A stretch of DNA of 53,182 nucleotides, taken from NCBI GenBank assembly GCA_021205385.1, contig JAJPXQ010000039.1, positions 1 to 53,182 of the forward strand, in the 5' to 3' direction. The notes below the pieces were generated by a model, which saw nothing but the letters and a program-made list of their open reading frames with translations, did not search any database and was not told the DNA's origin. Position 1 is the stretch's first letter. Each line of letters begins with the position of its first letter. Positions 1 to 53,182 of this stretch are shown in pieces. Origin of the DNA: Lachnospiraceae bacterium. Its GTDB lineage: Bacteria; Bacillota; Clostridia; Lachnospirales; Lachnospiraceae. A program made the position numbers and the translations under genes.

Positions 1-203
1 ATATAAATTGACAAAAACAATTAAAAAATCCGATTGATATTATTGCTTTTTGCCAATTTATACAGACAGGGTTTTGCACCTTTTTGCGCGAATCCCGGGA
101 AATCATTTTATCCAATGACTTTTGATAAGATGAAAGCGCATAGAGAAGCTGTGAATCCGATGCCTGGAGAGAGCCATTCGCATAATTCAATGAAGCGAGG
201 AGT

Positions 204-1304
204 GTGATTATTATTACTAGAATACCTTTTAATCAGGATGAATTAACAGTTACAGCAATATCGACTGCTTTCAGAAATGCCAATGTGCCTGTGTTCAATT
301 ATCCCGTCAGTATGAGAGAAGGATGGAAGGAACTGACACTGAACCGAAATCCCATCTGGCTGGGAACCGGAGTGGAAACTTTTAACTTCTATCCGGATAT
401 CATCCCGGACAACAGGGCGAGGGGGTTTGTAAATGATCGGGGGATGAGAATATACGATGATGAAAAAGGCGGAAAAGATATGTTTGGTGTTGACTGGGTT
501 TACGTACCATCAGCTGGTGGTTCGATGGAAAATCCGGATATTCCGCCACTTTTCACCGATGCAAATGACTGGGAGAAGTTTATCCAATGGCCGGACATTG
601 ATTCCTGGGATTGGGAAAGCAGCAGCAGGAGTAATAAAGAATATCTTCAAAATGATCAGTTTAAGTACATACCTCTTTTAAACGGTTTCGGATTTGAAAG
701 GCTGATTTCATTTATGGGTTTTGAAGCTGCAGCCATTGCTCTGATAGATGAGGATCAGGAAGATGCAATAAAGGCGCTGCTCGAGCGTACTTCAGACCTG
801 TACTGCCGTATTATTGACAGATGCTGCGAAGCATACAATATTGATGGCTTTTTGATTCACGATGATTGGGGCTCACAGAGAGCGCCATTCTTCTCCGTTG
901 ATGTTGGGCGGGAAATGATTGTCCCCTATATGAAAAAAGTGACGGACCATATCCACGAACTGGGAAAAGTTGCCGAGCTTCATAGTTGTGGTTGTAATGA
1001 AAAGCAGATAGAGAATTTTATAGCTGCTGGATGGGACATGTGGTCGCCCATGGATAAGATCAACGACACACAGAAACTTTTTGATGAATACGGCGATCGA
1101 ATTATTATCGGTGTTTCACCAGAACCCTTTGACCCTGAGACAGAGTCGGAGTCTGAGATTCGCGAGAAGGCCAGAAATTTCGTAGATCATTTTTGCGGCA
1201 CTCCGGGCAAGGTGTGTATTATTAATCGTTATTTTGCCCCTTATCTGCAGGGAGCCTACGCAGAGGAGCTTTATAAGGACTCACGGTTGGCATATCTCAA
1301 ATAA
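204..1304 (+). CDS. URO-D family methyltransferase-type protein
   Basis: A 366-aa protein of the uroporphyrinogen-decarboxylase fold, the family that includes MtaA/CmuA-type enzymes moving methyl groups to and from corrinoid proteins in the cytosol. Visible signatures are GFLIHDDWGSQRAPFF near residue 214 and the zinc-site-like ELHSCGC near residue 257. No haem-pathway gene lies nearby, so methyl transfer is likelier than haem synthesis (inference). The GTG start at 204 has a GAGGAG only one base upstream, which is too close to be ideal; the next in-frame Met is residue 37, so the true start is uncertain. It is followed 14 nt later by two permease genes, suggesting import and use of one carboxylated or methylated substrate. 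The 203 bases before it hold no gene. The substrate is unknown. Confidence 0.75.
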   Translation: MIIITRIPFNQDELTVTAISTAFRNANVPVFNYPVSMREGWKELTLNRNPIWLGTGVETFNFYPDIIPDNRARGFVNDRGMRIYDDEKGGKDMFGVDWVYVPSAGGSMENPDIPPLFTDANDWEKFIQWPDIDSWDWESSSRSNKEYLQNDQFKYIPLLNGFGFERLISFMGFEAAAIALIDEDQEDAIKALLERTSDLYCRIIDRCCEAYNIDGFLIHDDWGSQRAPFFSVDVGREMIVPYMKKVTDHIHELGKVAELHSCGCNEKQIENFIAAGWDMWSPMDKINDTQKLFDEYGDRIIIGVSPEPFDPETESESEIREKARNFVDHFCGTPGKVCIINRYFAPYLQGAYAEELYKDSRLAYLK

Positions 1305-1318
1305 AATGGAGGATTGAG

Positions 1319-2695
1319 ATGGGAGACATTGTAAAAGTAGTTGTTACACTGGCTATGATAGCCATGATTCTTGTAATCGTAGCAAAAAAGTATTATATTC
1401 CTGCGGCATTTCTCGGACTTGGTTTTGTTGTGTTGATGGCAACGGCGCTTATAACCGGGCAGAGTGCCCTAGGGGACAGCACAACAGGTAATATTTTCAT
1501 TGATGTCTTTGAAGTGATGGCAAACTCCATCACGACATCGCTCGGCTCAACCGGGCTTGTCATTATGGTGGTCATGGGATATGTCGGGTACATGACACAT
1601 ATTAAGGCGGCCGAACTTTTCAGTATTTTAGTCGCAAAGCCTTTACGAAAAATCGGGCACTCGGAAATCCTGCTTTTTGCAGCCTTCGCCCTGGTTGTCA
1701 TTGTAAAACTGGCAATTCCCTCTGAGGCGAGTGAGGTCACTCTGCTAATTGCAACTATTTTCCCAATCATGATTGCGGTTGGCATCAGCAAAGAAACAGC
1801 AGCATCGCTTTTCATGGTTTCCGGAGCCATCGTATGGGGACCTTCCAATACACTTGCGCTAACTGCATTTAATGCGGCTGGACTCGAAAATATTTCTATT
1901 CCAGTGTATTTCGTGACAAAGGAAGTTATTCCTGTAGTATGTATGGCTGTCACCGGAGCAATAGCGGTTATTATTGTAAACAAATATTTTGACAAAAAAG
2001 AAGGCGTTGCAGTGGAGAAGTCTCAGCTGCCGGAATTTAAAGATTACAGAGAGCTTGGAATTCCTGCATTTTATGCAATCTTTCCGGTTCTCCCGGTATT
2101 CCTGATGATCATTTTCAGTCCAATTGTTCAGGATCATATTACTATCTCTGTTGTGGCGGCCAATTTTATGTCTTTTACTCTGGCGTTTATTATCGAAGCA
2201 ATACGCAAGAGAAATCTTCGTCAGGCTTTGTCCGATACGCGGGCGCTTTACGAGGGTATGGGGAAAGCATTTACCGGACTGGTTTCTATCCTGATTGGTA
2301 TTAACGTTTTCTCATCGGCATTGACTCAGGTTGGTGGTCTGAAGGTTATGGCAAATGCGTTTGCTTCCATCGGCGGTACGGGTATGGCTATTGCAGTGGT
2401 GGGTTGTATTGCAGCGTTTATTCTGGTTGCTGTTGGCAGCTCTATAAGCGGCACACTTCCTTTGTTCTCGTCCTTATATGCAGGTTTTGCAGCGACGGAG
2501 AATGAGCTTATCAATATGTCGAGAATGTTGATTTTTGGCGCCAGCTTAGGAAGCACGATTAACCCTATTGCGCCGTCTACCATGATTATAAGTGGCGGTT
2601 GCGATGTCCCTGTTACAACAATCATTAAACGGAGTCTTATTCCTGGTATAGTGTGTCTTGCAACGGAAATGATTATCTGTGTTTTGATTCCGTAG
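1319..2695 (+). CDS. DcuC-family anaerobic C4-dicarboxylate carrier
   Basis: A 458-aa polytopic membrane protein, almost the length of E. coli DcuC (about 460 aa). It has around 12 hydrophobic segments and duplicated re-entrant-type motifs, such as AIPSEASEVTLLIATIFPIM in the first half and GSSISGTLPLFSSLYAGF with SLGSTINPIAPSTMI in the second. The family exchanges or exports C4-dicarboxylates such as succinate and fumarate in anaerobes. GGAGG precedes the ATG by about 7 nt. It lies between the URO-D protein and an SLC13-type permease on one strand with 14 and 28 nt gaps, so an operon is likely. The real substrate may be another organic acid used by the URO-D protein; this is inference. Confidence 0.8.
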   Translation: MGDIVKVVVTLAMIAMILVIVAKKYYIPAAFLGLGFVVLMATALITGQSALGDSTTGNIFIDVFEVMANSITTSLGSTGLVIMVVMGYVGYMTHIKAAELFSILVAKPLRKIGHSEILLFAAFALVVIVKLAIPSEASEVTLLIATIFPIMIAVGISKETAASLFMVSGAIVWGPSNTLALTAFNAAGLENISIPVYFVTKEVIPVVCMAVTGAIAVIIVNKYFDKKEGVAVEKSQLPEFKDYRELGIPAFYAIFPVLPVFLMIIFSPIVQDHITISVVAANFMSFTLAFIIEAIRKRNLRQALSDTRALYEGMGKAFTGLVSILIGINVFSSALTQVGGLKVMANAFASIGGTGMAIAVVGCIAAFILVAVGSSISGTLPLFSSLYAGFAATENELINMSRMLIFGASLGSTINPIAPSTMIISGGCDVPVTTIIKRSLIPGIVCLATEMIICVLIP

Positions 2696-2723
2696 TCTTT
2701 ATGTGTAGAAGGGGGAGAGGAAG

Positions 2724-3989
2724 ATGACAAAAGAAATCATTATACTGTTGATTCTTCTGATCGTTGCTGTACTCTTGTACTCCTCGTCATGGATTGGCAT
2801 AACTGCCACTTCAATGCTTATATTGGCGGTCCTTTATGTAACAGGTATTGTTGATGCATCAGATTTGTTTGCAAATTTTATAAATAGCTCAACACTTCTG
2901 GTTATTTTTATGTTTGTGATCAGCGGAGCGCTCCTTCAGTCGGGAGCCTCCGCCTTGATAGGCAGATTTATGTTATGGAAAGTATCGTCCGAAAAACAGC
3001 TGGCCATGCGTTTTTTGCTTATATCAATGATACTTTCTGCATTTTTCAGTAACATGGCTACAGCTGTTGTTGTAGTTACATTTGCGGTAGGTATTACACA
3101 GACTCACCCGCAGTATCGTCTTCCTAAATTATCAATGTTTATTTCTGCAGGAAGTATTTTGGGAGGCATGCTGACAATTATCGGCGTTTCGGGAAATGTA
3201 ATGGTTCGGTCTGTGCTGGAAGAGGCAGGTGTTGGAACGATTGGATTCTGGGATTTTGGAAAAATCGGTCTTCCTCTCTGCATAGCGGGATATATTTATA
3301 TGTACTTCGCAGGATATCGTCTTGCTCCCTCAGAGGCAGCTGGTTATTCACAGAATATTCCAAACAGTGAAGAGACAAATTACAACAGGCGGAAATGTAT
3401 TTTTTCGATTGTTGTTTTTGCACTGGTCGTAGTTGGCATGATGTTAGAGAATGTTATAGGAATTCCAATCCAGATTACAGCATTTCTCGGGTGCCTGGTA
3501 TTGATTGTCAGTGGAGTTGTCTCTGAAAAAGAAGCCTTTTCTTATATTAACTGGCCTACAACAATTATGTTTGCAAGTCTTCTTACTTTAGGAAATGCCG
3601 TTTCCGCATCCGGAGCAGCAACTCTGATTTCCGAAAATTTTTTGCAACTGTTTCCGGAAGGAACAAATACTACCCTGATCCTGACCGCATTCTTTGTCAT
3701 TATTGCAATATTGACCCAGTTCATGTCCAACGGTGCTACATCAGCTGTATTTTATCCCATAGGTCTTTCTATGGCACAGATGATAAATGTAAACCCAACG
3801 GCCGTTCTGATGATGGTGTGCGTTGCTGCTGCAAGTTCTTTTGCTACGCCCATGGCTACTCCGCTGAATGCATATCTAATGTCCGTTTCCGGATGTAAAT
3901 TTTCGGATTATATGAAAGTGGGACTGCCGCTTTTAGTCGTCACAACGGTTATTTGTGTTTTGCTCTGTCCTATAATCTGGCGTTTATAA
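2724..3989 (+). CDS. SLC13/DASS-type anion permease
   Basis: A 421-aa integral membrane protein with about 11 hydrophobic spans and the two half-repeats of the divalent-anion:Na+ symporter/ArsB superfamily. Features include SAFFSNMATAVVVVTFAVG near residue 110 (an N-M-A/T substrate-loop motif) and a matching MSNGATSAVFYPI stretch near residue 335. Members move citrate, dicarboxylates, sulfate or related anions. A GGGGGAGAGGAAG ribosome site precedes the ATG. It is the last gene of the three-gene run and ends 36 nt before a strong hairpin terminator. Two unrelated carboxylate-type permeases in a row is unusual and suggests separate import and export steps. Specificity cannot be read from sequence. 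Confidence 0.75.
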   Translation: MTKEIIILLILLIVAVLLYSSSWIGITATSMLILAVLYVTGIVDASDLFANFINSSTLLVIFMFVISGALLQSGASALIGRFMLWKVSSEKQLAMRFLLISMILSAFFSNMATAVVVVTFAVGITQTHPQYRLPKLSMFISAGSILGGMLTIIGVSGNVMVRSVLEEAGVGTIGFWDFGKIGLPLCIAGYIYMYFAGYRLAPSEAAGYSQNIPNSEETNYNRRKCIFSIVVFALVVVGMMLENVIGIPIQITAFLGCLVLIVSGVVSEKEAFSYINWPTTIMFASLLTLGNAVSASGAATLISENFLQLFPEGTNTTLILTAFFVIIAILTQFMSNGATSAVFYPIGLSMAQMINVNPTAVLMMVCVAAASSFATPMATPLNAYLMSVSGCKFSDYMKVGLPLLVVTTVICVLLCPIIWRL

Positions 3990-4025
3990 ATAAGCATAAG
4001 AATTTTGTATACAACGGAGAACGTA

Positions 4026-4076
4026 AAAACACGCTCTGGGGCTGAAGGATGATTCTTAAGTCACAGGGCGTGTTTT
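4026..4076. terminator. terminator closing the transporter operon
   Basis: A 13-bp stem (AAAACACGCTCTG at 4026-4038 with CAGGGCGTGTTTT at 4064-4076, one G-U pair) and a 25-nt loop, ending in a T run. The A run on the left arm gives a T run on the other strand, so it can also stop the convergent gene at 4154-4537. It marks the change from AT-rich to GC-richer DNA. Confidence 0.8.
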
Positions 4077-4153
4077 CGTACTATAGAATAGATGATTGTG
4101 AAATTATTACCAGATCCTTGAATTCCATGATTCGTTTCCCTTTTGCGGATTTC

Positions 4154-4537
4154 TTATCCCAGCGCATACTCCGAGATGCAGCGTCCGATCGCGAGAATAT
4201 CGCAGGTTCCTTTGAATTCAAAAATGACTTTCATGCCGTTCGCGAAGAACAGCATCAGCTCGCAGTCCGAGATGATCTCGGCAAAGCCAGGTGTCTGGAT
4301 GCAATAATACTGGATTTTCGAATAAGGCAGGGAGCAGTAGTCTTTTCTCATACCGGTGACGCCCTGTACGTCAATCGTGATGATGCGCTTGTTTGTGAAG
4401 ACGACCTGGTCGCGGATGGTTTTAAACACGCCGATTGTCTCTTCGCCGGGGATGTAGAGATTTTTGACGTCTCTGCGGATATTTTTCTCGTCGGTTGGTC
4501 TTAAATTGAATACGGTGTCCTGTGAAAAATCGATCAT
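4154..4537 (-). CDS. bacterial PH-domain protein
   Basis: A 127-aa protein without signal peptide or membrane span. It matches the small bacterial pleckstrin-homology-like family by pattern: alternating strands including DQVVFTNKRIITIDVQGV (about residues 43-60) and SLPYSKIQYYCIQTPGF, then a C-terminal helix. This family usually mediates protein or lipid contact, with no known catalytic role. The start at 4537 is preceded by AGGAGGG at a good distance; the longer reading frame upstream lacks such a site and is rejected. It is transcribed away from the NEW3-domain gene and converges on the terminator at 4026-4076. Its role here is unknown. Confidence 0.75.
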   Translation of the reverse strand: MIDFSQDTVFNLRPTDEKNIRRDVKNLYIPGEETIGVFKTIRDQVVFTNKRIITIDVQGVTGMRKDYCSLPYSKIQYYCIQTPGFAEIISDCELMLFFANGMKVIFEFKGTCDILAIGRCISEYALG

Positions 4538-4611
4538 ATGCTTGTCCCTCCTGCGGAGTGTATTTGTTTCTCTTATCATGACACGAAATTGGAAGGGACG
4601 CAATAAAAAGA

Positions 4612-4638
4612 TGAAAATTCTGCGACACAGAATTTTCA
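4612..4638. repeat. perfect 11-bp inverted repeat in divergent promoter region
   Basis: TGAAAATTCTG (4612-4622) and CAGAATTTTCA (4628-4638) pair perfectly around a 5-nt centre. It lies between the divergent PH-domain gene and the NEW3-domain gene, 75-100 bases from each start. It could be an operator or an RNA hairpin; no T run follows, so it is not a typical terminator. Confidence 0.6.
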
Positions 4639-4714
4639 CAATCCTTTCAAGAAAAGAACATAAATTATTCTTAAACTGGATACATCTTAGAGGAATTAGA
4701 AAGGAAGAATTATT

Positions 4715-5890
4715 ATGAAAAAGCGAATCTTTTCCATGACCGCAGCACTTATGCTGCTCTTTCTGACCGCAGTGGCTCCGATCACATCCATGACAGCTTC
4801 TGCAGCCAGCGGCTTCGAGCTCTACACGACCTATCCGGGCATCTCTGTGGAGGCCGGTGACACGCAGAGCATCACGATGTATGTAGAGAACAATACGGGA
4901 AGTAATGTTGACGCTTCGCTCAGTATCGCAACCATGCCGGACGGCTGGGCCTATTATTTCAGCGGCGACAGCACAACGGTCAGCCAGATCCATGTACAGG
5001 ACGGTACGGAAGAAGATTTCAGCTTCTATGTGATGGTGCCGGAGGATACATCCGAGGGTACTTACACAATTGAGGTCCAGGCTACGACCGACACAGGTGT
5101 GACCGATTCACAGACCCTGACTTTCACGGTGGAAGAGATTGAATATGGCCAGAGCAGCCTGGACATCGACTATCCTGAGCAGGAGGGCGCATCCGGTACA
5201 AGCTTCAGCTTTGACGCGACGCTGACGAACAACAGCTCAGAAGACCTGACTTACAGTCTGTCCTCGAAATCGGACGCCGGCTGGCAGGTGAGCTTCACGC
5301 CGAGCAGCGAGTCCACGCAGGTGGCGAGCATCGAAGTGGCCGCCGGCAGCAGTGAGAGCATTACGATCTCTGTGACACCGCCGGAAAATGTTGAGGCCGG
5401 TACTTTCACGATTCCGGTCACGGCGGCTTCCTCGGTGGACACCTTAAGTGAGGATCTGTCGATTACGATTACCGGTACCTATTCCCTGACGCTCTCTACG
5501 TCCAGCGGGCTTCTGAGTTTTGACGCACACGTCAATAAGGAGTCTGACGTGACGTTGACGGTTACGAACAACAGCAATGTGGATCTGGAGAATATCAATC
5601 TGACGTCCTCCGCGCCCAGCGACTGGACCGTGAGTTTTGAGACTTCCACAATTGAGACGCTGGAAGCGGGTGCAACGGTGGAGATCACCATGCATGTGAC
5701 GCCGAGTGATTCCGCCATGACGGGCGATTATGTGACGACGATCACGGCGAGCTGCTCGGAAGCTTCTGATTCGGCGGAGTTCCGTGTATCCGTGAAGACA
5801 CAGACGATCTGGGGCATTGTCGCGGTGCTGCTTATCATCGCCCTGCTTCTCGGCGTGAGCATTATCTTTGATAAATATGGAAGGCGTTAA
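4715..5890 (+). CDS. secreted NEW3-domain protein with C-terminal anchor
   Basis: A 391-aa surface protein: signal peptide in residues 1-31 (MKKR start, hydrophobic core, TASAAS cleavage region), then three beta-sandwich repeats of about 105 aa rich in Thr, Ser and Glu. Each shows a 'NNT/NNS ... W..SF' pattern typical of NPCBM-associated NEW3/COG1470 domains. One C-terminal membrane span (IWGIVAVLLIIALLLGVSII) is followed by DKYGRR. It probably sits outside the cell, anchored in the membrane. The ABC ATPase gene begins 15 nt downstream and the permease follows, a known association in which the NEW3 protein is thought to be the extracellular part or partner of an ABC-2 exporter. GAAAGGAAG gives the ribosome site. 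Confidence 0.8.
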   Translation: MKKRIFSMTAALMLLFLTAVAPITSMTASAASGFELYTTYPGISVEAGDTQSITMYVENNTGSNVDASLSIATMPDGWAYYFSGDSTTVSQIHVQDGTEEDFSFYVMVPEDTSEGTYTIEVQATTDTGVTDSQTLTFTVEEIEYGQSSLDIDYPEQEGASGTSFSFDATLTNNSSEDLTYSLSSKSDAGWQVSFTPSSESTQVASIEVAAGSSESITISVTPPENVEAGTFTIPVTAASSVDTLSEDLSITITGTYSLTLSTSSGLLSFDAHVNKESDVTLTVTNNSNVDLENINLTSSAPSDWTVSFETSTIETLEAGATVEITMHVTPSDSAMTGDYVTTITASCSEASDSAEFRVSVKTQTIWGIVAVLLIIALLLGVSIIFDKYGRR

Positions 5891-5905
5891 CGGACGGAGG
5901 CGGCC

Positions 5906-6913
5906 ATGAAAGAAAATATGATTGAAATCCGTGGCCTGACCAAGGCCTACGGCGAAAAAATAGCGGTCGATCATCTGAACCTGTCCATTCGCAAGGGTGA
6001 GGTGTTCGGACTTCTGGGCCCGAACGGCGCCGGAAAGACGACTACGACTCTGATGCTCCTTGGCCTGACAGATCCCACATCCGGTCAGGCGACGATCGGA
6101 GAGAAGGACTGTACGAGAGATCCGATCGATGTCAAGAGAATGGTCGGTTATCTTCCGGACAACGTTGGATTTTATACCGACATGACCGGCAGAGAGAATC
6201 TGTATTTTACCGGACGGCTGAACGGCCTCGAAAAAGAAGAAATAGAAAGACGGGCAGAAGAATTGCTCGAACGAGTCGGCATGACGGAGGCAGCGGATAA
6301 GAAGACGGGCACTTACTCGAGAGGTATGAAGCAGCGTCTTGGCATCGCAGATGTCCTGATGAAAGATCCGGAGGTCATCATCATGGATGAGCCGACGCTC
6401 GGCATTGACCCGCAGGGCATGCGCGACCTGCTCCGGCTCATCCGTGAGCTGGCGGAGCAGGATGGCAGGACGATCCTGATTTCCTCTCATCAGCTCTATC
6501 AGATTCAGCAGGTCTGTGACCGCGTCGGTATCTTTGTGGAGGGAAAACTGATCGCCTGCGGTACGATCCGCGAGCTCGGCCAGAGAATGGAACGCGCGGG
6601 GAAATATACGCTGGAGCTTGCGGCAGAGCCGGACAATGAAGCGCTGATGCAGTTGCTTGGCGGTATGGAGGGGACGACCTCCGTGGAGCGTGAAAATGAT
6701 CTGATCTTCGTGCGCTCCGGTTCGGATATCAGAAAGAAAGCGACGCTTCTGCTGGCGGCCAACGGCTATACCGTGCTCCAGCTTCGTCAGAAAGGAGGAG
6801 ATCTTGATGAAATCTACAGCAGGTATTTTGAACAGGCCGAAGAAGGAGAGCGCGCCGCAGCAGCCGAAAGAGAGAAAAAGCGTGCTCCCAGAATCTTTGG
6901 AAAACGCGCTTAG
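5906..6913 (+). CDS. ABC-2-type transporter ATP-binding subunit
   Basis: A 335-aa cytosolic ATPase. Visible are Walker A GLLGPNGAGKTTTTLMLL (near residue 36), signature YSRGMKQRLGIADVLMKDP (near 133) and Walker B VIIMDEPTLGIDPQG, followed by the H-loop region ISSHQLYQI. The roughly 100-residue C-terminal extension is common in NatA/CcmA-like exporters. The start is preceded by GGACGGAGG. It pairs with the permease whose gene begins inside this one: the last 107 nt of the ATPase gene also encode the first residues of the permease. It forms one transport unit with the NEW3 surface protein upstream. The exported substrate is unknown. Confidence 0.9.
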   Translation: MKENMIEIRGLTKAYGEKIAVDHLNLSIRKGEVFGLLGPNGAGKTTTTLMLLGLTDPTSGQATIGEKDCTRDPIDVKRMVGYLPDNVGFYTDMTGRENLYFTGRLNGLEKEEIERRAEELLERVGMTEAADKKTGTYSRGMKQRLGIADVLMKDPEVIIMDEPTLGIDPQGMRDLLRLIRELAEQDGRTILISSHQLYQIQQVCDRVGIFVEGKLIACGTIRELGQRMERAGKYTLELAAEPDNEALMQLLGGMEGTTSVERENDLIFVRSGSDIRKKATLLLAANGYTVLQLRQKGGDLDEIYSRYFEQAEEGERAAAAEREKKRAPRIFGKRA

Positions 6914-7877
6914 AAAATTCGCGCAGAAATATGCGCCGCAGCAGGCGGTGGGACTGAAAGCTCTGTATGAAAAAGAGATGATGGATCATATCCGCAGCCG
7001 GAAATTTCAGATGATCCTGATTCTTGTGCTCATCACAAGCTATGCCAGTCTGTATGGGGCGATTTCGGGCCTGTCTGATTCGACTTCGGAGTATCTCTAC
7101 CTGAGTCTGTATACGACAAGCGGAAACTCCATTCCGTCGTTCCTGTCGTTTATTGCACTGCTGGGACCCTTCGTGGGCATTATCCTCGGTTTTGATGGAA
7201 TCAGCGGAGAGAAATCAGACCGGACGCTTTACCGGATCGCGGCACAGCCGATCTACCGGGATTCTATTATCAACGGAAAGTTTCTCGCGGGAGCCTCTCT
7301 CATCACGGTGATGGTCTTCGTTATGGGAATTTCGATCAGCGCGGTTGGACTTATTGTGATCGGTTTCCCGCCGACAGTCGAGGAAGTGGCGCGGATCTTC
7401 GTATTTTTACTTTTTACGGTGATTTACATCTGCTTCTGGCTGGGTTTGTCTCTGCTGTTTTCGGTGGTCTGCAATAACGCTGCGACTTCAGCGATGGCCT
7501 CGATTGGACTGTGGATTTTCTTTTCCCTGTTCATGAGTCTGGTCGCATCAATGATCGCGGGAATTGTTTATCCGGTGAACACGCAGATGCAGCAGCTTTA
7601 TAATTCCTACGCGAACTACGCGCTCGATCTGAATCTGAACCGTATCTCGCCGTATTATCTTTACAGTGAGGCGGTGACGACCATCATGAATCCAAGCGTG
7701 CGTTCTGTGAATGTTGTGACAATGCAGTCGCTCGACGGAGCGATCAGCGGTTATCTTGGCTTCTGGCAGAGTGTGTTGCTGGTGTGGCCGCATCTGGCCG
7801 GCCTGATTGCGCTGATGCTTGCAACTTTCACCGGTTCTTATGTTTGTTTTATGAGACAGGAGATTCGGGCAAAATAG
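6807..7877 (+). CDS. ABC-2-type transporter permease
   Basis: A 356-aa membrane subunit with a basic, proline-rich cytosolic start (about residues 1-60), then six hydrophobic segments with a large external loop between the first two. The motif DGISGEKSDRTL (about residue 132) is typical of ABC-2 permeases of the NosY/GldF type. The ATG at 6807 follows a strong AAAGGAGGAG at 6791-6800 that lies inside the ATPase gene, so the two genes overlap by 107 nt in different frames. Such a long overlap with its own ribosome site implies coupled but separately tuned translation. No terminator is obvious before the next promoter at 7881. Confidence 0.85.
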   Translation: MKSTAGILNRPKKESAPQQPKERKSVLPESLENALRKFAQKYAPQQAVGLKALYEKEMMDHIRSRKFQMILILVLITSYASLYGAISGLSDSTSEYLYLSLYTTSGNSIPSFLSFIALLGPFVGIILGFDGISGEKSDRTLYRIAAQPIYRDSIINGKFLAGASLITVMVFVMGISISAVGLIVIGFPPTVEEVARIFVFLLFTVIYICFWLGLSLLFSVVCNNAATSAMASIGLWIFFSLFMSLVASMIAGIVYPVNTQMQQLYNSYANYALDLNLNRISPYYLYSEAVTTIMNPSVRSVNVVTMQSLDGAISGYLGFWQSVLLVWPHLAGLIALMLATFTGSYVCFMRQEIRAK

Positions 7878-7880
7878 TTT

Positions 7881-7909
7881 TTGTAAGTTTTCCGTTGATG
7901 TGTTAGAAT
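7881..7909 (+). promoter_or_regulatory. sigma-A promoter of the histidine kinase gene
   Basis: TTGTAA (7881-7886), a 17-nt spacer, then TAGAAT (7904-7909). Predicted start of transcription is near 7916, just ahead of a GC-rich leader hairpin. Confidence 0.65.
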
Positions 7910-7923
7910 AACATCAGAGTATG

Positions 7924-7949
7924 GGGCGGAGCGCCGCGGTGCTCCGCCT
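7924..7949 (+). promoter_or_regulatory. GC-rich leader hairpin before the kinase gene
   Basis: GGCGGAGC (7925-7932) pairs with GCTCCGCC (7941-7948) in the leader between the predicted start site and the ATG at 7975. No proper T run follows, so it may be an attenuator-like or RNA-stability structure rather than a full terminator; it could also be the end of the upstream ABC transcript. Confidence 0.5.
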
Positions 7950-7974
7950 CTGTGTATATATAAGGGCGCAGGCT

Positions 7975-9447
7975 ATGAAGAGAAAGCATTCGATCCGGAC
8001 AAGGATGACCGTCATATTTTCGCTGGTACTGACTGCAGCGCTGATCGCGTGCCTGCTCGTCAATACCTTTTTTCTGGAGAACTACTATATTCGGAATAAG
8101 CAGACATCGCTCAAGGAAACGTATGAGTATCTGGACAGCGCGTCGGCGGCGGAGAGATTGACGGATGAAGATTTCGTGGATGAACTCAACGATATATGCG
8201 AGGCAAACACGATCAGCCTGTTCGTCATGGGCGCGGATGGCAAGGCCATGCTCACGACCGTCCGTGATTCCGCGGAGCTGCAGAGAGAGCTCTATGAGTA
8301 TGTGCTGGGCGCTGAATCGGATAATGTCAGGATTCTGGAGGAAAACGATCATTATCAGGTCAGTGTTACGGCAGATTCGCCAGGCGGCGGTTATCTGAAG
8401 ATCGTCGGCACGCTTGATCAGGGAGAGATCTTTGCCATTCGCACGGCGGTGGAACCTTTGCGTGAGAGCGTCCAGCTGGCGAATCAGTTTCTGGTCTACG
8501 TCGGGTGCATTGTACTGGTCATCGGCTCCTTTATCATCTATCTGGTTTCCCGGAAGATATCGGAGCCGATCCTCGAGGCTGCCAGACTGTCGGAGCGTAT
8601 GAGCGGGCTTGATTTCAGTGTAAAGTTCTCCGAAGGAAAAGACGAGGAGCTGGAGCTGCTTGGCAGAAATATGAACCGACTTTCCGAGGCGCTGGAGCGT
8701 ACCATCTCGGAACTCAAGACGGCGAACAACGAGTTGCAGAGGGATATTGAGCAGAAGGACCAGACCGACCGGATGCGCAAGGAATTTCTCTCCAATGTTT
8801 CGCACGAGCTGAAGACGCCGATTGCACTGATCCAGGGTTATGCGGAGGGACTGCAGGAATGTGTCAACGACGACGCGGAGAGCCGGGAATTTTACTGTGA
8901 TGTCATCATGGACGAGGCGGGGAGAATGAACCGTCTTGTGAAGAACCTGATGACACTGAATGAGCTCGAATTCGGAGACGAAGATATGGTAATGGAACGC
9001 TTTGACCTGGCAGGCATGATCCATACCATGCTGCAGGCCATGCAGATTCTCTTCGAACAGAAAGGCGTATGGCTGGTTTTCAACGCGCCGGAACCGGTCT
9101 ATGCCTGGGGAAACGAGTTCAAGATAGAGCAGGTGCTGAATAATTACATCAGCAACGCTCTGAATCACGTGGACGGAGATAAGACCATCAAAATTACGCT
9201 CGAGAGGAGGGAAGGTCATGTCCGCACCGGTGTGTTCAACACAGGGAAACCAATTCCGGAGGAGGATATTGAGCGAATCTGGGATAAGTTCTACAAGGTG
9301 GACAAGGCGCGGACGCGCGAGTATGGCGGCAGCGGCGTGGGTCTCTCGATTGTGAAGGCAATTATGGAGTCTATCCACCAGCGCTATGGAGCAGTAAACT
9401 ATGAAAACGGCGTCGAATTCTGGTTTGAGCTGGACGACGGAAATTAA
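7975..9447 (+). CDS. orphan membrane sensor histidine kinase
   Basis: A 490-aa two-span sensor kinase. Order: TM1 (about residues 12-33), an extracytoplasmic region of about 125 residues, TM2 (FLVYVGCIVLVIGSFIIYLV), HAMP, HisKA with the phospho-acceptor in FLSNVSHELKTPIALIQGY, and HATPase_c with N box IEQVLNNYISNALNHV and G2 box YGGSGVGLSIVKAI. The G1 box reads FNTGKP rather than DxGxG. The ATG at 7975 is chosen because the protein then begins with a typical MKRKHSIRTRM cytosolic lead; a longer frame from 7921 would run through the leader hairpin. No response-regulator gene is adjacent, so its partner must be elsewhere. Confidence 0.9.
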   Translation: MKRKHSIRTRMTVIFSLVLTAALIACLLVNTFFLENYYIRNKQTSLKETYEYLDSASAAERLTDEDFVDELNDICEANTISLFVMGADGKAMLTTVRDSAELQRELYEYVLGAESDNVRILEENDHYQVSVTADSPGGGYLKIVGTLDQGEIFAIRTAVEPLRESVQLANQFLVYVGCIVLVIGSFIIYLVSRKISEPILEAARLSERMSGLDFSVKFSEGKDEELELLGRNMNRLSEALERTISELKTANNELQRDIEQKDQTDRMRKEFLSNVSHELKTPIALIQGYAEGLQECVNDDAESREFYCDVIMDEAGRMNRLVKNLMTLNELEFGDEDMVMERFDLAGMIHTMLQAMQILFEQKGVWLVFNAPEPVYAWGNEFKIEQVLNNYISNALNHVDGDKTIKITLERREGHVRTGVFNTGKPIPEEDIERIWDKFYKVDKARTREYGGSGVGLSIVKAIMESIHQRYGAVNYENGVEFWFELDDGN

Positions 9448-9464
9448 AAAAAGGGAGTAAAAAA

Positions 9465-10913
9465 ATGGCTGTTTTGAATCAAATACAACCCGAGAAGGTC
9501 TTTCATTATTTTGAAGAGATCAGTGGGATTCCACGCGTCTCTCTTCTTACGAAGGAAATCAGCGATTATCTTGTTTCCTTTGCGCGGGAGCGTAATCTTG
9601 ACTGCCGGCGCGACGAGGCGGGCAATGTGATCATCAGAAAGGATGCATCTGCGGGATATGAGGCCGCGGAGCCGGTCATTCTGCAGGGCCATATGGATAT
9701 GGTCGCTGTGAAGGAAGCGGGTGTGGAAAAGAATCTGCTGAAGGAAGGACTGGATCTGGAGGTCAACGGCGACAGTATTTCAGCGAAGGGAACTTCCCTG
9801 GGCGGAGACGACGGGATAGCGTTAGCCTGCGCACTGGCGATACTGGACGATGACAGTATCCCACATCCGCCGCTCGAGGTGGTCTTCACCACCGACGAGG
9901 AGATTGGCATGCTGGGAGCGACCATGCTTGATGTCTCTGACCTGAAGGGCCATATACTGCTGAATATGGATTCGGAGGAGGAGGGCGTTTTTACAGTGAG
10001 CTGCGCCGGCGGCGTAACGGTCCTCTGTCATCTGCCGTATGAGACAGAGGAGCTTAAGAGCGCCGCACTGAAGGTCCGGATCAGCGGCCTGAGTGGCGGG
10101 CATTCCGGAACAGAGATTCATAAGAAAAGTGCGAATGCGAATATTCTGCTCAGCTACCTTCTGTCCGGCCTGAGTGAGAAAGTAGGAATCGGCCTGATTT
10201 CCATGAGCGGCGGTGAGGCGGACAATGCGATCGCCGCGTCAGCGGAAGCGCACATCGCATTGAAAGAGGAGGATATCGCCGCTGCAGAGAGTTTCCTGAG
10301 AAATGTTTTCGCGGGAAGACAGGAAAAATATAAGGCGACTGACCCGAATATGCGGCTTGAGATAACGGTCGGGGAGCTTCGGAAGCGCAGCGTTCTGACG
10401 GATAGTTCAACGAGGAAGGCACTTTTGCTGCTTCGCTTCGTACCGAATGGTATAGACTGCAGGAGCCGGGAAAACCCGGATATCGTGCAGACATCCTCCA
10501 ACTTCGGTGTCTTACGGACGAAAGAGGATAGCCTGGAGCTCCTGATCAGTGTGCGCAGCTCGGTTGAACAGGAGAAAAAGGATCTGTGCGCAAGAATCAG
10601 ACTGGCGATGGAGTCACTCGGAGCAACGGTAGAGTTTACCGGCGATTACCCGGGCTGGGAGTATCGTCCGGAGTCGAAGCTTCGCAATGTGATGTGCGGC
10701 GTTTACCGGCAGCTTTTCGGCAGGGAGCCGCGCGTGGAGGGCGTCCACGCCGGGTTGGAATGCGGCCTCTTTGCTTCGAAGATTCCGGAGCTCGATGCGG
10801 TGTCCTTCGGCCCGCAGATCAACAATATTCACTCGACGAGAGAGGAACTTATCATTTCTTCGGTGCAGAGGTTCTGGGAGCTGCTGCTGGGGACGCTGCG
10901 GGAACTGCGGTAG
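9465..10913 (+). CDS. pepD: aminoacyl-histidine dipeptidase (M20, PepD type)
   Basis: A 482-aa cytosolic zinc dipeptidase of peptidase family M20C, which splits Xaa-His and other dipeptides. Metal and catalytic motifs are visible in order: GHMDMVAV near residue 78, the bridging-Asp motif GGDDGIALA near 111, the catalytic TTDEEIGMLGA near 146, the MDSEE region, the dimerisation segment with GLSGGHSGTEIH, and the last ligand region HSTREEL. Length fits PepD (about 485 aa). AGGGAG precedes the ATG. It lies 17 nt after the kinase gene and could be cotranscribed with it. The downstream corrinoid activator starts 56 nt later. Confidence 0.9.
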   Translation: MAVLNQIQPEKVFHYFEEISGIPRVSLLTKEISDYLVSFARERNLDCRRDEAGNVIIRKDASAGYEAAEPVILQGHMDMVAVKEAGVEKNLLKEGLDLEVNGDSISAKGTSLGGDDGIALACALAILDDDSIPHPPLEVVFTTDEEIGMLGATMLDVSDLKGHILLNMDSEEEGVFTVSCAGGVTVLCHLPYETEELKSAALKVRISGLSGGHSGTEIHKKSANANILLSYLLSGLSEKVGIGLISMSGGEADNAIAASAEAHIALKEEDIAAAESFLRNVFAGRQEKYKATDPNMRLEITVGELRKRSVLTDSSTRKALLLLRFVPNGIDCRSRENPDIVQTSSNFGVLRTKEDSLELLISVRSSVEQEKKDLCARIRLAMESLGATVEFTGDYPGWEYRPESKLRNVMCGVYRQLFGREPRVEGVHAGLECGLFASKIPELDAVSFGPQINNIHSTREELIISSVQRFWELLLGTLRELR

Positions 10914-10969
10914 AGGACGGGTGCCTCTGGCGATGACAGTATACTGGATGTATGAAGGGGAAGGTTCAG

Positions 10970-12463
10970 ATGAAGTATCCGGTTACATTTATCAGAGAAA
11001 ATATTGTATATGATGCCGAAGAAGGGGTGACCCTTCTTGAGGCGGAGCGTCTGGCGGGGCTTACGCCGGACGCTCCCTGCGGCGGAAACGGGAAATGCGG
11101 AAAATGCAGGGTTCTGGTGGACGGTGTGTCCCTGGCAGCCTGCCAGGTTCTGGTCACAAAGGCCATGAATGTAGACACAGGCGCCGGAAAAGAAGGGGCG
11201 AACCAGATCCTGACAGAGGGGGCAAAAAGCCGGGTGGAACTGGCGCCGGGAGAGCTTCCGGAGGATGTGGAACGTCCGTTCCTGGCTGCCGTGGATCTGG
11301 GGTCAACTTCTGTGGTAGTCTATCTGCTTGACGGGAAGACCGGAGAGACGCTTGCGGTGCGGAGCATGCTGAACCCACAGCGACAGTATGGCGCAGATGT
11401 AGTTATGCGCGCCAGTTACGCGATGGAACACGGCGCGGAAGCCCTCAGTTCTTGCATCCGGCGGCTGGTGGGCGAGATGATCCGTGAGCTGGCGAGGGAA
11501 TGCGGAGGAACACAGGAGGATGTTGTGCGCATCGTTATGGTCGGAAACAGCTGTATGCATCATCTGTTTCTGGAGATCCCGGTGGACTCTCTGGTGCTTG
11601 CACCGTATGAGCCGAAGGTGAAGGATGCGGTCACATATTCTGCACAGGAGCTGGGGATGCAGGCGCATCCTGCGGCGAAGCTCAGCTGGCTTCCCAATAT
11701 CGGCGGTTTCGTCGGGGCGGATACGGTGGGCTGTATTCTGGCGACCCATATGGAAGAGCGTGAGAAGATGACGCTGATGATCGATATTGGCACGAACGGA
11801 GAGATGGTGCTCGGAAACCGGGCGACGGGACTGACAGCCTGCTCCACGGCGGCGGGACCGGCCTTCGAGGGCGCGAAGATCAGCTGCGGTATGCGCGGCA
11901 GTACCGGCGCGATCGATCATGTGTATCTGGACGGCGGGGGCCATATGACCTGGCATGTGATTGGCGAAGGGGAGCCGATAGGGATCTGCGGATCCGGCCT
12001 GCTGGACGCGGCGGCATGCCTGCTGAAAAATGGTACGGTTGATGAGAGCGGAAGGATGGAGGCTGACTGGCATTTTACAGAAAATGTATCGCTGCTTCAG
12101 CAGGATATCCGTGAACTGCAGCTCGCAAAGGCGGCCATTGCTGCGGGAATCCGGATTCTCTGCACGAAAAAAGGCATTGAAGTGGGAGACATCGAGGAGG
12201 TGCTGATTGCCGGTGCATTTGGGAATTATCTTGACCCGGAGAGCGCCTGCGACATCGGGATGCTTCCGGAGGAACTCAGGGGCAGGATTACTTCGGTTGG
12301 AAACGCCGCCGGCGAGGGCGCAAGAATAGCGGCGTTGAATGAAAGCGAATATGAGCGGAGCCGTATTCTCGCCCGCGAAGTGGAATTCATAGAGCTCGCG
12401 CGAGAAGCGGATTTTCAGGATGTTTATGTCGATGAACTGGAATTTCCGGAACAGGAGGACTGA
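10970..12463 (+). CDS. RACo/RamA-type corrinoid activation protein (2Fe-2S + ASKHA, DUF4445)
   Basis: A 497-aa protein with an N-terminal 2Fe-2S ferredoxin domain (PCGGNGKCGKCRV plus AAC, about residues 36-60) followed by an ASKHA-fold ATPase domain (VDLGSTSVVVYLLDGKTG near 105; MIDIGTNGEM near 270; GICGSGLLD near 340; AGAFGNYLDP near 420). Family members reactivate inactive Co(II) corrinoid proteins by ATP-driven reduction to Co(I). The start at 10970 follows GGGGAAGG; the in-frame ATG 18 nt upstream has no ribosome site. It overlaps nothing and is followed after 2 nt by the DUF2284 gene. The methyl-THF methyltransferase and corrinoid protein 2-5 kb downstream are its likely clients (inference). 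Confidence 0.9.
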   Translation: MKYPVTFIRENIVYDAEEGVTLLEAERLAGLTPDAPCGGNGKCGKCRVLVDGVSLAACQVLVTKAMNVDTGAGKEGANQILTEGAKSRVELAPGELPEDVERPFLAAVDLGSTSVVVYLLDGKTGETLAVRSMLNPQRQYGADVVMRASYAMEHGAEALSSCIRRLVGEMIRELARECGGTQEDVVRIVMVGNSCMHHLFLEIPVDSLVLAPYEPKVKDAVTYSAQELGMQAHPAAKLSWLPNIGGFVGADTVGCILATHMEEREKMTLMIDIGTNGEMVLGNRATGLTACSTAAGPAFEGAKISCGMRGSTGAIDHVYLDGGGHMTWHVIGEGEPIGICGSGLLDAAACLLKNGTVDESGRMEADWHFTENVSLLQQDIRELQLAKAAIAAGIRILCTKKGIEVGDIEEVLIAGAFGNYLDPESACDIGMLPEELRGRITSVGNAAGEGARIAALNESEYERSRILAREVEFIELAREADFQDVYVDELEFPEQED

Positions 12464-12465
12464 AA

Positions 12466-13005
12466 ATGGGCACATATGAAGAGGCGGAAAAACTGGCCAG
12501 AGAGGCGGGATTCTCGCACCTGACGCGGCTTGACTGTGCAACGATCGAGCTGCTTCCGGAGGTGCGTCAGATGTGTGAGGCAAATACCTGCGGCCAGTAT
12601 GGAAAAAACTGGGCATGTCCGCCGGGCTGCGGCACTCTGGAAGAGTGCAGGGACAGGATTGCACCCTATAGCTGGGGCATTCTGGTACAGACGGTTGGCG
12701 AGCTCGAAGACAGCCTGGATTTCGAAGGGATTATGGAGACGGAGGAACGGCATAAGAAATGTTTTGCAAAGGCGGCGGACCTGATGCGGGCGCATTTTTC
12801 CGATGTCTTCAGCCTGGGAGCCGGCTGCTGCACAATCTGTGCGGACTGTGCGTATCCGGATGCGCCCTGCCGCTTCCCGGAAAAACGCGTTTCTTCCGTG
12901 GAATCTTATGGCATTTTTGTCAGCCAGCTCTGCAAGGACAACGGGATCCCTTACAATTACGGGCCGGATACGATTGCTTACACAAGCTGTTTTCTGCTTG
13001 GCTGA
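12466..13005 (+). CDS. DUF2284 cysteine-rich metal-binding protein
   Basis: A 179-aa cytosolic protein with many cysteines in the DUF2284 arrangement: CEANTCGQYGKNWACPPGCG (about residues 36-55), GAGCCTICADCAYPDAPC (about 120-137) and a final TSCFLLG. DUF2284 proteins are predicted metal or Fe-S binders and often sit beside corrinoid methyltransferase genes; their exact role is not established. The ATG is only 2 nt after the activator stop, with GGAGG in the end of that gene, so translation is coupled. The likely role is a helper in reductive corrinoid activation. Confidence 0.8.
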   Translation: MGTYEEAEKLAREAGFSHLTRLDCATIELLPEVRQMCEANTCGQYGKNWACPPGCGTLEECRDRIAPYSWGILVQTVGELEDSLDFEGIMETEERHKKCFAKAADLMRAHFSDVFSLGAGCCTICADCAYPDAPCRFPEKRVSSVESYGIFVSQLCKDNGIPYNYGPDTIAYTSCFLLG

Positions 13006-13015
13006 GATCTGCTCT

Positions 13016-14542
13016 TCAGTCTCCTTCCATCTCCAGAAGATGGAAGGACAGGAGCAGATAGAGCAGCTCGTCCGGTTTGGAAAAGTCGGATTTCATGAAA
13101 TCGCGGATTTTCTCCAGCCGGTACAGCAGCGTACTGCGGTGGATAAACAGCGCTTCCGCGGTGCGGGTAATGCTCTGGTGGTTTTCCAGGTAACAGCGCA
13201 GCGTTCGGTAGAGCTGTGTGTGGCTGCCGGCGTCAGCATTTTTCAGGGCAATCAGCTTCTCGTGACAGATCATGTACGCGGGAAGCTTTTTTGTGCTCTG
13301 CTCCATGATATAGCGCAGCGCGATATCCTGGTTGAAGTGATGAATCCAGAGCGAAGGATTGATGCGGCGCCCCACCTGCAGAGCGATCGTGGCCTGCTGA
13401 TATTGGCGCTGAAAGTTAAAGTGTCCGAGCATTTTCCGGCTGTAGCCTGCGTTCAGGAGACTGTCGCGGATGAAATTCGCCAGCTTCTGTGAGACTTCAT
13501 CGGGCGACAGGCTGCACAGGTCGAGATTCACATAGACGACCACGTTACCCTGGTGCTCCACGGCGCAGGAGGCCGGGATGGTGTTCTCTACGTAGCTGCA
13601 GATTGAGCGCAGCGTGAGGTTCTTGAAGTCGAGAATACCGGTCTTCAGGAGAATGCACTGGTAGCTGTGTGAGGAGAGCCATCCGGCGCTGGAAAACTGC
13701 TGGCTGATCTCCACATAGTCTGCGCTCGGGTCGGTCAGCAGAGTCCTGAAAATCTGATGCAGTGAGAGGGCGGAACTGTGGTCGGCCATCGGGTTCACCG
13801 CCAGCGCATGCGATACCATTCGCGCCAGATGCTCCAGCAGAAAGCCGAAGGTGTCGTCAAGCGGGACCTCTCCCTCGTTGATCATCAGGCGAAAAGAAGC
13901 CCGCTCCTGCTGGAAAATATTGACACAGAGGGAAGGAGCGGCGATCTGATTTCCCGGATAATAGAAGTAGCCGGTCCGGTATGCAGCCTCCTCATAGTTC
14001 TGGTCACTCTTGAGCGCATTGACCAGATCCCGCGTCTCCTCATCAGAACCAAGAATTGGGGGCTCCATGCGCCCGAAAGCAGTCTTCTTGGAAGCAATCA
14101 CTGTAAAATCCATACCGACAAGCATCATGGGGTTGGGAATGACGCGGTCGGTCAGGTCAAGCAGCTGCTGAATGGAAGCGCTGCTCAGCCGGGAGTCGAA
14201 CAGCGACTGGTTCCATTCTTCATAGAGCGCAAAGATTTCCTGCAAAAAGGAGGCCAGTTCCCGCAGAGAAACGGATTCCGGCAAAATGCAGAGATTCGGA
14301 TAATCGGAGGGAGAAACGTGAAATGCCGCGCCGGTAAGAATCAGGAAAGTCTTCGACAGTTTGTGAGAAGGCATCGCAAAATCCGGATCGTCTGACATGT
14401 AGAGAATGCCGTCTTCGAGATTCCCTTTTCCATCGTAGGTGAGAGGGTATCTAAGATGCGGTTCGGCGGACAGCCAGTCGGAGACCGTTAAGGTGTATTT
14501 TTTCTTCAGATGCCAGGTGATCAGAAGTGCGCTCAGTTTCAT
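13016..14542 (-). CDS. PucR/CdaR-type transcriptional regulator
   Basis: A 508-aa cytosolic regulator. The C-terminal PucR-type helix-turn-helix is clear: YLENHQSITRTAEALFIHRS then TLLYRLEKI, about residues 450-480. The rest is a large sensory region, including a middle domain like those of CdaR/PucR proteins, with no recognised ligand motif. It is divergent from the methyl-THF methyltransferase gene and convergent with the activator/DUF2284 pair, so it probably controls this corrinoid set. Its own promoter reads TTGTAT-N17-TATAAT, with a perfect inverted repeat just upstream at 14615-14641 that could be its autoregulatory site. The signal is unknown; an O- or N-methylated compound is a reasonable guess. 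Confidence 0.8.
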   Translation of the reverse strand: MKLSALLITWHLKKKYTLTVSDWLSAEPHLRYPLTYDGKGNLEDGILYMSDDPDFAMPSHKLSKTFLILTGAAFHVSPSDYPNLCILPESVSLRELASFLQEIFALYEEWNQSLFDSRLSSASIQQLLDLTDRVIPNPMMLVGMDFTVIASKKTAFGRMEPPILGSDEETRDLVNALKSDQNYEEAAYRTGYFYYPGNQIAAPSLCVNIFQQERASFRLMINEGEVPLDDTFGFLLEHLARMVSHALAVNPMADHSSALSLHQIFRTLLTDPSADYVEISQQFSSAGWLSSHSYQCILLKTGILDFKNLTLRSICSYVENTIPASCAVEHQGNVVVYVNLDLCSLSPDEVSQKLANFIRDSLLNAGYSRKMLGHFNFQRQYQQATIALQVGRRINPSLWIHHFNQDIALRYIMEQSTKKLPAYMICHEKLIALKNADAGSHTQLYRTLRCYLENHQSITRTAEALFIHRSTLLYRLEKIRDFMKSDFSKPDELLYLLLSFHLLEMEGD

Positions 14543-14572
14543 ATGGTTCGGTCCTTTTTCAATATTTCTTTC

Positions 14573-14601
14573 ATTATACTCTGAAAACAGAAAAGATACA
14601 A
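14573..14601 (-). promoter_or_regulatory. sigma-A promoter of the PucR-type regulator
   Basis: Read on the minus strand: TTGTAT (14601-14596), 17-nt spacer, TATAAT (14578-14573). It lies 31 nt upstream of the regulator start. Confidence 0.7.
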
Positions 14602-14614
14602 TGGAAGAAAACGG

Positions 14615-14641
14615 GTTTTTCCTACAAAACGTAGGAAAAAC
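14615..14641. promoter_or_regulatory. perfect 11-bp inverted repeat, candidate operator
   Basis: GTTTTTCCTAC (14615-14625), AAAAC, GTAGGAAAAAC (14631-14641). It sits directly upstream of the regulator's -35 element and in the region shared with the methyltransferase gene. A third half-site TAGGAAAAA recurs at 14705-14713. The repeated half-site supports a protein-binding site rather than a chance hairpin. Confidence 0.65.
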
Positions 14642-14780
14642 AATTTGAAAATAGACGATTTTGAAGATGGAGAAAGTGCGAAAGGAGTGGTATATTTATA
14701 CACATAGGAAAAATGTACAGAATCATTAAAAATGTTTCATTTGAAGCTGTGCATCATTTATAAAAAGGAGGACACAGGAT

Positions 14781-15584
14781 TTGATTATTATCGGGGAAAA
14801 GATCAATGGTTCCATTCCGGTTGTTGCGGACGCCATCGCAAAGCGGGATGCGGAATTTATCAAAAACAGAGCAAAGGCACAGGCTGATGCGGGAGCTACT
14901 TTTATTGACTGCTGTGCATCGGTGCCGGAGGCAGAGGAAGTTGAGACGCTGAAATGGATGATTGATTGTATTCAGGAAGCGACGGATCTTCCGATTTCTG
15001 TAGACAGCCCCAGCGCAGATGTACTTGCGCAGGTGATTCCCTATGTGAATAAGCCAGGCCTGGTCAATTCCGTGTCCGGTGAGGGAGACAAGATTGATAA
15101 GCTGTTCCCGCTGATTGCCGGGACCAAGTGGGAAGTAATCTGTCTGCTGTCTGATGATACGGGAATTCCGAAGAGCGCTGCGGATCGCCTGCGGGTCTTC
15201 GATTATATTCTGAAGAAAGCAGATGAGTATGGGATCAAGCAGTCTCAGATGCATATTGATCCGCTGGTTGAGATGCTCTGCACCTCAGAGGATGGAATTG
15301 CACTGAATGAGGAGGTCATCAGCACGGTGCGCGGACGCTGCCCGAGCATTCATATCACCGCTGCGGTCAGCAATATCTCCTTCAATCTTCCGGTCAGAAA
15401 GATGGTGAACCTTGGATTTACGGTTCTTGCGATGAAGGCAGGACTGGACAGCGCCATTCTTGATCCGCTGAACAGGGATATGATGGGCGTTATTTACGCG
15501 ACGGAGGCACTTCTGGGTCAGGATGACTACTGCATGGAGTACATCAGTGCTTACAGAGAGGGTATCTTCGGACCGAAGAAATAA
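14781..15584 (+). CDS. methyltetrahydrofolate:corrinoid methyltransferase (pterin-binding)
   Basis: A 267-aa TIM-barrel protein of the pterin-binding family (methyltransferase II type, MtgA/MtvA-like). It carries a methyl group between a corrinoid protein and tetrahydrofolate in the cytosol. Visible: IIGEKINGS at the start, AGATFIDCCAS near residue 37, the pterin-site PISVDSPSADVL near 72, DPLVEML near 157 and AVSNISFNLP near 195. The TTG start at 14781 follows AAAAAGGAGG; no Met is better placed. The cognate corrinoid protein follows 96 nt later. No substrate-specific MtxB/MttB-type methyltransferase is adjacent, so the methyl donor is unknown. Confidence 0.88.
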   Translation: MIIIGEKINGSIPVVADAIAKRDAEFIKNRAKAQADAGATFIDCCASVPEAEEVETLKWMIDCIQEATDLPISVDSPSADVLAQVIPYVNKPGLVNSVSGEGDKIDKLFPLIAGTKWEVICLLSDDTGIPKSAADRLRVFDYILKKADEYGIKQSQMHIDPLVEMLCTSEDGIALNEEVISTVRGRCPSIHITAAVSNISFNLPVRKMVNLGFTVLAMKAGLDSAILDPLNRDMMGVIYATEALLGQDDYCMEYISAYREGIFGPKK

Positions 15585-15680
15585 GTATACATAAGGCCAC
15601 AGGCGACGATGCAGGGGAACGCCATTCGCCCGCGTCAGCCGCTCAAAAAATATAATATTTAAAATATGGAGGAAAACAAA

Positions 15681-16316
15681 ATGGCAGGAATTCAGGAAGT
15701 TTATGATCTGGTAGTAAAAGGTAAGACAAAGCTTGTAGGAGCAGCAGTACAGGAAGCTCTGGATGCGGGTTGTGATCCCACGGCAGTTCTGAATGAAGGC
15801 ATGATCGCGGCTATGGACGAGGTCGGTGCAAAGTTCAAGAGCGGAGAGATCTTCGTGCCGGAGATGCTGGTTGCGGCGAGAGCCATGAAGAAGGGCGTTG
15901 AGGTGCTGAAGCCCCATCTTGCAACTGGTGTAGCCGGAGCGGCTGGCAAGGTTATTATCGGAACAGTTGCAGGCGATCTGCATGACATTGGCAAGAACCT
16001 TGTCGCGATGATGCTGGAGTCCTCAGGCTTTGAAGTGATTGATCTCGGCGTTGATGTTCCGAAGGAGAAATTTGTGGAGACCTATGAGCAGAATCCGGAT
16101 ACAAAGATTATCTGCTGTTCCGCACTCCTGACCACGACGATGCCGGCTCTGAGAGAAGCGGTTGAGCTTCTGAACGCACAGCCGTTCCGCTCGAAGATTA
16201 AGGTTATGGTTGGCGGAGCTCCGATCACGCAGGCTTTTGCGGATGAGATTGGTGCTGATGCCTATACTGAGGATGCTGCCTCTTGCGCACAGAGGGCGAA
16301 AGAGCTTGTAGCATAG
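15681..16316 (+). CDS. corrinoid (B12-binding) methyl-carrier protein
   Basis: A 211-aa corrinoid protein of the MtbC/MtqC/MtgC type. An N-terminal helical cap domain (about residues 1-85, with FVPEMLVAARAM) is followed by the B12-binding Rossmann domain with the DxHxxG signature GDLHDIGKN near residue 100, the SALLTTTMP stretch and GGAPITQAFADEIGAD. The His ligates cobalt in the base-off corrinoid. The start at 15681 follows ATGGAGGAAAACAAA; the ATG 15 nt earlier would place this GGAGG inside the gene. It accepts methyl groups from a missing methyltransferase I and passes them to the neighbouring methyl-THF methyltransferase, with the 10970-12463 protein as likely reactivator. Confidence 0.92.
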   Translation: MAGIQEVYDLVVKGKTKLVGAAVQEALDAGCDPTAVLNEGMIAAMDEVGAKFKSGEIFVPEMLVAARAMKKGVEVLKPHLATGVAGAAGKVIIGTVAGDLHDIGKNLVAMMLESSGFEVIDLGVDVPKEKFVETYEQNPDTKIICCSALLTTTMPALREAVELLNAQPFRSKIKVMVGGAPITQAFADEIGADAYTEDAASCAQRAKELVA

Positions 16317-16348
16317 ATGTATCTGTTTAAGTTTAGTCCGATCGCAGG

Positions 16349-16383
16349 AGATGGAGCCGCATTGCCGGCTCCATCTTCTGTTT
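16349..16383 (+). terminator. terminator after the corrinoid operon
   Basis: AGATGGAGCCG (16349-16359) pairs with CGGCTCCATCT (16366-16376), 11 bp with a 6-nt loop, followed by TCTGTTT. Confidence 0.75.
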
Positions 16384-16459
16384 ATGAGAAAAATTCAGTG
16401 GTCAAGGACCACATTTCGTGCTATACTTAACCATTATATCGAAAGAAGGAAGAGGCAGA

Positions 16460-17068
16460 ATGATAGCGATTATCGACTACGATGCGGGAAATATCCGGAG
16501 CGTGGAGAAGGCGCTGGTTCTACTGGGGCAGGAAGTCTGGGTAACACGGGACCGGGAGCGGATCCTGAACGCAGACAAGGTGATTCTGCCAGGGGTGGGT
16601 TCTTTCGGCGACGCCATGCGGCACCTGGAGAAATACGATCTTATCGACGTGATCCGGGAAGTGGCGGCGGACGGCAGGCCGTTCCTGGGCATCTGCCTGG
16701 GATTACAGCTTCTGTTTGAGCGCAGCGAGGAGTCTCCCGGTGCACAGGGTCTTGGTATTCTGGAAGGGGAGATTCTGAAAATTCCGGAAACGGAAGGTCT
16801 CAAGATCCCCCATATGGGCTGGAACTCACTGGAACTTCAGAACGGGGGACGCCTGTTCAGAGGCATTTCGGAACATCCCTATGTCTATTTTGTCCACTCC
16901 TATTATTTAAAGGCAAAGAATGAACAGATTGTGACGGCGGCGACGCAGTACGGCACGCGCATTCACGCGGCGGTCGAGCGCGGCAATGTGTTTGCCTGTC
17001 AGTTCCACCCGGAAAAGAGCGGCGAGGTCGGACTGAAAATGCTGAAGAATTTTGCGGAGCTGGCGTAA
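16460..17068 (+). CDS. hisH: imidazole glycerol phosphate synthase, glutamine amidotransferase subunit
   Basis: A 202-aa class I glutaminase that supplies ammonia to HisF in histidine synthesis. The nucleophile is in [13 protein letters not shown] (Cys near residue 79) and the His/Glu of the triad in CQFHPEKSG near residue 182; the oxyanion region [10 protein letters not shown] is also present. Length matches HisH (about 200 aa). GAAGGAAGAGG precedes the ATG. The hisF start follows 10 nt after the stop, so the two subunits are made together. The rest of the his pathway is not in the window. A plausible weak promoter (TGGTCA-N17-TATACT) lies just upstream. Confidence 0.95.
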
Positions 17069-17078
17069 GGAGGAACGG

Positions 17079-17840
17079 ATGTTTACAAAGAGAATTATTC
17101 CCTGTCTGGATGTGAACGCGGGGCGCGTCGTGAAGGGCGTCAATTTTGTCAATCTCAGGGACGCCGGTGATCCGGTCGCCGTGGGTGCTGCTTACGACCG
17201 TGCGGGCGCGGACGAGCTGGTCTTTCTCGATATCACAGCCTCCTCGGACGCGAGGAAGACGGTTGTGGATATGTTGCGCCGCGTGGCGGAGACGGTCTTC
17301 ATTCCCTTCACGGTCGGCGGCGGTATCCGCACGGTCGAGGATTTTCGCCTGCTGCTGCGCGAGGGCGCGGACAAGATTTCGGTGAATTCCGCGGCGATTC
17401 TGCGGCCGGAGCTGATCAGTGAGGCGGCAGACAAGTTCGGCAGCCAGTGCGTGGTCGTGGCCATTGATGCGAAACGTCGGGCTGATGGGAATGGCTGGAC
17501 GATTTATAAGAACGGAGGCCGTGTGGATATGGGCATCGACGCGGTCGAGTGGGCCATGCGGGTCTGTGAGCTTGGCGCGGGCGAGATTTTGCTGACGAGT
17601 ATGGACTGCGACGGCACAAAGGCCGGTTATGATATCGAGCTCACAAGGACGATCGCGGAAAATGTGCCGGTGCCGGTGATCGCATCGGGCGGCGCGGGAA
17701 CGCTTGAACATTTCAGGGATGCATTGACAGAGGGAAAAGCGGATGCGGCGCTGGCGGCGTCACTGTTTCATTACAAGGAGCTGGAGATCCGGCAGGTGAA
17801 GGAATATCTGCGGGAGCAGGGCATATCGGTGCGCCTGTGA
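17079..17840 (+). CDS. hisF: imidazole glycerol phosphate synthase, cyclase subunit
   Basis: A 253-aa (beta/alpha)8 barrel that uses PRFAR plus ammonia from HisH to make imidazole glycerol phosphate and AICAR. Visible: [19 protein letters not shown] at the start with catalytic Asp11, phosphate-binding [10 protein letters not shown] and GGAGTLEHF, catalytic Asp in [14 protein letters not shown] near residue 130. Length fits HisF (about 253 aa). AAGGAGG precedes the ATG; a frame beginning 27 nt earlier would overlap hisH and lacks a ribosome site. It is followed 16 nt later by ung in the same direction. Confidence 0.96.
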
Positions 17841-17856
17841 GAAGGAGGAACGGGAA

Positions 17857-18531
17857 ATGGCCGCGATAGCGAATGACTGGTTAGAACCCTTGAAGCCGGA
17901 ATTCGGCAAACCATACTATGCGAAGCTTTATAAGACAATTAAACACGAATATAACACCCGCCTGATTTTTCCTCCGGCGGACGATATTTTCAACGCGTTT
18001 GCATTCACTCCGCTGAAGGAGGTAAAGGTCGTCATTCTCGGGCAGGATCCCTATCACGGAGAAGGGCAGGCACACGGTCTGTGTTTCTCCGTGAAGCCGG
18101 ACGTCGAGATTCCGCCTTCGCTCGTGAATATCTATCAGGAGCTGCATGACGACTGCGGCTGTTACATTCCTAATAATGGTTACCTCGAGAAGTGGGCGCG
18201 TCAGGGCGTCATGCTGCTGAACACGGTGCTGACCGTGCGCGCGCATCAGGCGAATTCCCACCGCGGCATCGGCTGGGAGGAGTTCACCGACGCGGCGATC
18301 CGCGTGCTGAATGAGCAGGACCGCCCGATCGTCTTCCTGCTCTGGGGGACGCCGGCCCGCCGCAAGAAGGAGATGCTGAACAATCCAAAGCATCTGATCC
18401 TCGAGGCGCCGCATCCGAGTCCGCTCTCGGCCTACCGCGGATTCTTCGGCTGCCGCCATTTCAGCAGGACAAACGAGTTCCTCGAGAGGAATGGATTGAC
18501 GCCGATCGACTGGCAGATCGAGAACCGGTAA
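17857..18531 (+). CDS. ung: uracil-DNA glycosylase, family 1
   Basis: A 224-aa base-excision repair enzyme that removes uracil from DNA. All family 1 motifs are present: water-activating GQDPYHGEGQAHGLCFSV near residue 62, LLNTVLTVRAHQANSH near 122, and the Leu-intercalation motif HPSPLSAYRGFFGCRHFS near 187. Length matches E. coli Ung. The start follows GAAGGAGG. It is the third gene of the hisH-hisF-ung run. Its end lies 9 nt from the expected, frame-corrected end of the convergent oxidoreductase, and overlaps that gene's actual open frame. Confidence 0.96.
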   Translation: MAAIANDWLEPLKPEFGKPYYAKLYKTIKHEYNTRLIFPPADDIFNAFAFTPLKEVKVVILGQDPYHGEGQAHGLCFSVKPDVEIPPSLVNIYQELHDDCGCYIPNNGYLEKWARQGVMLLNTVLTVRAHQANSHRGIGWEEFTDAAIRVLNEQDRPIVFLLWGTPARRKKEMLNNPKHLILEAPHPSPLSAYRGFFGCRHFSRTNEFLERNGLTPIDWQIENR

Positions 18532-19489
18532 TACTACAATTTAAAAGGATTCTTTGACAGAACGCAGGACCAGGATGGCCGACACGGTCATCTCTTCTGT
18601 CATAATGGGGGCTCTCGTTGAGCCCTTTTTTGATGCAGTTCGCGGCGTGCTCCACCTCGTAGACGAGCTCGTGCTCGCAGGGATGGGAGAGGCGCTTTAC
18701 GGTACCGTCGCTAAAATGAATAATTGCCTCGCGCGCTTTCCAGTAGGACGGGATCTCAACGCGCGCTTTTTCGCCGTAGAGCCAGCCGGAGTGGGATATC
18801 TCGGAGCGAGTGCTTGTTTTATTCGTCGCGAGCAGCCCGTTTTCCAGCAGAAAGCTCATGGCGAACTGATCCTCCACACCGGAAGCGCTGCGCGTGCAGA
18901 GTCCCTGCGCGTTGGTGACTTTGCTGTCGAAAAGATACTGTAACAATTGCAGGCAGTAGACGCCGTTCGAATAGAGGGGGCCGCCGCCAAGCTCCTCGTT
19001 GAAGAACCAGGAATTGTAGCCCGGGTCGAAGGAGCTGGAGAAATCCGCCATTGTAACTTTCCCGAGGATGCCTTCCGCGATCATCCGTTTGATTTCTCCC
19101 ATGACGGGGAGGAAGACGACCTTCTCAGCCTCCATGAAAAATTTTCCTTTTTCCCGTGCGATTGCGAATAAATTACGGGAATCCTCCGCGGACAGCGTGC
19201 AGGGCTTCTCGCAGAGCACGTGATGTCCGCTCTCCAGCGCCAGCTTCGCGTACTGATAGTGCAGGCTGTTCACCATCGAGACATAGACGACGTCGATGTC
19301 CGGGTCGGCGAGCAGCTCCTCGTAGCTGCCATAGGCGCGCGGAACATTCCAGAGCCGCGCTTTCTCCCTCGCCTGATCGAGACTGCGGGAGGCGAGGGCC
19401 AGCACCTCGCTGCTGTCAGTGTCGCGAACCGCGGCGATAAAGCGCGGGGTGATGGAGGAGGTGCTGAGGATTCCGTATTTTAATTTCAT
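18461..19489 (-). CDS. Gfo/Idh/MocA oxidoreductase with frameshifted C-terminus
   Basis: A 342-aa open frame of the Gfo/Idh/MocA family (NAD(P)-dependent dehydrogenases of sugars and related compounds). The Rossmann start MKLKYGILSTSSITPRF, the EKPCTLSAEDSRNLF motif (Lys near residue 95) and the family domain with GGGPLYSNGVYCLQLLQYLF are clear. After NESP the reading frame turns into low-complexity Arg/Ser-rich sequence and overlaps ung by 71 nt. Removing one base from the five-G run at 18607-18611 restores the expected ending IMTEEMTVSAILVLRSVKES and F, with a stop at 18541, giving 315 aa, the normal family length. It may be a true frameshift, slippage site or sequencing error. The substrate is unknown. 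Confidence 0.82.
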   Translation of the reverse strand: MKLKYGILSTSSITPRFIAAVRDTDSSEVLALASRSLDQAREKARLWNVPRAYGSYEELLADPDIDVVYVSMVNSLHYQYAKLALESGHHVLCEKPCTLSAEDSRNLFAIAREKGKFFMEAEKVVFLPVMGEIKRMIAEGILGKVTMADFSSSFDPGYNSWFFNEELGGGPLYSNGVYCLQLLQYLFDSKVTNAQGLCTRSASGVEDQFAMSFLLENGLLATNKTSTRSEISHSGWLYGEKARVEIPSYWKAREAIIHFSDGTVKRLSHPCEHELVYEVEHAANCIKKGLNESPHYDRRDDRVGHPGPAFCQRILLNCSITGSRSASRSASIHSSRGTRLSC

Positions 19490-19492
19490 GAT

Positions 19493-22400
19493 TTATGCTT
19501 CCTTCCTGCGCTCCAGGTTCTTCCAGGCTGTGCTCAGCATCAGCTTGATGCGGTTCAGCTGGTTGACCTCGCTCGCGCCGGGGTCGTAGTCGATCGCGAC
19601 GATGTTCGCCTCCGGGTTGCGGCGGCGCAGCTCCTTGATGACGCCCTTGCCGACGATGTGGTTCGGCAGGCAGGCGAAAGGCTGCGTGCAGACAATGTTC
19701 GGCGTGTCGTTCTCGATCAGCTCGAGCATCTCGCCGGTCAGAAACCAGCCCTCGCCGGTCTGGTTGCCGAGGGAGACGATGTCCTTCGCCATGTCGGCCA
19801 TGTGATCAATATTTGAGGCCGGGTAGAAGTGCAGGCTCCTGGCCAGCGCCTTGTTCGCCGGAGCGCGGAAAAATTCGAGCGCCCGGATGCCAAGCCGTCC
19901 CATGCGGGCGGTGCTCTTCTTCTTGCCCAGGTACTGCGCCTTGAACTCCGTATTCTTGAAGCAGTAGAGCAGGAAGTCCATGAGATCCGGCACGACTGCC
20001 TCCGCACCTTCCGCCTCGAGCAGATCCACCAGGCCGTTGTTTGCGGATGGTGAGAATTTCACGAGAATTTCTCCGACGACGCCGACGCGCGGCTTCTGCT
20101 CATTCGTCACGAGAATGCGGTCGAACTTTTCGACAATCTCATTGCACAGGCGTTTAAAGCCTCTCCAGGACGGGCGCTTCTGCATCAGAAACTGGCTGCA
20201 GCGCTCGTTCAGCTGCTCGTAGACCCGATTCGCCTCGCCCGGTACGATCTCGTAGGGGCGGGTGTGGTAGAGCACCTTCATGAACAGGTCGCCGAAGATC
20301 AGCCCATAGAGCGCCTTGATCAGCATTTCGGGCGTATACTTGAAGCCCGGGTTCTTCTCAAGTCCGCTTAAATTTACAGAAATGACCGGAACATCCGGAT
20401 AGCCTGCGTTTTCCAGCGCGCGGCGGATAAAGCCGATATAGTTCGACGCGCGGCAGCCGCCTCCGGTCTGGGTGATCAGAATGGCGGTCTTCGTGAGGTC
20501 ATAGCGACCGGAGAGGACAGCCTCCATGATCTGGCCGACAACGATCAGTGAGGGGTAGCAGGCGTCGTTATTGACATATTTCAGGCCGAGATCCACGGCT
20601 TTCCGGCCGGCCCGCGGCAGTACGTCGATCTTGTAGCCGCAGGAGCGGAAGGCCGGCTGCAGCAGATTGAAGTGGATCGGCGACATGTCGGGGCAGAGGA
20701 TGGTGTAGGTTTTCCGCATCTCCTCGGTAAAGAGCACGCGCTCATAGGAAGAAGGCACGATACAGCGCTTCTCCTGCTTCTTTTCGCGCACGCGGATGGC
20801 CGAGAGCAGCGAGCGTACGCGGATGCGCGCCGCGCCGAGGTTGCTGACTTCGTCGATCTTGAGGCAGGTGTAGATTTTTCCTGAATTGCTTAAAATCTCG
20901 TTCACCTGGTCGGTTGTCACGGCGTCGAGCCCGCAACCGAAGGAGTTCAGCTGGATCAGGTCGAGGTCGTCGCGCGTCTTCACAAAATCCGCGGCCGCAT
21001 AGAGGCGGGAGTGGTACATCCACTGGTCCATGACGCGTAAGGGCCGCTCGCCACAGAGCAGATGCGAGACGCTGTCCTCGGTCAGCACGGCGAGCCCGTA
21101 GCCGTTTATCAGCTCGGGAATCCCGTGGTTAATTTCATTGTCCACATGGTAGGGGCGGCCGGCCAGTACGATACCGTGCGCGTGGTGTTCCTCCATCCAT
21201 TTCAGGGTTTCTTCCCCTTTTTTCGTAATGTCGAGGCGCTCCTGGCGCAGTTCTTCCCAGGCCGCCTTCGCGGCCTCCGTGATCTCCGCCGCCGTCATAC
21301 CCTGTTCGCCCTCGAACTCTTCGATCAGCCGCTTTGTCAGAATCTCGAGCGACTCAAAGCTCAGGAAGGGATTGCGGAAGTCGACCGCTTCGCTTTTCAG
21401 CTCCTCCACGTTGTTTTTGATATTTTCCGCGTAGGAGGTGACGATCGGGCAGTTGTAATGGTTGTTCGCGTCCGCAAACTCTTGCCGCTCATAGGGCACG
21501 CAAGGGTAGAAGATGAAAGGAATATTGTGCTGCAGAAGCCACATAATATGGCCGTGCGCCAGCTTGGCCGGATAGCATTCGGATTCGCTGGGGATCGACT
21601 CGATACCCTGCTCATAGATCTCGTGGGTCGAGTCGGGGGAGAGCACTACCCGGTACTTCAGCTTCGTGAAGAAGGTGAACCAGAAGGGGTAGTTCTCATA
21701 CATATTCAGCACGCGCGGAATGCCGACGAGTCCGCGCACAGCCTCTGCTTCCGGGAGCGGCTCGTAGCCAAAGAGCCGTTCCAGCTTATAGGCAAAGAGG
21801 TTCGGCGCGGGATTTTCCTTCTTCTTCTGGCCGAGTCCGCGCTCGCAGCGGTTGCCGGAGATGTAGCGGCGGCCGCCGGAGAATTTGTTGATGGTCAGGC
21901 GGCAGTTGTTCGTGCAGCCGCGGCATTTCGTCATGGAGGTCGAATATTCGAGCGCCTCCATCTCCTCGCGGCTCAGCATCGTCGTCGCCTGCCCCTCGTA
22001 GCGCTCGCGCGCGATCAGCGCCGCGCCGAAAGCGCCCATGATACCGGCAATGTCGGGACGAACGACCTCACACTCCGCGATCGTCTCGAGACTGCGCAGT
22101 ACTGCGTTGTTGTAGAAGGTGCCGCCCTGCACGACGATGTGACTGCCGAGCGAGGAGGCGTCCGAGACCTTGATGACCTTGAAAAGCGCGTTCTTGATGA
22201 CTGAGTAGGCGAGGCCAGCGGAGATGTCGTCCACGCCCGCGCCCTCCTTCTGCGCCTGCTTGACGCGCGAGTTCATGAAGACCGTGCAGCGTGTGCCCAG
22301 ATCAATCGGGTGCTGTGCAAAAAGCGCCGCCTGCGCGAAATCCTGGATCGAGAGGTTCAGCGATTTCGCAAAGGTCTCAATGAAGGAGCCGCAGCCGGAC

Positions 22401-23755
22401 GAGCAGGCCTCGTTGAGCTGTACGTTGTCGACGGTCTGATTTTTGATACGGATGCACTTCATATCCTGTCCGCCGATGTCAAGGATGCAGTCCACCTCCG
22501 GGTCAAAGAAGGACGCCGCGTAGTAGTGGGAGATCGTCTCGACCTCGCCCTCGTCGAGCATCAGCGCGGCCTTTACGAGCGCCTCGCCGTAGCCGGTGGA
22601 GCAGGAGCGGACGATGTGCGCCTTCTCAGGCAGATGGTCGAACAGGTCTTTCAGCGCTTCCAGCGTGATATGTAGGGTGCTTCCGTCGTTATTGTGATAA
22701 AAAGAGTAGAGCAGCGAGCCGTCGTCCGCGACCAGCGCAATCTTCGTCGTCGTCGAACCGGCGTCGATGCCGAGGAAGCAGTCGCCTTCATAACTCGCAA
22801 GGTCCCGCTTTTGTACGGTGGCCTGCGCGTGCCGCTTCTCAAAGGCGTCAAACTCGGCCTGGTCTTTGAAGAGCGGGTCTAGGCGGCCGATCTCGAAAGC
22901 GATCTCAATCTTCGCATGCAGCCGGTCGATCATGTCCTTTGCGGGAATGGCGTTCTCTCTCTTTGAGAGGAGAGCGGAACCGGAGGCCGCGAACAGATGC
23001 GAAAACTTCGGGATGATCGTGTGCTCTTCATCGAGCTTCAGCGTGCGGATGAAGCTCTCGCGCAGCTCCGAGAGGAAGTGCAGCGGGCCGCCGAGGAAGG
23101 CGACGTGCCCGCGGATCGGCTTGCCACAGGCCAGGCCGCTGATCGTCTGGTTGACGACCGCCTGGAAGATGGAAGCTGCCAGGTCTTCCTTCGTCGCGCC
23201 TTCGTTGATCAGGGGCTGGATGTCCGTCTTCGCGAAGACGCCGCAGCGCGCCGCGATCGAGTAGAGCGCCTTATAATTTTTTGCGTATTCATTGAGTCCG
23301 CTCGCGTCGGTCTGCAGAAGGGAGGCCATCTGGTCGATGAAGGAGCCCGTTCCGCCGGCGCAGATGCCGTTCATGCGCTGCTCAACGTTGCCGCCCTCGA
23401 AATAGATGATCTTCGCGTCCTCGCCGCCGAGCTCGATCGCCACGTCGGTCTTTGGCGCGTAAGTCTCGAGCGCTTCCGCGACCGCGACGACCTCCTGCAC
23501 GAAGGGAACGTCCAGATACTGCGCGAGCGTCAGCCCGCCCGAGCCCGTGATGACGGGCCAGATGTCGATCGGTCCGAGCTTTTCAGTGGCGCGTTCCAGA
23601 AGGTCCGCCAGCGTCTCCTGAATATTTGCAAAATGGCGCTCATAGTCGGAGAACAGAAAATGATTTTCCTCGTCGAGCACCGCGATTTTTACAGTGGTGG
23701 AACCGATGTCGATTCCCAGTCGATAACATGGATTCATATGATTTTCGGCGGTCAC
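19493..23755 (-). CDS. 2-hydroxyacyl-CoA dehydratase activase-type fusion protein
   Basis: A 1420-aa cytosolic protein. Order: a first BadF/BcrA-type ASKHA domain ([35 protein letters not shown]), a second ([16 protein letters not shown] near 325; [12 protein letters not shown] near 455), a Cys cluster [11 protein letters not shown] near residue 610, a DUF2229 region ([16 protein letters not shown] near 680) and a long HgdB-like C-terminal part ([19 protein letters not shown] near 1100). Related activases are ATP-driven one-electron donors to 2-hydroxyacyl-CoA dehydratases; the function of these very large fused forms is not settled. The GTG start is preferred over Met7 because AAAGGCGG lies just upstream. 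No dehydratase alpha/beta genes are adjacent. Confidence 0.85.
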
Positions 23756-23867
23756 ATCCGCCTTTCACCTCACATCTTTCGTATTTTCAGTGTAAACCAT
23801 GATAAATTATATGGATGAAGACAGGTGAAGTCTATAAAGTTTCCGTTAAGAAAGCCGGGCATTGGCA

Positions 23868-23896
23868 TTGTTTTTTTGGTGCGTCGGGCGTATACT
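23868..23896 (+). promoter_or_regulatory. sigma-A promoter
   Basis: TTGTTT (23868-23873), 17-nt spacer, TATACT (23891-23896), placed 33 nt before the start of the membrane/zinc-ribbon gene. Confidence 0.6.
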
Positions 23897-23928
23897 GTAG
23901 ATTAACTGATCTGAAGGAGGATTTTGCG

Positions 23929-24798
23929 ATGAAGTGGCTTGACAGGATGGAGCGCAGGTTTGGAAAATATGCGATTCACAACCTGATGAATTACATTATC
24001 ATGTTGTATGCGGCGGGCTTTGTGATCGATATTTTCGCGCCGAATCTCTACAGCACGTGGCTGGCGCTGGATGCGAGGGCGATTCTGCACGGGCAGATCT
24101 GGCGTATCTTTACCTTTATCATTCAGCCGCCCTCGTCGAGCATCCTGTTCATCATGTTCGCGCTTTACCTTTATTTTCTGATCGGGCGGGCGCTGGAGTA
24201 TCAGTGGGGCGCCTTCCGCTTCAACCTGTATTTTTTCTCGGGGATGCTGCTGCATGTGATCGCCTGCCTTCTGATTTATCTGATCATGGGTGTGAATCTG
24301 TCGCTCGGCTCCTTTTACCTGAATCTGTCGCTCTTCCTTGTATATGCGGCGTTGTTTCCGGACGTACAGTTTATGCTCTTCTTTATCATTCCGATCAAGG
24401 CGAAGTGGCTTGGAATCATTGAGGGCGTCTATTATGGTCTGACGATTCTGGCAGGTTTCTTTGTGCCGGTCGGGAGCTCGCTGTGGTTCTCGCTGCTGAA
24501 CGCCGGCATTTTCGCCTACCGGGCGAACAGCGTGGCGGCGCTTGTGTCACTGCTGAATTTCATTGTTTTCTTCCTTGCAAGCAGGAAGAGTCAGTTTTCG
24601 CCGAAGCAGGCGAAGCGGCGCAGGACCTATACGAAGCAGATCCGCACTGCCGCGCAGAGCCAGGGGCATCACCGCTGCGCGATCTGCGGGCGTACGGAGG
24701 CGGACGGCGACGATCTCGAGTTCCGCTTCTGCTCCAAATGCGTCGGCAGCTATGAGTACTGCCAGGATCATCTGTTCACGCATGAGCACAGAAAGTGA
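23929..24798 (+). CDS. polytopic membrane protein with C-terminal zinc ribbon
   Basis: A 289-aa protein with about six membrane spans (residues 20-225) laid out like rhomboid/Derlin-type proteins (HGQIWRIFTFIIQPPSS; LFIMFALYLYFLIGRALE). No GxSG catalytic motif is visible, so a protease role is unlikely. After a basic linker (SPKQAKRRRTYTKQ) comes a cytosolic metal-binding tail: CAICGR, then CSKC, CQDH and HEH. The ATG at 23929 follows GAAGGAGG; a frame from 23815 would run through the promoter. It ends 19 nt before a strong terminator. It sits just before the spore-coat operon, but a shared role is not shown. It is not a family I can name with certainty. Confidence 0.7.
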   Translation: MKWLDRMERRFGKYAIHNLMNYIIMLYAAGFVIDIFAPNLYSTWLALDARAILHGQIWRIFTFIIQPPSSSILFIMFALYLYFLIGRALEYQWGAFRFNLYFFSGMLLHVIACLLIYLIMGVNLSLGSFYLNLSLFLVYAALFPDVQFMLFFIIPIKAKWLGIIEGVYYGLTILAGFFVPVGSSLWFSLLNAGIFAYRANSVAALVSLLNFIVFFLASRKSQFSPKQAKRRRTYTKQIRTAAQSQGHHRCAICGRTEADGDDLEFRFCSKCVGSYEYCQDHLFTHEHRK

Positions 24799-24816
24799 TG
24801 ATACCAGGATCTCAGG

Positions 24817-24847
24817 GGTGATAGAATCGTTTCTATCACCTTTTTTT
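24817..24847 (+). terminator. strong terminator before the cotJ operon
   Basis: GGTGATAGAA (24817-24826), TCGT loop, TTCTATCACC (24831-24840), then seven T's. It isolates the cotJ operon from upstream transcription. Confidence 0.9.
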
Positions 24848-24864
24848 CGTCCTTACATAAGATA
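24837..24864 (+). promoter_or_regulatory. mother-cell (sigma-K/E-like) promoter of cotJ
   Basis: CATAAGATA at 24856-24864 fits the sigma-K -10 pattern CATANNNTA exactly, and a CACC -35-like element lies at 24837-24840, at the edge of the terminator. No sigma-A pair is apparent. B. subtilis cotJ is under mother-cell control, so the fit is reasonable but not proven. Confidence 0.5.
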
Positions 24865-24900
24865 AAGAGAAAGAGGAAAAAGAAAGGATTCTGGTGAAAA

Positions 24901-25101
24901 ATGGAACAATTTAAGAGATGTCCTGCAAGCCAGGGAAGCATGGCCATGCGTATGGGCAGGGAAGAATATTCACTCGCCATGGACTATGTCCCCTGGCAGT
25001 ACTGGCACACGGTCTATGATCTGGAGAAGGGGCTGTCCCGCGGCACGATTTTTCCGGAGCTTTATAAGCCGTTTCTCGGCGTGAGAGGAGGGTGCAGGTA
25101 G
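24901..25101 (+). CDS. cotJA: spore coat-associated protein CotJA
   Basis: A 66-aa protein with the CotJA signature: LAMDYVPWQYWHTVYDLEKG followed by LSRGTIFPELYKPFLG. In B. subtilis CotJA and CotJC are made in the mother cell and go into the spore coat together. AAAGGA precedes the ATG by about 12 nt. cotJB starts immediately after the stop codon. Its presence shows that the organism, or its recent ancestor, makes spores. The gene is intact and normal in length. Confidence 0.93.
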   Translation: MEQFKRCPASQGSMAMRMGREEYSLAMDYVPWQYWHTVYDLEKGLSRGTIFPELYKPFLGVRGGCR

Positions 25102-25374
25102 ATGGCGCAGAACAGTAAACCGAGCAGGAAACAAATGCTGGACTGGGTGGATATGGTCAGCTTCGCGGTTGTGGAGTCGAATCTGTATCTCGATACACAC
25201 CCGGAGGATCCCGCGGCACTGGCTTACTTTGAGGAGAATAAAATGCTCCGCGAGCAGGCGCTGAAGGACTACGCAGCGCTCTACGGGCCGCTGAACATCG
25301 ACTGCGCGACCGGCATGGATGGAAAATGGGACTGGGTAAGCCAGCCCTGGCCCTGGGAAGGAGGCGTCTGCTGA
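25102..25374 (+). CDS. cotJB: spore coat protein CotJB
   Basis: A 90-aa protein matching CotJB: the helical start QMLDWVDMVSFAVVESNLYL, then PEDPAALAYFEENK and the conserved end YGPLN with WDWVSQPWPWEGGVC. The ATG is the base right after the cotJA stop, with GAGAGGAGG in the end of cotJA. cotJC begins directly after the cotJB stop. It is intact. Its role in the coat is not well defined in any species. Confidence 0.92.
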   Translation: MAQNSKPSRKQMLDWVDMVSFAVVESNLYLDTHPEDPAALAYFEENKMLREQALKDYAALYGPLNIDCATGMDGKWDWVSQPWPWEGGVC

Positions 25375-25539
25375 ATGTGGAATTATGAGAAGAGACTGGA
25401 GTATCCCGTAAACATTACCAATCCCAATCCGGAGATGGCAAAACTGATCATCTCCCAGTTCGGAGGTCCGGATCGCGGCAGGTTATACAGAGAATCTCCG
25501 CTTTTTCAGGATTGCAGTTTTTGGGTAGCGGTGCTATAG
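25375..25539 (+). CDS. cotJC: cotJC 5' segment, interrupted by element 1
   Basis: The first 31 2/3 codons of cotJC are here: MWNYEKRLEYPVNITNPNPE then MAKLIISQFGGP, the normal CotJC N-terminus. At the core TTCGGAGGTCC (25459-25469) the coding sequence passes into element DNA; the frame then continues through 23 unrelated codons to a stop at 25539. The native continuation GPDGELGASMRYLSQRY lies 4.3 kb away at 29780. CotJC is a Mn-catalase-like coat protein of about 200 aa, so this 54-aa product is not functional. It starts directly after cotJB, as in an ordinary cotJ operon, and GGGAAGGAGG supports the ATG. Confidence 0.93.
   Translation: MWNYEKRLEYPVNITNPNPEMAKLIISQFGGPDRGRLYRESPLFQDCSFWVAVL
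25447..25489. repeat. attL of element 1
   Basis: cotJC half-site (CTCCCAGTTCGGA, 25447-25459 onward to 25464), centre GG at 25465-25466, then the element half-site 25467-25489, which includes TCGCGGCAGGTTATACA (25473-25489). That 17-mer is the exact reverse complement of the element half-site at attR (29763-29779). Confidence 0.85.
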
Positions 25540-25540
25540 T
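25512..25540 (+). promoter_or_regulatory. sigma-A promoter of trkA-trkH inside element 1
   Basis: TTGCAG (25512-25517), 17-nt spacer, TATAGT (25535-25540). It lies only 23 nt inside the attachment site, so the cargo has its own vegetative promoter and does not depend on cotJ transcription. Confidence 0.75.
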
Positions 25541-25581
25541 TAAAATATCAGTTTAGAAAAAGGGAGAGCTGGAGGCGAAGG

Positions 25582-26958
25582 ATGAATATTATTATCGCGG
25601 GATGCGGACAGGTCGGGCAGGTGCTGGCAGAGCAGCTCTGCAAGGATGAACATGACGTGACGGTGATCGATCAGAATTCGGAGGCAGTGCAGCGCGTGGT
25701 CTATGCCGCGGATGCCAGAGGCGTGATCGGGAATGCCGCGAGTCTGAATATCCAGATGGAGGCGGGCGTCGACAAGGCGGATCTGCTGATCGCCGTGACG
25801 AATGCGGATGAAGTGAATCTGCTCTGCTGTCTGATTGCAAAGAAATCGGGCGGCTGTCAGACAATTGCGCGCGTGCGCAATCCGGTCTATCACCAGGAAA
25901 TCCACCATTTCAAGGAAGATCTGGGGCTTTCGATGGTCATCAACCCGGAGTGGGCGGCGGCGATGGAGATTTCGAGACTGTTTCGTTTTCCGTCTGCGAT
26001 CGATATTGATACCTTTGCCAATGGACGGATTGAGTTGCTGCGTTTCCATCTGCAGCCGGGGAACCCGCTTTGTGCGAAGAAGATCAAGAACCTGGAGGAG
26101 CTCTCCCGTTGCGAGGTGCTGATCTGCATTGTGGAGCGGCAGGGACAGACCCTGATCCCGGACGGCGATATGGAACTTCAGGAGGGTGATACGATTTCCA
26201 TCGTAGCATCGCCTGCGAATGCAAGCCGTTTTTTCCGTATGATCGGCATCGAGACAAATCAGGTAAAAAATACGATGTTGATCGGCGGGGGCAAGGTTGC
26301 CTTCTATCTGGCAAGGCGCCTGATCGAGATGGGTATTCAGGTGAAGATTGTAGAGAAGGATCGCGCGAGCTGTGAGCTTCTGAGTGATTTGCTGCCGAAG
26401 GCAACAATTATTTACGGGGACGGACGTGATGAGACGCTTCTCGCGGAAGAGGGGCTGGCGCGGGTGGAAGGCTTTGCGGCGCTGACCAATCAGGACGAGG
26501 AGAACGTCATGATGTCTCTCTATGCCAAGCATATGAGCAAGGCGAAGATCATTACCAAGGTCGACCAGGATACCTACAACGCGATCATTGGCTCTCTTGA
26601 TATTGGAAGCATGATTTACCCGAAGCACATCACGGCTGAGACGATCATCCAGTATGTACGTGCGATGCAGAACTCGATTGACAGCAATGTGCAGTCGCTG
26701 TATCGTCTGGTTGATGGAAAGGCGGAGGCGCTGGAATTCATTATTCACAAGCAAAGTGAGTTGACGGATGTTCCGCTGCAGGAGCTGAAGCTGAGGGATG
26801 ATCTGCTGGTCTGCGCAATCTATCGAAAGAGAAAGACCATTATTCCCAAAGGGCAGGACTGCCTGCGGGTCGGTGATTCCGTCGTCGTTATCACTACAAG
26901 CAGCGGTGATCTGAAAGATCTGCGGGATATTCTGAAAAAAACGCGGGCAGCGGGATAA
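25582..26958 (+). CDS. trkA: Trk potassium uptake regulatory subunit TrkA
   Basis: A 458-aa peripheral membrane protein that gates the TrkH channel by binding nucleotides. Two RCK units are seen: NAD-binding motif IIAGCGQVGQVLAEQL at the start and a second, MLIGGGKVAFYLARRL, near residue 233, each followed by an RCK_C (TrkA-C) domain, the last with VPLQELKLRDDLLVCAIYRK. Length matches E. coli TrkA (458 aa). The start at 25582 follows GGGAGAG and a TTGCAG-N17-TATAGT promoter. trkH follows after 15 nt. Unusually, the pair lies inside the recombinase element that splits cotJC, so it would be lost from any genome copy in which the element excises. Confidence 0.95.
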   Translation: MNIIIAGCGQVGQVLAEQLCKDEHDVTVIDQNSEAVQRVVYAADARGVIGNAASLNIQMEAGVDKADLLIAVTNADEVNLLCCLIAKKSGGCQTIARVRNPVYHQEIHHFKEDLGLSMVINPEWAAAMEISRLFRFPSAIDIDTFANGRIELLRFHLQPGNPLCAKKIKNLEELSRCEVLICIVERQGQTLIPDGDMELQEGDTISIVASPANASRFFRMIGIETNQVKNTMLIGGGKVAFYLARRLIEMGIQVKIVEKDRASCELLSDLLPKATIIYGDGRDETLLAEEGLARVEGFAALTNQDEENVMMSLYAKHMSKAKIITKVDQDTYNAIIGSLDIGSMIYPKHITAETIIQYVRAMQNSIDSNVQSLYRLVDGKAEALEFIIHKQSELTDVPLQELKLRDDLLVCAIYRKRKTIIPKGQDCLRVGDSVVVITTSSGDLKDLRDILKKTRAAG

Positions 26959-26973
26959 GGCGGGAGAGCGGCG

Positions 26974-28419
26974 ATGAACAGGAAAATGGTACGCTATATC
27001 ATCGGAAGTGTGGTGCTGCTGGAGGCTTTATTTTTGCTGCTTCCGGCACTGACCGCCCTGATCTACCGGGAAAAATGCCTGTGGGCTTTTCTGGCGACCT
27101 CGCTGATCTGTATTGTATGCGGATGGCTGATGCGGGGTCGGAAAAAACCGGAGAACACGACGATTTTCTCTGTGGAAGGCTACACGAGTGTGGCACTTTG
27201 CTGGATCGTCATGAGTTTCTTTGGCGCGCTGGCACTTTACCTCAGCGGTTCCTTTCCCAATCCGGTGGATGCGCTCTTTGAGATCATCTCCGGCTTCACG
27301 ACGACCGGTTCCACGGTCATGGCGGATGTAGAGTCGGCTCCGCGTGCGGTGCTGATGTGGAGAAGCTTTTCGCACTGGATCGGCGGCATGGGAATTCTCG
27401 TCTTCGTGCTGGCGGTATTGCCCTCGACAGGCGCGTCCAGCATGTATCTGATGAAGGCGGAGAGCCCCGGACCGTCCGTCGGCAAGCTGGTGCCGAAGGT
27501 GCGCGGCTCGGCGAAGCTTCTGTATCTGATCTATATGTTTCTGACTGTTGTCGAGATGGTCTGCCTGCTTGTTTCCGGCTGCCCGGTTTTTGACTCGATT
27601 AACCTGGCCTTTGCCACGGCGGGAACCGGCGGTTTCGGCGTGCTGAACAGCAGCGCGGCGGACTATAACGCGGTGACACAGTGGATTCTCACTGTTTTCA
27701 TGATCCTGTTCGGCGTGAATTTCAATGTCTACTTTCTCTTCTATATGAAGAAGTTCAAAGATGGCCTGCACAGTGAGGAGCTGCGGACCTATCTCGGGAT
27801 TATCAGCGTGAGCGTCCTCGTGATCGTGGTCAATATTTACCATATCTACCAGAATGTGGGTGTGACCCTGCGCCATGCGGCCTTCCAGGTGGCGTCGATC
27901 ATCACGACGACAGGCTTTACGACCGCGGATTTTGACCAGTGGCCGGAGCTGTCGCGGACGATCCTGGTGCTTCTGATGTTCATCGGTGCCTGCGCGGGCA
28001 GCACGGGCGGCGGCATTAAGGTGATGCGCGTGAAAATCATGGCAAAAACGGTGCTGAAGGAGCTGGACTTTATCATCCATCCACGTAATGTGCGGAAGAT
28101 CCGTTTTGAGGGGAAGACGGTGGAGCATGAGGTGCTGCGTTCCATCAACGTTTTCCTGATCACCTACATCGTTATTTTTGTGACTTCGCTGCTGATCATC
28201 TCGCTCGATAATTTTGACGGGATCACGAACTTTACCGCTGTGGCCGCGACGATCAATAACATCGGCCCCGGCCTGAACGGCGTCGGCGCGACGCAGAACT
28301 TCGCTGCATTTTCCAACTTGTCGAAGCTGGTGTTCTGCTTTGATATGCTGGCGGGCAGGCTCGAGATTTTCCCAATGCTGATCCCGGCCGTCTATCTCGC
28401 GCGAAAGAAAGTGCGATAA
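26974..28419 (+). CDS. trkH: Trk potassium uptake membrane subunit TrkH
   Basis: A 481-aa membrane protein with four M-P-M repeats. Selectivity-filter motifs are visible: TTTGSTV (near residue 110), ATAGTGGFG (near 218), TTTGFTTADF (near 310) and a last NNIGPGLNGVG near 430. It forms the K+ pore with TrkA as cytosolic gate. The ATG follows GGCGGGAGAG. Its last 28 nt overlap, tail to tail, with the 3' end of the serine-recombinase gene on the other strand, so cargo and recombinase are tightly packed in this element. Confidence 0.95.
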   Translation: MNRKMVRYIIGSVVLLEALFLLLPALTALIYREKCLWAFLATSLICIVCGWLMRGRKKPENTTIFSVEGYTSVALCWIVMSFFGALALYLSGSFPNPVDALFEIISGFTTTGSTVMADVESAPRAVLMWRSFSHWIGGMGILVFVLAVLPSTGASSMYLMKAESPGPSVGKLVPKVRGSAKLLYLIYMFLTVVEMVCLLVSGCPVFDSINLAFATAGTGGFGVLNSSAADYNAVTQWILTVFMILFGVNFNVYFLFYMKKFKDGLHSEELRTYLGIISVSVLVIVVNIYHIYQNVGVTLRHAAFQVASIITTTGFTTADFDQWPELSRTILVLLMFIGACAGSTGGGIKVMRVKIMAKTVLKELDFIIHPRNVRKIRFEGKTVEHEVLRSINVFLITYIVIFVTSLLIISLDNFDGITNFTAVAATINNIGPGLNGVGATQNFAAFSNLSKLVFCFDMLAGRLEIFPMLIPAVYLARKKVR

Positions 28420-29552
28420 CAGATACAGATATTCTTGTCGCTGCTCCGGAATACGATCTTCTCGATCAGGCTCCGGAGCAGTTCGTTTTTCTGCCGGATT
28501 TCGGGAGCGGAGGCATAGAGGAGCGCGAAAGCCTCGCCTGTGTCGGCAAGATCCCGTTTCATGGTGTGAAGAGTGACTGTTTCCAGCTCTTGTATGGAGA
28601 GATAGTGGCTCTGTAGGCAGGTTCCCTTCGCATAGCGGCAGCACTGAAGAGCGCCGGTCCGGGAACTCCTGGTGAGCGCGCCGCCGCAGCAGCCGCAGCG
28701 CACGAGCCCCTGGAACAGAAAGGCGGAGGGGGCGGGTTTTGGCATGTGAGTGCTGTCGGATCCTTCCAGCTTTTTCTGCACACTTTGAAAAAGGCTTTCC
28801 GAAATCAATGGCTCGTGGCAGCCAGGCACGAGCATCATCTCGCCCTGCACGCTTCGGCGCATCTTTCCGGTGTAGACCGGGTTGCCTAAAATATAGCGGA
28901 CAGCGCGGGCTTCAAAAGGTTTCCCACGTGTGGTCAATATATTTCTTTCATTCAGTTTCCGCGCGATCGCGCGGCAGGAGCTTCCCCGCAGAAAATCCTC
29001 ATAGATCATGGAGACAAAAGGCGCCCGCGTCGGATCCGGGCTGAAATGCCCACTTTCCATGCGGTAGCCGAAGGGCGGGATGGAGACAACGCCGCCCCGT
29101 GAGAATTTCTCATTCATACCGCGACGCACTTCCTCCGCGAGGTTGATGGAGTAGTACTCGTCCATAGCTTCGAGCAGTGCCTCGATCAGGATGGAGGTCG
29201 GATCACCGGAGAGCTGCTCTGTGATGGAGAGCACGTCGATGCCGCACTCCCGGCGCAGCATGGATTTGTAAAGGATGCTGTCCTGGCGGTTTCGCGCGAA
29301 GCGGGAGAATTTCCAGAGCAGGATCACGTCAAAGGGGCGGGGCTTTCGCTTCGCCTCGGTGATCATGCGCAGGAAAGCGGGACGGTTCTGCGCCTTTCTG
29401 CCGCTGAAGCCCTCGTCTAGATAGATGTATTCGTCCGGCAGGCACATGTCGTGTGTGCGTGCGTATTCCTCGATGCGTTTCAACTGGCTGTCCGGGGAAA
29501 ATTCGAGCTGATCCTCGGTGGAGACGCGGATGTAGGCGGCTGCGGTTTTCAT
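28392..29552 (-). CDS. serine site-specific recombinase of element 1
   Basis: A 386-aa large-serine-type recombinase. The resolvase catalytic domain begins MKTAAAYIRVSTEDQ, with nucleophile Ser11 and active-site arginines in LLWKFSRFARNR near residue 82. The recombinase domain has PPFGYR and SCRAIARKLNERNILTTRG, then comes a zinc ribbon (CGCCG ... CCRYAKGTC, about residues 291-317) and a short C-terminal helix. It is shorter than phiC31-type integrases and close in size to SpoIVCA-like enzymes. No Shine-Dalgarno precedes the ATG; a sigma-E-like -10 (CATAGATT) ends 6 nt upstream, so the mRNA could be leaderless. The start lies about 210 nt from attR. It probably catalyses integration and excision of element 1 in cotJC. 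Confidence 0.9.
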   Translation of the reverse strand: MKTAAAYIRVSTEDQLEFSPDSQLKRIEEYARTHDMCLPDEYIYLDEGFSGRKAQNRPAFLRMITEAKRKPRPFDVILLWKFSRFARNRQDSILYKSMLRRECGIDVLSITEQLSGDPTSILIEALLEAMDEYYSINLAEEVRRGMNEKFSRGGVVSIPPFGYRMESGHFSPDPTRAPFVSMIYEDFLRGSSCRAIARKLNERNILTTRGKPFEARAVRYILGNPVYTGKMRRSVQGEMMLVPGCHEPLISESLFQSVQKKLEGSDSTHMPKPAPSAFLFQGLVRCGCCGGALTRSSRTGALQCCRYAKGTCLQSHYLSIQELETVTLHTMKRDLADTGEAFALLYASAPEIRQKNELLRSLIEKIVFRSSDKNICICYRTFFRAR

Positions 29553-29558
29553 ATTGCC

Positions 29559-29588
29559 AATCTATGCGGAAAAATGGCGGCATATACT
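29559..29588 (-). promoter_or_regulatory. sigma-E-like promoter of recombinase 1
   Basis: On the minus strand AGTATATG (29588-29581), 14-nt spacer, CATAGATT (29566-29559), compared with GKMATATT-N14/15-CATACAHT for B. subtilis sigma-E. The -10 matches at 7 of 8 places if H is taken loosely. No sigma-A pair is seen. A closely similar pair precedes recombinase 2. Confidence 0.45.
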
Positions 29589-29607
29589 GTAAAAAAACGG
29601 AGAGAGT

Positions 29608-29769
29608 ATGGGAAGATCGAGGGAACTGACGGCGCTTCCTTCGCGCATAGTCACGGAGCAGGGCGAGAGAAGCTGGGAGAGCCTCATGGAGCGGGAGCGA
29701 AAGGCGATACTGCGGCAGATGCGAAGGGAACTGGAGAGACAGAGGAAGAAAATGGGTGGCAGTGTATAA
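29608..29769 (+). CDS. 53-aa charged helical protein, candidate directionality factor
   Basis: A 53-aa ORF (MGRSRELTALPSRIVTEQ start, then an Arg/Glu-rich helix MERERKAILRQMRRELERQ) divergent from recombinase 1 with only 55 nt between the starts. GGAGAG precedes the ATG. Its stop codon lies inside the element half of attR1. Small charged proteins next to serine recombinases often act as recombination directionality factors, as the 58-aa SprB does for SP-beta. Size, charge and position fit, but no family match is claimed. It is too short to be sure it is translated. Confidence 0.55.
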   Translation: MGRSRELTALPSRIVTEQGERSWESLMERERKAILRQMRRELERQRKKMGGSV

Positions 29770-29805
29770 CCTGCCGCGATTCGGAGGTCCCGATGGGGAG
29801 CTGGG
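29763..29805. repeat. attR of element 1
   Basis: Element half-site TGTATAACCTGCCGCGA (29763-29779) plus TTCGGA, centre GG at 29786-29787, then the cotJC half-site TCCCGATGGGGAG. Joined to the attL inner half, this gives a 48-bp palindrome (23 + GG + 23) with a single mismatched pair. Confidence 0.85.
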
Positions 29806-30118
29806 TGCGAGTATGCGCTACCTTTCGCAGCGCTACACGATGCCTTATAAGGAATGCGCGGCCGTTTTAACAGACATTGGCACGGAAGAGTTGGCACACC
29901 TCGAGATCGTCTGCGCCATCATCTATCAGCTCACGAAGAACATGTCAATGGAGCAGCTGAAGGAATCTGGCCTTTCGGCCTACTACGTGGACCACACCGG
30001 CGGGCTCTGGCCGCAGTCGGCGGGCGGCGTGCCGTGGACGGCGAACGAGTTCCAGTCCACCGGCGACGCGATCACCGATCTCAATGAAGACCTTGCAGCA
30101 GATGCTGCGATTCTGTAA
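29780..30118 (+). CDS. cotJC: cotJC middle segment, between the two elements
   Basis: Encodes residues 32-136 of the rebuilt CotJC: GPDGELGASMRYLSQRYTMP, then YKECAAVLTDIGTEELAHLE and on to AITDLNEDLAA. It carries the first ferritin-like metal helix (EELAH, an ExxH). At the core GCAGCAGA (30095-30102) it runs into element 2 and stops at 30118 after five foreign codons. It has no start of its own: the upstream in-frame codons belong to element 1. It cannot make a working protein because the N-terminus and the second ExxH helix are elsewhere. Native continuation is at 37833. Confidence 0.93.
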   Translation, partial: FGGPDGELGASMRYLSQRYTMPYKECAAVLTDIGTEELAHLEIVCAIIYQLTKNMSMEQLKESGLSAYYVDHTGGLWPQSAGGVPWTANEFQSTGDAITDLNEDLAADAAIL

Positions 30119-30122
30119 GAAC
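30081..30122. repeat. attL of element 2
   Basis: cotJC half ending GCAGCA, centre GA at 30101-30102, element half TGCTGCGATTCTGTAAGAAC (30103-30122). The element half is the imperfect reverse complement (17 of 20) of 37819-37838 at attR. Confidence 0.8.
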
Positions 30123-30126
30123 AACT

Positions 30127-31152
30127 TTACAGGATCTGCATCAGCTGCGCAATGTCTTCCTTAGTAGTGGACCAGCTCGTGGCGAAGCGCACGACCGTGT
30201 GTTCCGCGTCCGGCTTCTCCCAGAAGCTGAAGGCTACCTGCTTTTTCAGGCGCTCGACCTCCTCGTCGCGAAGGAGAAGAAACTGTTGGTTGGTCGGGGA
30301 TTCCAGGTAGAAGGTGTATCCCTTCTCATGCAGTCCTTTTTTCAGGAGCTCCGCCATGTCGATCGCGTGGCGGCTGATCTGAAAATACAGCCCGTCCGTG
30401 AAGAGCGTGTCGAACTGAACGCCGGGCAGCCATCCTTTTGCCAGCAGCGCGCCATGCTGCTTCACGATCGTCAGGAAATGCTTCGGCGTGCAGTGGCCGG
30501 TAAAGACGACGGCCTCGCCGCACAGCGCGCCGACTTTCGTCCCGCCGATGTAGAAGGCGTCGCAGAGTCGCGCAATGTCCGGGAGTGTGATGTCCGTGTG
30601 ATAGCTCATCAGCGCATAGCCCAGGCGCGCGCCGTCCAGATAGAGCGGAATGTCGTGTGCGCGGCAGATGGCGGAAATCTCTTCCAGCTCCGCGTGTGTG
30701 TACAGTGTTCCGTACTCGGTGGGGTGGGAGAGGTAGACCATGCCGGGAAATACCATGTGCTCGTGATTTTCATCCTGATAGAAGCTTTCGAGCAGCGATT
30801 TAAGCTCTCCTGCCGCAATCCTGCCCTCGTGCTGCGGAAGCGTGAGCACCTTGTGGCCGGTAGCCTCAATCGCGCCCGCCTCGTGGGTGCTGATGTGTCC
30901 GGTATCGGCGGCGACGACGCCCTCATACTTGTCCAGCAGCGCGTCGATGACTGTCGCGTTGGTCTGCGTGCCGCCCGAGAGAAAGTAAATGTCCGCCTCC
31001 GGGCAGTTTAAGGCCGCGCGAATCTTTTCCCTTGCACTCTCGCAGTAAGGGTCGTTTCCGTAGCCGGTCAGCGGCTCCCGGTTTGTCTCCATAAGGCGCT
31101 GCAGGATCCGCTCGTGTGCGCCGCAGATATAGTCGTTCTCGAATGACAGCAT
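30127..31152 (-). CDS. ltaE: threonine aldolase / beta-eliminating lyase family protein
   Basis: A 341-aa PLP enzyme of the low-specificity L-threonine aldolase family, which splits threonine or allo-threonine to glycine and acetaldehyde in the cytosol. Visible: LTGYGNDPYCESAREKI at residues 27-43, FLSGGTQTNATVIDALL near 57, the Asp-containing PLYLDGARLGYAL near 165 and the PLP lysine in FYIGGTKVGALCGEAVV near 200. Length is typical. GGGAGGA precedes the start at 31152. Its stop lies only 5 nt from the end of attL2, so it is the edge gene of element 2. Metabolic cargo of this kind is not needed for recombination. Confidence 0.9.
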   Translation of the reverse strand: MLSFENDYICGAHERILQRLMETNREPLTGYGNDPYCESAREKIRAALNCPEADIYFLSGGTQTNATVIDALLDKYEGVVAADTGHISTHEAGAIEATGHKVLTLPQHEGRIAAGELKSLLESFYQDENHEHMVFPGMVYLSHPTEYGTLYTHAELEEISAICRAHDIPLYLDGARLGYALMSYHTDITLPDIARLCDAFYIGGTKVGALCGEAVVFTGHCTPKHFLTIVKQHGALLAKGWLPGVQFDTLFTDGLYFQISRHAIDMAELLKKGLHEKGYTFYLESPTNQQFLLLRDEEVERLKKQVAFSFWEKPDAEHTVVRFATSWSTTKEDIAQLMQIL

Positions 31153-31215
31153 CGGTTAATCCTCCCTTGTAAATTCTTTCGTTATTGTAGCCTGTTTTCC
31201 GTTCAGGGGCAACTC

Positions 31216-32769
31216 TTAAAAATTCCAGTGGATTTCGACGGGAACGTCGCGGTTGCCCGGAATCCTTTTTCCGACAAAAATGTGGTCGATCAGCGTGTCG
31301 ACGAACTCGCGGCTCAGGCGCTGCGGGTGCAGGGATTGCTCGATTCGTTCGCGGCGGGTCCCGTCTGGTTCGCGGAACTCCTCCATTTCCGACAACTTTC
31401 TTTTCCCATCCGCGATCCGGTGTGCAAGACGCTCGCAGGAGGTGTTGAAATCTTCGGACATTTCCAGATAATCGCTTTCGGAGAGGAGCCCCCGGACCTT
31501 GTCGAGATAGAGCTCGCGGATAGCTTTGCCGTATTCGGCCTTTCTCTTTTCCCAGAGAGCCAGGTCGGAGAGCAGGCGGCTCTTTTGCTCCTGCAAATCA
31601 TCGCAAAAGGTGACTTCCTGTTCCAGCACCGCGAGGTCCAGATATTTCATGGTCAGCCGGTTCAGCTCCTCTCTGACAAGCTGCTCCAGTCTGTCAATGG
31701 AAATAAAAGCGCCGGCGCAAGCGTCCTTTGCCACGTGACGGTTCGGACACTGCAGATAGTGTCTGCCCCGGCTGGCGGTGGAGCGCAGAGTATAGCCGCA
31801 GTTCATGCAGCGGGCTTTTCCCGCGAATAAGCCGATGCTGCCGCCTGCAAAGGGCTTCGCCTTTTGTTTTATCAGGCTCTGCACGCGATCCCAGAGTTTC
31901 CGCTCGATGATCGGCTCGTGCGTCCCCTCGACGATGATCCATTCCTCCCTTGGACGGGGCCTGTTTTGCCGTGTTTTATAGGAAAGACTGCCGTATTTTC
32001 CCTGTACCATGTTGCCGATATAGATTTCGTTGACCAGCATGGAGGAGATGGCGCTGTATTTCCAGAGTGTGCCGCCGCGGCTCTTTGGCTGCCGGTAGCG
32101 CAGGCCGCACAGACGCTTGTACTCCGTCGGATTCGGGATGCCCCGCTCGTTGAGCAGGCGGGCGATCGTGGTCTTTCCGACGCCCTGGGAGTACAGCGTG
32201 AATACCTCGCGGACGACGGCGGCGGCCTCCTCGTCGATGAGAAGGTGTCCCTTGTGTTCCGGGTCCTTGCGATAGCCGTAGAGGGCGAAGGCGCCGATGT
32301 GGAAACCGTTCTGCCGTCGGTTCGTCAGGACGCTGCGGATATTTTCCGACATATCCTCCAGATACCACTCGTTGACAAGGCCGTTGATCTGCCGCGACTT
32401 CTTGTTTCCCCTGTTGGCGGTGTCCGCGTTGTCGACGATGCTGACAAAGCGGATGCCCCAGAGGGGAAAGAGTCCGTGAATGTATTTTTCCACGAGCTCC
32501 AGCTCGCGGGTGAAGCGGGACTGCGTCTTGCAGAGCACGACGTCAAATCTGCGCTGCTCGGCGTCGCGCAGCAGGCGTTGAAATGCGGGACGCCGCCGGT
32601 CGGAGCCGGCATAGTCGTCGTCGCTGTAAATCTGGAAAATCTCCCAGCCCTGCTCCATGGCGTACTGCAGCAGCATGGATTTCTGATTCTGGATGCTGGC
32701 GGAGTCGTCGTCCTCATGGCGCTTGTCGCGATCCTCCTCGGACAGGCGGCAGTAAATCGCTGCCTTCAT
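31216..32769 (-). CDS. large serine recombinase of element 2
   Basis: A 517-aa large serine recombinase, clearly different from the 386-aa enzyme of element 1. The catalytic domain has MKAAIYCRLSEEDRDKRHED with Ser10 and the active-site LCKTQSRFTRELELVEKYI near residue 80. The recombinase domain shows GAFALYGYRKDPEHKGHLLI and TIARLLNERGIPNPTEYK, followed by a zinc ribbon (CMNCGYTLRSTASRGRHYLQ then CPNRHVAKDACAG, about residues 325-362) and a coiled-coil C-terminal region. The ATG overlaps the stop of a small upstream ORF (ATGA), so translation is coupled. It probably integrates and excises element 2 at the cotJC core. Confidence 0.92.
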   Translation of the reverse strand: MKAAIYCRLSEEDRDKRHEDDDSASIQNQKSMLLQYAMEQGWEIFQIYSDDDYAGSDRRRPAFQRLLRDAEQRRFDVVLCKTQSRFTRELELVEKYIHGLFPLWGIRFVSIVDNADTANRGNKKSRQINGLVNEWYLEDMSENIRSVLTNRRQNGFHIGAFALYGYRKDPEHKGHLLIDEEAAAVVREVFTLYSQGVGKTTIARLLNERGIPNPTEYKRLCGLRYRQPKSRGGTLWKYSAISSMLVNEIYIGNMVQGKYGSLSYKTRQNRPRPREEWIIVEGTHEPIIERKLWDRVQSLIKQKAKPFAGGSIGLFAGKARCMNCGYTLRSTASRGRHYLQCPNRHVAKDACAGAFISIDRLEQLVREELNRLTMKYLDLAVLEQEVTFCDDLQEQKSRLLSDLALWEKRKAEYGKAIRELYLDKVRGLLSESDYLEMSEDFNTSCERLAHRIADGKRKLSEMEEFREPDGTRRERIEQSLHPQRLSREFVDTLIDHIFVGKRIPGNRDVPVEIHWNF

Positions 32770-32897
32770 GAATGCTTCGTCCTTTCCAGACGACTGATGA
32801 GTTCAATCCATATTCTGGTGAAGTCCTCTCTGGAAATGGCGTTTTCACCGTCTTTGAAAACGCTTTTGCAGATGGTGGTGGCGGGTTCTTCCGGCAA
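32766..32897 (-). CDS. 43-aa protein coupled to recombinase 2, candidate accessory factor
   Basis: A short ORF whose TGA overlaps the recombinase ATG. It begins at TTG (32897) 8 nt after AAAAGGAG (32906-32913) and encodes a compact sequence: PEEPATTICKSVFKDGENAI, then SREDFTRIWIELISRLERTK and HS. The frame stays open 78 nt further upstream without a good start. Codon pattern and coupling suggest real translation. Its place in front of a serine recombinase suggests a directionality or accessory factor; no known family is claimed. Confidence 0.55.
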   Translation of the reverse strand: MPEEPATTICKSVFKDGENAISREDFTRIWIELISRLERTKHS

Positions 32898-32928
32898 CGG
32901 CGTGGCTCCTTTTCCAAAACGTCGGTAT

Positions 32929-32959
32929 ATGCTATGCGCCGGGGCCGGTCCATTATACT
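32929..32959 (-). promoter_or_regulatory. sigma-E-like promoter of the recombinase 2 operon
   Basis: On the minus strand AGTATAAT (32959-32952), 15-nt spacer, CATAGCAT (32936-32929). The Shine-Dalgarno of the 43-aa ORF follows 16 nt later. It is similar to the pair before recombinase 1 (AGTATATG-N14-CATAGATT). Confidence 0.42.
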
Positions 32960-33104
32960 GATTAATAAAAGCCGATTACTGCGTCCTTCGGCAGCCTGCG
33001 TGTCGCAGGCACGCAGTTCATATATCCTCTGCTTGGGATATTTATAATGAAAGTGTGAAAGTACGTAAAAAACACAAAAATCACGTAAAATAATGCGAAA
33101 ATAG

Positions 33105-33383
33105 TATCCGAGTTCAAGAACGCGATCGAATGGCTCTGCCTGTCGGGCATTGTATCGCGCGTATTCAAGGCGGAGCAGATTAAAAAGCCGCTGGATCATT
33201 ATTCAGCGCGACGGTCAGCTCATTCCCATTGAGGTGAAGTCGGCTGACAATACCAGGGCAAAGAGCCTGAAGCGCTATATGGAGCTCTATCAGCCCGCCT
33301 ATGCGATCAAGCTTTCTTCAAAAAACTTTGGATTTGAAGACGGCAAAAAGACGGTGCCGCTTTACGCTGCGTTTTGTATTTGA
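33105..33383 (+). pseudogene. remnant of AAA/DUF4143 ATPase gene
   Basis: Two pieces of a DUF4143-type protein lie in different frames. First VSEFKNAIEWLCLSGIVSRV then FKAEQIKKPL (from 33105), the conserved 'F.NAI.WL..AG' helix. Then, out of frame, IIQRDGQLIPIEVKSADNTR and AKSLKRYMELYQPAYAIKLS, ending PLYAAFCI at 33383. The ATPase domain and the part between the two pieces are missing, so the gene is dead. It differs from the intact DUF4143 ATPase at 36600. It shows that element 2 has taken on and lost genes. Confidence 0.75.
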
Positions 33384-33388
33384 CAGCG

Positions 33389-33940
33389 TTATCCAATCGA
33401 TTTTCCCAGGTTGTAAGCCTGCTGGAGCTCCGATTTTCCCTTGATATCGCCTGTCTCCATGTTGCCTCCGGCCAGTATGTGCCCAAGATTCTGCCACTGC
33501 AGATGCTCCGTCAGGTGATCATAATAGAGAACAGCGTCCTCGAACCCGTATCCTTCCGCCGCCATCAAAAGTGCCGAAGATTTTCCGTTTCCACGCAGTA
33601 GGTTTGTGCCGCCTTCTTCCAGCGCGAACAGACGGTCGAGTGCTGTGCGCAGCTGCCCGCTCATTGTCCAGTAATAGAGAGGGCTGGCGAGGACGAGCAC
33701 ATCGCAGGCCCGGACAGCCGGGTAAATCTGCGTCATATCATCCAGCTGCACGCAGGGACAATCTCGCTTGCTGTGTCCGCCGAAGCAGCCCTTGCATCCA
33801 TGTATATTCATCTTGTCCAGAAAAAACTCTGTGACGTTGTGTCCTGTGTTTTCGGCACCCTCCCGGAATGCCTGTACCAGAGCGGATGTATTGCCGTTTC
33901 TGCGGGGACTGCCGTTTAAAATTACGATCTTCCTGCTCAT
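33389..33940 (-). CDS. flavodoxin-fold NAD(P)H-dependent FMN reductase family protein
   Basis: A 183-aa cytosolic flavoprotein: FMN phosphate loop ILNGSPRRNGNTSALVQAF at residues 5-23, a Cys-rich insert (CKGCFGGHSKRDCPC, about residues 46-60) seen in iron-sulfur flavoprotein-like reductases, and ASPLYYWTMSGQLRTALDRL near residue 83. It may reduce quinones, nitro compounds or other electrophiles. The start at 33940 (second of two close ATGs) follows AAAGGAG with the better spacing. It is divergent from an HxlR-type regulator, a common redox-stress pairing, and both are inside element 2. Confidence 0.82.
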   Translation of the reverse strand: MSRKIVILNGSPRRNGNTSALVQAFREGAENTGHNVTEFFLDKMNIHGCKGCFGGHSKRDCPCVQLDDMTQIYPAVRACDVLVLASPLYYWTMSGQLRTALDRLFALEEGGTNLLRGNGKSSALLMAAEGYGFEDAVLYYDHLTEHLQWQNLGHILAGGNMETGDIKGKSELQQAYNLGKSIG

Positions 33941-33964
33941 TTTCATTTTCTCCTTTACATAGAA

Positions 33965-33993
33965 TTGACTTTTCCTGCTGCTGATATTATCAT
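33965..33993 (+). promoter_or_regulatory. sigma-A promoter of hxlR-type gene
   Basis: TTGACT (33965-33970), 17-nt spacer, TATCAT (33988-33993), in the gap between the divergent flavodoxin and HxlR genes. Confidence 0.6.
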
Positions 33994-34017
33994 CATAGCA
34001 AGAATGGAAAAGAAAAC

Positions 34018-34044
34018 AAGTACGCACATGAAAGTGCGATACTT
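34018..34044. promoter_or_regulatory. inverted repeat, candidate HxlR operator
   Basis: AAGTACGCAC (34018-34027) and GTGCGATACTT (34034-34044) form an inverted repeat with one unpaired base. It lies between the hxlR promoter and its start codon, a good place for autorepression. Confidence 0.5.
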
Positions 34045-34063
34045 ACCTGAAGGAGAGTGTAAA

Positions 34064-34396
34064 ATGAGTGATCGCTACATCGCAAATGAAAGTCTCGGAA
34101 CAACGGGATTCAGCTACACCCTGTCGTTAATCAACGGGAAATACAAGATGACGATTCTCTATACGCTGATGGAATTTGGCGTGGTAAGGTTCAATGAGAT
34201 GAAGCGGTATATCGGAGATATTTCTTATAAAACACTCAGTTCCACTCTGAAAGAGCTGGAAGCGGATCAGCTGGTTCACCGAAAAGAATATCCTCAGATC
34301 CCTCCAAAGGTTGAGTACAGCCTGACCGAAAGAGGGAGGTCCCTGATTCCCATTTTGGATGGAATGTGCGAGTGGGGAGACAAGAACAGATTATAA
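34064..34396 (+). CDS. HxlR-family winged-helix regulator
   Basis: A 110-aa MarR/HxlR-type DNA-binding protein. The family pattern is plain: LSLINGKYKMTILYTLMEFG (about residues 17-36), VRFNEMKRYIGDISYKTLSS, LKELEADQLVHRKEYPQIPP and VEYSLTERGRSLIPIL. GAAGGAGAG precedes the ATG at 34064. Position and divergent arrangement suggest it controls the flavodoxin-type reductase and itself, perhaps through the inverted repeat at 34018-34044. The family cysteine used by redox sensors such as YodB is not in the N-terminus here, so the signal is unclear. Confidence 0.88.
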   Translation: MSDRYIANESLGTTGFSYTLSLINGKYKMTILYTLMEFGVVRFNEMKRYIGDISYKTLSSTLKELEADQLVHRKEYPQIPPKVEYSLTERGRSLIPILDGMCEWGDKNRL

Positions 34397-34527
34397 AATT
34401 CAAGTATAGACCTTTGCTTATCTGAAGGACAATGAGGAGTGGAAAGCGCTCCTTGGCTCGAAAGAATCCCTTTTCTTCTCTCCCGTTCTGGGGTAAAATA
34501 CAGGAAAAGGGCAGCGAGGTGAAAAAA

Positions 34528-35628
34528 GTGAAGCAAGATCCGTTCAGGGAATATATGAGAGAGTCTGAGCCGGATAAACGGGATAAGGGTTACGCGTGGC
34601 ACACGGCCATCGGCCTGCAGGCAGTCGATGGATTGACGACGTCGGAATATTTGCAGCACACTGCCGTTCGCAATATCGAGGGGGAAATATCTTTCGAGGA
34701 GGCGAATGCACTTTTACAGACCTATTACGAGGAAAATCCGGCCGGTGATATGGAAGATCGCACCGAAGAGGCCGACAAGGTTTCAGCACGGATTGCAGCG
34801 CTCTTGTCCGAGCGTGCGTTTAGTTTCACGTCGAATACATATCTTTCCATTCATAAAAAGCTTTTTACTGGTATCTATTCTCATGCAGGAAGGTTCCGCG
34901 ATTATAACATCACGAAAAAGGAATGGGTACTGGACGGAGCGACAGTGATCTATGGAAGTGCCACGGAACTGCCGGAAACGCTGGAATATGATCTTTCAGA
35001 GGAGAAAAGGTTCTCCTACAGGAATCTCTCGATGGATGAGACGATCCATCATCTTGCGATATTTGTATCCAGATTGTGGCAGATTCATGTATTTGAAGAG
35101 GGAAATACCAGAACGACGGCGGTGTTTTTCATCAAGTATCTCCGCACGCTTGGTTTTGATGTAACGAATGACATCTTTGCCGAGAATGCATGGTATTTTC
35201 GGAATGCGCTGGTCAGGGCAAATTATAATGACCTGAAAAATGGGATTCACGAAACCACGGAATATCTGGAGCGCTTTCTGCGCAATCTTCTGCTGAATGA
35301 GAAACATCCGCTTCATAACCGGAGTCTGCACATCAGCGGAACTTTCTACACCGTGGGAAAAGCGAACATTGACAGTTCAAAAGCGAACATTGAGGAGGAA
35401 AAAGTGAACATAGAAGAGCGCTTTACGCCGAAGACCGCGGCTCATGTTCAGAAACTGTTCGAGGCATTTGGCTTTCAGACAATCTTTGGCAGGGCGGATG
35501 TTCAGCGCGTGCTCGGATTGAAGGAGACAAGAAGCTCGGCCCTGCTGCGCCAGATGGCGGAAGCCGGAGTTACCAGACCGGTGTCCGGCTACGGAAAAGG
35601 AAAGTATCACTTTCAATGGCTTGAGTAG
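34528..35628 (+). CDS. Fic-domain AMP-transferase-type protein
   Basis: A 366-aa Fic protein. The core motif HVFEEGNTRTTAVFFIKYL (His near residue 187) fits HxFx(D/E)GN(G/T)R, so it can probably transfer AMP or a related group to a target protein. An inhibitory-helix-like RNIEGE near residue 50 is present but lacks the usual S/T. A C-terminal winged-helix region (about residues 285-366) with a repeated 'KANI..' linker may bind DNA or a partner. GTG at 34528 is favoured by GAGGTGA upstream; GTG at 34519 is possible. Such proteins are often toxins or regulators. It lies within element 2. Confidence 0.83.
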   Translation: MKQDPFREYMRESEPDKRDKGYAWHTAIGLQAVDGLTTSEYLQHTAVRNIEGEISFEEANALLQTYYEENPAGDMEDRTEEADKVSARIAALLSERAFSFTSNTYLSIHKKLFTGIYSHAGRFRDYNITKKEWVLDGATVIYGSATELPETLEYDLSEEKRFSYRNLSMDETIHHLAIFVSRLWQIHVFEEGNTRTTAVFFIKYLRTLGFDVTNDIFAENAWYFRNALVRANYNDLKNGIHETTEYLERFLRNLLLNEKHPLHNRSLHISGTFYTVGKANIDSSKANIEEEKVNIEERFTPKTAAHVQKLFEAFGFQTIFGRADVQRVLGLKETRSSALLRQMAEAGVTRPVSGYGKGKYHFQWLE

Positions 35629-35637
35629 AGGTGAGTT

Positions 35638-36432
35638 ATGGAATATTTCTGGTATATCGTTGCGGCGCTGGGCGCGGGCGTCGGTACCGGCCTGGCCGGT
35701 CTGTCCGCGGCGACAGTGATGGTCCCGATTCTGATCGTGCTCTGCCCCTCCTTTGGCGGGGAGTACGGCGCGTATCAGGCGACGGCCATCGCGTTGGCGT
35801 CGGACATCCTGGGATCGGCTGTGACGACCTCCGTCTACGCGAAAAACAAGCGGATTGATCTAAAGCACGGCTGGGTCATGCTGGTCTGCATCATCGGACT
35901 CAGCGCGGTCGGCAGCTATGCCGCCTATCTGGTGGGAAATGTGGTGCTGGGCGGCTTCACCCTGATCCTGACCTTCTGCATTGGCATTCGATTCCTGATC
36001 AAACCTGATACCTCGAAGGAGGGAGCGGACGCCTCCCATGTGCGGCTGGGCTGGAAGGAGATTCTCATATCGCTGTTTTTTGGCCTGACGATCGGCTTCG
36101 GCACAGGCTTCGTGGGGACCGGCGGCGGTATGATGATGCTGGTCGTCTTTACGGCGTTTCTGGGCTATGATCTGAAAACCGCGGTTGGCACCAGCACCTT
36201 CATCATGACCTTCACCGCCCTGATCGGCTTTGTCAGCCATTCGCTGATTCACCCGGCCATCGTGCTGGAGCGCTGGCCTGTGCTGATCATCTGCATCGTC
36301 ACCGCGACGGCGGCGTCTCTAGTCTCCGCCCAGTTCGCAAACCGTGTGAACAACAAGACCGTGGGAAGGGTCACGGGTGTGATTCTGACGATCCTGGGCG
36401 CTGCCATGATCTACCTTAACTATTTTTGTTAA
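35638..36432 (+). CDS. TauE/SafE-family sulfite or anion exporter-type permease
   Basis: A 264-aa membrane protein with eight hydrophobic spans in two similar halves: GTGLAGLSAATVMVPILIVL near residue 17 and FGTGFVGTGGGMMMLVVFTA near residue 153, the repeated glycine-rich TauE/SafE signature. The family moves sulfite, sulfonates or other small anions. It starts 9 nt after the Fic stop with GAGGTGAG, so the two are probably co-translated. It is cargo of element 2. Specificity is unknown. Confidence 0.88.
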   Translation: MEYFWYIVAALGAGVGTGLAGLSAATVMVPILIVLCPSFGGEYGAYQATAIALASDILGSAVTTSVYAKNKRIDLKHGWVMLVCIIGLSAVGSYAAYLVGNVVLGGFTLILTFCIGIRFLIKPDTSKEGADASHVRLGWKEILISLFFGLTIGFGTGFVGTGGGMMMLVVFTAFLGYDLKTAVGTSTFIMTFTALIGFVSHSLIHPAIVLERWPVLIICIVTATAASLVSAQFANRVNNKTVGRVTGVILTILGAAMIYLNYFC

Positions 36433-36539
36433 ACGTCTCTTTTTTATCCGTTTTGCGATATAGTTGGATCGATGTACCTGCCAGATTATATTAAAATTAA
36501 AATTTTATTGGTTGTAACTTATAAAAAATGGATTTCGCG

Positions 36540-36567
36540 TTGAAATCAGATATAATAGTGATAAAAT
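36540..36567 (+). promoter_or_regulatory. promoter candidate for the AAA/DUF4143 gene
   Basis: TTGAAA (36540-36545), 16-nt spacer, TAAAAT (36562-36567), in a notably AT-rich stretch between the TauE/SafE gene and the ATPase gene. Confidence 0.5.
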
Positions 36568-36599
36568 ATATTGGAAATCCTGGAAGGGAGAGGTTCTTC

Positions 36600-37814
36600 A
36601 TGATAAAACGGGAAGCTTATATGAGTCGTATCCGGCCTTTTATCGGGAATGAGCTGATCAAGGTTCTGACCGGTATCCGCCGCAGTGGAAAGTCCGTCAT
36701 GCTGCAGCTCATTCAGGAGGAGTTGATCGAGAACGGTATTGATCCGGGGCAGTTCATTTCCCTGAATTTTGAGAATATGAGCAACGCACAGCTTTGCAGC
36801 GCTTCTGCCCTGCATGAGGAGATTATTCATCAGGCGGAGAAAATCGGCGGCAAGGTTTATCTGTTTTTTGATGAAATACAGGAAGTGACAGACTGGGAAA
36901 AGTGTATCAATTCTTTTCGCGTAGAATTGGATTGTGACATTTATATTACCGGTTCCAATGCCAGGCTGCTCTCCGGAGAGCTGGCTACTTACCTTGCCGG
37001 GCGTTATGTAGAATTTGTGATCTATCCGTTCTCGTTTGGGGAGTTTCGGGAGCTGTATCACAGCGTTTTTCCGGACGCGGATGACAGACAATGCTTCGCA
37101 AAGTATCTGACGCTGGGCGGAATGCCCTATCTTGCCAACCTTCGTTATGACGATGCGGCCAGCCGCCAGTATCTGCGCGATCTGTTCAACTCTGTCGAGC
37201 TGAAGGATGTCGTCAGGAGAAATAATATCCGGGATGTGGATATGCTGGAACGAATCATTGCTTATCTTACTGCCAATGTCGGTACCACGTTTTCCGCAAC
37301 GGCCATTTCCAGATATTTGAAAAACGAAGGACGCCCGGTATCGACGGAAACAGTACTCAATTATATCAAAGCCTGCACGGACGCCTTTCTGTTTTACCGG
37401 GTGAAACGGCAGGATCTGCAGGGCAAAAAGATACTGACCGTCAACGAAAAATACTATGTTGCCGATCATGGTATCCGGGAGGCTGTGTTTGGCGGCAATA
37501 CAAAAGACATTCAGCTGGTTCTGGAAAATATTGTTTTTATGGAACTTCTGCGCCGTGGCTATTCTGTTACCATCGGAAAACTGTCCGACAGGGAGGTCGA
37601 TTTCGTATGTGAATATCAGAGCAGAAAGCTGTATGTCCAGGTCTCTTATCTGCTAGCTTCGGAGGAGACGATCCGGCGGGAGTTTGGCGCCCTGGCTGCT
37701 ATCCGCGATAATTTTCCCAAATATGTCGTCACGATGGATGAAGTGGACATGAGCCGGGACGGAATCAGGCACTTTAATATTCGTGATTTTCTGCTGGCAG
37801 AGGAGTGGAACTGA
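36600..37814 (+). CDS. AAA ATPase with DUF4143 C-terminal domain
   Basis: A 404-aa cytosolic protein: Walker A TGIRRSGKSVML near residue 26, Walker B-type VYLFFDEIQEV near 85, sensor ITGSNARLLSGELATYLAGR near 118, then the DUF4143 nuclease-like C-terminal domain (DREVDFVCEYQSRKLYVQV near residue 333). This family is common in anaerobe genomes and in accessory DNA; its task is unsettled. The start at 36600 follows GAAGGGAGAGG. It ends 4 nt before the attR2 element half-site, so it is the right-edge gene of element 2. The broken DUF4143 gene at 33105-33383 is from a different subgroup. Confidence 0.85.
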   Translation: MIKREAYMSRIRPFIGNELIKVLTGIRRSGKSVMLQLIQEELIENGIDPGQFISLNFENMSNAQLCSASALHEEIIHQAEKIGGKVYLFFDEIQEVTDWEKCINSFRVELDCDIYITGSNARLLSGELATYLAGRYVEFVIYPFSFGEFRELYHSVFPDADDRQCFAKYLTLGGMPYLANLRYDDAASRQYLRDLFNSVELKDVVRRNNIRDVDMLERIIAYLTANVGTTFSATAISRYLKNEGRPVSTETVLNYIKACTDAFLFYRVKRQDLQGKKILTVNEKYYVADHGIREAVFGGNTKDIQLVLENIVFMELLRRGYSVTIGKLSDREVDFVCEYQSRKLYVQVSYLLASEETIRREFGALAAIRDNFPKYVVTMDEVDMSRDGIRHFNIRDFLLAEEWN

Positions 37815-37818
37815 GTTT

Positions 37819-37860
37819 GTTTTTACACGATCGCAGCAGAGCAGAAAGCGCGCACAACCT
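37819..37860. repeat. attR of element 2
   Basis: Element half GTTTTTACACGATCGCAGCA (37819-37838), centre GA (37839-37840), then cotJC half GCAGAAAGCG. Joined with the attL2 element half it gives the predicted attP2. Confidence 0.8.
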
Positions 37861-38054
37861 ACGACAATCTGATCCGCATCATTCAGGATCCGGAAGTCCT
37901 CGATCCCTTACGTTTCCTGCGGGCGCGTGAGGTCGTGCACTTCCAACGCTTCGGTGAAGCCCTGCGTATTGTGCAGGATCATCTCGACGCCAATAATTTC
38001 TATATCATGAATCCGGAGTTTGACACGGGTGTGCAGGGAAAGTGCGTGGATTAA
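37833..38054 (+). CDS. cotJC: cotJC 3' segment, after element 2
   Basis: The last 71 codons of cotJC: EQKARTTYDNLIRIIQDPEV, LDPLRFLRAREVVHFQRFGE, ALRIVQDHLDANNFYIMNPE and FDTGVQGKCVD, then TAA at 38054. It has no start or ribosome site. It holds the second metal-binding helix (EVVH, an ExxH) needed by the Mn-catalase-like fold. Segments 25375-25469, 29791-30102 and 37841-38054 add up to 621 nt, one 206-aa CotJC without any frame break. The lack of stops or frameshifts in all three segments suggests selection still acts on the joined gene. Confidence 0.93.
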   Translation, partial: AAEQKARTTYDNLIRIIQDPEVLDPLRFLRAREVVHFQRFGEALRIVQDHLDANNFYIMNPEFDTGVQGKCVD

Positions 38055-38142
38055 ATTTTACACGATTTTTACAGGAATGACAATGCAGATTTTACATCCC
38101 GTTCTTATACTGGACTTAACAGATGAGAAGGGGGTGGCTGCA

Positions 38143-38343
38143 ATGAAGCACCTGTTGGATAAATGGAAGAAAACAGCGATGGAGAACCCGCGGCTCAGCA
38201 TGCTTGTCTCCTGGGCGCTGATGTGGGCACTGGGAACAATTCTGAAAATCCCGGCTGCGGTGACCGCACTGGTCATTCTTCTGGTCGGTTATCTGGGCCA
38301 GTTTATCTGGATGATGCGCACAGGACAGTTGTCCGGAAACTGA
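38143..38343 (+). CDS. small two-span membrane protein
   Basis: A 66-aa protein starting MKHLLDKWKKTAMENPRLS, with two hydrophobic stretches (about residues 19-34 and 38-57) and a short polar tail. AAGGGGG precedes the ATG at 38143. It lies 88 nt after the end of cotJC and 14 nt before a strong terminator. No family is recognised; a small sporulation or envelope protein is possible but unproven. Confidence 0.55.
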   Translation: MKHLLDKWKKTAMENPRLSMLVSWALMWALGTILKIPAAVTALVILLVGYLGQFIWMMRTGQLSGN

Positions 38344-38357
38344 AAATTACAGAAAGG

Positions 38358-38408
38358 CAGCCGTCCGGCAGACTTTTAAAGCAGCCGGACGGCTGTTTCT
38401 TATTGACA
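38358..38408 (+). terminator. terminator after the small membrane protein
   Basis: CAGCCGTCCGGC (38358-38369) pairs with GCCGGACGGCTG (38384-38395), 12 bp, followed by TTTCTTATT. Confidence 0.85.
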
Positions 38409-38489
38409 AAGTGCCGTCTCTTCCTGTACCTTTGAATGAGACAGGCCTGGCCCGTTTTACCGGCTGACCAGGTGGAAAGGCATGATGGA

Positions 38490-39167
38490 ATGATAAAATC
38501 AGTGATATTTGATCTGGATGACACGTTGTACAGCTATCAGGATGCGCATGCAATAGCGCTCGCAGAGCTTTCTGTCTATGCAGAACAGGAACTGGGTATC
38601 CCGCGGGAAGAGTTCCCGGGGTTGTATCAGAGCCGTCTGGAAGCGGCGCAGAAACTTATGGGCAATGTGGCGGCAACGCACAATCGCCTGCTCCGCGCCC
38701 AGATGATCCTGGAGGACAGAGGTTTGCCGCTGCATCCGCACGCGCTCCGGATGTGCGATATCTACTGGGATTCATTTCTTGGAGCGATGAAGCCTTTTGC
38801 AGAGGCGCAGGACACCCTTGCCGCGCTGCGGGAACGCGGCATCCGCGTCGGGATTGGGACCAATATGACGGCATATATGCAGCTTAAAAAGCTGGAACAG
38901 ATGGAGCTCCTGCCCCTTGTAGATTTTTATGTTTCCAGTGAGGAGGCCACGGCAGAAAAACCTGCGCCTGCGTTTTTCGCAAGATGTGTCCAGAAAGCGT
39001 CCTGCAGGGCCGGGGAGTGTCTGTTTGTGGGAGACAGCCTGGAAATGGACGTCCGCGGAGCTCTCGATGCCGGCCTGCATGCGGTCTGGTTCCGGCCGGA
39101 GGGTCTGGTCTTGGAAGAGAAGGTCACGCAGATTATAAAACTGTTGGAGGTTATGGCGCTGCTGTAA
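38490..39167 (+). CDS. HAD-superfamily hydrolase
   Basis: A 225-aa cytosolic HAD phosphatase: nucleophile motif VIFDLDDTLYSYQDAHAIAL at the start (Asp8 and Asp10), a helical cap, motif II GIGTNMTAYMQLKKLEQM near residue 130, motif III lysine in ATAEKPAPAFFARC and acidic motif IV LFVGDSLEMDVRGALDAG near residue 183. It resembles YjjG/haloacid dehalogenase-like phosphatases. The start at 38490 gives the proper N-terminus, with GGTGGAAAGG upstream; the longer frame is rejected. It stands alone between a terminator and a tRNA. The substrate is unknown. Confidence 0.88.
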   Translation: MIKSVIFDLDDTLYSYQDAHAIALAELSVYAEQELGIPREEFPGLYQSRLEAAQKLMGNVAATHNRLLRAQMILEDRGLPLHPHALRMCDIYWDSFLGAMKPFAEAQDTLAALRERGIRVGIGTNMTAYMQLKKLEQMELLPLVDFYVSSEEATAEKPAPAFFARCVQKASCRAGECLFVGDSLEMDVRGALDAGLHAVWFRPEGLVLEEKVTQIIKLLEVMALL

Positions 39168-39174
39168 TTTCTTC

Positions 39175-39203
39175 TTGCTTTTTCATAAAGCCTGCGATAT
39201 AAT
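39175..39203 (+). promoter_or_regulatory. sigma-A promoter of tRNA-Pro
   Basis: TTGCTT (39175-39180), 17-nt spacer, TATAAT (39198-39203), 11 nt before the tRNA. Confidence 0.75.
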
Positions 39204-39214
39204 TGTTGCGTTGT

Positions 39215-39289
39215 CGGGGTATGGCTCAGTTTGGCTAGAGCACACGGCTGGGGGCCGTGGGGTCGCAGGTTCGAATCCTGTTACCCCGA
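39215..39289 (+). tRNA. tRNA-Pro (GGG)
   Basis: A 75-nt cloverleaf: acceptor CGGGGTA/TACCCCG, D stem GCTC/GAGC, anticodon stem CACGG/CCGTG with loop CTGGGGG (anticodon GGG), variable GGGTC, T arm GCAGG-TTCGAAT-CCTGT, discriminator A. CCA is not encoded. Confidence 0.95.
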
Positions 39290-39324
39290 CTTTTGAGGGA
39301 CTGCCGGAGGGCGTGCTCCAGAGA

Positions 39325-39353
39325 GGGAGTCTGTTTTTACAGACTCCCTTTTC
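39325..39353 (+). terminator. terminator after tRNA-Pro
   Basis: GGGAGTCTGT (39325-39334), TTTT loop, ACAGACTCCC (39339-39348), then TTTTC. Confidence 0.85.
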
Positions 39354-39380
39354 GTGATAGAGAGGAAGGATGGACTACTG

Positions 39381-40652
39381 ATGAAAAAGACGCCGTTTGT
39401 GACCAGAGAACAGATCGAAGAGATCGCGAAAACATATCCTACGCCTTTTCATATCTATGACGAGAGAAGTATCCGGGAAAATGTAAAAAATCTTTATGAG
39501 GCTTTTTCCTGGAATCCGGGCTACAAAGAGTATTTTGCCGTGAAGGCGACGCCGAATCCCTTCCTGATGGAGATCCTGAAGGAGTATGGCTGCGGCAGCG
39601 ACTGCTCCTCGGAGGCGGAGCTGCTTCTCTCGGAGGCGGTCGGGATAAATGGTCAGGATATCATGTTTTCTTCCAACGATACCCCGCCGGAGGAGTTCGC
39701 CCTGTGTGAAAAGCTGGGCGGTATCATCAATCTGGATGATATTACGCATATTGCGGTGGTTGAGCAGACGCTCGGTTATCTTCCGAAGACCATGAGCTGC
39801 CGTTACAATCCGGGCGGATACTTTAAGATGAGCAACGGCATCATGGACAATCCCGGCGACGCCAAGTACGGTATGACGGAGGCGCAGATGATCGAAGCCT
39901 TCCGGATCATGAAGGAAAAGGGCGTGGAGCATTTTGGAATTCATGCTTTCCTGGCGAGCAATACGGTGACGAATGAATATTACCCGCTGCTGGCAAAGGT
40001 ACTGTTTGAGCTGGCGGTTCGCCTGAAGGAAGCGACAGGCGTGCATATCAGCTTTATCAACCTCTCCGGCGGGATCGGGATCCCCTACCGGCCGGATCAG
40101 GAGCCGAACGATATCTTCGTCATCGGCGAGGGGGTGCGCAGTGTCTACGAGGAGATTCTCGTGCCCGCCGGTATGGGCGATGTATCTCTCTGCACGGAGC
40201 TGGGACGCTATATGACAGGCCCCTTTGGCGCGCTGGTGACAAAGGCGATCCATGAGAAACACACACACAAGGAATATATCGGTGTGGACGCCTGCGCGGC
40301 GAATCTGATGCGTCCGGCGATCTATGGCGCCTATCATCATGTGACGGTGCTGGGAAAGGAGAATGAGCCCTGTGATCACATCTATGATGTGACCGGCTCC
40401 CTCTGTGAAAACTGTGACAAATTCGCGGTGGATCGCGCGCTGCCCAGGATCGAGAAGGGCGATTATCTCTTTATTCATGATGCGGGCGCGCACGGACACT
40501 CGATGGGATATAATTACAACGGAAAACTGCGTTCCGCGGAGCTCCTTTTACGGGAGGACGGCTCGGTACAGCTGATCCGACGGGCAGAGACGCTGAATGA
40601 TTATTTTGCAACTTTCGACTGTTTTGAAGTCGGGAAAAAGCTGATCCGGTAA
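39381..40652 (+). CDS. lysA: diaminopimelate decarboxylase family protein
   Basis: A 423-aa PLP enzyme of the alanine-racemase-fold decarboxylases, probably making lysine from meso-diaminopimelate. Visible: PTPFHIYDERSIRENV near residue 20, PLP lysine in YFAVKATPNPFLMEIL near 50, HAFLASNT near 194, SGGIGIPYRPDQEP near 228, ELGRYMTGPFGALVT near 274 and the CENCDKFAVDR region with the active-site Cys. The start at 39381 follows GAGGAAGGA. It begins a one-strand run of envelope genes (gap 35 nt to the next). DAP is also a peptidoglycan component, which fits these neighbours. Another amino-acid decarboxylase of this family is possible. Confidence 0.85.
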   Translation: MKKTPFVTREQIEEIAKTYPTPFHIYDERSIRENVKNLYEAFSWNPGYKEYFAVKATPNPFLMEILKEYGCGSDCSSEAELLLSEAVGINGQDIMFSSNDTPPEEFALCEKLGGIINLDDITHIAVVEQTLGYLPKTMSCRYNPGGYFKMSNGIMDNPGDAKYGMTEAQMIEAFRIMKEKGVEHFGIHAFLASNTVTNEYYPLLAKVLFELAVRLKEATGVHISFINLSGGIGIPYRPDQEPNDIFVIGEGVRSVYEEILVPAGMGDVSLCTELGRYMTGPFGALVTKAIHEKHTHKEYIGVDACAANLMRPAIYGAYHHVTVLGKENEPCDHIYDVTGSLCENCDKFAVDRALPRIEKGDYLFIHDAGAHGHSMGYNYNGKLRSAELLLREDGSVQLIRRAETLNDYFATFDCFEVGKKLIR

Positions 40653-40687
40653 TCGTGAGAACCGACCGGGTTGGGAGGAGAGAGAAA

Positions 40688-42751
40688 ATGCCGCAGCCGA
40701 AAAAGGGCTACAGAGGAAAAAGACATAAAAAAAGAATGCTCTCGCGTATACGTGCGACGCTGATATCTATGGTGGCGACACTGGGCCTTGTGCTGGTCGT
40801 GGCGCTGGTCTGGTGGTTTTTGTGGGGAAGTTCGATCGGGGTTTCCTCTGATGACTGCGTCCTTGCAGAGCAGGAGGACGGCACCATGGTCCTGTCCTGG
40901 AAGGAAGTACGGGGAGCGGAGAGTTATGTGGTAAAGGCCAGCTGGAGTGACGATGAAGGAAAGAATGCCTTCGAGGCAACCGTAGAGACGAACAGCTGCA
41001 AGATTCCGATCACTGCGGATATCGGCGAGTGTACGCTGAGTGTGCGCACCGGGGGAAATCTGCCCAGAACCATCGTAAAATTTACTACAAATCTGTCTCT
41101 GGGACTGGCAAACGCGAGCTGGCATCTGAATGAGGAGACCGGTGTGCTGAATGCCATGTATACGCTGACGGGAGGAGCTTCCTGCAGTGTCTGCCTTCTG
41201 GAAGACGGCAACGTGGTTGAGGAGGTCATGACGGTCAACAGTGATTCCGTCGAAATCAGTTTCGGGGAGGGCGGCGATCTGCCGCTTCCGGAGTCGTCAT
41301 ACACCATTGGACTGTGCGCCAGCCGTGTAAAAAGTGATTTTTCCTACATTGGATATGCGTCTACCACCTATACGATCAGCCGGTCGACACTGCTGGGCAA
41401 GGATATGGAGGTGGAGGTTACCGAAGAGGGCAGTAATAAATATACCTTCACCTGGAGCGAGACCATGGGCGGCCGTTACGTTGTGCAGTTCTACAACAAG
41501 GACAGCGGAAGCTGGGAGAATGTCGCATATATTGCGAATGACGAAGAGCGGACCTATACAACGCCTCATCTGGATTCATTTGACACTTTTACGTATCGGA
41601 TCGTGGCGGAAGAGATCAATGGTGCAGAGTCTGTGAGCAGCTACCTTGCCATCTCGGAGGAGATTGTCTGTGAGACCGAGGCGTCTGCGATTCACTGCAC
41701 GATCTGGCCAATGCTGGCGCTGACGGCCTATACGGATGCGGAGAAGACGCAGGTAGCCGGGACAGTAAGCGCGATGCAGGCCTACTGCGTCGTCGACGAG
41801 ACGAATGGCATGTTCGGCATTCTGTTTAACGGCGAGACCTGCTATATTGACAGCAGCCAGTGTATGATCAATCTGACAGAGTATCTGGGAGATCTCTGCA
41901 CCTATGATATCACCAACAGTTATAATTCTGTTTTTACGGTTCATGAGTTTGAGTTCCCGGGCGTATCGGGTGAGGTTGTATCGGGTTTTGAGAATATCCG
42001 GCTGAATGACGGGACTTTTGTGACGCCGCTCATGTATCCGGTGGCGGACAAGCTCATGGATGCGGCTCTGATGGCGCTGGATATGGGATACCGGCTCCGG
42101 ATTTACGAGTCCTATCGGCCGGCTGTCGCCACCACGACGCTCTACTCCATGGCGACGAATCTGCTCAGCCAGACAGTTCCGGAGGAGACCTGGAGTGGTG
42201 TAGCAGTCTCTACGCTGGAATTGCCGGCGAATTCAGTCACAACAGAGGCGATAGTGAATGAAGACGGAACCGTGACATTGAATGAAACGGTGAATTCACT
42301 GACCTATGCGGAGGTCATGTACGGCGGTTCGTCGTACCATCTGAGTTCCTTCCTGGCTGCCAAGAGGAGCAGGCACAATGTCGGAGTTGCCGTCGATCTG
42401 ACGCTCGAGGATGCCGAAACCGGAGAGGAGCTGATCATGCAGACCTCCATGCATGACCTGAGCCAGTACTCTGTCACCGGCAGAAACGGAGTGAATGCCA
42501 ATATCCTGGCGAATATCATGAACTCCGCCGGCCTGGCGTCGCTGGTCTCGGAGTGGTGGCATTTCCAGGATGATGATATTGAGCGGATTGAGTCCATGTC
42601 TTCCGTGCCTGTCAGCATCGAGGGCTGGAAAGTGGATGACTATGGACAGAGGTACCGTCTGGCTGACGGCAGCTATTATACGGACTGCACAGTCACTCTT
42701 TCCGGTAAAGAATATACATTTGATGTCGATGGATATTTGATTTCGGAATAA
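40688..42751 (+). CDS. membrane-anchored VanY-type D,D-carboxypeptidase (M15)
   Basis: A 687-aa protein with a basic cytosolic start (MPQPKKGYRGKRHKKRML), one membrane span (about residues 25-48), several beta-rich Ig/Fn3-like domains (about 55-340), and a C-terminal M15B peptidase domain. The zinc and catalytic residues are in RIYESYRPAVATT, SRHNVGVAVDLTLED (His and Asp) and SEWWHFQDDD (second His). It should trim D-Ala from peptidoglycan stems outside the cell. GGGAGGAGAG precedes the ATG. The long spacer domains probably place the enzyme within the wall. Its lysA and transglutaminase neighbours support an envelope operon. Confidence 0.87.
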   Translation: MPQPKKGYRGKRHKKRMLSRIRATLISMVATLGLVLVVALVWWFLWGSSIGVSSDDCVLAEQEDGTMVLSWKEVRGAESYVVKASWSDDEGKNAFEATVETNSCKIPITADIGECTLSVRTGGNLPRTIVKFTTNLSLGLANASWHLNEETGVLNAMYTLTGGASCSVCLLEDGNVVEEVMTVNSDSVEISFGEGGDLPLPESSYTIGLCASRVKSDFSYIGYASTTYTISRSTLLGKDMEVEVTEEGSNKYTFTWSETMGGRYVVQFYNKDSGSWENVAYIANDEERTYTTPHLDSFDTFTYRIVAEEINGAESVSSYLAISEEIVCETEASAIHCTIWPMLALTAYTDAEKTQVAGTVSAMQAYCVVDETNGMFGILFNGETCYIDSSQCMINLTEYLGDLCTYDITNSYNSVFTVHEFEFPGVSGEVVSGFENIRLNDGTFVTPLMYPVADKLMDAALMALDMGYRLRIYESYRPAVATTTLYSMATNLLSQTVPEETWSGVAVSTLELPANSVTTEAIVNEDGTVTLNETVNSLTYAEVMYGGSSYHLSSFLAAKRSRHNVGVAVDLTLEDAETGEELIMQTSMHDLSQYSVTGRNGVNANILANIMNSAGLASLVSEWWHFQDDDIERIESMSSVPVSIEGWKVDDYGQRYRLADGSYYTDCTVTLSGKEYTFDVDGYLISE

Positions 42752-42820
42752 ACCGAAACGAGGAGAGATGCAGGCGACGCGATGTCGTTTACATAAGAAA
42801 AATGAGTGGGGTACTGACAA

Positions 42821-44419
42821 ATGAAAAAATTCCTGAGTGAGAAACGAAAGCAGGTGACTGCCGTTGTCGCGTTACTGGTGGTTGCCCTGGCGGCAGCGGG
42901 AGGATATCAGCTCTGGCATTCCGTTCAGCCAAAATTTCAGGACGTCACGATTGAGCTGGGCACAGACTCCGTGACGCTTGCGGAATTCCTGACGCAGTAT
43001 GCGGATGCTTCTCTGGTCAGCTTCGTCGCGGACCCGTCTTCGATTAATATCGATGAGACGGGTGACGAGTCGGTGAGTTTGGCGTACAGGGACAGGACGG
43101 AGACGGTCACACTGCATGTGGTAGACACCACGGCTCCGACGGTCGAGTTTCTGGATGTATATGAGGCGCCGCTGAATTATGAACCGAATGCCGAGGACTT
43201 TATCGAGAGCATCGAGGATTATTCAGAGACGACAGTCTCCTTCGCAGAGTCGACGGAAAGCGCACGCAGCGGTGCGGATCATGATGTGACCGTGGTGGTC
43301 ACCGATGCGAGCGGCAATTCGGTCAGTCAGGACTGTACCATCTCTTATACGTGGATAGAGGAATCCTATGATCTGGAATACGGCGATCGGCTGACCAAGC
43401 AGGATCTGCTGGCATATCAGAATGTCGGTACGAGCCTGATCGAACAGTCGGATATCAACGAGATCAACGAAGCCGGAGTGGGAGAGTATGTGATCTCCAG
43501 CAGCAACGGCTATAAGACCGCCGAGTGTGTGGTGACGGTAGCGGATACCACAGCGCCGGAGGTGGAGCTTCAGGAAGTGGCGGTTTATCCGGGCAGCGAA
43601 GTGGAACTGGAGGATTTTGTTGTCTCAGCAACCGATATGTCCGGAGATGTGGAGCTGCGGCTGGCGGACGAGGTGGACACTTCCGAAGTGGGAACCTACG
43701 CCGTGACGATTGAGGCGGAGGATATTTATGGGAATGTGGCCGAGGCGGAAGCAACGCTTATTGTAAAGACGGATGATGTGCCGCCGGTGATCAGCGGTCT
43801 TAGCACGATCAGCATCGCCAAGAACAGCGGTACGCCGGATTATCTGTCCGGTGTGACGGCCGTGGACGCGATCGATGGAGAGTGCAGCGTTTCCTATGAT
43901 GACAGCGGCGTCAATTACAGCGCAGCGGGGACCTACTATGTGACCTACACAGCTTCGGACACTTCCGGGAATGTGGCCAGCTCAAAGCGTAAGGTTTCGA
44001 TTACCCATGACAGCTCCGATACCGATGCACTGGTGGCCTCAATCGCGGCAGGTCTGGGAAACGATGCGAAGAGTATTGCAGATTACGTTCGTTCGTATGT
44101 CAGCTACAACCACGACTGGGGCGGCAGTGATCCGGTCTGGTACGGCTTTACCAATAAAGTGGGCAACTGCTATGTTCACGCGATGTGTACAAAGGCAATT
44201 CTGGACAAGAAGGGCATCACCAGCCAACTGATCTGGACCACGGAAAAAACACATTATTGGCTGATCGTCTATGTGAACGGCGGGTGGAAGCATCTGGATG
44301 CAACGCCTATGTCAGGTTCGATCCGGGAAGCCTGCAAGCAGTACATGAATGACGCGGAGCGTCTGGCAACGCTGAGAGGACGCACATGGGATACCTCCCT
44401 GTGGCCCGCCTGCAATTAG
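42821..44419 (+). CDS. anchored Ig-like domain protein with C-terminal transglutaminase domain
   Basis: A 532-aa exported protein: one N-terminal span (about residues 11-28), then four Ig-like/DUF5011-type repeats marked by VVDTTAPTVEF, VADTTAPEVEL and DDVPPVISGLS, and a transglutaminase-like domain near residues 420-530. Its Cys-His-Asp triad is visible: KVGNCYVHAMCTKAILDKKG (Cys), THYWLIVYV (His) and WKHLDATP (Asp). Such domains act as cysteine proteases or cross-linkers at the cell surface. It lies 69 nt after the VanY-type gene and 12 nt before the MBOAT gene. Target unknown. Confidence 0.86.
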   Translation: MKKFLSEKRKQVTAVVALLVVALAAAGGYQLWHSVQPKFQDVTIELGTDSVTLAEFLTQYADASLVSFVADPSSINIDETGDESVSLAYRDRTETVTLHVVDTTAPTVEFLDVYEAPLNYEPNAEDFIESIEDYSETTVSFAESTESARSGADHDVTVVVTDASGNSVSQDCTISYTWIEESYDLEYGDRLTKQDLLAYQNVGTSLIEQSDINEINEAGVGEYVISSSNGYKTAECVVTVADTTAPEVELQEVAVYPGSEVELEDFVVSATDMSGDVELRLADEVDTSEVGTYAVTIEAEDIYGNVAEAEATLIVKTDDVPPVISGLSTISIAKNSGTPDYLSGVTAVDAIDGECSVSYDDSGVNYSAAGTYYVTYTASDTSGNVASSKRKVSITHDSSDTDALVASIAAGLGNDAKSIADYVRSYVSYNHDWGGSDPVWYGFTNKVGNCYVHAMCTKAILDKKGITSQLIWTTEKTHYWLIVYVNGGWKHLDATPMSGSIREACKQYMNDAERLATLRGRTWDTSLWPACN

Positions 44420-44431
44420 GAGGGACGCGCG

Positions 44432-45688
44432 ATGGTAGAGTTTCTGATCCTGCTGGTCGGCCTGATAATCTATGCCGGTTACGGGCTGGCTGGCCTTGTC
44501 TGGCTGCTGGCCGCGGCCTTGCTTATCTGGCTGGCCGGCCTTGCCCTGCCAAGGTATCGATGGCTGTTCTGGCCGCTGATCGTGATCAGTGCCGCGCCGC
44601 TGATTCTGATGAGACTGCAGCCGGTCACCGGTTTTGGCCTGCTTGCACCGCTCGGCGTATCCTATTTTACCCTGCAGATGACTTCTTATCTGGCGGATGT
44701 CCGGAAGGAAAAATATCCGCCGGAAAAGAATTTTCTTACTTTTGCGCTCTATCTGACGTATTTCCCGCATCTGGTGCAGGGACCGATTGAGAGCTTTGAC
44801 CATATGAAGACAGCGCTGGCAGAGCGGAAGTTCAGCTGGGATGGAGTGTCAGCCGGAGCGATCCGGATGGTCTGGGGCGCTTTCAAGATGCTGGTGATTT
44901 CTGCCCGGGCAAGCGTAGTGGTGTCGACAATTTCAGCCTCTCCTGAGGAATACAGAGGCGCCTACGCGTTGTTCGCGATGATTCTGTACTCGATTCGGCT
45001 CTATGCCGATTTCTCGGGCTGCATGGATATTGTACTGGGTGTCTCCCAGGTGCTGGGACTTCGCCTGAGTGAAAACTTTGATGCGCCCTACTACTCCCAG
45101 ACGGTGGCGGAGTTCTGGCGCCGCTGGCACATCACGCTGGGCGCCTGGCTGAGAAATTATATCTATATTCCACTCGGCGGCAACCGGAAGGGGAAGCTTC
45201 GCAAGGTGATAAACCTGCTTGTTACCTTTCTTGTATCCGGCTTCTGGCATGGCTTCCACTACATTCTGTGGGGACTGTTTAATGGAATTTTTGTTGCGCT
45301 CGGAAACGGCCTTCGTACAAAATTCAAGGCTTTTAACCGGGTGCTTACTTTCCTGATCATCAGCGTTCTCTGGTCTTTCTTCATCTGGCCGGATACCTTT
45401 ACGGCGCTGGGCAGTATCGCCTCGCTCTTCACGACTTTCAATTATGGCGCGCTGGCGGCGAATATTCTCGCACTTGGCCTTGGCGTGTCCGACTGGATTG
45501 TTTTCGTTGGCGCAACGGTGCTGCTCTGGGTTTACGATGGAAATAAGGAACGCTTCCGGAATGTGTTCACCGGCAGTGCACCGGCTGCGAGGCTGGCTGT
45601 TGTGGGGGCACTTGGCCTGCTGGCGCTTGTATTTGGCATGTATGGCATCGGTTTCGAGGCGGAGCAGTTTATTTACAGCAGTTTTTAG
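44432..45688 (+). CDS. MBOAT-family O-acyltransferase
   Basis: A 418-aa membrane protein with about ten spans. MBOAT/AlgI signatures: LGVSYFTLQMTSYLADVRKE near residue 71, PHLVQGPIESFDHM near 110, FWRRWHITLGAWLRNYIYIP near 228, and the active-site His in SGFWHGFHYILWG near 270. AlgI/DltB-type proteins pass acetyl groups across the membrane for O-acetylation of a polysaccharide or cell-wall polymer. AGGAGGG precedes the ATG. The next gene encodes an exported SGNH-like protein, the usual second half of such systems. Confidence 0.9.
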   Translation: MVEFLILLVGLIIYAGYGLAGLVWLLAAALLIWLAGLALPRYRWLFWPLIVISAAPLILMRLQPVTGFGLLAPLGVSYFTLQMTSYLADVRKEKYPPEKNFLTFALYLTYFPHLVQGPIESFDHMKTALAERKFSWDGVSAGAIRMVWGAFKMLVISARASVVVSTISASPEEYRGAYALFAMILYSIRLYADFSGCMDIVLGVSQVLGLRLSENFDAPYYSQTVAEFWRRWHITLGAWLRNYIYIPLGGNRKGKLRKVINLLVTFLVSGFWHGFHYILWGLFNGIFVALGNGLRTKFKAFNRVLTFLIISVLWSFFIWPDTFTALGSIASLFTTFNYGALAANILALGLGVSDWIVFVGATVLLWVYDGNKERFRNVFTGSAPAARLAVVGALGLLALVFGMYGIGFEAEQFIYSSF

Positions 45689-45699
45689 GAGGAGCCGGG

Positions 45700-46725
45700 A
45701 TGAAGAAGCATACACGGATAAAAACAGGAATTTCAGTCGTTCTGGTTCTCGTCGCTTTTCTGGCGCTGTTTGCTTTTGCAACGAGGCTTCTGGAACCGAA
45801 ATACGCGGAAACCCTGAAAGAGGGCAGTATGATCTCCCAGTACTACGAGGAGGCGGGCGGCCATGAGGTGATTTTTGTCGGAGACTGTGAAGTTTACGCC
45901 AATTTTTCCCCGATGGAATTGTACCGTCAGGCGGGGATTACCGCCTATGTGCGCGGGACGCCGCAGCAGTTGATCTGGCAGTCGTATTACGTGCTGAAGG
46001 AGACTTTCCATTATGAGATCCCGAAGGTGGTGGTTCTCAATGTCAATTCCATGCGCTATTCGGAGCCGGTCAGCGAGGCATATAACCGACTGACCATCGA
46101 CCGGATGCGCTGGTCGGAGGAGAAGATTGAGATTATCAAAGCGTCGATGACGGAGGAGGAGAATTTCTGGTCCTATGTATTCCCGATTCTGCGTTATCAC
46201 TCCCGCTTTGACGAGCTGACCTCGGAGGATATCGAGTATCTGCTGCATGATGAATACAATACCTTTAACGGATATCAGATGAACAAGGAAGTGCGGCCGG
46301 TTGATACGCTGCCGACGGAACGCATGCTTGCGGATTATACTTTTGAAGATATCGACTATGACTATCTCGACCGGATACGGGAGCTCTGTGAGGAGAACGG
46401 CGTCACGCTTGTGCTGGTAAAGGCACCGAGCGTCTATCCCTACTGGTATGATGAGTACGACGCGCAGATCGAGGATTATGCTGCGGAGCACGGCCTTGAT
46501 TTCTACAATTTCCTTGATGTGGCGGAGGAGATCGGTATCGACTACAGTACGGATACCTACGACGAAGGATTGCATCTCAATCTTTCGGGTGGAACGAAGC
46601 TGTCCACTTATTTTGCACATATCCTCTCGGAGGAATACGATCTGACCGATTATCGGACGGACGAGGAAGTGTCCGCCATCTATGATGAAAAACTTGCGCA
46701 GTACGATGCGGCTGCAGCTGAGTGA
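45700..46725 (+). CDS. exported SGNH-like acyltransferase partner with Cys in the nucleophile position
   Basis: A 341-aa protein with one N-terminal span (about residues 11-30) and an extracellular SGNH/AlgX-like fold. Block I reads HEVIFVGDCEVYANFSPMEL: the normal GDS serine is cysteine. The last block reads DEGLHLNLSGGTKLSTYF (DxxH). In paired systems the MBOAT protein brings acetyl groups across and this partner places them on the polymer. GGAGGAG precedes the ATG, 11 nt after the MBOAT stop. Whether Cys serves as nucleophile or the enzyme uses another residue cannot be seen. Confidence 0.75.
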   Translation: MKKHTRIKTGISVVLVLVAFLALFAFATRLLEPKYAETLKEGSMISQYYEEAGGHEVIFVGDCEVYANFSPMELYRQAGITAYVRGTPQQLIWQSYYVLKETFHYEIPKVVVLNVNSMRYSEPVSEAYNRLTIDRMRWSEEKIEIIKASMTEEENFWSYVFPILRYHSRFDELTSEDIEYLLHDEYNTFNGYQMNKEVRPVDTLPTERMLADYTFEDIDYDYLDRIRELCEENGVTLVLVKAPSVYPYWYDEYDAQIEDYAAEHGLDFYNFLDVAEEIGIDYSTDTYDEGLHLNLSGGTKLSTYFAHILSEEYDLTDYRTDEEVSAIYDEKLAQYDAAAAE

Positions 46726-46758
46726 TAAATGCTATAAAGAAAAGGAGTGAAGGAACAC

Positions 46759-47331
46759 ATGAAAAAAGCATTGGTGTTGGCAATGACGGTGATGCTGGCA
46801 GCTTCCGTTGCTGCCTGCGGAAGTTCGGAAAGCACGGATACCTCGGAACAGGTAATCACCCGTTCGGAAGACGACGAAGAGGACGAGGAAAGCGAGATGG
46901 AGGACAGCGTCTCTGTGGTGCAGGAGACCCAGGAGGAAGGCGTCTTTTCTTTTGAGGTAGACGGCGTGACACTCACACCGGGCGAAGCATTTGATGCCTC
47001 CGCCCTGCCGGATGCGGATGACGTCTACACGGTACCAAGCTGCGCGGTGGAAGGTTCTGACAACGTCTACAACTACACAGACTTTGAGGTCACGGCCTAT
47101 GACGCCGGGGATGGAGAGGTGACTTATTCGGTCTATCTCATCGATCCCAACATCACGACGCCGGAGGGACTGGCGCTCGGCGACAGCGTGGACAAGGTGA
47201 CGGAGCTCTACGGGGATGGTTATGAACAGGACGGAACTGCAATGATCTACACCCGGGGAGAGACGAAGCTGAGCATCATTCTGCAGAATGATGTCGTGGT
47301 CAGCATCGAATACCTGCTGGTCCTGAGCTGA
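46759..47331 (+). CDS. small acidic lipoprotein
   Basis: A 190-aa lipoprotein: signal peptide MKKALVLAMTVMLAASVAAC with a lipobox VAAC, then a very acidic linker (DDEEDEESEMED) and a beta-rich C-terminal domain with VDGVTLTPGEAFDASALPD and GLALGDSVDKVTELYGDGYE. The latter pattern occurs in small clostridial lipoproteins of unknown function. The ATG at 46759 follows AAAGGAG; a GTG 12 nt earlier is less likely. It is the last gene of the envelope run, 33 nt after the SGNH-like gene. Confidence 0.78.
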   Translation: MKKALVLAMTVMLAASVAACGSSESTDTSEQVITRSEDDEEDEESEMEDSVSVVQETQEEGVFSFEVDGVTLTPGEAFDASALPDADDVYTVPSCAVEGSDNVYNYTDFEVTAYDAGDGEVTYSVYLIDPNITTPEGLALGDSVDKVTELYGDGYEQDGTAMIYTRGETKLSIILQNDVVVSIEYLLVLS

Positions 47332-47350
47332 GAAAAAAACGGTAAATTGC

Positions 47351-47379
47351 TTGCGCCTTTCCAAAAGCTGTGTTAGAAT
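47351..47379 (+). promoter_or_regulatory. sigma-A promoter of tRNA-Leu
   Basis: TTGCGC (47351-47356), 17-nt spacer, TAGAAT (47374-47379). Confidence 0.7.
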
Positions 47380-47395
47380 GGAAAAGCTTAAGCGG

Positions 47396-47477
47396 GCCGC
47401 TGTGGCGGAATTGGCAGACGCACTTGACTCAAAATCAAGCGGAGTGATCCGTGCCGGTTCGAGTCCGGCCAGCGGCA
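47396..47477 (+). tRNA. tRNA-Leu (CAA)
   Basis: An 82-nt class II tRNA: acceptor GCCGCTG/CAGCGGC, anticodon stem CTTGA/TCAAG with loop CTCAAAA (anticodon CAA), long variable arm CGGAGTGATCCGT, T arm GCCGG-TTCGAGT-CCGGC, discriminator A. CCA is not encoded. Confidence 0.96.
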
Positions 47478-47486
47478 CAGGACAGG

Positions 47487-47524
47487 GCAGCCCCGGGGTT
47501 TACACCCGGGGCTGCTTCTTTTTT
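47487..47524 (+). terminator. terminator after tRNA-Leu
   Basis: GCAGCCCCGGG (47487-47497) pairs with CCCGGGGCTGC (47505-47515), then TTCTTTTTT. Confidence 0.9.
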
Positions 47525-47565
47525 CGACAGGACTGCGGCCTGAAAATGGACATCTAAAAAAACAG

Positions 47566-47594
47566 TTGACAAAATCAGGCATAAATCATATACT
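47566..47594 (+). promoter_or_regulatory. strong sigma-A promoter of rpsU
   Basis: TTGACA (47566-47571), 17-nt spacer, TATACT (47589-47594), nearly consensus. Confidence 0.85.
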
Positions 47595-47618
47595 TGAGTG
47601 GTGCAATGAATATCCGGA

Positions 47619-47650
47619 CAGTTGTATTCTGCACAATATACAACTGGAGG
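47619..47650 (+). promoter_or_regulatory. rpsU leader hairpin next to the ribosome site
   Basis: CAGTTGTAT (47619-47627) pairs with ATACAACTG (47638-47646); the last base begins GGAGG (47646-47650). A 9-bp hairpin touching the ribosome site could limit translation. Confidence 0.5.
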
Positions 47651-47668
47651 GAGGTTGGGTGTGATTCT

Positions 47669-47845
47669 ATGTCGAACGTAATCGTAAAAGAGAACGAGAC
47701 TTTAGACAGTGCGCTGCGTCGCTTCAAGAGAAACTGCGCGAAGGCGGGGATTCAGCAGGAGATCCGCAAGAGAGAGCATTACGAGAAGCCGAGCGTCAAG
47801 CGCAAGAAGAAGTCTGAAGCGGCCAGAAAACGTAAATATAATTAA
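47669..47845 (+). CDS. rpsU: 30S ribosomal protein S21
   Basis: A 58-aa basic protein, typical S21: [20 protein letters not shown], then [20 protein letters not shown] and a Lys/Arg-rich tail ending RKRKYN. It binds the 30S platform near the mRNA entry to the anti-Shine-Dalgarno. The ATG at 47669 is some 18 nt after GGAGGGAGG, longer than usual, so start selection may be unusual. It has a near-consensus promoter, a leader hairpin and its own terminator, so it is a one-gene unit. Confidence 0.95.
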
Positions 47846-47859
47846 GGAATGTGCAGTGA

Positions 47860-47894
47860 TGCCTTGACTGTGATAGAGTCAAGGCATTTCTTTT
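47860..47894 (+). terminator. terminator after rpsU
   Basis: TGCCTTGACT (47860-47869), 7-nt loop, AGTCAAGGCA (47877-47886), then TTTCTTTT. Confidence 0.9.
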
Positions 47895-47910
47895 GGGAGT
47901 GTTAGAAAGC

Positions 47911-48393
47911 ATGGGAACGATTTTTCGGGAAATTTTGCAGAACACGGTGCTGGTGTGCGGCGCCGCCGGCTGGGCGGTGGCGCAGGTGATTAAGATGATT
48001 ATCTATGCAGTCGTGCACCGGGAGATCCGCTGGGAGCGTATGGTCGGGGACGGCGGTATGCCGAGCGGCCATTCAGCGACGGTGAGCGCGATGGCGACGG
48101 CTGCAGCGGTTCTCTACGGTTTTCAGAGCTTTGAATTTGCGATTACCTGTATGATCGCGATTATTGTCATGCATGATGCGACGGGCGTCCGCAGGGAGAC
48201 CGGCAAGCAAGGCAAGGTACTCAACGAGATGGTCGAATTTTTCCAGACAGAGGGCCTGGCTGCCTTTCAGAAAAGCGACAAGATGTATGAGTTCTGGGAT
48301 GCCGGCCTGAAGGAGCTGGTCGGACACAGCCCGCTGCAGGTAGCTGTCGGCTGTGTGATCGGTATTGCAACGGCCTGTCTGATCGTTTTGTAG
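47911..48393 (+). CDS. divergent PAP2 (DUF212) membrane protein
   Basis: A 160-aa membrane protein with four hydrophobic segments and the DUF212 motif pair GGMPSGHSATVSAMATAAAV (about residues 50-69) and MHDATGVRRETGKQ (near 90), like the YuiD family. These are related to PAP2 phosphatases, but the reaction is not established. ATG at 47911 with GGGAG upstream; a TTG 18 nt earlier is possible. It stands between the rpsU terminator and a D,D-carboxypeptidase gene. Confidence 0.87.
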   Translation: MGTIFREILQNTVLVCGAAGWAVAQVIKMIIYAVVHREIRWERMVGDGGMPSGHSATVSAMATAAAVLYGFQSFEFAITCMIAIIVMHDATGVRRETGKQGKVLNEMVEFFQTEGLAAFQKSDKMYEFWDAGLKELVGHSPLQVAVGCVIGIATACLIVL

Positions 48394-48462
48394 CAGCCTT
48401 TTCCATGCATAAATTCTGTCATTTCCGCTACTATATAGCAAGGGAGTGACAGAGGTGATCTT

Positions 48463-49641
48463 CTGAAAAAACTGTGTATATATTTCCTGATGGTTCTGCT
48501 TCTGTTTCAGCCGCTGACCGTTCTGGCTGAGGAACAGGAGACGCGGGAGGAGAACCAGGTCGCCGCAGAGGTATCCGCGCCGCATGCAATCCTCATCGAG
48601 GTTTCCACGGGAACCGTCCTGATGGAAAAGGCGGCGGATGAACAACTGCATCCGGCCAGTGTAACCAAGATCATGACGATGCTGCTGATTCTCGAGGCAA
48701 TCGAAGAGGGAAGGATCGCTCTTACAGATGTAGTGACCGTCTCGGAGAATGCCGCCGGGATGGGCGGCTCCCAGGTCTATCTGGAACCATTTGAGCAGCA
48801 GACGGTGGAGACGCTGCTTAAGTGTATCGCCGTTGCGAGCGCAAACGACGCCTGCGTGGCGATGGCGGAGTATATAAGCGGCAGCGAGGGCGATTTTGTA
48901 AAGCTGATGAACGAGCGGGCGGCAAAGCTCGGCATGACGAACACGCACTTCGTCAATTCCTGCGGCCTGGACGACGATGCGCATCTGACGACTGCGCGGG
49001 ATGTTGCGCTGATGTCGCGGGAGATTCTGCTGAACCATCCGGAGATTCATGATTACTGTACGATCTGGATGGAAAATATTACCCACACGACCGCGAAGGG
49101 CAGCTTCGAGTTCGGCCTCACAAACACAAACAAACTGATCCGGCAATACGAATATGCGACCGGTCTGAAAACCGGATACACGAGCGTGGCGGGTTTTTGC
49201 GTTTCGGCCAGCGCAAAGAAAGATAATATTGAGCTGGTGGCGGTGATCATGGGCGGTGCGGACAGCAAGAGCCGTTTCCAGGACGCGGTCACGCTGCTGA
49301 ACAGTGGATTTGTCTGCTGCAGTCTCTATCAGGACACGGAGCGGCTCACACTTCCATCTATACCGGTCAGAGGCGGCGTTGAGGAATACGTGGGACTTAC
49401 TTACGCGGAAGAGTTCTCCTATGTGTCGACAGACGGGAGTTCTCTTACAGATGTCAGCCGCACGCTGGAAATCCCGGAGGAGATCGAGGCTCCGGTGGAA
49501 GAAAACGAACAGATAGGCCGGATTGTCTACAGGCTGGACGACAAAGAGCTCGGCTCGGTCGCGCTGCTCACCGCTGCAGAAGTGGAGAAGGCGGGTATTT
49601 CGGATTGCCTTTCCCGGGTATGGAGGTTCTGGCTGGTATAA
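48463..49641 (+). CDS. DacF-type D-alanyl-D-alanine carboxypeptidase with CTG start
   Basis: A 392-aa exported S11 peptidase that removes the last D-Ala of peptidoglycan stems. A signal peptide (KKLCIYFLMVLLLFQPLTV then LAEE) is followed by catalytic SVTK near residue 64 (SxxK), the SAN triad in VASANDACVAMAEY near 125 and KTGYTSVAG near 228, then a C-terminal S11 domain. The codon at 48463 is CTG, 7 nt after AGAGGTGATC, an almost perfect match to the 16S rRNA end; starting at ATG 48490 would cut the signal peptide. It is followed by a metallophosphatase, scpA and scpB on the same strand. Confidence 0.88.
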   Translation: MKKLCIYFLMVLLLFQPLTVLAEEQETREENQVAAEVSAPHAILIEVSTGTVLMEKAADEQLHPASVTKIMTMLLILEAIEEGRIALTDVVTVSENAAGMGGSQVYLEPFEQQTVETLLKCIAVASANDACVAMAEYISGSEGDFVKLMNERAAKLGMTNTHFVNSCGLDDDAHLTTARDVALMSREILLNHPEIHDYCTIWMENITHTTAKGSFEFGLTNTNKLIRQYEYATGLKTGYTSVAGFCVSASAKKDNIELVAVIMGGADSKSRFQDAVTLLNSGFVCCSLYQDTERLTLPSIPVRGGVEEYVGLTYAEEFSYVSTDGSSLTDVSRTLEIPEEIEAPVEENEQIGRIVYRLDDKELGSVALLTAAEVEKAGISDCLSRVWRFWLV

Positions 49642-49675
49642 GATGCATGATGACGAAAAGGAGATAAGCTGTGCT

Positions 49676-50500
49676 ATGGCAGGATGCATAGGAAGCGACC
49701 ATCTGAGGATCAGCCGTTATGAGATCTGTACGAATGTAATGGCGAAAGAGAGCACGCCATTGCGAATTGCCATGCTGGCGGATCTGCATGACCGTCTCTG
49801 GGGAGAGGGACAGTGTGAATTGCTCGATGCGATCGATCGCCTGGACTCCGATCTGGTTCTCTGTGCCGGGGATATGCTGCTCGGCGGGAAAATCGCAGAG
49901 ACTGAGAATACGCTCTGCCTTTTCCGGGAACTGGTCAGGCGGAGAGCCCCGGTCATCTGTGCCAATGGGAACCACGAATCCCGTATGCGTCTTAGAAAAA
50001 GTGTTTACGGCGATCAATATGAGCGATATACGAAAAAACTGCAGGACATGGGGGTACGCGTACTCGTAAATGAGACGCAGAATTTCCCGTGGGAGGGAAG
50101 CAGTTTTCGGATACATGGTTATGAACTTCCGCTGGATTATTATCGGAAAGTCGGACAACCGCGATATGGGACGGGGGAGCTTACGCGCACTTTCGGCCCG
50201 GCCGGAAAGGACGCTTATCACATTCTCCTGGCACATAACCCTGTTTTCTTTGATACCTATGCAGCCTGGGGAGCAGATCTTACGTTGTCCGGTCATCTGC
50301 ATGGCGGGATCATAAGGCTGCCCGGGCTGGGCGGAGTGATCACGCCACAGGCTCGGCTGTTTCCAAAGTACAGCAGGGGGCTTTACTCGCTAAATGGGAA
50401 ATATCTGGTGGTCAGCGCCGGACTGGGGGAGCACACCGTACCGGTGCGAATCAACAATCCGCACCAGCTGATTTCCATTACAGTAAGAGGAATGGCATAG
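49676..50500 (+). CDS. calcineurin-like metallophosphoesterase
   Basis: A 274-aa phosphoesterase: metal motifs LADLHDRLWGEGQ (near residue 34), LCAGDMLLGGK (near 61), CANGNHESRMRLRK (near 98), LLAHNPVFFDTY (near 182) and SGHLHGGIIRLPGLGG (near 202), which form the usual two-metal site. The YkuE/YaeI-like layout suggests a lipid or nucleotide phosphoester, but no membrane span is seen. The ATG at 49676 follows AAAAGGAG at 12 nt; ATG 49643 is the other choice. It lies directly downstream of the carboxypeptidase gene and 3 nt before scpA. Confidence 0.85.
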   Translation: MAGCIGSDHLRISRYEICTNVMAKESTPLRIAMLADLHDRLWGEGQCELLDAIDRLDSDLVLCAGDMLLGGKIAETENTLCLFRELVRRRAPVICANGNHESRMRLRKSVYGDQYERYTKKLQDMGVRVLVNETQNFPWEGSSFRIHGYELPLDYYRKVGQPRYGTGELTRTFGPAGKDAYHILLAHNPVFFDTYAAWGADLTLSGHLHGGIIRLPGLGGVITPQARLFPKYSRGLYSLNGKYLVVSAGLGEHTVPVRINNPHQLISITVRGMA

Positions 50501-50503
50501 ACT

Positions 50504-51247
50504 ATGGCACTTTCAGTCAAGATCGAGAGCTTTGAGGGTCCGCTGGATCTGCTGCTCCATCTGATCGACATTAACAAATTTAATATCTTTGATATCCCGA
50601 TCGTGGAGATCACGGCGCAGTACATGGAATATCTGCAGGCCATGGAGACCGAGGATCTGAATGTCATGAGCGAGTTCCTCGTTATGGCAGCGACGCTTCT
50701 CGAGATTAAGGCGAAGATGCTGCTTCCCGCCGAGAAAGACGAGGAGGGCGAGGAAATCGACCCGCGCGAGGAACTGGTCCGCAGGCTGCTCGAGTATAAA
50801 ATGTATAAATACATGGCAGCGGAACTTCGGGACAGGCTGTCGGTATCCGGGAAGGCACTTTATAAGGAACCGACGATTCCCAGAGAGGTGGCGGAGTATG
50901 AGGCGCCGGTGAATATGGAGGAGCTGATCGGAGATACGACGCTTCAGAGCCTGAACGCCATTTTTCAGCAGCTGATGCGCCGCCAGAAGGACAAGCTTGA
51001 TCCGATTCGCAGCCAGTTCGGGCAGATTGAGCAGGAGGAGGTCAGCCTTGACGAAAAGCTGTGCAGCGTACGGGAGTATGCCTCGAAGCATTCTTCGTTT
51101 TCTTTCACGGCGCTGCTGGAGAAGCAGAAAAGCAGAAATCAGATGATCGTCACATTTCTGGCGGTGCTCGAACTGATGAAGACCGGTGAGCTCTATGCCA
51201 GGCAGGAGAAGCTGTTCGGCGATATTATGCTGACGTCGCGGATATAA
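50504..51247 (+). CDS. scpA: segregation and condensation protein A (kleisin)
   Basis: A 247-aa kleisin subunit of the Smc-ScpAB condensin, which acts on the nucleoid in chromosome segregation. Clear family start: KIESFEGPLDLLLHLIDINK, then FNIFDIPIVEITAQYMEYL and EFLVMAATLLEIKAKMLLP, an acidic linker, and the C-terminal winged helix with FLAVLELMKTGELYARQEKL. Length matches B. subtilis ScpA (251 aa). scpB follows after 15 nt. Confidence 0.96.
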   Translation: MALSVKIESFEGPLDLLLHLIDINKFNIFDIPIVEITAQYMEYLQAMETEDLNVMSEFLVMAATLLEIKAKMLLPAEKDEEGEEIDPREELVRRLLEYKMYKYMAAELRDRLSVSGKALYKEPTIPREVAEYEAPVNMEELIGDTTLQSLNAIFQQLMRRQKDKLDPIRSQFGQIEQEEVSLDEKLCSVREYASKHSSFSFTALLEKQKSRNQMIVTFLAVLELMKTGELYARQEKLFGDIMLTSRI

Positions 51248-51262
51248 CAGGAGGGGACGGAT

Positions 51263-51832
51263 TTGGAGCTGGAAAAAACAGAAGGGCTGATTGAAGCAGT
51301 CCTGTTCGCGATGGGGGAAGCGGTCAGCGCGGAGAAGCTGGCAGTGGCCATCGGGCACGACGTGGCGACGACCAGAAAACTGGTGCGCCAGATGATGGAT
51401 CGCTATAACAGCCGCACGGGCGGCATGGAGATTATCGAACTGGAGGATTCTTTCCAGCTCTGCACCAGGAAGGAGTACTACGACGCGCTGATTCGTGTCG
51501 CGAAGCAGCCGAAGAAATATACGCTGACGGATGTGCAGCTCGAGGTGCTCTCCATTGTGGCTTACCGACAGCCGGTGACACGTCAGGAGATCGAGAAGAT
51601 TCGCGGCGTGAACTCTGATCACGCATTGAACCGTCTTGTGGAGTATGGACTCGTCGGCGAGACAGGCCGTCTGGACGCGCCGGGCAGACCGATCCTGTTT
51701 GGAACAACGGAAGAATTTCTGCGGAATTTTGGCGTACGCTCGGCAGAGGAACTGCCCTCCATTCAACCGGAACTGGTCGAGGAGATGAAGAACGAGGCGG
51801 AGGAAGAGGTGCAGCTCAAGCTGGATATATAG
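51263..51832 (+). CDS. scpB: segregation and condensation protein B
   Basis: A 189-aa ScpB with two winged-helix domains: LIEAVLFAMGEAVSAEKLAV at the start, YNSRTGGMEIIELEDSFQLC, VLSIVAYRQPVTRQEIEKIR with GVNSDHALNRLVEYGLV, and GRPILFGTTEEFLRNFGV. It forms a dimer bound to the kleisin ScpA. TTG start at 51263 after AGGAGGGG. It ends 6 nt before the stop of the convergent carboxypeptidase gene. Confidence 0.95.
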   Translation: MELEKTEGLIEAVLFAMGEAVSAEKLAVAIGHDVATTRKLVRQMMDRYNSRTGGMEIIELEDSFQLCTRKEYYDALIRVAKQPKKYTLTDVQLEVLSIVAYRQPVTRQEIEKIRGVNSDHALNRLVEYGLVGETGRLDAPGRPILFGTTEEFLRNFGVRSAEELPSIQPELVEEMKNEAEEEVQLKLDI

Positions 51833-51838
51833 GTGTGC

Positions 51839-53011
51839 TTAAGGAAGCCACCGGCTGATAACCTGTTCCAGTCTCCAGCGAAGAGTAATCTCCGGGATAT
51901 CTTCTTCCGCGACAATGGGGAAGAGATTGAGGACCTCCCCATTGACAGTATAGATCACGCTGCCGACGATCAACCATTTGTATAACTCAGACGTCACCGA
52001 ATCATTAAAAAAAAAATCCATGGAAAAACAGTCTTCTTCGCTCAGCAACAGATGATTTTCTGCGATTCCGGCGTCAATGCAAACCTCTGCGTCCTGCCCG
52101 TTTTCTACCGGAAGAGGAGTCAGTGTTAAGGAATCTTCTCCGACGGTGACATCCTGAAATTCGCTCAGTCCATAGTTCATAAGCTTTGTCGTGTCAGACC
52201 ATTTCCAGTTTTTATTATTGGGCCAGCCGCAGGCCAGCACGACGGCGATCAGCCGTTTGCCGTCGCGTTCCAGTGCGCCCACATAGCAGTAGCCGGCTCC
52301 GTTTGTGAAACCTGTCTTTCCGGTCAGAGCGCCGTCCATCATATTCAGGAAGGCGTTTTTATTGTTTACGGTAAAGCTTCTGACGCCTTCCAGATCCGTA
52401 AAGGACCAGGAAGATTCGCGTGTGATTGTCAGGAAGGTCTTATTTTTCATGCAGCAGCGCATAATCCGGGCAAGGTCTTCGGCGGTGGTTGAATGTATGC
52501 CGTTTTCGTCCTCCGCGTCGAGACCGTTTGGCGTGATAAAATACGTATCATAGCAGCCGAGATCGCGCGCCTTCTGGTTCATCATTGCCGCAAATCCTTC
52601 CACGCTGCCGCCGACGTGCTCTGCGATCGCGACTGCAGTGTCATTATGAGATTCGAGCATGAGAGAGTAGCAAAGGTCAAGCAGGCGATAGCGTTCGCCC
52701 TCCCGGATGCTGAGTTGTACGTCGGGCATGGAGGCGGCATAGGCGGAAACCTCGACAATCCCGTCGAGGTCTGCATTCTCAAGTGTGACCAGCAGCGTCA
52801 TGATCTTCGTAGTACTCGCCATCGGCAGCTGCTCCTCTCCGTTTTTCTCAAAGAGGACACGCCCGGAATCCGCATCCATCAGCAGGGCGGCGCGGGCATA
52901 GAGATTTTCCGGCTCATTTCCGGCACGGACCGGGAGAGCACAGCCGGGCAGAAAGAAAATCAGGAAGAAAATCCCGGACTTCCGAAGGAAACGGCGTATG
53001 AAAAAAAACAT
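51839..53011 (-). CDS. D-alanyl-D-alanine carboxypeptidase (S11), second copy
   Basis: A 390-aa exported S11 peptidase. The signal region FLRKSGIFFLIFFLPGCALP is followed by catalytic STTK near residue 66, SHN in LMLESHNDTAVAIAEHVGG near 121 and KTGFTNGAG near 231. A C-terminal hydrophobic segment near 345-360 may anchor it. A PGC stretch in the signal could be a lipobox. The start at 53011 follows GGAG; a frame from 53059 lacks one. It is convergent with scpB and differs from the DacF-type copy at 48463 by using SHN rather than SAN. Confidence 0.9.
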   Translation of the reverse strand: MFFFIRRFLRKSGIFFLIFFLPGCALPVRAGNEPENLYARAALLMDADSGRVLFEKNGEEQLPMASTTKIMTLLVTLENADLDGIVEVSAYAASMPDVQLSIREGERYRLLDLCYSLMLESHNDTAVAIAEHVGGSVEGFAAMMNQKARDLGCYDTYFITPNGLDAEDENGIHSTTAEDLARIMRCCMKNKTFLTITRESSWSFTDLEGVRSFTVNNKNAFLNMMDGALTGKTGFTNGAGYCYVGALERDGKRLIAVVLACGWPNNKNWKWSDTTKLMNYGLSEFQDVTVGEDSLTLTPLPVENGQDAEVCIDAGIAENHLLLSEEDCFSMDFFFNDSVTSELYKWLIVGSVIYTVNGEVLNLFPIVAEEDIPEITLRWRLEQVISRWLP

Positions 53012-53079
53012 GAGAGCTCCGAAGAACGGTCTTTTCTGAAAATATATGCAAAAAATCAATGACCTATCCCTGCCAGGTC

Positions 53080-53121
53080 AGTCACTTCCTGTAAAAATGT
53101 CTTGAAATTTTTCCTGTGACT
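53080..53121. repeat. interrupted inverted repeat upstream of the second carboxypeptidase gene
   Basis: AGTCAC (53080-53085) with GTGACT (53116-53121), and inside it AAAAAT (53093-53098) with ATTTTT (53107-53112). CTTCCTG and TTCCTG repeats lie within. It could be an operator for the gene at 51839-53011; the spacing is uneven. Confidence 0.35.
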
Positions 53122-53156
53122 TGTTACAACCCGAGTTTGCCACTTATAGAGACTGA

Positions 53157-53182
53157 AAAAGGAGCCTGAGACGGCTCCTTTT
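53157..53182. terminator. bidirectional terminator at the window end
   Basis: AAAAGGAGCC (53157-53166), TGAGAC, GGCTCCTTTT (53173-53182). Both strands end in T runs. It probably ends a gene to the right of the window. Confidence 0.75.

Follow-up and report, generated by a model that had tools for sequence, protein, structure and literature searches.

In the 53,182-nucleotide stretch of Lachnospiraceae DNA analysed here (referred to as the window), the spore-coat gene cotJC is interrupted by two elements that each carry their own serine recombinase. We consider it likely that the gene is kept split and made whole again by DNA excision, most probably in the sporulating mother cell, and both the excision itself and its timing we infer from sequence comparisons. 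The splitting of cotJC at recurring places suggests that the gene is stitched together only at spore formation.

The split cotJC gene and its two elements

The genes cotJA (24901–25101, plus strand; PF11007, E 2.7e-18) and cotJB (25102–25374, plus strand; PF12652, E 2.6e-27) are intact, as a first-pass annotation of this DNA had claimed. The first piece of cotJC (25375–25469) runs from codon 1 to base 2 of codon 32, at the end of the site-A repeat (PF05067 positions 1–33), the second (29791–30102) from base 3 of codon 32 to base 2 of codon 136 (PF05067 positions 28–151), and the third (37841–38054) from base 3 of codon 136 to the stop codon (PF05067 positions 147–197), all on the plus strand. 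Joining these in-frame pieces at the direct repeats yielded 621 nt or 207 codons with the sole stop at the end, reproducing the exact join without internal stop that the first-pass annotation had described, and its coordinates for pieces and repeats were likewise correct. The joined CotJC gave a full-length family match and keeps E35, E65, H68, E136 and H169, which are invariant in 17 intact homologues and which we take to be metal ligands of the CotJC/manganese-catalase type; the first-pass annotation had described both ExxH metal helices as restored. In the same genome sigE, sigK and spoIVA are all intact, and an interrupted sigK was ruled out because that gene is whole.

Element 1 splits cotJC at codon 31 (site A), where the 11-bp direct repeat TTCGGAGGTCC lies at 25459–25469 (left) and 29780–29790 (right), both on the plus strand, with the GG at 25465–25466 as presumed crossover dinucleotide. 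It carries trkA (25582–26958, plus strand; PF02254/PF02080), trkH (26974–28419, plus strand; PF02386), the 386-residue site-A large serine recombinase rec1 (28392–29552, minus strand; PF00239, PF07508 and PF13408) and orf53 (29608–29769, plus strand), a shortened representative of a family of small proteins found in site-A elements; neither Pfam nor NCBIfam gave a match for orf53. The trkA gene shows a dN/dS of 0.02–0.03 against five relatives. The possibility that the trkAH pair is the sole Trk system was ruled out, with another TrkH found elsewhere in the genome.

Element 2 splits cotJC at codon 136 (site C) and is flanked by the 8-bp direct repeat GCAGCAGA at 30095–30102 (left) and 37833–37840 (right), both on the plus strand, the presumed crossover dinucleotide being the GA at 30101–30102. 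Its minus strand encodes a threonine-aldolase-like PLP enzyme (30127–31152; PF01212), the 517-residue site-C large serine recombinase rec2 (31216–32769; PF00239, PF07508 and PF13408) and an NADPH-dependent FMN reductase (33389–34027; PF03358), while its plus strand encodes an HxlR-type regulator (33965–34396; PF01638), a Fic-domain protein (34432–35628; PF02661), a TauE/SafE exporter (35638–36432; PF01925) and an AAA_14/DUF4143 ATPase (36528–37814; PF13173 and PF13635). From the positions of the repeats, elements 1 and 2 are 4321 bp and 7738 bp long.

Attachment sites and recombinases

On their own, repeats of 11 and 8 bp are short and could arise by chance. However, the circle junctions predicted for the window are symmetric about an in-frame dinucleotide far above chance, with inverted-repeat matches of 19/20 at codon 31 and 17/20 at codon 136 against a mean of about 5/20 over all candidate pairs. 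Among relatives, cotJC is split at four recurrent sites (A to D, at codons 31, 65, 136 and 175), and a near-palindromic circle junction at the in-frame dinucleotide was obtained in 14 of 14 genomes tested for site A, 8/9 for site B, 7/8 for site C and 3/3 for site D. The site-B exception, G058, is split near codon 62 and lacks a good palindrome, and the site-C exception, G015, lacks a clean in-register centre; at site A the in-register centre was second-ranked in G004 and tied in G016. Site D junctions were taken only where the 3′ piece was present (leaving out L078, L111 and L151), and the G016 junction pair that spans its missing middle piece stands outside these counts.

The two elements are independent, in agreement with the first-pass annotation: each has its own repeats and encodes a single full-length serine recombinase, in which Resolvase, Recombinase and zinc-ribbon domains are all present, and rec1 and rec2 are 27% identical. 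Both match XisF far under its cut-off. In a phylogenetic tree the recombinases form four clades with support of 100/100 each, one for each cotJC site, with rec2 in the site-C clade; from G016, neither the site-B nor the site-C recombinase was obtained. Phage contigs without cotJC, whose recombinases are relatives of rec1, bear a matching attP-like repeat with the cotJC core, and among the elements examined one at site A and one at site B are prophages. These comparisons indicate that phages use site A for attachment. This role of site A, like the four sites with their four recombinase lineages, had been missed in the first-pass annotation. In the complete phage PQ006094.1, an automatic search gave no symmetric site beside the integrase, and a weak candidate was seen by eye only. 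The main text of PMC10083194 does not name catalase as an integrase target.

Judged from the alignment, rec1 lacks the C-terminal coiled-coil motif, the corresponding block being 5 residues long as opposed to 86–92 in eight of 14 aligned homologues. Across site-A elements, a full-length orf53-family gene lies beside 14 of the 16 coiled-coil recombinases (among them that of G004) and beside none of the 13 without coiled coil, so coiled-coil loss and truncation of the orf53 family appear to go together, a co-occurrence that makes this family a candidate directionality factor. These counts are based on a tree that L108 stands outside, and, like the left-half check below, they leave out L133 (Faecalicatena contorta) because its recombinase is cut short, and L074–L076 and L081–L084 because they repeat G-numbered genomes. 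Loss of the coiled coil would suit an excision enzyme. Nevertheless, it is described as lowering LI integrase activity and abolishing that of phiC31 (PMC10754689), results that would count against excision by a rec1 without this motif.

Selection on cotJC and its spread among relatives

Across six split relatives (G000, G007, G010, G011, G013 and G016), the joined cotJC has a dN/dS of 0.014–0.093 at a dS of 0.11–0.68, indicating that the split gene is under strong purifying selection. The dS of rec1 and rec2 (0.16–0.45) falls inside the range of the flanking host genes (0.09–0.72), from which it follows that both elements are old in this clade; they are inherited vertically and diverge together with host genes. 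Purifying selection on cotJC and co-divergence of its elements together argue that the split gene is probably reassembled and used, and the earlier suggestion that it is still used agrees with its maintenance by selection.

Based on match tables, 15 genomes in the genus (including the window's own) have a cotJC match and the gene is split in 14 of them, and among the matches listed split genes recur in other families as well. The first-pass annotation, in calling for a comparison among relatives, had understated this extent. A cotJC piece lies near 74 of the best 80 rec1 homologues in named genomes, ten of these 80 being G-numbered genomes again. Among the six homologues without such a piece, L119 and L125 show an unbroken attP-like repeat by eye, the L134 locus runs past the contig end, and L092, L108 and L136 make up the rest. 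The left half of cotJC is open to codon 30 in 27 of 29 complete site-A elements (with anchoring shifts of up to 9 nt allowed), and the exceptions, L098 and L104, reflect wrong anchoring.

Two findings had been named beforehand as evidence against a functional split gene. A second complete cotJC is absent here, as the PF05067 search of the window's 3.10-Mb, 167-contig draft genome matched the three pieces alone, but within the genus G006 and G009 carry a complete copy beside the split one, so the split copy there need not be essential. For decayed recombinases the picture is mixed. The window has an intact rec1, as do G010, G013 and G016, but its orthologues have a stop in G007 (at about 4.7x coverage) and a frameshift in G011 (about 6.3x). 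The site-A recombinase of the isolate F. contorta ET52 also ends early, at 273 residues.

Proposed excision model, competing explanations and known systems

In the mechanism that we propose, elements 1 and 2 would go back to integrative elements with large serine recombinases directed at fixed attachment sites within cotJC, and rec1 would recombine the two site-A copies around GG and rec2 the two site-C copies around GA. Both deletions would be in frame and would restore the 207-codon frame (stop included) of a CotJC/manganese-catalase-type coat protein. Excision of both elements would most likely take place in the sporulating mother cell, and because that cell dies the germ line would keep the split gene. 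The orf53 family may act as directionality factor, and the lineage of the window may have given it up in part. The coat operon has a conserved promoter motif that is mother-cell-like by the consensus we assume for such promoters, and the alignments showed no clear conserved sporulation promoter upstream of rec1, orf53 or rec2. Excised junctions and circle junctions were each seen in none of six draft assemblies of clade genomes, growing-cell assemblies not being expected to show them. The absence of junctions and of a convincing promoter, the broken rec1 in G007 and G011 and the F. contorta truncation count against this model.

An assembly or binning artefact, as might be suspected from a 167-contig draft and from relatives that are in many cases MAGs, was given practically no credence and is rejected because seven single-contig genomes (G300, G198, G140, G221, G282, G172 and G235) and isolates such as Lachnoclostridium sp. 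An196 (site A) carry a split cotJC as well. The locus is also present in Marasmitruncus massiliensis. It is also quite unlikely that the gene is only an integration hotspot, with insertions at conserved codons, a dead cotJC in carriers and pieces intact because the insertions are recent. The two prophage elements, the attP-like repeat of cotJC-free phage contigs, the second full cotJC of some carriers and the three broken site-A recombinases would all suit such a hotspot, but the dS given above shows divergence among the recombinases of the window's clade while the dN/dS of cotJC stays low, and joined frames are open across divergent families. A gene dead after recent insertion is thereby mostly rejected for this clade, but may apply to carriers that have another full cotJC or whose recombinase is broken.

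A further alternative is that excision takes place stochastically in growing cells, in the manner of active lysogeny or of phase variation, and is not a sporulation step, which we regard as unlikely. Against it speak the location of cotJC in a coat operon with a promoter motif that is presumably of mother-cell type and, as a weak test, the missing excised form in all six draft genomes. It would nevertheless agree with phage-type integrases that have phage attP-like sites, with a sporulation promoter that is not established, and with the yin element, for which passages in PMC10747680 report excised forms at all time points.

Reassembly of cotJC by excision during sporulation would resemble skin in sigK of B. 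subtilis and C. difficile, likewise a serine-recombinase element that splits a mother-cell gene, and the cotJC elements, like skin, interrupt a sporulation gene within its coding sequence, encode their own recombinases and have frame-restoring repeats. However, skin splits a sigma factor, whereas cotJC encodes a coat protein and holds several elements. In C. difficile, skin excision is reported to be driven by CD1234, a small directionality factor controlled by sigma-E and SpoIIID (PMC5025042). The gin element in gerE of B. cereus ATCC10987 is described as free of phage genes, with a short repeat, a symmetric dinucleotide-centred site and a serine recombinase with GirX (PMC5595907), but it is a single 28.6-kb element in one gene, in contrast to the independent 4.3- and 7.7-kb elements of the window. 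SP-beta in spsM, vfbin in spoVFB and yin in yabG are phage or phage-like elements reported to be excised in sporulation (PMC10747680, PMC5025042, PMC5595907 and PMC4191935), each gene being described there with one element as against two in the window's cotJC. Cyanobacterial heterocyst elements likewise include several excisable elements per gene, with four in nifD of Rivularia sp. PCC 7116 and more than one in 10 of 87 interrupted genes (PMC4874684), but they occur in a different phylum and in a different kind of terminal cell and are unrelated to sporulation. Large serine integrases of the phiC31/LI type agree with rec1 and rec2 in the order of their domains and in having attachment sites centred on a dinucleotide, while rec1 differs in its missing coiled-coil block.

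A search of the open-access literature found no described interruption of cotJC and no sporulation gene with several elements; sporulation excision as known so far concerns single elements in sigK, spsM, gerE, spoVFB and yabG. We give an even chance to the broader reading that the host's class (presumably Clostridia) shares cotJC as a gene for developmental DNA splicing at multiple sites, in which at least four recombinase lineages target one codon each, at least one (site A) is still phage-carried, a single 207-codon gene can contain as many as four elements (G016), and some lineages have turned an integrase into a dedicated excision enzyme by losing the coiled coil and the directionality factor. 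If so, CotJC synthesis would need several independent mother-cell excisions, and a multi-element cotJC would be a common trait of these gut and rumen spore-formers in several families rather than an oddity. The cotJC of carriers may accordingly be annotated as missing or broken. The system also provides a direct test of mobile-DNA accumulation in mother-cell genes, and offers four recombinases with defined sites and, within one genus, a series from phage integrase to possible dedicated excision enzyme.

Pieces, inserts and attachment-like sites in cotJC

The window is contig C134 in a draft genome (3.10 Mb, 167 contigs) that its named neighbours place in the Lachnospiraceae, and it contains cotJA, cotJB and the start of cotJC; the first-pass annotation had proposed that the latter gene is in three pieces. 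It indeed resumes at 29791 after an insert of 4321 bp (element 1, site A, codon 31) and at 37841 after one of 7738 bp (element 2, site C, codon 136), and joining the pieces yields a 621-nt frame whose one stop is terminal. No second cotJC was found, as these pieces are the only PF05067 matches in the whole draft. The inserts are also separate elements, each with its own serine recombinase (27% identity). Element 1 carries trkA, trkH, rec1 (28392..29552, minus strand) and a 53-codon ORF (orf53; 29608..29769, plus strand), while element 2 carries a threonine-aldolase-like gene, rec2 (31216..32769, minus strand) and genes for an FMN reductase, an HxlR regulator, a Fic protein, a TauE exporter and an AAA ATPase. 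The window further holds tRNA-Pro(ggg) (39215-39290) and tRNA-Leu(caa) (47396-47478).

The circle junction of each split was rebuilt with 20 nt per side and scored for symmetry out of 20, the background across all candidate pairs being about 5 on average. In the window, 19 positions were symmetric about GG at site A and 17 about GA at site C. Across a 20-genome set, an in-register centre was found in 14/14 cases at site A (scores 10-20; top or tied rank in 13, second in G004), 8/9 at site B (codon 65) and 7/8 at site C, and a symmetric centre in 3/3 tested at site D (codon 175), which was recognised from extra breaks in G013 and G016. Among 29 hand-picked loci with a whole site-A element, all had the GG pair at codon 31 (shift of up to 9 nt permitted), and 26 of the 27 with an open left half scored at least 10. 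The break sites thus look like true attachment sites and, since several of the paired halves lie on different contigs, the symmetry additionally backs their pairing. At three of the four sites, the dinucleotide coincides with bases one and two of a glutamate codon invariant across 17 intact homologues; Glu65 and Glu136 are metal ligands.

Spread among relatives and recombinase lineages

Comparison with relatives revealed that the split is not confined to this genome. A cotJC match was present in 48 of 61 genomes surveyed (own genome included), and by our reading of the match table and fetched loci (G002 by table alone; G034, with a single weak match, excluded) a split copy occurred in 14/15 genomes with a match in the genus (G012 alone having just the intact gene), 6/15 in the family outside it (middle piece absent in G027 and G032) and 7/17 in the order outside the family (G054 judged on one piece; G046 with a full copy as well). 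Matches extended to 182/294 genomes of the order and 98/146 of the class, with many further splits among the matches listed. Of 15 non-randomly chosen genomes of one to three contigs, 10 had split pieces: G300, G198, G123, G140, G221, G282, G172, G187, G235 and, less cleanly since its two pieces overlap, G062. A full-length match accompanies the split pieces in G300, G198, G123 and G140, and a second, uninterrupted cotJC is present in addition to the split one in G006 (C16), G009 (C28), G300, G198 and G123; genomes with both forms could serve as controls on the need for the split copy. Moreover, a cotJC piece lay near 74 of the best 80 of 439 rec1 homologues in named genomes (Lachnospiraceae, Oscillospiraceae and others), 10 of the 80 being surveyed genomes counted again.

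Several sites can be occupied at once: A, C and D in G013, A, B and C in G007. In G016 the gene is broken at all four, but neither the recombinases of its B and C sites nor the intervening piece could be retrieved. In a tree of 35 recombinases, those of sites A (14), B (8), C (7) and D (4) each formed one clade (support 100/100), and site labels required five changes, the minimum possible and a value reached in none of 200 shuffles, so at least four lineages arrived in cotJC. Extra breaks near codon 99 (G235:C1:80770-95424, 14 kb, single-contig genome) and codon 62 (G058, recombinase outside all four clades; loci listed for both breaks also include L062 and L135) indicate that the sites probably number more than four. 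In G358 (C1:2541492-2698812), pieces spanning codons 1-67 and 46-192 are separated by about 157 kb of a single contig, possibly reflecting a very large site-B element. In each of the 13 split genus genomes fetched, the host-type trkA-trkH pair lies inside the site-A element (window 25582-28419; L072, L154), yet in G012 it comes directly after the intact cotJC, and no recombinase turned up in C49:1-19500 of that genome.

Constraint and predicted excision

The earlier inference that the joined gene is still used gained support from strong constraint: among G000, G007, G010, G011, G013 and G016, joined cotJC had a dN/dS of 0.014-0.093 (dS 0.11-0.68; 67-176 codons), and G005/G014 and G001/G015 gave 0.019 and 0.018. 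Relative to the window, dS was 0.23-0.45 for rec1 and 0.16-0.32 for rec2, within the wide range of host genes outside the elements (lowest 0.09, HAD of G013; highest 0.72, cotJB of G007; up327 0.18-0.57), so that the elements were most likely already present in the common ancestor; trkA inside element 1 reached 0.78. The recombinases were constrained as well (dN/dS 0.125-0.160 for rec1 in G007, G010, G013 and G016; 0.10-0.17 for rec2 in G007, G010 and G013). Decay of recombinases in sister strains, raised by the first-pass annotation as a counter-argument, was seen in part, as a stop in G007 rec1 and a frameshift in G011 rec1 (dN/dS 0.32), both genomes being low-coverage MAGs. In the isolate Faecalicatena contorta ET52 (L133 10001-10822), the site-A recombinase is truncated at 273 residues and both cotJC halves are kept, which slightly lowers our confidence in excision. 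A dead cotJC, to which such truncations might point, is nevertheless at odds, in the window's clade, with the constraint on the gene alongside co-diverged, constrained recombinases. Given this constraint and no other evident route from pieces to protein, the parsimonious interpretation is that the elements are excised before the gene is expressed, and on these sequence comparisons we consider it quite likely that cotJC is reassembled in this way.

Sporulation genes spoIVA, sigE and sigK are intact in the genome, and a motif resembling sigma-E/K promoters precedes cotJA, conserved in five clade members and G012. Sporulation promoters for the recombinases were sought and none established. Neither excised nor circle junctions were found in six draft genomes, as expected if growing cells retain the elements; excision is thus something we infer. 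By the features tested, the cotJC elements fit with skin, SP-beta/spsM and gin, and would work alike, developmental excision being predicted. Several elements per gene also occur in heterocyst genes, Rivularia nifD holding four (PMC4874684). The open-access literature searched yielded no description of cotJC interruption, nor of a sporulation gene with several elements.

Coiled-coil loss and phage relatives

The coiled-coil block is missing from rec1, which has 5 residues there versus 86-92 in 8 of 14 aligned homologues. The adjacent orf53 belongs, in shortened form, to a family of small proteins seen at 39 of 90 site-A loci (many incomplete, a few from one genome twice). Family members are encoded near site-A recombinases and run to about 53-80 residues, the predicted start lying further upstream in some; those scanned matched nothing in Pfam or NCBIfam above the cut-offs. 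In 29 complete site-A elements, a full-length small gene accompanied 14 of 16 coiled-coil recombinases and none of 13 without (Fisher p 1.8e-6, kinship ignored); over all 81 loci the counts were 29/68 and 0/13 (p 0.003, kinship ignored). Of the 13 recombinases without a coiled coil (at most 423 aa), six, from the window's clade, have a shortened small gene and seven have none. Coiled-coil loss needs four changes on the tree, at least two of them forced. For serine integrases already described, the directionality factor is believed to work via the coiled coil, whose deletion removed the integration/excision bias of LI integrase, leaving low activity, and abolished phiC31 activity (PMC10754689, PMC5025042). 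We infer that the small gene is a candidate directionality factor, and that some lineages may now excise without one.

Phage genes occur in larger elements, namely terminase, portal, major head and major tail proteins in the 41-kb site-B element of G009, and portal and minor head proteins in the 39-kb site-A element of G030. The complete circular phage PQ006094.1 encodes an integrase 52% identical to rec1 across 87% of its length. In IMG/VR, a cotJC piece accompanied 14 of the best 80 site-A relatives (one, L195, only 30% identical), 19 of the best 80 site-B relatives and 6/19 site-C relatives. Among 22 site-A viral contigs (drawn from 31 of 80 start positions; contigs bearing cotJC or end-cut excluded), 19 had a GG/CC-centred site with symmetry of at least 12/20 no more than 40 nt from the integrase stop, a symmetry reached in 18 of 4320 random windows drawn from these contigs. 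The sequence GGN-GG is common to all 19, and 12 have the longer T[AT][CT]GGN-GG, matching cotJC codons 29-31. As these attP-like phage sites share the cotJC core, element 1 looks like a small descendant of the site-A phage group.
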